Shown here piece by piece: positions 1 through 23,564 of a stretch of 23,564 nucleotides of DNA. Under the pieces are notes generated by a model. It worked only from the letters and a program-made list of their open reading frames with translations, was not told where the DNA came from and did not search any database. Both the position numbers and the translations under genes were made by a program. Source of the stretch: a virus; the IMG/VR virus record IMGVR_UViG_3300006076_000028, positions 1 to 23,564 of that record; one strand, given 5' to 3'. The first letter of the stretch is position 1. The number at the start of each line of letters is the position of its first letter.

Positions 1-3000
1 AAAGCAGAGTGTTCCCAGAACTGAGCAAAGCCTACAGAGGATCCTTGATTGCTTCTCCTCCAGGACTCGAAGAGATCGTCTAAGAGAGTCAGTGCTTCCT
101 GCGCCCCTGGCCCAAAGATCCTAGCGTAGTATCCCTCCCTGTATCGGACAGGGATTCCTGCCACAGTCTCCGCAACAAACTCATCACTGAACTCTTGCCT
201 CAGTTCGTCCACTAACTCATCCATGTCCTTGAAGCCCGTAGAAGGCTTCAGGAAGTCGTCTGCTGCGACTGCGGCTACTCCTCTGAGGTCATACCCCTTA
301 GTCGCCTCGGAGACCTTGAGAGAGAACTCAGGGTCCAGGACGCTCTTGATGGTCATGTAAGGGAGAAGTTCATCCTGAACAGTCTTAGGCAAGTCCGTGA
401 CAAAGCTGAGAGGAGTCCTGTCATCGAAGCCAGCCTTCCTCAGCTTCTTGGCTAGCTGAGTTACTCTGTCCTCAATGAAGTTGACGGCCCTTGTGTCCAA
501 AGAAGCAAAGGAGCCGTCTAACCCCATGATGTTCCCAACGACTACACCAGACTCAGGATGCACAGTGAAGACTTCTCGGACAGCCATAGGGCCTTGTCCA
601 TAGACCGTGCTGATGACATCTGAAGGCTTGTGGAACTTAGTGCTGTATACGATGGAGCCTTGAGGATCTATGAAGCCTGACTTGATGCCCGGGTTCCAGT
701 GCTGAGTGGACTGACGCTCTGCCCTGGAGATGTTAAGCTCCTCCCTGCTGATCCTCTCTTCTCTCTTCAAAGACTTCTCTACGAAGATTCCCTTGGTCTC
801 CAGATCCTTCTGAAAGTTCTCACTGAGAAGAGTGCTGAGTCCTTGCGCTCTAGGCTCAAAGGCTCCTGTCTGGATGGTGAAGTCAGAGAGCCTTCTGCTC
901 ACACTTCCATCAATGCCTTCAGCGATGACTGTGACATCAGTTCCAGAGACTCTGCCTAGCTTCTTATTGATTCCCTTGATGACATCTAGGAGTTCATCTG
1001 TGGTCTTGGTCCTACTGAGGATAGCTATGTTCCCATCCTTGTCGATGTGTAGAGCAATCTTGGAAGTGTCCCTAGCCACAGCAGTCCTAAGCTCTGCCAC
1101 GACATCATCAGTGATCCCAATGAAGCCAGCCTCGGACAGTCCGTTCTTCACATCAGCAGCAATGCTCTTGAAGTTGTCGAAGTGCTGAGCAACCCACTGA
1201 GGAGTAATGAACTCTGAGTTGATGAGCTTCTGAAGAGAGACCACTAGATGCTCAGGCTTCTGAGCTGCGTCCACCATCTGCACAAAGTTCAGTGCAGCCC
1301 TCTGAGGAACATACTTTCCTCTAGGCTTCCAGATAGGTTGTCCCCTCCTACCCGTAACGAACTCTCCTCCTGTGCCTAGCCTGCGCTCTATCGTGTTGGA
1401 GACACTCCTCCTCATATCCTGAATGAGCGGACTCTCGTTGAAGTCCACAAGCTCACTGAGTTGTTCTCTAAGAAAATCTCCTCTGGCTTTCTTGTATTCC
1501 CTCGAAGCAGATGCAGAAGTGACTGAGCGGAGCTTATCGTTAAGGAGGAAGGTGTCTCCGTTCGTAGTAATCCCATACTTCTCAGCAGCGGCAGAAGTGG
1601 GCTTACCAGCCTTAGCCCTCAGTGCCTCTACAAAGCCTTCTCTTGTCTCAATCGTTCTGGATAATCCCTTAGCAGCCTTCGCATACTTGCTGGGGTCCAT
1701 CTCAGCTAAGTTCTGAACAACGATGGGCACATTGTCTAGCCCAAGCATTTCTGCTGCCTTGAGTCGTTCCATGCCCTCAAAGACAACGAACCGTCCTCTA
1801 GTGTCTAGCCTCACTACAACAGGATGGAAGATGTTCTGATCCTTTACGATCTTGATGTAGTCAATGGCTGCTTGCTCTACTTCAGGATGAGACAGAGCAT
1901 TGTTCCCCAGGTTGGCTATGACCTCTGGAGTGGGGAGCATTGAAGTCTTGGAAGTCAACTCCATGTCCTTGGCAACTGAGGCCACATCCTTGACAAGGTA
2001 GTCCTCTACCGTAGTTCCTCTAACGATCTCCGGAGTAATGAGTCTGGTAGGAACATAGATACCGTCTACAGTCCTACTGGAGATCCTGGCTATAGCTCTC
2101 CTGCTCTGGCTGACTGCTCTGCTAAGCCTAGCGTTCCCCTTGCCTTTGACTCTCTGAACAACTGAAGGACTTACTATCTGCACAGAGCCACCTGCTCCGA
2201 ACAGGAAGTCAGAGATGTCTGCGTCCTGAAGCGTGTAGCCCTTCTGTGCCCACAGAGCAGCAAGAACTTCTAAGTTCTCCAGGTGTGCCTTGGTGGGCTT
2301 GCTCACTGTCGTGGAGGTAGCCATCCGTCCGACCAGGAACTTCTGGTCTCCTTCTTTGACAACCTGGAACGTCGTGACCCCTGGGAGAGCCGGACGCTCT
2401 GTGAGGCTCTTAGTGACCCCAGGATCCAACTTAGTTGCTTCGAGGGCTACGATCCTTCGATCAGGGTCGAAAGCGATCCTGGGCCGTCCTGGGATGCTTA
2501 CGGCGTGACTGTCTAGGCTTGTGGATTTGCCGAACAGAGAAGGCAAGGAAGCCCTGGCCTCCTTGGTCTGCTCCTTCGTGAATCCAGCAAAGGCTTTCGG
2601 AGGAGCGTAGAGGGTCCGGCTATCGAAGGAACCTTCCACCCCCTCAGCCAGAGTTCTCCCAGCCTCAGAGCCGAAGATCTTCTTGTTGAGAGCTACACTG
2701 TTGTTGTCCAGGAAGTTCCCCAAGTCTTGAATGAACTGGACTCTGCTTGGGTCAGTGGCTCTCTTCTCAAGTTCTCTGACTACGCTCAGTGCCTTCTCAG
2801 CAGAGCCAGAGAACTTGGTAGCCCTAGACGCAAGGACAGCAGTGTTCATGCTCTTGCCTATGGATGTCTCTTCAGCAGCCTGATCTAAGAGCTTCTGCAC
2901 TCTCACGAGTCCAGGATTAGTAGGGAGGTTCAGGTTCAGCTTCACCAGACTAGATGCTTTGTTTAGTCCCTTGGCTGCTCCGAAGGCTAGTTGCCCTCCC

Positions 3001-3719
3001 AGCTCCTTGCCTCTGTCCATGATCTCAGCCACCTTCACTGAGAGGCCAGGAATGTTCACTCCTTGGACTGAGATCTTCTTAGCGAAGTCGAAGGGTAGCT
3101 TGTTCAACACTGCCCGGGCTGCTGGTAGGTCATGGAGGTCTAGGCCGAAGACTACTCTCTGCCCTCTCTGCACTTGCTCCTTCAGAGTCTTGCCTAGGGG
3201 AGCAGCCAGGTCTCCTACGTCACTGGCTAGGATCTTAGTCCTGTCGTAGGACTTGGCTGCCTTGGTCAGAGTCTTCCTGAGCTTGGCTCCCTTAACCCCA
3301 TCCTGAGTAGCCATTGAAGCTACTCTCTTCAGATAGCTGAACCTAGACAGCTCCAAGGTCTTGCTGGCCTGATCTCCTGCCTTGGCCAGCTTGCCCGCCT
3401 TAGTGAGTCCTGCGATCCTGACTACGTTGATAGGGTCCAGAAGCAGAGCTAACCCGAAGTCAGCCGTAGCTGCTGCAATGTTGGCTCCGAAGTCATCTGG
3501 TCCAGCACCTGCTGTCTTCCTAATGACGTCAGCAAGAGTAGGTTGATCCCAGAACGTATGAGCCGGAGGAAGGTCTACTCCTGCTACCTTTCCTACGCCC
3601 CTACTGAGATACTCCCAAGGCTTGTTAAGGTAGTAGCCAATGGCTGCAAGAGTTCCCTGCTTGTGTGTCCTAGCTCCTGGATTCCTAGGAACAAAATCAA
3701 TGCCTTGGAAGTCAGTCAT
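1..3719 (-). CDS. Giant internal virion (ejection) protein with ParB-like motif, partial
   Basis: This open frame starts at an ATG whose first bases overlap the stop of the preceding gene (ATGA at 3716-3719). It runs off the window at base 1, so its C terminus is missing; 1,239 codons are visible. The start reads MTDFQGIDFVPRNPGARTHK. A hydrophobic, Ala-rich segment at residues 80-100 includes GLALLLDPINVV, a type of segment common near the start of large phage internal proteins. Residues about 605-668 contain HPVVVR, then an EGMER motif at 648-652 and AAEMLGLDNVPIVV. This matches the pattern of the ParB/sulfiredoxin fold (beta strand, GxxR-type loop, helix, VPVxV strand). Much of the rest is Lys/Arg/Ala-rich helix that I do not recognise. 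Position last in the late operon, after two other candidate internal proteins, and size compare with T7 gp16-class ejection proteins. The role in virion or DNA delivery is inferred; the ParB assignment rests on the motif only. Confidence 0.8.
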   Translation of the reverse strand, partial: MTDFQGIDFVPRNPGARTHKQGTLAAIGYYLNKPWEYLSRGVGKVAGVDLPPAHTFWDQPTLADVIRKTAGAGPDDFGANIAAATADFGLALLLDPINVVRIAGLTKAGKLAKAGDQASKTLELSRFSYLKRVASMATQDGVKGAKLRKTLTKAAKSYDRTKILASDVGDLAAPLGKTLKEQVQRGQRVVFGLDLHDLPAARAVLNKLPFDFAKKISVQGVNIPGLSVKVAEIMDRGKELGGQLAFGAAKGLNKASSLVKLNLNLPTNPGLVRVQKLLDQAAEETSIGKSMNTAVLASRATKFSGSAEKALSVVRELEKRATDPSRVQFIQDLGNFLDNNSVALNKKIFGSEAGRTLAEGVEGSFDSRTLYAPPKAFAGFTKEQTKEARASLPSLFGKSTSLDSHAVSIPGRPRIAFDPDRRIVALEATKLDPGVTKSLTERPALPGVTTFQVVKEGDQKFLVGRMATSTTVSKPTKAHLENLEVLAALWAQKGYTLQDADISDFLFGAGGSVQIVSPSVVQRVKGKGNARLSRAVSQSRRAIARISSRTVDGIYVPTRLITPEIVRGTTVEDYLVKDVASVAKDMELTSKTSMLPTPEVIANLGNNALSHPEVEQAAIDYIKIVKDQNIFHPVVVRLDTRGRFVVFEGMERLKAAEMLGLDNVPIVVQNLAEMDPSKYAKAAKGLSRTIETREGFVEALRAKAGKPTSAAAEKYGITTNGDTFLLNDKLRSVTSASASREYKKARGDFLREQLSELVDFNESPLIQDMRRSVSNTIERRLGTGGEFVTGRRGQPIWKPRGKYVPQRAALNFVQMVDAAQKPEHLVVSLQKLINSEFITPQWVAQHFDNFKSIAADVKNGLSEAGFIGITDDVVAELRTAVARDTSKIALHIDKDGNIAILSRTKTTDELLDVIKGINKKLGRVSGTDVTVIAEGIDGSVSRRLSDFTIQTGAFEPRAQGLSTLLSENFQKDLETKGIFVEKSLKREERISREELNISRAERQSTQHWNPGIKSGFIDPQGSIVYSTKFHKPSDVISTVYGQGPMAVREVFTVHPESGVVVGNIMGLDGSFASLDTRAVNFIEDRVTQLAKKLRKAGFDDRTPLSFVTDLPKTVQDELLPYMTIKSVLDPEFSLKVSEATKGYDLRGVAAVAADDFLKPSTGFKDMDELVDELRQEFSDEFVAETVAGIPVRYREGYYARIFGPGAQEALTLLDDLFESWRRSNQGSSVGFAQFWEHSA

Positions 3720-5548
3720 TTCTTACGAACACGCTCTAGCAGTGCCTTAAGTGCTGCGTTCTTTCCTTTCTGTTTGGCTAGCCTGTTGAACTTAAAGATG
3801 AGAGTTCGTAGCTGTTTCTTGTTCTTAACCCCAAGAGCCTTAGCAATCAGAGGCTTTCCAGTGAACACGTTAGTGGTGTCTATGGGGCTGCCTTGAGTGA
3901 GTCCCAAAGCACCTCTGCCTATAGGGCCTATGGTCTGAGAAAACCTGTCAAGCATCTTGGCAAAGGAAGCATCACTGTTGGATTTGTAGACCTTCTCTAC
4001 GAAAGTCTTATCCTCCTTCTTCTTCACCTCTGCGGAGATACCACTCTTCATAGCCATAAGATCAGCAGTCAGAGTATCCAGGACAATAGGCACTCCCTTC
4101 TGAAATGCTGTATACCCATTGCGAGCTTTGGGAGTTAGAGTGCTTAGCCCTTGCTGATCCAGGAACACACTCCTGTCATTCTTAACCTTCTCGTAAGCAT
4201 CCCTGAGTTTGTTGATCTCAGCTAATGCAGTATCTACATGCTTCCGAGCAGCCACAGGATCTTTAGGAAGCTTCCTAACGAAGTCAGCCTCTACCTGCTT
4301 AAGCCTCTCCTTGGCTAGATCGTTCTGCCTACCAGTAAGGAGACCTCCAGCGTAGCCAGTGGCCATCCCCTTAACAGCCAGTTGCTGCCCTTGAAGCCTA
4401 ATCATCATCTCAGGATCTTGTTGGGCTTGCTCTAAGGACACCCTGTCATCGGCTGGGATGAGGTTCTGACTGTCCGCCACTGCTAGCCTGTAACCCATAG
4501 AGGTCTCTGGATCAGCCTGACCCTTCCCAGCCTTGCCTTGCGCAGAGAGAAGGCTGATGCCCTCAGTGGCCTTATTGTGCCTGATAGTCTCGGCTAGCTT
4601 CTTCTGATCCTGTGTAGCTCTCCTGTTCTCCTTAGCCTGCTCAAAGCCTTGCTGGAGAAGGATGGCCTCTAAAGCACCTTTCCGCTTCTCTTCGGCCGTG
4701 CTTAGGTTCAACAGATTGTCTAAGGACTGAATACCAGCAGACAGGGTGTCCTGTGCCATGCCTTGTTGCTTAGCTACGGACTCTCCTATCTTGAGTAGCT
4801 GGGAGATGTAGGCTCTCCTGTTGGCAGCCTTGATCTGCCTAGGAAGAAGGCTCAACCCCTGAGTCAAGATGGAGAGCAAGACATCGAAGAAGCCGATAGG
4901 GTCAGGCTTCTCGTTGAGAACTTGTGTCAGCTTCTCCTCATAGGTCTTCAAGAACTCAGGACTGAGAGTTCCTGGAGCTTTGGTCTGCCCGTCAGGACTC
5001 AGGAAAACTTCCTTGAACTTCTTCAGCAGATCGGTCTTGATCCCCTGGACGATGGTATCGCTTGTCTCATTTGCGTTCTGAGTGCTGGAAGCCTGAACAG
5101 TATCCACGTTGCTGACACTCGGAGAAGGGGCCTGCTGGGTTGATACCTGAGAGGCCACGAGTGGATCCTGAGCCTGTGTAGGACTTGCTGTGGGAGCATT
5201 GATCCCAGGAGCCGAAGCTGCCAGGTTTGAGGTGAGGCCCTGAAGCATGGATCCTGCATACTCTACCGGAGGAGTAGCAGTGGCTTGGCCGGGATCTGCT
5301 CCCACTGAATCAGTTACAGGGACATCAGGAGCCACACCTTGGAGCATAGAGCCTACCTGCGCTTCTGTGGCCGTAGCCTCAGCATGGGCCTGCCTGGCCT
5401 TAGCTGCCTCCATAGTGTTCTTGAGTCTCTTGTTGCTGAGATCCTCCTGAAGCAGTGCCTCTTGTAGAGCCTTTGTAGTGGCTGAAGGGATAGACCCTTC
5501 TCCCTCTAGGGGACGCTTAACCGCTCTTTTAATCTGAGATCCAATCAT
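3716..5548 (-). CDS. Putative internal virion protein, 610 residues
   Basis: I do not recognise a named family. The protein has three parts. Residues 1-60 are basic and helical. Residues about 60-165 are a low-complexity linker rich in Ala, Pro, Ser, Thr and Gln, in which the hexapeptide GSMLQG occurs twice (66-71 and 99-104). The remaining 440 residues are largely charged helix (for example around QGFEQAKENRRATQDQKKLA) and end in a Lys/Arg-rich tail. No signal peptide is visible; the only strongly hydrophobic stretch is around IGFFDVLLSILTQGLSLLP. The start is an ATG at 5546-5548 with AGGG upstream, six bases after the previous stop. The gene sits between a small Gly/Ala-rich protein and the giant protein, which is the position of internal core proteins in T7-like phages. 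An ejected core protein is therefore the best guess; a tail-associated structural protein is the alternative. Confidence 0.75.
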   Translation of the reverse strand: MIGSQIKRAVKRPLEGEGSIPSATTKALQEALLQEDLSNKRLKNTMEAAKARQAHAEATATEAQVGSMLQGVAPDVPVTDSVGADPGQATATPPVEYAGSMLQGLTSNLAASAPGINAPTASPTQAQDPLVASQVSTQQAPSPSVSNVDTVQASSTQNANETSDTIVQGIKTDLLKKFKEVFLSPDGQTKAPGTLSPEFLKTYEEKLTQVLNEKPDPIGFFDVLLSILTQGLSLLPRQIKAANRRAYISQLLKIGESVAKQQGMAQDTLSAGIQSLDNLLNLSTAEEKRKGALEAILLQQGFEQAKENRRATQDQKKLAETIRHNKATEGISLLSAQGKAGKGQADPETSMGYRLAVADSQNLIPADDRVSLEQAQQDPEMMIRLQGQQLAVKGMATGYAGGLLTGRQNDLAKERLKQVEADFVRKLPKDPVAARKHVDTALAEINKLRDAYEKVKNDRSVFLDQQGLSTLTPKARNGYTAFQKGVPIVLDTLTADLMAMKSGISAEVKKKEDKTFVEKVYKSNSDASFAKMLDRFSQTIGPIGRGALGLTQGSPIDTTNVFTGKPLIAKALGVKNKKQLRTLIFKFNRLAKQKGKNAALKALLERVRKK

Positions 5549-5554
5549 TGCTTA

Positions 5555-6157
5555 TCACCCTGGTTTAATAGCGGACCCGGCTGCCTTAGCTGCTCCGTTA
5601 ATCAGAAGAGGGAAGAGTCCCCGCTTCTGTCCCTTCTGCTGGGAGAGGCCTCCGCCTAAAGCAGTAGAGGTCAGTTGCCCTGCATTGGACAGATACTGAG
5701 CCAGAAGATTCCCTTGTAGTTGGAACTGAGGACTCCCTGTCTGGAGTAGTGTTCCGATCTGAAGCTGTCTTCCTTGAAGGAGCGCGTTGGTCAGAGCCGA
5801 CTGCTGCTGCACTGCTGCCGTGGTAGCCGCTCTACTGGCTAGCTCCCTTGCTGCTCCTCCTAGAGCCAGCCCTCTGCCTCCTCCACCAGCCAGTCTAGCT
5901 GCGTTGACTGCTGCTATCTGCGCTCCAGTAGTGGAGGTGATGGCTCCTCCCTTGAGTTCTCCAGGCAGACCAGCAGCTAATGCGTTGGCTTGTGCGAACT
6001 CAGGGATGGTTCCAAGGTTCCCAGCTCTCTTGAAGACATCCTCGAATGTCCCCCGCAGTGCTGAGTTAAAGAACCCGAACTGTTGTTTAGGGTCGCTTAC
6101 AGGAGTGCTGCGCTGCCCGAAGAGCGCACCTCCTAGCCTCTTAAAGAATCCACCCAT
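5555..6157 (-). CDS. Putative small internal virion / ejection protein, Gly-Ala-rich
   Basis: This 200-residue protein begins MGGFFKRLGGALFG, an amphipathic glycine-rich N terminus seen in small podoviral ejection proteins. It continues as Ala/Gln/Leu-rich helix, with a GGGGRG run near residue 93 and repeated AQ/QQ/LQ pairs around residues 115-155, and ends in a basic, Ala-rich tail (NGAAKAAGSAIKPG). It resembles P22 gp7- or T7 gp14-type internal proteins in size, composition and location, directly after the tail genes and before two larger candidate core proteins. I see no catalytic motif. The ATG has a good ribosome binding site (TTAGGAG, six bases upstream), and the upstream stop TAG is part of that site. 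The role is inferred from context and composition rather than from a diagnostic motif. Confidence 0.72.
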   Translation of the reverse strand: MGGFFKRLGGALFGQRSTPVSDPKQQFGFFNSALRGTFEDVFKRAGNLGTIPEFAQANALAAGLPGELKGGAITSTTGAQIAAVNAARLAGGGGRGLALGGAARELASRAATTAAVQQQSALTNALLQGRQLQIGTLLQTGSPQFQLQGNLLAQYLSNAGQLTSTALGGGLSQQKGQKRGLFPLLINGAAKAAGSAIKPG

Positions 6158-6166
6158 CTGTAACTC

Positions 6167-6514
6167 CTAATCTTTGTAGAGTCTAAGGACATAGCCATAG
6201 ACGTAGAACAACGCACCTGCCCCTGTAGGATCGTAAGCTCGTAGCTCTGTGCCTCCATCAAGCATACACCCTTCTAAGATCCTGATAGGACTAGAACCCA
6301 CAGAAGCCACTTTATAGGTGGCAGCCACAGAACCTAGCTCAACCTCCAATGTTCCTGCCATAGCTGAGTAATCATAGACCCACAGATGTAGAGTGTCCGA
6401 GACATTACCTACATCAGGCACTTTATGTATGAGATCTCCAGGACTGCCTAGGGAACTTATCAGAATAGGGTAGCCTTTCTGTGACTCACTTAGAACTAGC
6501 TTCTCTACCCTCAC
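6167..6514 (-). CDS. Small beta-rich virion-associated protein (unknown)
   Basis: This 115-residue protein starts with GTG, overlapping the previous stop as GTGA (6511-6514); a GAGG site lies seven bases upstream. The sequence alternates hydrophobic and polar residues in a beta pattern: LHLWVYDYSAMAGTLEVELG, then a Gly/Ser turn, then a hydrophobic strand ending in VYGYVLRLYKD. Small phage proteins with this layout (a WVY strand, a central 'LTVEWGG'-type strand and a final G-Y-V-x-R strand) are frequent among structural genes, so a small beta-sandwich tail or head accessory protein is plausible. I know of no assigned function for that group. The gene is translationally coupled to the 100-residue gene before it and precedes the ejection proteins. 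Confidence 0.65.
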   Translation of the reverse strand: MRVEKLVLSESQKGYPILISSLGSPGDLIHKVPDVGNVSDTLHLWVYDYSAMAGTLEVELGSVAATYKVASVGSSPIRILEGCMLDGGTELRAYDPTGAGALFYVYGYVLRLYKD

Positions 6515-6813
6515 TGAAGCACCTCGTTCATCAGTAGTCCCTGGGCAATGGTGTCAGAGTCTAACTCAAAGAAGGCTTGCAGTGAGCCGTCTTTGCCTGA
6601 CCTGTTGAGAGATAAAGAGAAGCCCTGAAAGCCAGCAGCGAGAACGGGGTAGGGATCAACGGGATCTTGCTTCACTGTCCCAGGCGAAGCAGCGTCTTGG
6701 ACCGAACGAGTATCCAAGGCTCTTACAAAGTCACGTAGCCAAGCTCTCAGGGCTTCAAAAGAATCAATGCTGCTAATGTTACGGGCATAGCTTAGGTTGG
6801 ATACTTCGCTCAT
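6511..6813 (-). CDS. Hypothetical small protein after the nozzle gene
   Basis: I do not recognise this 100-residue protein. The first 40 residues form a likely helix (SFEALRAWLRDFVRALDTRS). The rest looks beta-rich and ends in an acidic region (FFELDSDTIAQG). There is no signal peptide or membrane segment. The ATG overlaps the stop of the nozzle gene (ATGA at 6810-6813), and a strong purine-rich site, GAGGGGG, lies just upstream inside the end of that gene, so translation is coupled. Position suggests a virion accessory or assembly protein, but nothing in the sequence shows this. Confidence 0.62.
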   Translation of the reverse strand: MSEVSNLSYARNISSIDSFEALRAWLRDFVRALDTRSVQDAASPGTVKQDPVDPYPVLAAGFQGFSLSLNRSGKDGSLQAFFELDSDTIAQGLLMNEVLQ

Positions 6814-9800
6814 AGATCCCCCTCTCGACTGTAACTAACTTGCAGCATACGACGGTCCAGTTTGATATTGGTGTCCACACTGTAGAGAGAATACTTGTAA
6901 GCCTTCCCCTGGATGTGTGTATGGATTCTGTGCATCTCCCCGTTGGTGAGAAGAACACTTCTGTAGGCTCTCCAGGTGGAATCCCAGTCAACAGCATAGC
7001 GATAACTGAACGACCCGTGGCCCCACCAGATCTCTCTAACAATCTCCTTGTCCACTCCAGGTAGGTCCATCTCATCCCAGATAGCTTCCAAGTAGAGAGG
7101 AGCAAGGCCCAGGTGCGCAGTGTCTCCTACTGCAAGACTCCAAGGGAGACTGGCCACTATTCGTGTGTCCAGGAGAATCCGTAGCAGATCTGAGCCTGAA
7201 GAGCTGTCTGTGGTGTTGCTCTCAATAGGAACAATAACGAAGTCAGTGCCATCAGCCTTAATAAACATGACCCATACCCCGTCAAGCTCATTGTCTATGG
7301 CAGTCACTAGTTCTTTGTTCAGAGTCACGTCGGACACTGAGTTGACAGTGGAGATTTGGAATGTTCCAGACAGCCCAGATACAAGAGTGGAAGGGAGGAA
7401 GTCTCTACCCACGTAGGGGGCTAGCTGCTTGGAGTCAAGAGTGTAGACCCTCCCATTAGGCGCACCGACTACAAGCTTATTGATAGGTTTGTATGGAAGA
7501 TTGGCTTCTCCTGCCAGAGCATAGGCAGAGGAGTCCTCGACAATAGCAGTCACTGTGCTGGTAGGCCCTCCCCAAACTCCTGTGTGAGTTGTCCATGCTC
7601 CAGTGGTGTAGTTGAAGACTACTGCGTTGTGAGGCCTGTCGGAAGACTGGTCCTTCTCCTGATAGAAGCAGATCAGTTCCCTGCTGTTTGGATCATGCAG
7701 AACAGTGATGGTCTCAGGCTTCTGGATCCAGTCAAAGGCTTCTCCTGTTCCTGTCTGCTCTATAGCTCTGCCGATGTATTTGTAGTTAGTCCCATCGAAT
7801 AGGTAAGGCCCTTGCTTGGACCAGAAGAAGACAACGGACTGTCCTGTGTCGGGAATGGTGAGGAGCTTAACAGACTCAGGAGCGATGGCCCCTAAGCTGT
7901 CTGTAAGCTTCTGCACTGAGAACCTATTCGGAGAGGTCTCCACAAGCCTCCAGATAGACCCTAGCTTGAAAGCGATGACTGTCTCCCAGGCTGTAAGCAT
8001 GGCAACTATCTGGTCCCCTCCAGCGTCCTCTAGGGATGTGAAGTCAGTAATCGTATCGAACCTCTCATACTGCCCAGCAAAGGACCAGTAGACCCTTGAA
8101 GGAGCCAGAGGGTCTCCAGCCAACAGAAGCCTATCGTTGTATATCGTTCCTATAGAGCCTGAGGGCACAGGAGTCTCGTTCTCGAACAGAGTCTCAGGGA
8201 TGAGTCTGAGGTCTGTGATCTGCCATGCGTATCGAGGAGTCGAGAGTAGCGTAGTCCAGGAGGTGAAGTGAGCCATTACCCCAGTAGGCATGAATGTGTC
8301 TATGTCTACTCTCTGTAGGGGAGCATTGATAGCCAGGTCCACAGAATCATAAGGCGCACTCATGAAGATAGCCATGCCTGTAGATCTTGGATCAGGACTG
8401 GGAAAGATGGGATGGATAGAGATGGTCCTGTCCGTGCTGGTAGTCTTGACTACAGATCGCTCAGTGACGTGCTGTAGATTGTTGGCCTGGTCTGTGTAGA
8501 CAATGCTGATAGAGAACCATTTATCTACAGGAAGGTTTCCTCCTGTCGTGTGAGCCAGGATGGGGGCGTTAGTTCGAATGTCTCTCTTCCCTGCAAGGCT
8601 GAGATTCTTTCCATCAAAGACCTTGGCCTCTCCATTGGAGGACAGCATGAAGAGCTTCCCTCCTACCGGAACACTCCTCCACACGCCTGTGTTGTCCCAC
8701 TCATTGAGTAGCCCTCTGTTGGGAATGTAGATGTCAGCGAACTGTCCTTTGTAGTTCTTGTCGTAGAGGACTGCGTTGTTGGCCACTCCGAGAAGTCCTG
8801 ACTCTTGCCCCTGCTCTACGTAACTGAAGAGACCTTGCCACTTGGCTCTAACTATCTGGTCATCTAGTCCTTCATACTTCATGACTGTGGGGCCTAGGTT
8901 GGAGAAGCCTAAGCAGTCATCTGCTGATGTGTCAGGAACGCAGTCCATGACTCGGACAGGATCTAGGTCTCCGAACACATCAGTCTTGTTCTTGTCGTAG
9001 GAGGGGAATCCTCCAGTAGTGATCCGGTAGACATTATCGAAGACTGCGGGGTAGCGAGCTTTGCTAAGCACCTGCTTCCCGTAGACCTTATCAATGACGA
9101 GGTTGACCAGGAGAGAGATCGGAGCCTCTGTCTTGCCTTGGAAGCTAGAGGCAGCCTTCACGATGTCTTGAAGGTCTAAGGCTCCAGCCCACAGCCTGAA
9201 GGTTCCCATCGTGATGTAGCTCTGCGCAGTGGCGAAGGGATCGTTCCTATGCCCTGAGTAGAGGTTGAAGCTCCGCATGTCTCCCACAACGCTCCCAAAC
9301 TGCTCATTAGCCAAGCCAGTGCTTCCTAGGCTGATGGAGTAGATTCCGTTATGGAGCATTGTGGCATAGCAGTCTATAGGCAGCGGAGTCCCGTCTTCTG
9401 CGTTGTCCTTAAAGAGCCGCAGCTCCAGCTTCTGGCTATTGATGTTGAAGTGGATCTGCCAGGTAAGCGTAGTCACCGTATCCAAGGACAAGGGAGTAGT
9501 GCTTTTCTTCCTGTAGATCTTTACAGCAGTCCCAGCAGCATCCCTCCCCCAATACTCGAAGATGAAGTAGCCGTCCTCGTCAATAAGCCCTCTAAGGATA
9601 GGCACTCGATTAGCTACAGCCTGGCCATCAAACTCTCCTAGGCTCCCATTAGGGGAAGTGTATGCCTCTACAGCCCAGCAAGTCTGGTAGAAGCCAGGGA
9701 CAGTCTCCGAGGTAGGGATGACTGTGGAGTCCCTAGTCCCGTCTGTAAGCTCTGAAGGGTGAGGAGCATTGTTGTTCAAATTGTCTGCGTTAGTGTCCGT

Positions 9801-11390
9801 CTTGTGCTTCAGCTGATTCTTCTGCCAGGAGTAGGGAGTCTTGATCTGCATCTGGATCGTTAGAGAGTTCCTGTTCTCCTTCAGCGTAGGAGCCACATAG
9901 GACTTGTAGGTCTCGTCGAAGCCAAAGAGACTACGAAGGCTTGTGGCTAAGTCAGAGAGACCCTTGGAGTCTCCTATGCCGAACTGATAGAGCAGTCCTT
10001 GGGAGTCAGCGAACTTAATCCCGTAGCCTCCAAGGAACAGTGAGTCCTTGACGTAGGCAGCTCTGGTCAGATGAAGAGTTCCTTCTCGTCCATTAGGTCC
10101 GCTGTCCTGAAGCACAGGAACCCCGTCATTAAGCCTCCAATAGCCCGCAGTCGTGGCAGCCTCAGCGTCCGTGAGACTCCTTGCAGCCCATGCAAGCACC
10201 TCAGCAGCAGAGCGAGTAGTGTGCCACCATCTAAGCTCTGCTAGTCCTGTGCCTCTAGGAGGGGACTTGCACCAGTAGTTCGGAGGTTTGTTGCTCGGGT
10301 CAATACTGGCTGGATCAGGATGTGCGGGCAGATGAGCAGTGACTCCTCTGTAGATCGTAGAGGTTGTGAACTTCTCTCTGATGTTCGCAGAAGAAGCAGC
10401 CCCTCCTCTCACAGTGTATTCATTGAGTAGAACGATGTCCCTCTGGAGAGTTACTGCATCTGCAATGGTGTAGCCATTGTGGACATCATATTCCCCTGCC
10501 CAGGCTCTTGTCCTTGTAGAGCCACTGAGCTTACTCACATCTGTCAGGGTGGCTACATCAACCCCATGCACATAGAGCTTCATTGTGTCTGGAGTAGTCC
10601 CAACTGATTCCTGGTAGGTCAGAGCTACGTGGTAGGTAGTCCCTGGAATCCATAGACCTAGGTCATACTGGAACTTCATGGATGTGGAGCTTCTGAGATA
10701 CTTATTGTATTCAGAGGCATTTCCTGAGTCCACTCCGACCATATACCACTCAACATGAAGGATCATGTGTCCAGAGGTATCCATCCAGATAGAGATGGCC
10801 ATAGAGGGGATGGCTGCTACTACGTAGGCATGTGCAGCGTCAGGGAATGAGAAGGTGAGGGAAGCGTCTAGGTCCACAAGGCTGCACTGACCGACAGTGA
10901 CACACTGGTCGTAGACGTAACAGCCAAAGGACTCTCTGATAGGCTGCCCATAGTGAGAAGCAGCAGCCGTCCCTGGCCAAAGCCTATGCCTCTTTGATCC
11001 TTCGTAAAGGAGGTCACTGATATCCCCTGACTTGAGAACGAACTCTAAGGACCAGTCCCTGTCTGTCCTAGGCTTGAAGTCGTCATGCTCTCTGATGAGT
11101 CCATAGGAGTAGGGAGTCATCCAGTAGTCAATGGTGTCCTTACTGGCATTGCTGCTTGTGGTGTCCACCTTAATCATCTTCCTAAGCTCAGGAGATGTGT
11201 GCTTGGACAGGCAGCAGTCGTTGATAGGAGTGTCCATGTAGGGAGCGTAGGCCCATCTCTTATGGATCCTTCCATCAGGACTACGAACATTCTCAGCCCT
11301 GCGATAGAAGCCATCAGGAAGCCTGCTGTCCCTAAAGGTTGTGTTGAGGCCTTTGAAATCCTCACTCCTGTCTATGTTCTTTCTACTCAT
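6810..11390 (-). CDS. Tail nozzle / tubular protein B-like, with lectin (LamG-like) insertions
   Basis: This 1,526-residue protein is unusually long for its class (T7 gp12 is about 800). Residues 1-50 (FKGLN, RLPDGFYRRAENV, RIHKRWAY) match the 'gln...lpdg.a..a.NvR..dG.i.kRpGy' start typical of podoviral nozzle proteins. Residues about 860-1530 look like a beta-propeller-containing nozzle core; the segment at 1085-1117 (NDRLLLAGD, SRVYWSFAGQYERF) resembles the propeller strand signature of this group. Between them lie two lectin/LamG-like regions. Residues about 110-450 end in ELRWWHTTRSAAEVL and YWRLNDG, LQDSGPNGREGTL, a classic LamG tail. Residues about 505-745 form a second, weaker one. The start is an ATG overlapping the adaptor gene stop (ATGA at 11387-11390), with no clear Shine-Dalgarno, so coupling is likely. 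The core role is to form the distal tail tube; the inserts may bind host surface glycans (inferred). Confidence 0.8.
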   Translation of the reverse strand: MSRKNIDRSEDFKGLNTTFRDSRLPDGFYRRAENVRSPDGRIHKRWAYAPYMDTPINDCCLSKHTSPELRKMIKVDTTSSNASKDTIDYWMTPYSYGLIREHDDFKPRTDRDWSLEFVLKSGDISDLLYEGSKRHRLWPGTAAASHYGQPIRESFGCYVYDQCVTVGQCSLVDLDASLTFSFPDAAHAYVVAAIPSMAISIWMDTSGHMILHVEWYMVGVDSGNASEYNKYLRSSTSMKFQYDLGLWIPGTTYHVALTYQESVGTTPDTMKLYVHGVDVATLTDVSKLSGSTRTRAWAGEYDVHNGYTIADAVTLQRDIVLLNEYTVRGGAASSANIREKFTTSTIYRGVTAHLPAHPDPASIDPSNKPPNYWCKSPPRGTGLAELRWWHTTRSAAEVLAWAARSLTDAEAATTAGYWRLNDGVPVLQDSGPNGREGTLHLTRAAYVKDSLFLGGYGIKFADSQGLLYQFGIGDSKGLSDLATSLRSLFGFDETYKSYVAPTLKENRNSLTIQMQIKTPYSWQKNQLKHKTDTNADNLNNNAPHPSELTDGTRDSTVIPTSETVPGFYQTCWAVEAYTSPNGSLGEFDGQAVANRVPILRGLIDEDGYFIFEYWGRDAAGTAVKIYRKKSTTPLSLDTVTTLTWQIHFNINSQKLELRLFKDNAEDGTPLPIDCYATMLHNGIYSISLGSTGLANEQFGSVVGDMRSFNLYSGHRNDPFATAQSYITMGTFRLWAGALDLQDIVKAASSFQGKTEAPISLLVNLVIDKVYGKQVLSKARYPAVFDNVYRITTGGFPSYDKNKTDVFGDLDPVRVMDCVPDTSADDCLGFSNLGPTVMKYEGLDDQIVRAKWQGLFSYVEQGQESGLLGVANNAVLYDKNYKGQFADIYIPNRGLLNEWDNTGVWRSVPVGGKLFMLSSNGEAKVFDGKNLSLAGKRDIRTNAPILAHTTGGNLPVDKWFSISIVYTDQANNLQHVTERSVVKTTSTDRTISIHPIFPSPDPRSTGMAIFMSAPYDSVDLAINAPLQRVDIDTFMPTGVMAHFTSWTTLLSTPRYAWQITDLRLIPETLFENETPVPSGSIGTIYNDRLLLAGDPLAPSRVYWSFAGQYERFDTITDFTSLEDAGGDQIVAMLTAWETVIAFKLGSIWRLVETSPNRFSVQKLTDSLGAIAPESVKLLTIPDTGQSVVFFWSKQGPYLFDGTNYKYIGRAIEQTGTGEAFDWIQKPETITVLHDPNSRELICFYQEKDQSSDRPHNAVVFNYTTGAWTTHTGVWGGPTSTVTAIVEDSSAYALAGEANLPYKPINKLVVGAPNGRVYTLDSKQLAPYVGRDFLPSTLVSGLSGTFQISTVNSVSDVTLNKELVTAIDNELDGVWVMFIKADGTDFVIVPIESNTTDSSSGSDLLRILLDTRIVASLPWSLAVGDTAHLGLAPLYLEAIWDEMDLPGVDKEIVREIWWGHGSFSYRYAVDWDSTWRAYRSVLLTNGEMHRIHTHIQGKAYKYSLYSVDTNIKLDRRMLQVSYSREGDL

Positions 11391-12346
11391 CCGAGAGGTA
11401 GGTCAAGCCTTCCTAGAAAGTCATCACTGTCGTCCCCAAGGACATCATCTAAGATATTGGACTCGCTTCGATCCTCCCTCTCCAGTGTAGAGGCAGTCTC
11501 GTAGTGCGCTCCGAACTCCAGAAGAGTCCCTAGGGCCAGTTCTTTATAGTGGTCCACAGTGTCTTGCTCCTTCTTCATGTGGACAGCTACGAACCATTGA
11601 GCAATGTAGAGAATGACTAGCCTATGCTTCCTCGGCAGAGGAGTAATGTCTGTGTCGTTTACAAGATCTGGAATATCTTTGTAGTAGATCCCTCGTAACA
11701 GGGTCGCCTCTGTTGGGAAAGGGAGCAGAGCTATGAAGTATTTAGGAGATGCAGCATCGCTCTCTGAGATTGGAGACTGAGTGATCGTGTAGTATTGCTT
11801 TAGGTTCAGTCCTCTGAGAGACCATCTCTTCTGGTCATACTCATTGGGAACGATGTAGGATAGGTTGTTCTTCAGGCTGCTGACATTCCGTAACGACCAC
11901 AGTCTGGAGTAGTCATCAGGAAGCTGGATGTAGGGGAAGTAGATAGAGAGGATCTTGCCTGTCTCCGTAGTTCCTATGTAGGGAGCATCCAGAGTTATAG
12001 TGGTCCCAGAGGCCGCAGTGATGATGTAGCCTTGAGTCTCTGGGTCATCCCCTGAGCCCGACAAGACATCACCAGCAGCAATCCCCGTAAGGCTGGACAC
12101 GTTGACGACTGAGGTAGACCCGTTAGTGAAGTCCCCAGTCAGCCCTGTAAGAGGAGCTTTGACTGTGAGGACAAGAGGCTTCTGGAGCCAGAACCTACTC
12201 TCCCTCTTCTGTGCTACCCACTGCTGGGCCTTGTTGATCTGGTCCTCTACCATGGACACCACTTCAGAGTCAGTGGAGTCTAAGCCAAACTCTCTGATGC
12301 AGAGGTTCTTCAGTTCAGACAGAGGATAGTCAACGAGAGAGGCCAT
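11387..12346 (-). CDS. Putative head-to-tail adaptor (tubular protein A-like)
   Basis: This 319-residue protein lies immediately before the nozzle gene, the place of the adaptor in T7-like late operons. The N-terminal 50 residues are helical (LSELKNLCIREFG, EDQINKAQQWVAQKRESRFW), as in gp11/gp4-type adaptors, followed by a beta domain with Gly/Thr/Ser-rich strands at residues 60-130 (GSTSVVNVSSLTGIAAGDVL). The strand IYFPYIQLPDDYSRL is followed by a region containing RLVILYIAQWFVAVHMKKE, a buried helix such adaptors carry near the C terminus. The acidic tail includes DDVLGDDSDDFLGRL. The ATG shares one base with the previous TAA (TAATG). AGGAG lies 14 bases upstream, too far for a normal site, so reinitiation is likely. 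Length is longer than T7 gp11 (about 200) because of the added beta domain. Assigned by position and pattern. Confidence 0.68.
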   Translation of the reverse strand: MASLVDYPLSELKNLCIREFGLDSTDSEVVSMVEDQINKAQQWVAQKRESRFWLQKPLVLTVKAPLTGLTGDFTNGSTSVVNVSSLTGIAAGDVLSGSGDDPETQGYIITAASGTTITLDAPYIGTTETGKILSIYFPYIQLPDDYSRLWSLRNVSSLKNNLSYIVPNEYDQKRWSLRGLNLKQYYTITQSPISESDAASPKYFIALLPFPTEATLLRGIYYKDIPDLVNDTDITPLPRKHRLVILYIAQWFVAVHMKKEQDTVDHYKELALGTLLEFGAHYETASTLEREDRSESNILDDVLGDDSDDFLGRLDLPLG

Positions 12347-12864
12347 TAGAGGTAACTAGCTCCTGCGTTACGGAACTCATCCTGAGCCATCTTGAGAGCA
12401 ATCTTCTTGCTCATAGGCTGTCCAAGGTCAACTACCTTCATAGCCACTGCAAGTTCAGGCCCTGGGTTGGCAAGCTCTTCCTCAGTGGCAGCGATGTAGA
12501 CTTTCCTAGCCTTCTCGAAAGTCTTGAGCTTGTCTGAGTAGCTGTTGTAGATCTCCTTTGCCCTGGCCCTGATCTTCTTCTTGATCTCACTTTCCCGAAC
12601 CTGGGCCTGCTCGTTGGTCACAAAGTCCTCGTGGGCCGAGATCAGGATCTTGGAGGGGTCCGGGGCCTGAGACCGTCTGAGAGCCTCTCTCTTGGCTTTC
12701 GTCCTCCTCGCGGCCTCTACCTCATCTTTTCGATCTGGAGCGATCTGGAAGTCACTGAAGAGGTTTACGGGGGGCTTGGCTGGAGAGATCGAGATGGGGG
12801 AGGCTTGCTCCACCGCTACGGCATCTTCCTCGTCCTGGATGTCAAAGTCATCTTGTTCCTTCAT
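12346..12864 (-). CDS. Hypothetical charged helical protein
   Basis: I chose the second ATG (12862-12864), giving 172 residues. It makes an ATGA overlap with the previous stop and has a perfect GGAGGAG site six bases upstream. An in-frame ATG at 12880-12882 would add six residues but lacks such a site. The N terminus is acidic (KEQDDFDIQDEEDAVAVEQ), followed by a Pro-containing linker and a very charged helical segment (residues about 50-130, with KKKIRARAKEIYNSYSDKLK). The C-terminal third contains LGQPMSKKIALKMAQDEFRN. I recognise no family. Its place just before the adaptor gene suggests a tail or connector assembly role, which is inference only. Confidence 0.65.
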   Translation of the reverse strand: MKEQDDFDIQDEEDAVAVEQASPISISPAKPPVNLFSDFQIAPDRKDEVEAARRTKAKREALRRSQAPDPSKILISAHEDFVTNEQAQVRESEIKKKIRARAKEIYNSYSDKLKTFEKARKVYIAATEEELANPGPELAVAMKVVDLGQPMSKKIALKMAQDEFRNAGASYL

Positions 12865-13187
12865 CGTGATCTCCTCCACCATGCTCCGAATACAAAGGTT
12901 CCAGCTCCTACTCCTGAAGTAGTGATTCTGAGTCGGTCATACTTCTCAACGCTGTAGAGATCCCTGTAGGCATCAGTGCTGGCTGCTGAGGGAGTGAGGA
13001 CCACCAACTGCTCTGCTGTGTTGCCTGGAGTAACTCCGTAGACAGTGCAAGAAGCCCCTGCAACTGTGCAGATGAAGTTCACCATCTCCAGCATAAGCCT
13101 TCCGCTCTCTCCAGAGACATCTACCACATCAGAGTTTGTTACATCTCCTGTGGCTGTGCTTCCTGTGAATGTAGTAAATCTAGTCAT
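12861..13187 (-). CDS. Small beta-rich protein, unknown (accessory virion protein candidate)
   Basis: This 108-residue protein is rich in Thr, Val, Gly and Ser with alternating hydrophobic residues (LMLEMVNFICTVAGASCTVYG, shortened here), which predicts a small beta sandwich. Two cysteines lie about eight residues apart in the middle. It ends with AWWRRSR, and the last codons double as the Shine-Dalgarno for the next gene. The ATG has AGGA eight bases upstream, and the gap to the tailspike stop is eight bases. Proteins of this size and pattern occur near capsid or tail genes as trimeric accessory or decoration proteins; nothing decisive is visible. It is the first gene after the compositional island and returns to the base usage of the rest of the window. 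Confidence 0.62.
   Translation of the reverse strand: MTRFTTFTGSTATGDVTNSDVVDVSGESGRLMLEMVNFICTVAGASCTVYGVTPGNTAEQLVVLTPSAASTDAYRDLYSVEKYDRLRITTSGVGAGTFVFGAWWRRSR
12871..12877 (-). promoter_or_regulatory. Ribosome binding site GGAGGAG that decides a start
   Basis: GGAGGAG on the minus strand lies six bases (ATCACG) before the ATG at 12862-12864. It sits within the last codons of the upstream gene and selects the second ATG over the one at 12880-12882, which has no comparable site. Confidence 0.7.
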
Positions 13188-13195
13188 AAGAGTTC

Positions 13196-14845
13196 CTAAT
13201 CCTCATCTCTTCTTGCTCTCCGTGAAGACACTTCAACTAAGGGGGATGCTCCCCCACTTCCACCACCACTAGAGTATTCTCCACCGCTGAACCCCGCCCC
13301 GGCTGCGTCGCCCCATGCCCCGACGTTCGGCGTTGCAACGTTCGATCCAACGCCATCACTTCCAGGTGGAAGATTGAATCCTGGTATCGCTGAACCTGCC
13401 GAAAGAAGGGGAGACCCTGTATCCGGTCTATAGTCCCAACTCGGTGTTCCAGGTGATGTGTATTTAGGATCACCCGTTGTCGCAGAACTTAAATAGGTCG
13501 GCAGCGTCTGCTGATGGTGAATGTTCGTAAAAGTGCATGCCCCAGAAACAACGGAATCAGAAACGGTATTATCAACTAAATAGAAGCAGCAGTTATGGAA
13601 CCACATTGACCCGCTAAATGCCGTTGGTCCCGCTGAGAACGTAAACCGCTCATCATGTGTTAGGTGGTAGAACAGACAATGCTCATTCCTATTTGCAATC
13701 GAGCTGTTCTCAATTTTTCCGTTGTCTTGGATTAATATGTTGCAGAAAAGCGCATCCTGGATAAGTGGATCCCCCGAAGGAGTCATAGCCGCCTTATCGA
13801 ATAAGAATCCAAGCTCCTCCCAGTCAACACCACGCACATTCATAAAGACCAGGTTGTTCCGAGTAGTGGCGTTCTGAATGGAGATTAGATCTCCATGGAA
13901 CGGTGCTACGATTCTTCCTGTCGTTGCTGTGCAATTGAACACCGATTCGCACTGTTTGATGAATGTTGAGCCGAGATTCGTTGCTGTGCAGTCCCGTAGT
14001 AGGGTCGCCATTAGATATCCGGTCCCCTGATTACTCATTGAACAATCTGTGTAATAGGGTTCATCAAAAGCTGTTGTGGATGCCCAACGCCTTTCAACTG
14101 AAGTATCTATCCACGGATGATCACAGTTGTCGAACCAAATTCGCCTCGTCCCGTAAGTCGAAGACCCACCCTCATCGACCTGCTCTTTTGTCGTCAAGCC
14201 TTCATACTTCACATTGTTTAAGAATCTGGTTCCCCAGCTTGTTCCAGCGAGGATAACCGTTGCCTTAGTTGCTGAAGGATCGGCCTTGATCGTTAGCCAA
14301 GTATTATCCGCTCTTGGGTAGCCCGATGCCATTGATCCAAGCAGAGTATGCGTCCCCGCTTTACAGTAAACGACATCTCCACCGATATCCGCACCAGATC
14401 CCCCTCTTGCGTCCCGAAGGATAGTAAGTGCCTTAGCGAGAGACTGGACCGGGGAGGCCTCTGTTCCTGTGTTTGTATCACTACCCGCCGGGTCCATCCA
14501 AACCGAGTTCGGGGTAAATGCTCCACCTGAGTTATTGTAGATTTTATAAGTGACCACCCTTGTCGTGTTTCCCGTCCCTCCAGGTGTGGCTGTAATCGTC
14601 ACATCTAAAGGGCCGTCGTTTAAGGCCGAGATCGTAAGCGTCGCATTGTAGACCCAGAGTTTATTAGTGTGCTTTCCATAGGATGTCATTGAAGTTTGTG
14701 TGTCTGAGACTGTGGTGGTCCCGTCAGTGATTTCAAACTTAACCGATGCTATCCCGTCCTTGGAGGCAGCCGCCGCCCCAAGTTGGTAAGTCCCGCTCTC
14801 CATTGTCATAGGGACTTCGGTCGGCCTACATATCGCTTGGACCAT
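13196..14845 (-). CDS. Tailspike-like protein with Ig-like and right-handed beta-helix domains
   Basis: This 549-residue protein has an N-terminal Ig/cadherin-like domain (about residues 10-110: SVKFEITDG, DGPLDVTITATPGG). A beta-helix domain begins with VWMDPAGSDTNTGTEASPVQ at about 114-135, the DUF1565/pectate-lyase-like opening 'V.pG.sD.n.GT..sP..sla.Al'. The middle shows repeated short strands with paired Asn/Cys. A C-terminal segment (YRPDTGSPLLSAGSAIPG...NVGAWG) matches the usual end of secreted beta-helix proteins. The last 60 residues include a Gly/Ser-rich linker and a charged tail (SSRRARRDED). Such proteins bind or cleave polysaccharide; a catalytic residue cannot be assigned. The Ig-beta-helix layout is common in bacterial secreted proteins. 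The ATG has AAGGGG upstream, overlapping the previous stop. The gene belongs to a segment of different base composition. A tailspike role is inferred. Confidence 0.72.
   Translation of the reverse strand: MVQAICRPTEVPMTMESGTYQLGAAAASKDGIASVKFEITDGTTTVSDTQTSMTSYGKHTNKLWVYNATLTISALNDGPLDVTITATPGGTGNTTRVVTYKIYNNSGGAFTPNSVWMDPAGSDTNTGTEASPVQSLAKALTILRDARGGSGADIGGDVVYCKAGTHTLLGSMASGYPRADNTWLTIKADPSATKATVILAGTSWGTRFLNNVKYEGLTTKEQVDEGGSSTYGTRRIWFDNCDHPWIDTSVERRWASTTAFDEPYYTDCSMSNQGTGYLMATLLRDCTATNLGSTFIKQCESVFNCTATTGRIVAPFHGDLISIQNATTRNNLVFMNVRGVDWEELGFLFDKAAMTPSGDPLIQDALFCNILIQDNGKIENSSIANRNEHCLFYHLTHDERFTFSAGPTAFSGSMWFHNCCFYLVDNTVSDSVVSGACTFTNIHHQQTLPTYLSSATTGDPKYTSPGTPSWDYRPDTGSPLLSAGSAIPGFNLPPGSDGVGSNVATPNVGAWGDAAGAGFSGGEYSSGGGSGGASPLVEVSSRRARRDED
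13241..13255 (-). repeat. Perfect hairpin near the 3' end of the tailspike gene
   Basis: GGGGGA-TGC-TCCCCC is a 6-base-pair perfect inverted repeat with a three-base loop. It lies inside the Gly/Ser-rich C-terminal coding region, about 45 bases before the tailspike stop, close to the edge of the compositional island. The pairing is certain; a function in transcription or recombination is not shown. Confidence 0.4.
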
Positions 14846-15128
14846 TGCTTACCCCTTCTCGGCTGTCGCCGCCTCGATCTCCGTGTAACCGTCCTCGAAC
14901 GCTTCCTTCGGAGAAAACGACTCGTAGCCGTCTTTGTATCTTACGAAGTAGCCGCCGGGCTTAATACCGTGTTGCCAGGCCCATTCCGCTGTAACTTTTA
15001 CCTCTTCCCCGTCTACCCCACGAAGGAGGTAGTGTTCGCTCATGTCTGTTTTAGGATCAACGATCTCTTTGATCTCCATCCCATCAACGATCTTGTGACA
15101 TCTGTATCGCTTCATTGCCTACCCCTTC
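14843..15128. repeat. Near-identical 16-base junctions flanking the 88-residue gene
   Basis: CATTGCTTACCCCTTC (14843-14858) and CATTGCCTACCCCTTC (15113-15128) differ at one base. On the minus strand each holds, in order, an AAGGGG ribosome binding site, the previous gene's stop and the next gene's ATG. They bracket the 88-residue gene, with starts 270 bases apart. A shorter match (CATTGCTTA) occurs at 5546-5554 at another start. Confidence 0.7.
14849..15115 (-). CDS. Small conserved-type phage protein with GGYFVRYKDGYESFSP motif
   Basis: This 88-residue acidic protein starts MKRYRCHK and contains KPGGYFVRYKDGYESFSP and then KEAFEDGYTEI. Many phages carry a small protein of this kind ('GGY.V.Y.DGY.S.SP..AFE.GY') close to holin and Rz-like genes; its function is not known to me. 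There is no membrane segment. The ATG has AAGGGG eight bases upstream, formed by the last codons of the previous gene. The gene ends in EKG followed by TAA, where the same sequence forms the ribosome binding site of the tailspike gene. It lies in the CpG-rich, CTAG-poor island and is bracketed by near-identical 16-base junctions. Confidence 0.68.
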   Translation of the reverse strand: MKRYRCHKIVDGMEIKEIVDPKTDMSEHYLLRGVDGEEVKVTAEWAWQHGIKPGGYFVRYKDGYESFSPKEAFEDGYTEIEAATAEKG

Positions 15129-15418
15129 GGCGCAACGCCTTTCCTTTTCGTGATCCCGCCCCGCCAGGCCCGAACGCCAAGCAACGACAGCGCGACCGGC
15201 AAAGCCACGTCAACCAAGAACCCCTGAATCGCGGGCCAGATCCCGCTCGTGTTCCCCGCCGTAAAGGAGTCCAGAAGGAGCTTCTTCTGCTCCGGCGAAA
15301 TAATCCCCTTATCGACGGCCTTTTGTAAATCGCCCGCGATCTTGAGCGCGGTCTCGGGATCAGTGATACACGAAGCCAGTAAAAGAACTAACAATCCAGC
15401 AAGAATAAGATTCCTCAT
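15119..15418 (-). CDS. Small phage lipoprotein with a second hydrophobic segment
   Basis: The 99-residue product begins with a signal sequence of the Sec/SPII type: MRN, a Leu/Ala-rich hydrophobic stretch and a lipobox ending LLASC with Cys17 as the expected acylated residue. The mature part has a short helical region (DPETALKIAGDLQKAVDKG) and then a hydrophobic segment at about residues 61-81 (PAIQGFLVDVALPVALSLLG) before a basic tail. The lipobox points to a Gram-negative host and a periplasmic or membrane location. It lies among probable lysis genes. Spanin outer subunits are lipoproteins too, but usually lack a C-terminal hydrophobic segment, so o-spanin is only one option; superinfection exclusion is another. 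The ATG overlaps the previous stop (ATGA, 15415-15418) and has GAGGAGG upstream. Base composition is strongly CpG-rich compared with neighbours. Confidence 0.72.
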   Translation of the reverse strand: MRNLILAGLLVLLLASCITDPETALKIAGDLQKAVDKGIISPEQKKLLLDSFTAGNTSGIWPAIQGFLVDVALPVALSLLGVRAWRGGITKRKGVAPKG

Positions 15419-15780
15419 GCTTCCTCCTCAGTCGGCTCAGGCAGATCTTTCAGTTCGGCAGCAACAGGCTCAGGAGTCTCCTGAAGCTCCTCAGCGGCCT
15501 CAGGAGCAACTTCGATCTCTTTTCCGGCCTCAGACACCTCAGCCTCTTGCTTCGGCTTGTAGGGCGAAAACAGAAGCCTGAACTCATGGTAGCCGATGAG
15601 GGCAACATTCCCGTCTTCGTCTCGGCAGCAGAACTGCCCTTCCACTGAGCCTTCTCCTGGCTTGGCCACCCACCCAGGAGAGCAGTCTTCAAGGCCACAC
15701 TCCTTCAGGAAAGGAGTCATTGCCTTGCCTACTAACTCAGCTTGGATAACAACTCCGTCTTTGTTCTCGTAACGTTCCAT
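15415..15780 (-). CDS. Hypothetical protein with acidic Glu/Pro/Ala tail
   Basis: The 121-residue product has a compact N-terminal half (residues 1-75), with four cysteines (KECGLEDCSPGW and QFCCRDEDG) and a GYHEFRLLFSPYK segment. From about residue 78 on it has a low-complexity acidic tail made of Glu, Ala and Pro (EVAPEAAEELQETPEP). A loose similarity in layout to the 88-residue neighbour (a W, then a glycine-rich strand, then a Y..F..LFSPY segment) hints that both belong to the same broad group of small phage proteins near lysis genes, but this is weak. No signal peptide. The ATG shares a base with the previous stop (TGATG) and has AAGGA close upstream. Confidence 0.62.
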   Translation of the reverse strand: MERYENKDGVVIQAELVGKAMTPFLKECGLEDCSPGWVAKPGEGSVEGQFCCRDEDGNVALIGYHEFRLLFSPYKPKQEAEVSEAGKEIEVAPEAAEELQETPEPVAAELKDLPEPTEEEA

Positions 15781-16070
15781 CAGTCCTTATCCTCTAAATC
15801 CTTAACTAACCATTGAATGTCTCTACGCATCTCTCGCAGTTGTTCGATCAGCATAGTGAACAGTCTTTCTTGCCGCCTTGTCCACCAGATGACCAAGTAG
15901 ACGATAACGGCCCAACTACCTATGTCTTTTATGGAACTCAGAGTTGTAGTCTCTGTAGCTGTGTAGGCAGCCAGCACACCAATCCAACCTACTACCACAG
16001 TTAGGGGAGCAGCTAAGTCTTGCAGCATTGTTGTCTTTCCCTCGTCACACTGTTGCAGAACTTGAGGCAT
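15780..16070 (-). CDS. Holin-like small membrane protein
   Basis: The 96-residue product has two hydrophobic segments, about residues 19-36 (APLTVVVGWIGVLAAYTA) and 48-63 (GSWAVIVYLVIWW), followed by a charged helical C terminus (RRQERLFTMLIEQLREMRRD). This size, two-segment layout and charged tail fit class II-type holins, which form membrane lesions at the end of infection. An i-spanin normally has one segment near the N terminus and is less likely. I kept the first ATG (16068-16070): GGAGGG lies nine bases upstream, whereas Met15 has a poorer site. It is the first gene after the hairpin at 16103-16128, so it heads the downstream group of small genes. No endolysin is recognisable in this window, so the lysis role is inferred. 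Confidence 0.6.
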   Translation of the reverse strand: MPQVLQQCDEGKTTMLQDLAAPLTVVVGWIGVLAAYTATETTTLSSIKDIGSWAVIVYLVIWWTRRQERLFTMLIEQLREMRRDIQWLVKDLEDKD

Positions 16071-16102
16071 AAGTCTGACCCTCCAGTGTTTAGCTGTGTG
16101 GT

Positions 16103-16128
16103 GAAGGGAGAGCCGAAGCCCTCCCTTC
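16103..16128 (-). terminator. Stem-loop with UUCG tetraloop after the capsid genes
   Basis: On the minus strand the sequence forms an 11-base-pair stem, with one G-U pair, closed by C(UUCG)G, an exceptionally stable tetraloop. The outer eight pairs are GAAGGGAG against CTCCCTTC. It starts 12 bases after the TAG of the decoration-like gene. No run of U follows it, so it may be a partial terminator, a processing or protecting hairpin at the 3' end of capsid messages, or both. The stem is seen directly; the role is inferred. Confidence 0.6.
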
Positions 16129-16139
16129 TGAAGTGACTA

Positions 16140-16634
16140 CTACGCAGTAAGCAGTCCACCAAGTCCGTATGTGTTGACAAAGACCTTCTTCAAGGTTCGA
16201 GTGCCAGCGGATGTTGCGTCTCCTGCCTCAAGGGCATAGGCAACTACGTTTACAGACGTGTCGTCGTCAAGCGAGCCTGCCGTGGTGGAGGACACAAGAG
16301 TGGCCCCAGCAGCAATGGGAGTAGCTTGAGTCTCTAGGAAGGCATCCACTACTCCGTAGACAACTACCTCACCGAAGGTTCCTGCTGGAATAGGACCAGC
16401 AGCCACTCCTAGGATAGCAGCAGAGTCTGCCTCGGATGTGCCTGTCCTTCGAGCGTAGAGGGCTGCTTGGAAGTCATCGGTCCCAGAGCCAAAGTCCTGG
16501 GTCTCGCTGTGGAAGGGCTTGTAGTAGGCTCCTGCTACAGCAGCCTTGATGATTACCTCACCCTTCTGAATGTCAACGGTAGTTCCGTTGTAGATTGTGA
16601 TCTTATGAACAACACCGGTTGATGGTCCTAACAT
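16140..16634 (-). CDS. Putative head decoration protein
   Basis: The 164-residue product lies 14 bases downstream of the major capsid gene. It is a beta-rich protein with Gly/Ala/Val/Thr bias and strands such as GEVIIKAAVAGAYYKP, AGTFGEVVVYGVVDAFL, then AAGATLVSS and NVVAYALEAGDA. This is the usual pattern of small capsid-stabilising or decoration proteins encoded next to the coat gene ('GtfGeVvvyGvvda... aGatL' segments). There is no signal or membrane segment. AGGAG lies six bases before the ATG, which follows the capsid stop closely, so it should be made at high level together with the coat. A head fibre or other capsid accessory protein is the main alternative. Confidence 0.72.
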   Translation of the reverse strand: MLGPSTGVVHKITIYNGTTVDIQKGEVIIKAAVAGAYYKPFHSETQDFGSGTDDFQAALYARRTGTSEADSAAILGVAAGPIPAGTFGEVVVYGVVDAFLETQATPIAAGATLVSSTTAGSLDDDTSVNVVAYALEAGDATSAGTRTLKKVFVNTYGLGGLLTA

Positions 16635-16648
16635 GATTCGCTCCTGTC

Positions 16649-17629
16649 TTAGATGTTCTGGAAAGTAAGAACGCCCTGATAGCGACTGTTAGCCACAGTG
16701 GTGTTGCCCATGAAGAGCATCTGTGCCACCCGAGCGTCCTGATCAGGTGGAGTGCGGAACTTAGACATCACGAAGTTCCTACGCTTGTGGATAGTTACAG
16801 AGAGGTATTCCGAGTTGAGGAAATACATGCACTTGTCCCTGTAAGGACTACCGCTTCCTCGTAGAGAGGAGTCAGCGAGCATGGCATCCCACATCATGGT
16901 GATACCTTTGAACCTCTGAGAGTCGAAGCCAAGCTCCAATGCTCCAGTGTCGTTGAGCTGAAGCTTCCCGTAGCCTTCCTTCTCATACTGCTCGAAGAGA
17001 GTCTGCGTAGTGAGAATAAGATCAGGACGTTCGATGCCTTCAGACACGTCGTTGAGGAAAGTCCTCATTGGATCCACTACGGTAGTGGATGTGCTTGCAC
17101 TGAACTTGTTGGCCCACCATTGGTAAGTAGATCTGTTGATGCCTCCAACAGTGCTTTGACTACTAGCAGCCAAAACCTCTACAAGAGCGTCCAGTCCAAG
17201 AATGTCCTTGGGATTGGCTGCACTCGCAGTCTGGCAGAGCTGCCTGTTCAACTCCTGCCTGAAGGACTTCTGGAGGACCGTTACCTTGGTCCCTAACATT
17301 TTGAAGATCTGCTCAGGACCAGCGTTCTTCATCTCCTCTTCACCGGAGATAGACACAGTTCCTGCGACCTGCCGCCAGTTGAACCTGGCATTGGTCAGCT
17401 CTTCAGTAGGCTGAACGTTCAGCTTGTCGTAGCCCTTGTAAGATGCCACGGTGTTGTTCTCTGCGTAGATGACAGGCTCTGCGATGTAAAGTCCGCCGCT
17501 CTCCGTCTTAACCCTGTTCTTACTCAGCAACCAAGCTGACAGGGGGTTCCCTTTGAATACTGCTTCGGCAATCTTCCTCCGCATTACGTGGAAGGTCGAA
17601 GTTGCCAACATGTCGTAAGTGAGAGCCAT
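16649..17629 (-). CDS. Major capsid protein
   Basis: The 326-residue coat protein is preceded by scaffold and followed by a decoration candidate, the standard order. Residues 28-60 contain NPLSAWLLSKNRVKTESGG and EPVIYAENNTVASYKGYD. The region at about 70-100 (TEELTNARFNWRQVAGTVSISGEEE) matches the 'd.lt.a.y.wkq.a..vtisG.Ee..n.g' core of the large phage coat family with the HK97 fold. ILGLDALVEVL at about 143-153 and the final YLSVTIHKRRNFVMSKFRTPPDQDARVAQMLFMGN region (given here in outline) are also typical. The ATG has a strong AGGAGG site about eight bases upstream. It assembles the icosahedral shell on the scaffold. Confidence in the class is high. Confidence 0.9.
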   Translation of the reverse strand: MALTYDMLATSTFHVMRRKIAEAVFKGNPLSAWLLSKNRVKTESGGLYIAEPVIYAENNTVASYKGYDKLNVQPTEELTNARFNWRQVAGTVSISGEEEMKNAGPEQIFKMLGTKVTVLQKSFRQELNRQLCQTASAANPKDILGLDALVEVLAASSQSTVGGINRSTYQWWANKFSASTSTTVVDPMRTFLNDVSEGIERPDLILTTQTLFEQYEKEGYGKLQLNDTGALELGFDSQRFKGITMMWDAMLADSSLRGSGSPYRDKCMYFLNSEYLSVTIHKRRNFVMSKFRTPPDQDARVAQMLFMGNTTVANSRYQGVLTFQNI

Positions 17630-17645
17630 AGCTCTTCCTCCTTAG

Positions 17646-18428
17646 CTAGTCTTGGCCCTTACGAAACAACTCAGCAGCTACACGCGCACCTAACTCACCG
17701 AGATTGTTGGTGTCCACTTTCTCGACTTGCTTAGTTAGATCCTGTGTAACAGTGCCGCTGTCCCGTCTAGGCGTAGCACTTCCCTGCTCTGAAGTGTTCA
17801 GAGCCCTTTGTTGACCCTCACCTTGCTGAGTCCTTGCCAGCTTGAAGAGTAAGTCTAAATCTTGAATACCTGGATTCTTAGTAGAGATCTCCGCCATCAC
17901 AGACCGAAGCTCCCTGGCTTCTGGCCTAGTGTTGAAGAAGCTCTCCACTTGCAATGCAGCCTTCATCTCAGCTACCTGCTGTTGCAGTGTCTGCACAGTA
18001 GGATCCGTGGCTGGCTGTTCCGGTGTGGGTGTCTCGGGTTCCGCGTCACCAGCTCTCTCCTGGTAGTAGTCCTCGATCATGCCCATGAGGGTAGAGTCCC
18101 CTTCGATCTGCCCTACAAGAGTCTCCAACTCCTCTAGGCGAGCTAGCTTCTCCCTGACCGAATCAGGGACTTCAGGAGTCTGTTGTTTGGGGTCTGCTGT
18201 CTTAGGCTCCTCCGGCTCGGGAGTCTCAGGATCTGGAGTGTCTCCCTCCCCGTCTAGGATCTTGTCCATGGCCCCTGAGTGACCCGCTACGCTGTCCTTA
18301 GCCATCTGGCCTACCTGGGCAGCCACATCGTCAGGAATCGTATTGGGGTCCGTTGTAGGGGCCTCCAGAGGATCACTCAAAGGAGAAGCCAAAGGATTGG
18401 GTTCGTTCGGTTCGTTCGTTCCGGTCAT
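17646..18428 (-). CDS. Scaffolding protein
   Basis: The 260-residue product has the composition and place of a scaffold: directly before the coat gene, very acidic and Pro/Glu/Asp/Thr-rich in its N-terminal half (DTPDPETPEPEEPKTADPK). Helical segments follow at about 94-130 and 145-170 (PTVQTLQQQVAEMKAALQVE, coiled-coil-like), and the C terminus ends with GELGARVAAELFRKGQD. A short basic C-terminal helix is where T7- and P22-type scaffolds bind coat. The ATG follows the previous stop by one base (TGACATG) with AGGA upstream. It directs procapsid assembly and would leave the head before packaging. Assigned by context and composition. Confidence 0.8.
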   Translation of the reverse strand: MTGTNEPNEPNPLASPLSDPLEAPTTDPNTIPDDVAAQVGQMAKDSVAGHSGAMDKILDGEGDTPDPETPEPEEPKTADPKQQTPEVPDSVREKLARLEELETLVGQIEGDSTLMGMIEDYYQERAGDAEPETPTPEQPATDPTVQTLQQQVAEMKAALQVESFFNTRPEARELRSVMAEISTKNPGIQDLDLLFKLARTQQGEGQQRALNTSEQGSATPRRDSGTVTQDLTKQVEKVDTNNLGELGARVAAELFRKGQD

Positions 18429-18429
18429 G

Positions 18430-18789
18430 TCAGTCCTGCTCTAAATAACTCTCAGTAACGGCAACCTTATCCACAGCGGCAAGGTCACTCACTTCTTTAA
18501 TAACTTCCTCAGTGATCTTGGCAACATCAGGGCCTTTGTTGCTCTTCACTTTGCTGCTTCGGTCATAGGTAACTCCGTGCTGCTTGCACAGAGCATCTCT
18601 TTGTTCTCTGCTCCTAACCTCGATGGGCTCCCCTGTGAAGTTGTCCTCCACGTAAGGACTGAAGGTCATGACTACTGGGCCTCCTACATAGAGCTTCTTC
18701 TTACGCTCGATGTCTTCCTGCATCTTGGCGCATAGGTGCTTGGAGACCTCAACTACTTCTTTGCAGTGCTTGCAGATCTTGAGTCTCAT
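18430..18789 (-). CDS. Small Cys/His protein between portal and scaffold
   Basis: The 119-residue product begins MRLKICKHCKEVV, and the Cys6-x2-Cys9 pair with His18 and Cys20 resembles half or more of a zinc ribbon. A central segment (PYVEDNFTGEPIEVRSREQR, then ALCKQHGVTYDRS) is like the 'G..I.SR.q..ehcK.hG' segment of small phage proteins that are often encoded between portal and scaffold genes. The role of those is unknown to me. The C-terminal third is helical and acidic (AKITEEVIKEVSDLAAVDK). The ATG overlaps the portal stop (ATGA, 18786-18789) and has AAGGAGGAGG upstream, one of the strongest sites in the window. Zinc binding is inferred. Confidence 0.7.
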   Translation of the reverse strand: MRLKICKHCKEVVEVSKHLCAKMQEDIERKKKLYVGGPVVMTFSPYVEDNFTGEPIEVRSREQRDALCKQHGVTYDRSSKVKSNKGPDVAKITEEVIKEVSDLAAVDKVAVTESYLEQD

Positions 18790-20759
18790 AGCCCTCCTCC
18801 TTGACCGTTAGTTAGATCTCCAAAGGCCCTAGCATTCCCGCTGCTCTGTCTAAGATTATCTCCCTGATTAAGTCCGACCATAGGATTGGACTCTCCTGCC
18901 ACAGTAGCACCACCCCCTTGAACAGCCTGCTTCTCTTGCAGAGCCTTTATGTGTTCTTGCTCATGTGCTTGAACTGCCTGTTGTCCTTCAAACTCCAAGG
19001 TAGACCATGCTGGACTATTCTTGAACTGAGCAATGACTCCTAAGTGTGTCTGGTCATCATCGTTTGGACTCACCGCTACAGGAACACCGAGAGCCAACTG
19101 AGTAATCTCAGCCATCTGCATCATAGAAGACTGTTGAGGACTGCCTACGATCTCAGAGACACCAGGAATCCCTAATGCTCTAAGAGCCTCGGCAAGGATC
19201 AGGTCTACCCTACTTGAAGGGCCTGTGACGGCTACGGCTTTAAGAACCATCTGGAGAGCAGTTGTCCACTTCTGGATGTCCTGCTGTTGTTGTGTTTTCT
19301 GGAACGACTCTGGAATGATCTCAATGCCCGGAAGCCATTGAATATCCTCGTGATCGAACCTAGCCCATTCAACTGTGCCTGGATTTCCAGTAAGGCGGAT
19401 AACTTGCTCTCCAGTAATGGTGTGCATTGTGAGCATACACCACTTCTCAACCATCCGAGTTAAGAAGTTCTGCATGACCATGACTCGTCTGCTGGCCTTA
19501 GCGTCTCCAGCTTCCCCCACCTTAGCTACCTCAGAGGCTGTCCTGATGTTCCTGACAGAGCCTGAAGCAAGAGAGCTGACGCTAGCCGTCCTGTCCCACA
19601 AGCTAAGGACTTGATTGATGAGGTTGAATAGGTCAGTTGGGATTGGCGCAGTATTGAAGACTCCTACGGCGTTGTCCTCTGATGCCTCGACAACTTCTAT
19701 AGCCCTATCGCTTAGAAGCATCTTCCTCACATTGGAGGGATTGTTCACCCTATCTGGATTGATCGTAAAGACAGTCTTTTGCTTTCGTAGGAAGTGAACA
19801 ATCTTACTCAGCACATAGTTGAGTGCCTTCTGTAGAACCTTCCAACTATCCACATCAGACATCGGAAGACTATCAGGAACATCGTTGAAGACCAACCTCT
19901 CAAAAGGCCAGCCAGCAAAACTATCTCCTAAGAACTCAGCCCAACCTATCGGACCTCTGATGACCTCTCCTTGATCAGTGAAAACGAGGACCACTTTCCT
20001 TAGCCCATTCCTAGCCCATTTATACACCCATACCTCATAGATGGTAGTTGTGTCTGCGCCCACAACACTATCCTCGAAGTTTAGGTCAGCAAGGTTGTCC
20101 AGCCTCTCTTCCTCAAAGTCGCTCCCTACGACTCCTTCAGGATCGTGGTCCCCTGTGAACGTATAGCGGTCGTCATCTTTGAGTTCTTCAGTGTCCTTGA
20201 CGTAGCGGACTGCAATGAACCTAGCTTGCTCTATGTCCCTCCCCGGTGAGAGATGATCCACTACTACCCGATAAGGAGCTTCTCTGTGCCACCTGGCTCC
20301 TGAACGGTCCTTCCATGATCCGTAGCCAGAGACTCCCTCTGTGGTGTCTTCTTCGTCTCCCTTGAAGGCACTGATCTTAGCCCAACCCTCAGCGAACAGC
20401 AGAGAGTCCAGCACTATCTTGGAGACCTCCTCAGCCGTGTTCATCTTCGGAAGCACTACGTTGATAAGGGACTGCCAGATCTTCTCCTTCCCTTCAAGCT
20501 CCGGAGTAGGAGACAGCACTGTGACCCTAGGGGACTGAATGAACAGGTTTGCCTGTAACGACTGGATAGCCCCCATGGTGAGGTTGGCAGCCAGGACTCC
20601 CCTGGAAGCCTTAGCCTGGAGTCCTTTGAAGAACTTCCTAGCCTGCTGCATTGTGCTGAAATACGCACGGTCAGCCTTCTGAGACTTCTGCACAGCGGCC
20701 CACAGACTAGAGTATTTCTCCGTGTCAGTGAGCTTTGCTTCTTCGGGATCGGATGCCAT
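18786..20759 (-). CDS. Portal protein
   Basis: The 657-residue product follows the large terminase by nine bases and precedes scaffold and coat. An N-terminal helical region (EKYSSLWAAVQKSQKADR) leads to an alpha/beta wing domain (about 100-290, with APYRVVVDHLSPGRDIEQAR). The long-helix core spans about 300-440: DVDSWKVLQKALNYVLSKIVHFL, then DRTASVSSLASGSVRNIRTASEVAKVGEAGDAKASRR in outline. That region ends in a stem-helix-like segment (FLTRMVEKWCMLTMH), a pattern shared by podoviral portals. The C terminus is a Gln/Gly/Asn-rich tail from about residue 590. It forms the dodecameric channel for DNA at one capsid vertex. The ATG has no Shine-Dalgarno (GTCTCCTCC precedes it), so coupling to the terminase stop is likely. 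Confidence 0.85.
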   Translation of the reverse strand: MASDPEEAKLTDTEKYSSLWAAVQKSQKADRAYFSTMQQARKFFKGLQAKASRGVLAANLTMGAIQSLQANLFIQSPRVTVLSPTPELEGKEKIWQSLINVVLPKMNTAEEVSKIVLDSLLFAEGWAKISAFKGDEEDTTEGVSGYGSWKDRSGARWHREAPYRVVVDHLSPGRDIEQARFIAVRYVKDTEELKDDDRYTFTGDHDPEGVVGSDFEEERLDNLADLNFEDSVVGADTTTIYEVWVYKWARNGLRKVVLVFTDQGEVIRGPIGWAEFLGDSFAGWPFERLVFNDVPDSLPMSDVDSWKVLQKALNYVLSKIVHFLRKQKTVFTINPDRVNNPSNVRKMLLSDRAIEVVEASEDNAVGVFNTAPIPTDLFNLINQVLSLWDRTASVSSLASGSVRNIRTASEVAKVGEAGDAKASRRVMVMQNFLTRMVEKWCMLTMHTITGEQVIRLTGNPGTVEWARFDHEDIQWLPGIEIIPESFQKTQQQQDIQKWTTALQMVLKAVAVTGPSSRVDLILAEALRALGIPGVSEIVGSPQQSSMMQMAEITQLALGVPVAVSPNDDDQTHLGVIAQFKNSPAWSTLEFEGQQAVQAHEQEHIKALQEKQAVQGGGATVAGESNPMVGLNQGDNLRQSSGNARAFGDLTNGQGGGL

Positions 20760-20768
20760 GGAGGAGAC

Positions 20769-22421
20769 TCATAGCACACTAGGGTCTAGCAAGTCAACTC
20801 CCTCCCATGGAATATTTTCCGAGTCTAGGTCTCCGTGTAAGATCCTGGCAACCTCGTCGAATGTCCCTGAGAAGGGCTGGGCTGAGGCTATTACCGGGTT
20901 AGGGCTCATGCTGATGGCGTAGATGTCAGCCAAGGTATCCAGAATATCATCATTGGCTCCCTTGTCGTAAGTGACCATTTCTTCGATCACTTCTTCCAGG
21001 TGAGGACAGTCATCAGTGATGTAGAAGTCTCCGCACTCCACTTGAGGTTGCAGTCCTAGGATCCTCTTTTTCTTCTGAGTTCCTTGTCTCTTCATTGGCT
21101 GGAAGTGGACTCGGATTCCTCTGGCAAAAGCCTCCCTCTTGTAGTGCTTCATGAGAGTCTTCTGGAAAGCAACTGTCTCAATAGCGAACTTCTTGATGCC
21201 CCACTTCATCTGCAACTTGAAGATCACTTCGATGAGATCGAGAGGAGTTAGCTTGTCCCTGTAGACATCTCTCAGGTAGAGCTTCCCTTCGTTGTCGATA
21301 CCTGCAACTGAGATCACTGTGTAGTCGGACTTACGGACACTACCTCGTTCTTCTTCCTCAGCAAGGTCAATAGCTGCGTAGTTAGCTACCTCTTCAGGAA
21401 CATAGAACGATGGGATGATGTTGATGTTCTCTTCTTTGAAGTATGCCTGTGAAGAGGGGTTAGGATTGAGCAGATACTGACAAGCAAACACACCTGGCTT
21501 ATCTCGTAGATCATTCTCAACATCTGCAATGGTCTCTGGTGTGAACCTCTCAGGCCATGCTGGAACTCCTGGCTTCTCCCACACGGGAACTCTGTAGACC
21601 AGAAGTCTGTTCCTTGGAATCCTCCCATAGTTCTCTTCGGCCTTCCTGAGAGCTTTCTCCTTTCGGATCTCTCTGGTCTGGAGGTCTGCATAGGACCATG
21701 GAGTGCCTACTAGCCTTCTCCTGTGTGTCGCTGGATTGTGAGCAAGCTGCTTAGAGTTCAGGAACCATGAATGAGTGGCATCACAGGAGGAGGGCGTTAA
21801 GGCACTCTCTTGAGTAACAACATCATCGTAACGGTTGATGTCGAAGTGGAAGCCAGTCTTCGAGGAGCCTAGTGTTCCAATCATGATGCTGGGGTCTTTA
21901 GTCCTCTTGGTCCGACAAGGCCATGAGAGTCTATCGGTCTTCCAGTAGCCACTGTCCTTACCTCGAACTCTGCCTCTGTTCTTGATGAGAGCGTCAGGCT
22001 TGTATTCAGGGAAGAGCCATCTAAGGACTTCGTTCTCCTCGAAATGCTGCTGGATCTCTCCAAGGATGGCTGTGCCTAGGTCGGCTGTGGCAGTGAAGAT
22101 GATCTGTCTAAGGTTGGCATCGTTCAATGCTTCTCTAACCGTGTCTCCAATAGTCAGCAGAGTTGTCTTCAGGTGAGAGCGAGCTAACTGCCAAAGTGAG
22201 TAGGGATGTTTCTGCCACTTAACCCAAGTGTTGCAGAGCTTCCTATGGAATTTGTTGTCAATGTCCTTGTAGTCAAGAACGTGGTAGCAGAGAAACCAGA
22301 GATCTGCTTTGCACTTCTCCCGGAGAACTTGCCTGGCTTGCTCAATGACCTCTGGACCCTGCTCAGAGTCCGTCAGCGTCTCCTGGATCAATCTTGAAAC
22401 ACTCTGGGGAACTTTACTCAC
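20769..22421 (-). CDS. Terminase large subunit
   Basis: The 550-residue packaging motor starts with GTG, overlapping the stop of the small subunit as GTGA (22418-22421); there is no in-frame ATG before residue 100. The ATPase domain shows QLARSHLKTTLLTIGD at about 78-93 (Walker A-like, Lys84-Thr-Thr) and DINRYDDVVTQES at about 194-206 (Walker B, Asp199-Asp200). A TATADLG strand lies between them and a coupling region LVGTPWSYADLQ at 237-248. The nuclease domain (about 345-500) has the RNase H-like acidic residues: AAIDLAEEEE (Asp352), FAIETVAFQ (Glu415) and GANDDILDTLADI (Asp491/492, Asp495). Both catalytic halves appear intact. It cuts and translocates concatemeric DNA into the head through the portal. 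Confidence 0.93.
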   Translation of the reverse strand: MSKVPQSVSRLIQETLTDSEQGPEVIEQARQVLREKCKADLWFLCYHVLDYKDIDNKFHRKLCNTWVKWQKHPYSLWQLARSHLKTTLLTIGDTVREALNDANLRQIIFTATADLGTAILGEIQQHFEENEVLRWLFPEYKPDALIKNRGRVRGKDSGYWKTDRLSWPCRTKRTKDPSIMIGTLGSSKTGFHFDINRYDDVVTQESALTPSSCDATHSWFLNSKQLAHNPATHRRRLVGTPWSYADLQTREIRKEKALRKAEENYGRIPRNRLLVYRVPVWEKPGVPAWPERFTPETIADVENDLRDKPGVFACQYLLNPNPSSQAYFKEENINIIPSFYVPEEVANYAAIDLAEEEERGSVRKSDYTVISVAGIDNEGKLYLRDVYRDKLTPLDLIEVIFKLQMKWGIKKFAIETVAFQKTLMKHYKREAFARGIRVHFQPMKRQGTQKKKRILGLQPQVECGDFYITDDCPHLEEVIEEMVTYDKGANDDILDTLADIYAISMSPNPVIASAQPFSGTFDEVARILHGDLDSENIPWEGVDLLDPSVL

Positions 22422-23233
22422 AGCGAGTCCTCGAACGATCCTGAGTCATCTGAGGGCTCCTCAGAGGCAACGTTCTCCAAGAGCTTGTTCGGGTTGATCG
22501 CTGCTTCGAGATCATCCTGCACGGTGTAGGTTGCTTCCTTCAGCATAGGCGTAGGGTTCTGCATGGGGTCTGTAGCTACACCGGAGATCATTCCTACCAG
22601 CTTTTCAAAGATGGCTGTCCCTTGAACGGTGCTGGCTTCCTTGTCGGCTACCTTGGACTTCTTGTTGTGGATGAGTCTTCTGGAGTCCTGCACTGTCTTC
22701 ATTGCAGAGACTAGGCTCTTGATGTCGTCAATGTCCACTGCTCCCTGATCTGCATTGGCTATCCTGTTCGCTGTGTCCTCAATGATTCCTTCGAGTGTAG
22801 CGAAGATCTGATCCTGCCTCGTGTCGATGTTCGGAGCTATCCTGCTTCGGATCTTGGAGACCCTGGAGTAGATCCTGAACTCTCTCTCTTTCCGCATGGA
22901 GTGCCAGTCAAACATGTCTGCCCATGTGAGGACTTGCTTCTTAGAGATCTTCAGTTCTAAGGCTACGTTCCCTGCCGTCATCATCCGAGTGACGTAGAGG
23001 TTCCTTGCCTTCAGTAGCACTCTGCTTGGAATGTCCTTGATGTCTCCAAGCCTCTTCAGTTCGTTCATGACTCTGCCTCCTACCCTTCTCGCTGCTGTCG
23101 TCTTTGGACTAAGTGTCCTTGTGTCCCCTTGCCTGTCAAGGTCTTCTCTGAGTTCTCGTTCAACTCGATCTAGCCTATCTCTGTGCCGTCTCATGTCTCT
23201 GAGATCGTTGTAGTCTTTCAAGTTCTCTGACAT
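22418..23233 (-). CDS. Terminase small subunit (putative)
   Basis: The 271-residue product (from ATG at 23231-23233) is encoded just before the large terminase and overlaps it by four bases. The N-terminal third is highly charged helix (RDMRRHRDRLDRVERELRED). A helix-turn-helix-like segment at about 83-110 (TAGNVALELKISKKQVLTWA) fits the DNA-binding domain of small terminases. A central helical region (DDIKSLVSAMKTVQDSRRLI) would serve oligomerisation. The acidic tail (EEPSDDSGSFEDSL) would contact the large subunit. A TTG at 23267-23269 would extend it by 12 residues; an in-frame stop at 23336-23338 bounds this. Neither start has a strong Shine-Dalgarno, so I preferred the ATG. It probably recognises the repeats upstream (inferred). 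Confidence 0.72.
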   Translation of the reverse strand: MSENLKDYNDLRDMRRHRDRLDRVERELREDLDRQGDTRTLSPKTTAARRVGGRVMNELKRLGDIKDIPSRVLLKARNLYVTRMMTAGNVALELKISKKQVLTWADMFDWHSMRKEREFRIYSRVSKIRSRIAPNIDTRQDQIFATLEGIIEDTANRIANADQGAVDIDDIKSLVSAMKTVQDSRRLIHNKKSKVADKEASTVQGTAIFEKLVGMISGVATDPMQNPTPMLKEATYTVQDDLEAAINPNKLLENVASEEPSDDSGSFEDSL

Positions 23234-23288
23234 GACTTTCAAGTTAAGCTCTGAACTGCTTCTGTGCAAGTAGGCTTCAAGCTCTATG

Positions 23289-23459
23289 GAAAGACTGGCT
23301 CTGGGGGAGGACTGGTCTGAGCTATGTGTAGTAGGCTAAGCTATCTGTAGTTGGACTACTCTGGAGTCAGTGGAACTATTCGGAGTTTCTCTATTCATAT
23401 TTCTCGTCTACAGACACACTCCAAAAGATGAAAGACTGGCCGGGGGGGCTGCACTGGTC
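23289..23459. repeat. Pair of imperfect 29-30-base direct repeats
   Basis: Copies are at 23289-23317 and 23430-23459, with starts 141 bases apart. Both begin GAAAGACTGGC, continue with a G-rich core (five to seven G in a row) and end ACTGGTC. Thus 18 terminal bases are identical, with a variable 11-12-base core. Each copy contains ACTGG twice. This conservation in a gap before the terminase genes suggests a protein binding site or a phage promoter; which one is not shown. Confidence 0.72.
23320..23354. repeat. Tandem 16-base repeat, 19-base period
   Basis: AGCTATGTGTAGTAGG at 23320-23335 is followed by AGCTATCTGTAGTTGG at 23339-23354. They differ at two positions out of 16, with a three-base spacer. 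Together they look like iterons for a DNA-binding protein. A short inverted repeat, GTAGT-TGG-ACTAC (23347-23359), overlaps the second copy. Confidence 0.65.
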
Positions 23460-23525
23460 ACGAGTTCTAGGAGTTAGGCTGTAGGTGTAGGGCTATGGGT
23501 GGAGTCATGGAGTTCTTCAGTCCTA

Positions 23526-23547
23526 CTACAGTAGTTCCCTACAGTAG
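23526..23547. promoter_or_regulatory. Two CTACAGTAG palindromes 13 bases apart (operator-like)
   Basis: CTACAGTAG occurs at 23526-23534 and again at 23539-23547. Each is a perfect palindrome around its central base. The two are separated by four bases, so their centres are 13 bases apart, and the set is flanked by CCTA and TAGG. This arrangement resembles paired operator half-sites for a small dimeric regulator. No regulator is in the window. Confidence 0.45.
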
Positions 23548-23564
23548 GCCTCTGATTCCTACCC

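Follow-up and report, generated by a model that had tools for sequence, protein, structure and literature searches.

The giant late protein encoded at one end of a podovirus record carries a domain of the ParB/sulfiredoxin (Srx) fold and, judging from gene order, is likely packaged and ejected together with the DNA. Specifically, sequence analysis confirms that residues 605-668 of the giant frame, where an initial annotation of this DNA had placed such a domain, fall within a genuine ParB/sulfiredoxin-fold domain; the range had been drawn too narrowly, as the domain spans residues ~591-694 (window 1638-1949). The window, that is the whole stretch of DNA analysed here, is identical with the virus record of 23,564 bases, which ends inside the giant gene. 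The frame, at 3719-3 on the minus strand, comprises 1,239 open codons from the ATG at 3719 to the record edge. The features of this protein are the following:

1-3719, minus strand: giant late protein of at least 1,239 aa in a T7 gp16-like position; the record ends before its C terminus (open frame from ATG 3719).
3432-3461, minus strand: DFGLALLLDP at residues 87-96, close to the N terminus; the motif is similar to GF..D...DP in other giant late phage proteins.
1638-1949, minus strand: ParB/Srx-fold domain, residues ~591-694 (PF02195 above cut-off, profile against shuffles, model residues 57-160 aligned to ParB structures).
1698-1859, minus strand: PF02195 ParB_N match, residues 621-674 (Pfam).
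1764-1775, minus strand: GxxR phosphate-binding (P, Box II) motif, G649-M650-E651-R652 (alignment column table; role of GxxR from PMC12704722).

Detection of the domain is supported by several profile collections. When the whole giant protein was scanned with hmmscan, PF02195 was the sole Pfam family matched, at 28.6 bits (E 1.5e-6), where the curated cut-off lies at 26.3. ParB-like families in PHROGs gave a run of matches to the giant protein at E 1e-3 to 1e-4, the NCBIfam model TIGR00180 (ParB/RepB/Spo0J) reached E 2e-5 over the whole giant protein yet remained under its own cut-off, and Noc, ParB and SbnI were the first entries returned by phmmer against PDB sequences. In addition, an independent ParB profile, derived from the ParB domains of 24 other phages with the window's own row left out, scored 44.3 bits against the domain, while the best of 5,000 composition-preserving shuffles reached 10.2. 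Because of this difference a chance match is excluded: that the resemblance is fortuitous, as the failure of single-sequence AlphaFold2 to return a confident fold might be taken to indicate, is already refuted statistically and by the agreement of the Pfam, PHROGs, NCBIfam and PDB searches, and retains a negligible probability. The sequence elements named in the initial annotation were found exactly where it had located them on the minus strand, namely HPVVVR at residues 632-637 (window 1826-1809), EGMER at residues 648-652 (window 1778-1764) and AAEMLGLDNVPIVV at residues 655-668 (window 1757-1716). The GC content is 0.48 in the domain segment and 0.52 in its gene, with no hint of a chimeric join.

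Structure prediction is in agreement with this assignment. AlphaFold2 applied to the segment alone, without relatives, gives a pLDDT of 34 and no confident fold, and for this reason the fold assignment rests on sequence homology. When the 24 phage ParB domains were provided, block-mean pLDDT values were 73-91 at segment residues 91-140 and 83-91 at segment residues 61-70 and 101-140, and the elements of the model follow the order strand - helix - two strands - helix - strand. In Foldseek and VIA-align comparisons this model tops out on ParB-CTP and Noc structures, with Z up to 11.6 over ~96 residues, and sulfiredoxins are placed just below them (6ky4 at Z 10.4); the BFVD entry R4TLX6 (1,293 aa) is also among the Foldseek matches. 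The model inherits its fold from the relatives and is supporting, not independent, proof; the boundaries given above, residues ~591 and 694, are taken from it.

The active-site loop of the domain reads G649-M650-E651-R652. According to a 2025 survey of the ParB-CTPase fold (PMC12704722), GxxR is the defining P motif and its R-to-A substitution abolished NTP binding in those binders tested; 17 of 28 purified ParB-fold proteins showed no nucleotide binding in vitro, the choice of nucleotide is not predictable from sequence, and one of the phage proteins that did bind is fused to DUF1983, which often occurs in receptor-binding proteins. In the alignment of the domain with its 24 phage relatives, G649 and R652 are aligned in all 25 rows. 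The two positions in between are peculiar to the giant protein, given that these nearest relatives have GHTR (20), GHHR (3) or GNHR (1) and in no case Met-Glu. Partition ParBs carry GERR at Box II where GMER is found here and, in particular, E93 of Myxococcus ParB (mutated to A in 7o0n) aligns with M650, meaning that the Glu of the GERR box is missing. As this Glu is replaced by M650, ParB-type CTP hydrolysis is not expected. The initial suggestion that Met-Glu before the Arg may reflect altered catalysis was overstated, since GxxR defines the motif and both its G and its R are kept. Nucleotide binding by the domain is, on these grounds, possible.

Sulfiredoxins need for their chemistry the catalytic Cys of a G-C-H-R loop. 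This residue is absent from the giant protein, which has Met-Glu at both positions, and only the similarity in fold remains; sulfiredoxin chemistry is not expected from a loop without Cys. With chromosomal ParB and Noc, which are CTP clamps, the domain shares the fold and the PF02195 profile. It differs from them in the GMER loop and in that Pfam and NCBIfam returned neither a central HTH nor a C-terminal dimerisation domain for the visible 1,239 aa, the C terminus being missing. No parA was seen among the genes examined in the window, which code for virion proteins or are small and unassigned. A role as partition ParB or as sulfiredoxin is not expected for the domain.

The remainder of the giant protein yields little. 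Fragment searches against Pfam and PDB gave no credible match to further domains in the visible 1,239 aa, and neither MPTase nor lysozyme nor any other polyvalent-protein domain was detected there, ParB being the only domain recognised; a kinase-like reading of residues ~380-530, made by eye, was dropped as it found no match at all. Hydropathy over the visible 1,239 aa reaches its maximum, 1.48, at residues 88-106. The N-terminal DFGLALLLDP motif has possible counterparts of the short GF..D...DP pattern, retrieved by regular expression, in GFGLDTILDP of Anabaena phage A-4L ORF27L (locus L143), GFTGDLASDP of the MW202803 giant protein (L002) and GFALDVGLDP of a 1,103-aa frame (L035).

The giant frame lies among virion genes, those with an assignment being:

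20769-22421, minus strand: terminase large subunit (phrog_38, E 3e-74).
18786-20759, minus strand: portal protein (phrog_156, E 4e-11).
16649-17629, minus strand: major capsid protein, MCP (phrog_9953, E 1e-58).
11387-12346, minus strand: head-tail adaptor-like virion protein (phrog_2941, E 0.0044, weak).
6810-11390, minus strand: tail nozzle / stabilisation protein, 1,526 aa (phrog_3287, E 8e-12).
5555-6157, minus strand: 200-aa late protein whose place and length suggest a gp14 counterpart, with no meaningful profile match.
3716-5548, minus strand: 610-aa late protein whose place and length suggest a gp15 counterpart, with no profile match.

The complete order on the minus strand is terminase large subunit, portal, MCP, a decoration-like protein, a block of small genes, a 549-aa protein, adaptor, nozzle, two short proteins and then the 200-aa, 610-aa and >1,239-aa proteins. 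Among the matches listed, the relatives of the terminase belong largely to Zobellviridae and other podoviruses, and the MCP is 24-33% identical to the MCPs of 14 phages. Gene order, together with the MCP, portal, terminase and nozzle matches, bears out the earlier description of the frame as a giant late internal protein of a podovirus. The arrangement parallels the T7 gp14-gp15-gp16 set, which are ejection proteins (reviewed in PMC8954989), and speaks for the giant protein being one as well. Specifically, the giant frame resembles gp16-type proteins in its place after the 200-aa and 610-aa genes downstream of the nozzle and in its size of more than 1.2 kaa, a likeness by order and size alone; it differs from them in showing the ParB fold and no N-terminal transglycosylase match. 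No profile match of the 200-aa, 610-aa and giant proteins to T7 gp14, gp15 and gp16 was obtained, and it counts against the ejection reading that the neighbours are called gp14- and gp15-like only from where they lie and how long they are. The giant protein could, at the extreme, be a cytoplasmic late protein merely adjoining the virion genes and not a virion component, an idea in keeping with the fact that, apart from ParB, it gives no profile match. Gene order, size and the DP motif, common to other giant late proteins, argue against this, as does the fact that the A-4L genes found in this position are annotated as internal and tail proteins, making such a location quite improbable.

Other genes of the window deserve mention on their own. 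The phrog_3287 match of the nozzle protein (6810-11390, minus strand) is confined to its C-terminal third, residues 1093-1270; in the N-terminal part, residues 215-299 give a weak LamG/concanavalin-like match (PF13385, E 0.01), which suggests a nozzle protein with a large carbohydrate-binding insertion. The 549-aa protein (13196-14845, minus strand), encoded between the capsid and adaptor genes, has by eye the appearance of a right-handed beta-helix, contains SDTNTGTEASPVQSLAKAL and looks like a tail spike or head fibre; it found no match in Pfam or PHROGs. The small-gene block at 14849-16070 on the minus strand, between the decoration-like and 549-aa genes, codes, among others, for a protein resembling a lipoprotein (MRNLILAGLLVLLLASC) and for one that may lie in the membrane, and perhaps represents lysis genes inside the structural block.

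A counterpart by position is ORF27L of Anabaena phage A-4L (AGR48554, 1,717 aa, annotated 'tail protein', L143:20116-25269, minus strand), which occupies the equal place in a podovirus late operon and shares the DP-type motif given above. A BFVD model named 'Tail protein [Anabaena phage A-4L]', an 859-residue piece whose name and length point to the second half of ORF27L, matches the domain model in Foldseek at E 7.8e-5. ORF27L differs from the window's protein in that the ParB-like stretch lies near its C terminus, at residues ~1323-1403, and has lost GxxR (D-N-H-A-I); sequence profiles give this stretch no support. It is followed, from about residue 1424, by LYHGT..GTYFS, for which PF18760 is matched at E 0.22 only. 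ORF27L thus appears to hold a decayed ParB-like fold and then, possibly, an ADP-ribosyltransferase. A further podovirus giant late protein at a position matching the window's giant frame is UOF82138 of MW202803.1 (L002:23805-27743, minus strand); it is annotated 'chromosome segregation' and was considered as a possible ParB, a candidacy abandoned as no profile of ParB or SMC type reached its cut-off on this protein.

The loss of the motif in the A-4L counterpart suggests that such domains can decay, and raises the question of whether the ParB fold of the giant protein is itself catalytically dead, that is a compact structural or protein-binding module in contact with further ejection proteins or with the channel on its membrane side. 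The presence of Met-Glu before the Arg, where His/Thr or Glu-Arg is usual, and the mosaic nature of ejection proteins (PMC8954989) would fit with this. Set against it are the retention of G649, R652 and the strand-helix core, and a score that is still above the Pfam cut-off, so that we hold a dead module to be a tentative explanation, of rather low but not trivial probability.

The reading that we favour, to which we would give about an even chance of being correct, is that the giant frame is a podovirus gp16-like ejection protein whose ParB domain has an early auxiliary or effector role, binding NTP and making contact with DNA or nicking it. According to this model, the ParB-CTPase/Srx-fold domain is inserted at residues ~591-694 of a large internal ejection protein, which, as its gene position suggests, would be packaged and would enter the cell before the genome or along with it. 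Once inside the host, and by extension from the family, the domain would bind nucleotide, ATP or CTP most likely, in a pocket closed by R652, and the nucleotide state would control DNA contact or drive a weak, sequence-unspecific nick or cleavage. Delivered by the virion, the domain could then serve at an early stage as an auxiliary or effector module directed at the incoming DNA or that of the host, as proposed for published polyvalent proteins. Nucleotide binding, on which this scheme depends, is made less certain by a Met-Glu pair unlike that of the 24 nearest relatives and by the proportion of non-binders in the survey cited above.

A further possibility is that the domain serves as an NTP-gated DNA clamp or grip of the ejection channel, closing on the incoming genome and aiding the transcription-independent pulling-in proposed for gp16-C. 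The ParB fold is in fact a CTP-dependent DNA clamp module (PMC12704722), and gp16-C is a conserved cytoplasmic DNA-binding part for which enzymatic ratcheting has been proposed (PMC8954989). However, neither the HTH nor the dimerisation domain of ParB is matched in the visible 1,239 aa, the Glu of the Myxococcus GERR box is Met here, and there are no relatives that place the domain in a conserved channel; an outside chance is all that we would assign to such a grip.

The early auxiliary or effector activity that we favour has its nearest precedent in the DdrB-like ParB domains described by Iyer and colleagues (PMC5512222) in phage polyvalent proteins, which are encoded adjoining virion genes, are in part packaged, and whose DdrB-ParB domains were proposed to be NTP-regulated DNases. 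These proteins (PF18763; prototype phage P1 DdrB) likewise have a ParB/Srx fold in a large late-encoded protein thought to be delivered with the DNA, and the giant gene, like theirs, sits among late virion genes. The window's domain differs in that it matches PF02195, while PF18763 gives no match at E up to 10. Polyvalent proteins combine several unrelated effector domains; in the giant protein one domain is recognised in the visible part, the C terminus lying outside the record. By sequence, the nearest ParB cores found are those of phage ParB-N / DNA methyltransferase fusions (e.g. L103, found via GenBank and annotated as DNA methylase) and of the phage ParB frames L105, L109 and L127, with RLKAA..LGL..VP in common. 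Frames of this type differ in having 153-709 aa, a domain mostly near the N terminus and GHTR or GHHR, and none is giant.

Searches for close relatives were largely negative. As single queries, the giant protein, the domain, the 610-aa neighbour, the nozzle, the MCP and the terminase gave nothing confirmed among viral contigs, the giant protein and the nozzle nothing confirmed among genome contigs, and tblastn of the giant protein against 50,697 phage records nothing at E 0.01. A tblastn match at E 2 in the 21-kb structural gene of cyanophage P-SSM7 and one to Streptococcus phage SpSL1 were taken as chance or unrelated early genes. An alignment search with the MCP retrieved 80 distant records; the giant protein found no match in 49 of these 80 and in MW202803. 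PF02195 itself is present in 7 of these 50 records (the 49 with a related capsid protein and MW202803), always in frames of 283-505 aa, and in 2 of 17 phage records (MW202803 and other MCP/terminase relatives), in frames of 499 and 235 aa. In a giant frame it occurs in none of the 66 distinct related records, many of them fragments, and the 31 viral loci with the most similar ParB core have it in frames of 153-709 aa. The literature search found nothing relevant on ParB in podoviral internal proteins. The ParB_N subtype at the gp16 position therefore appears new in the material searched, and to this extent the initial remark that such a domain would be unusual is justified. It does not apply to the general theme of ParB-like domains in injected late phage proteins, which is already known, as DdrB-ParB proteins have been published and the A-4L protein at the gp16 position has a Foldseek match.

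The in-host roles of large ejection proteins are known only in part. A ParB_N-type fold in an ejection protein suggests that phages put NTP-sensing, DNA-directed modules into the first proteins entering the cell. Should the fold prove to act as a nucleotide-dependent DNA clamp or gate in the channel through which a short-tailed phage ejects its genome, this would represent a new use of the ParB switch. The finding broadens the published polyvalent-protein theme, taking it beyond the DdrB subtype to ParB_N.
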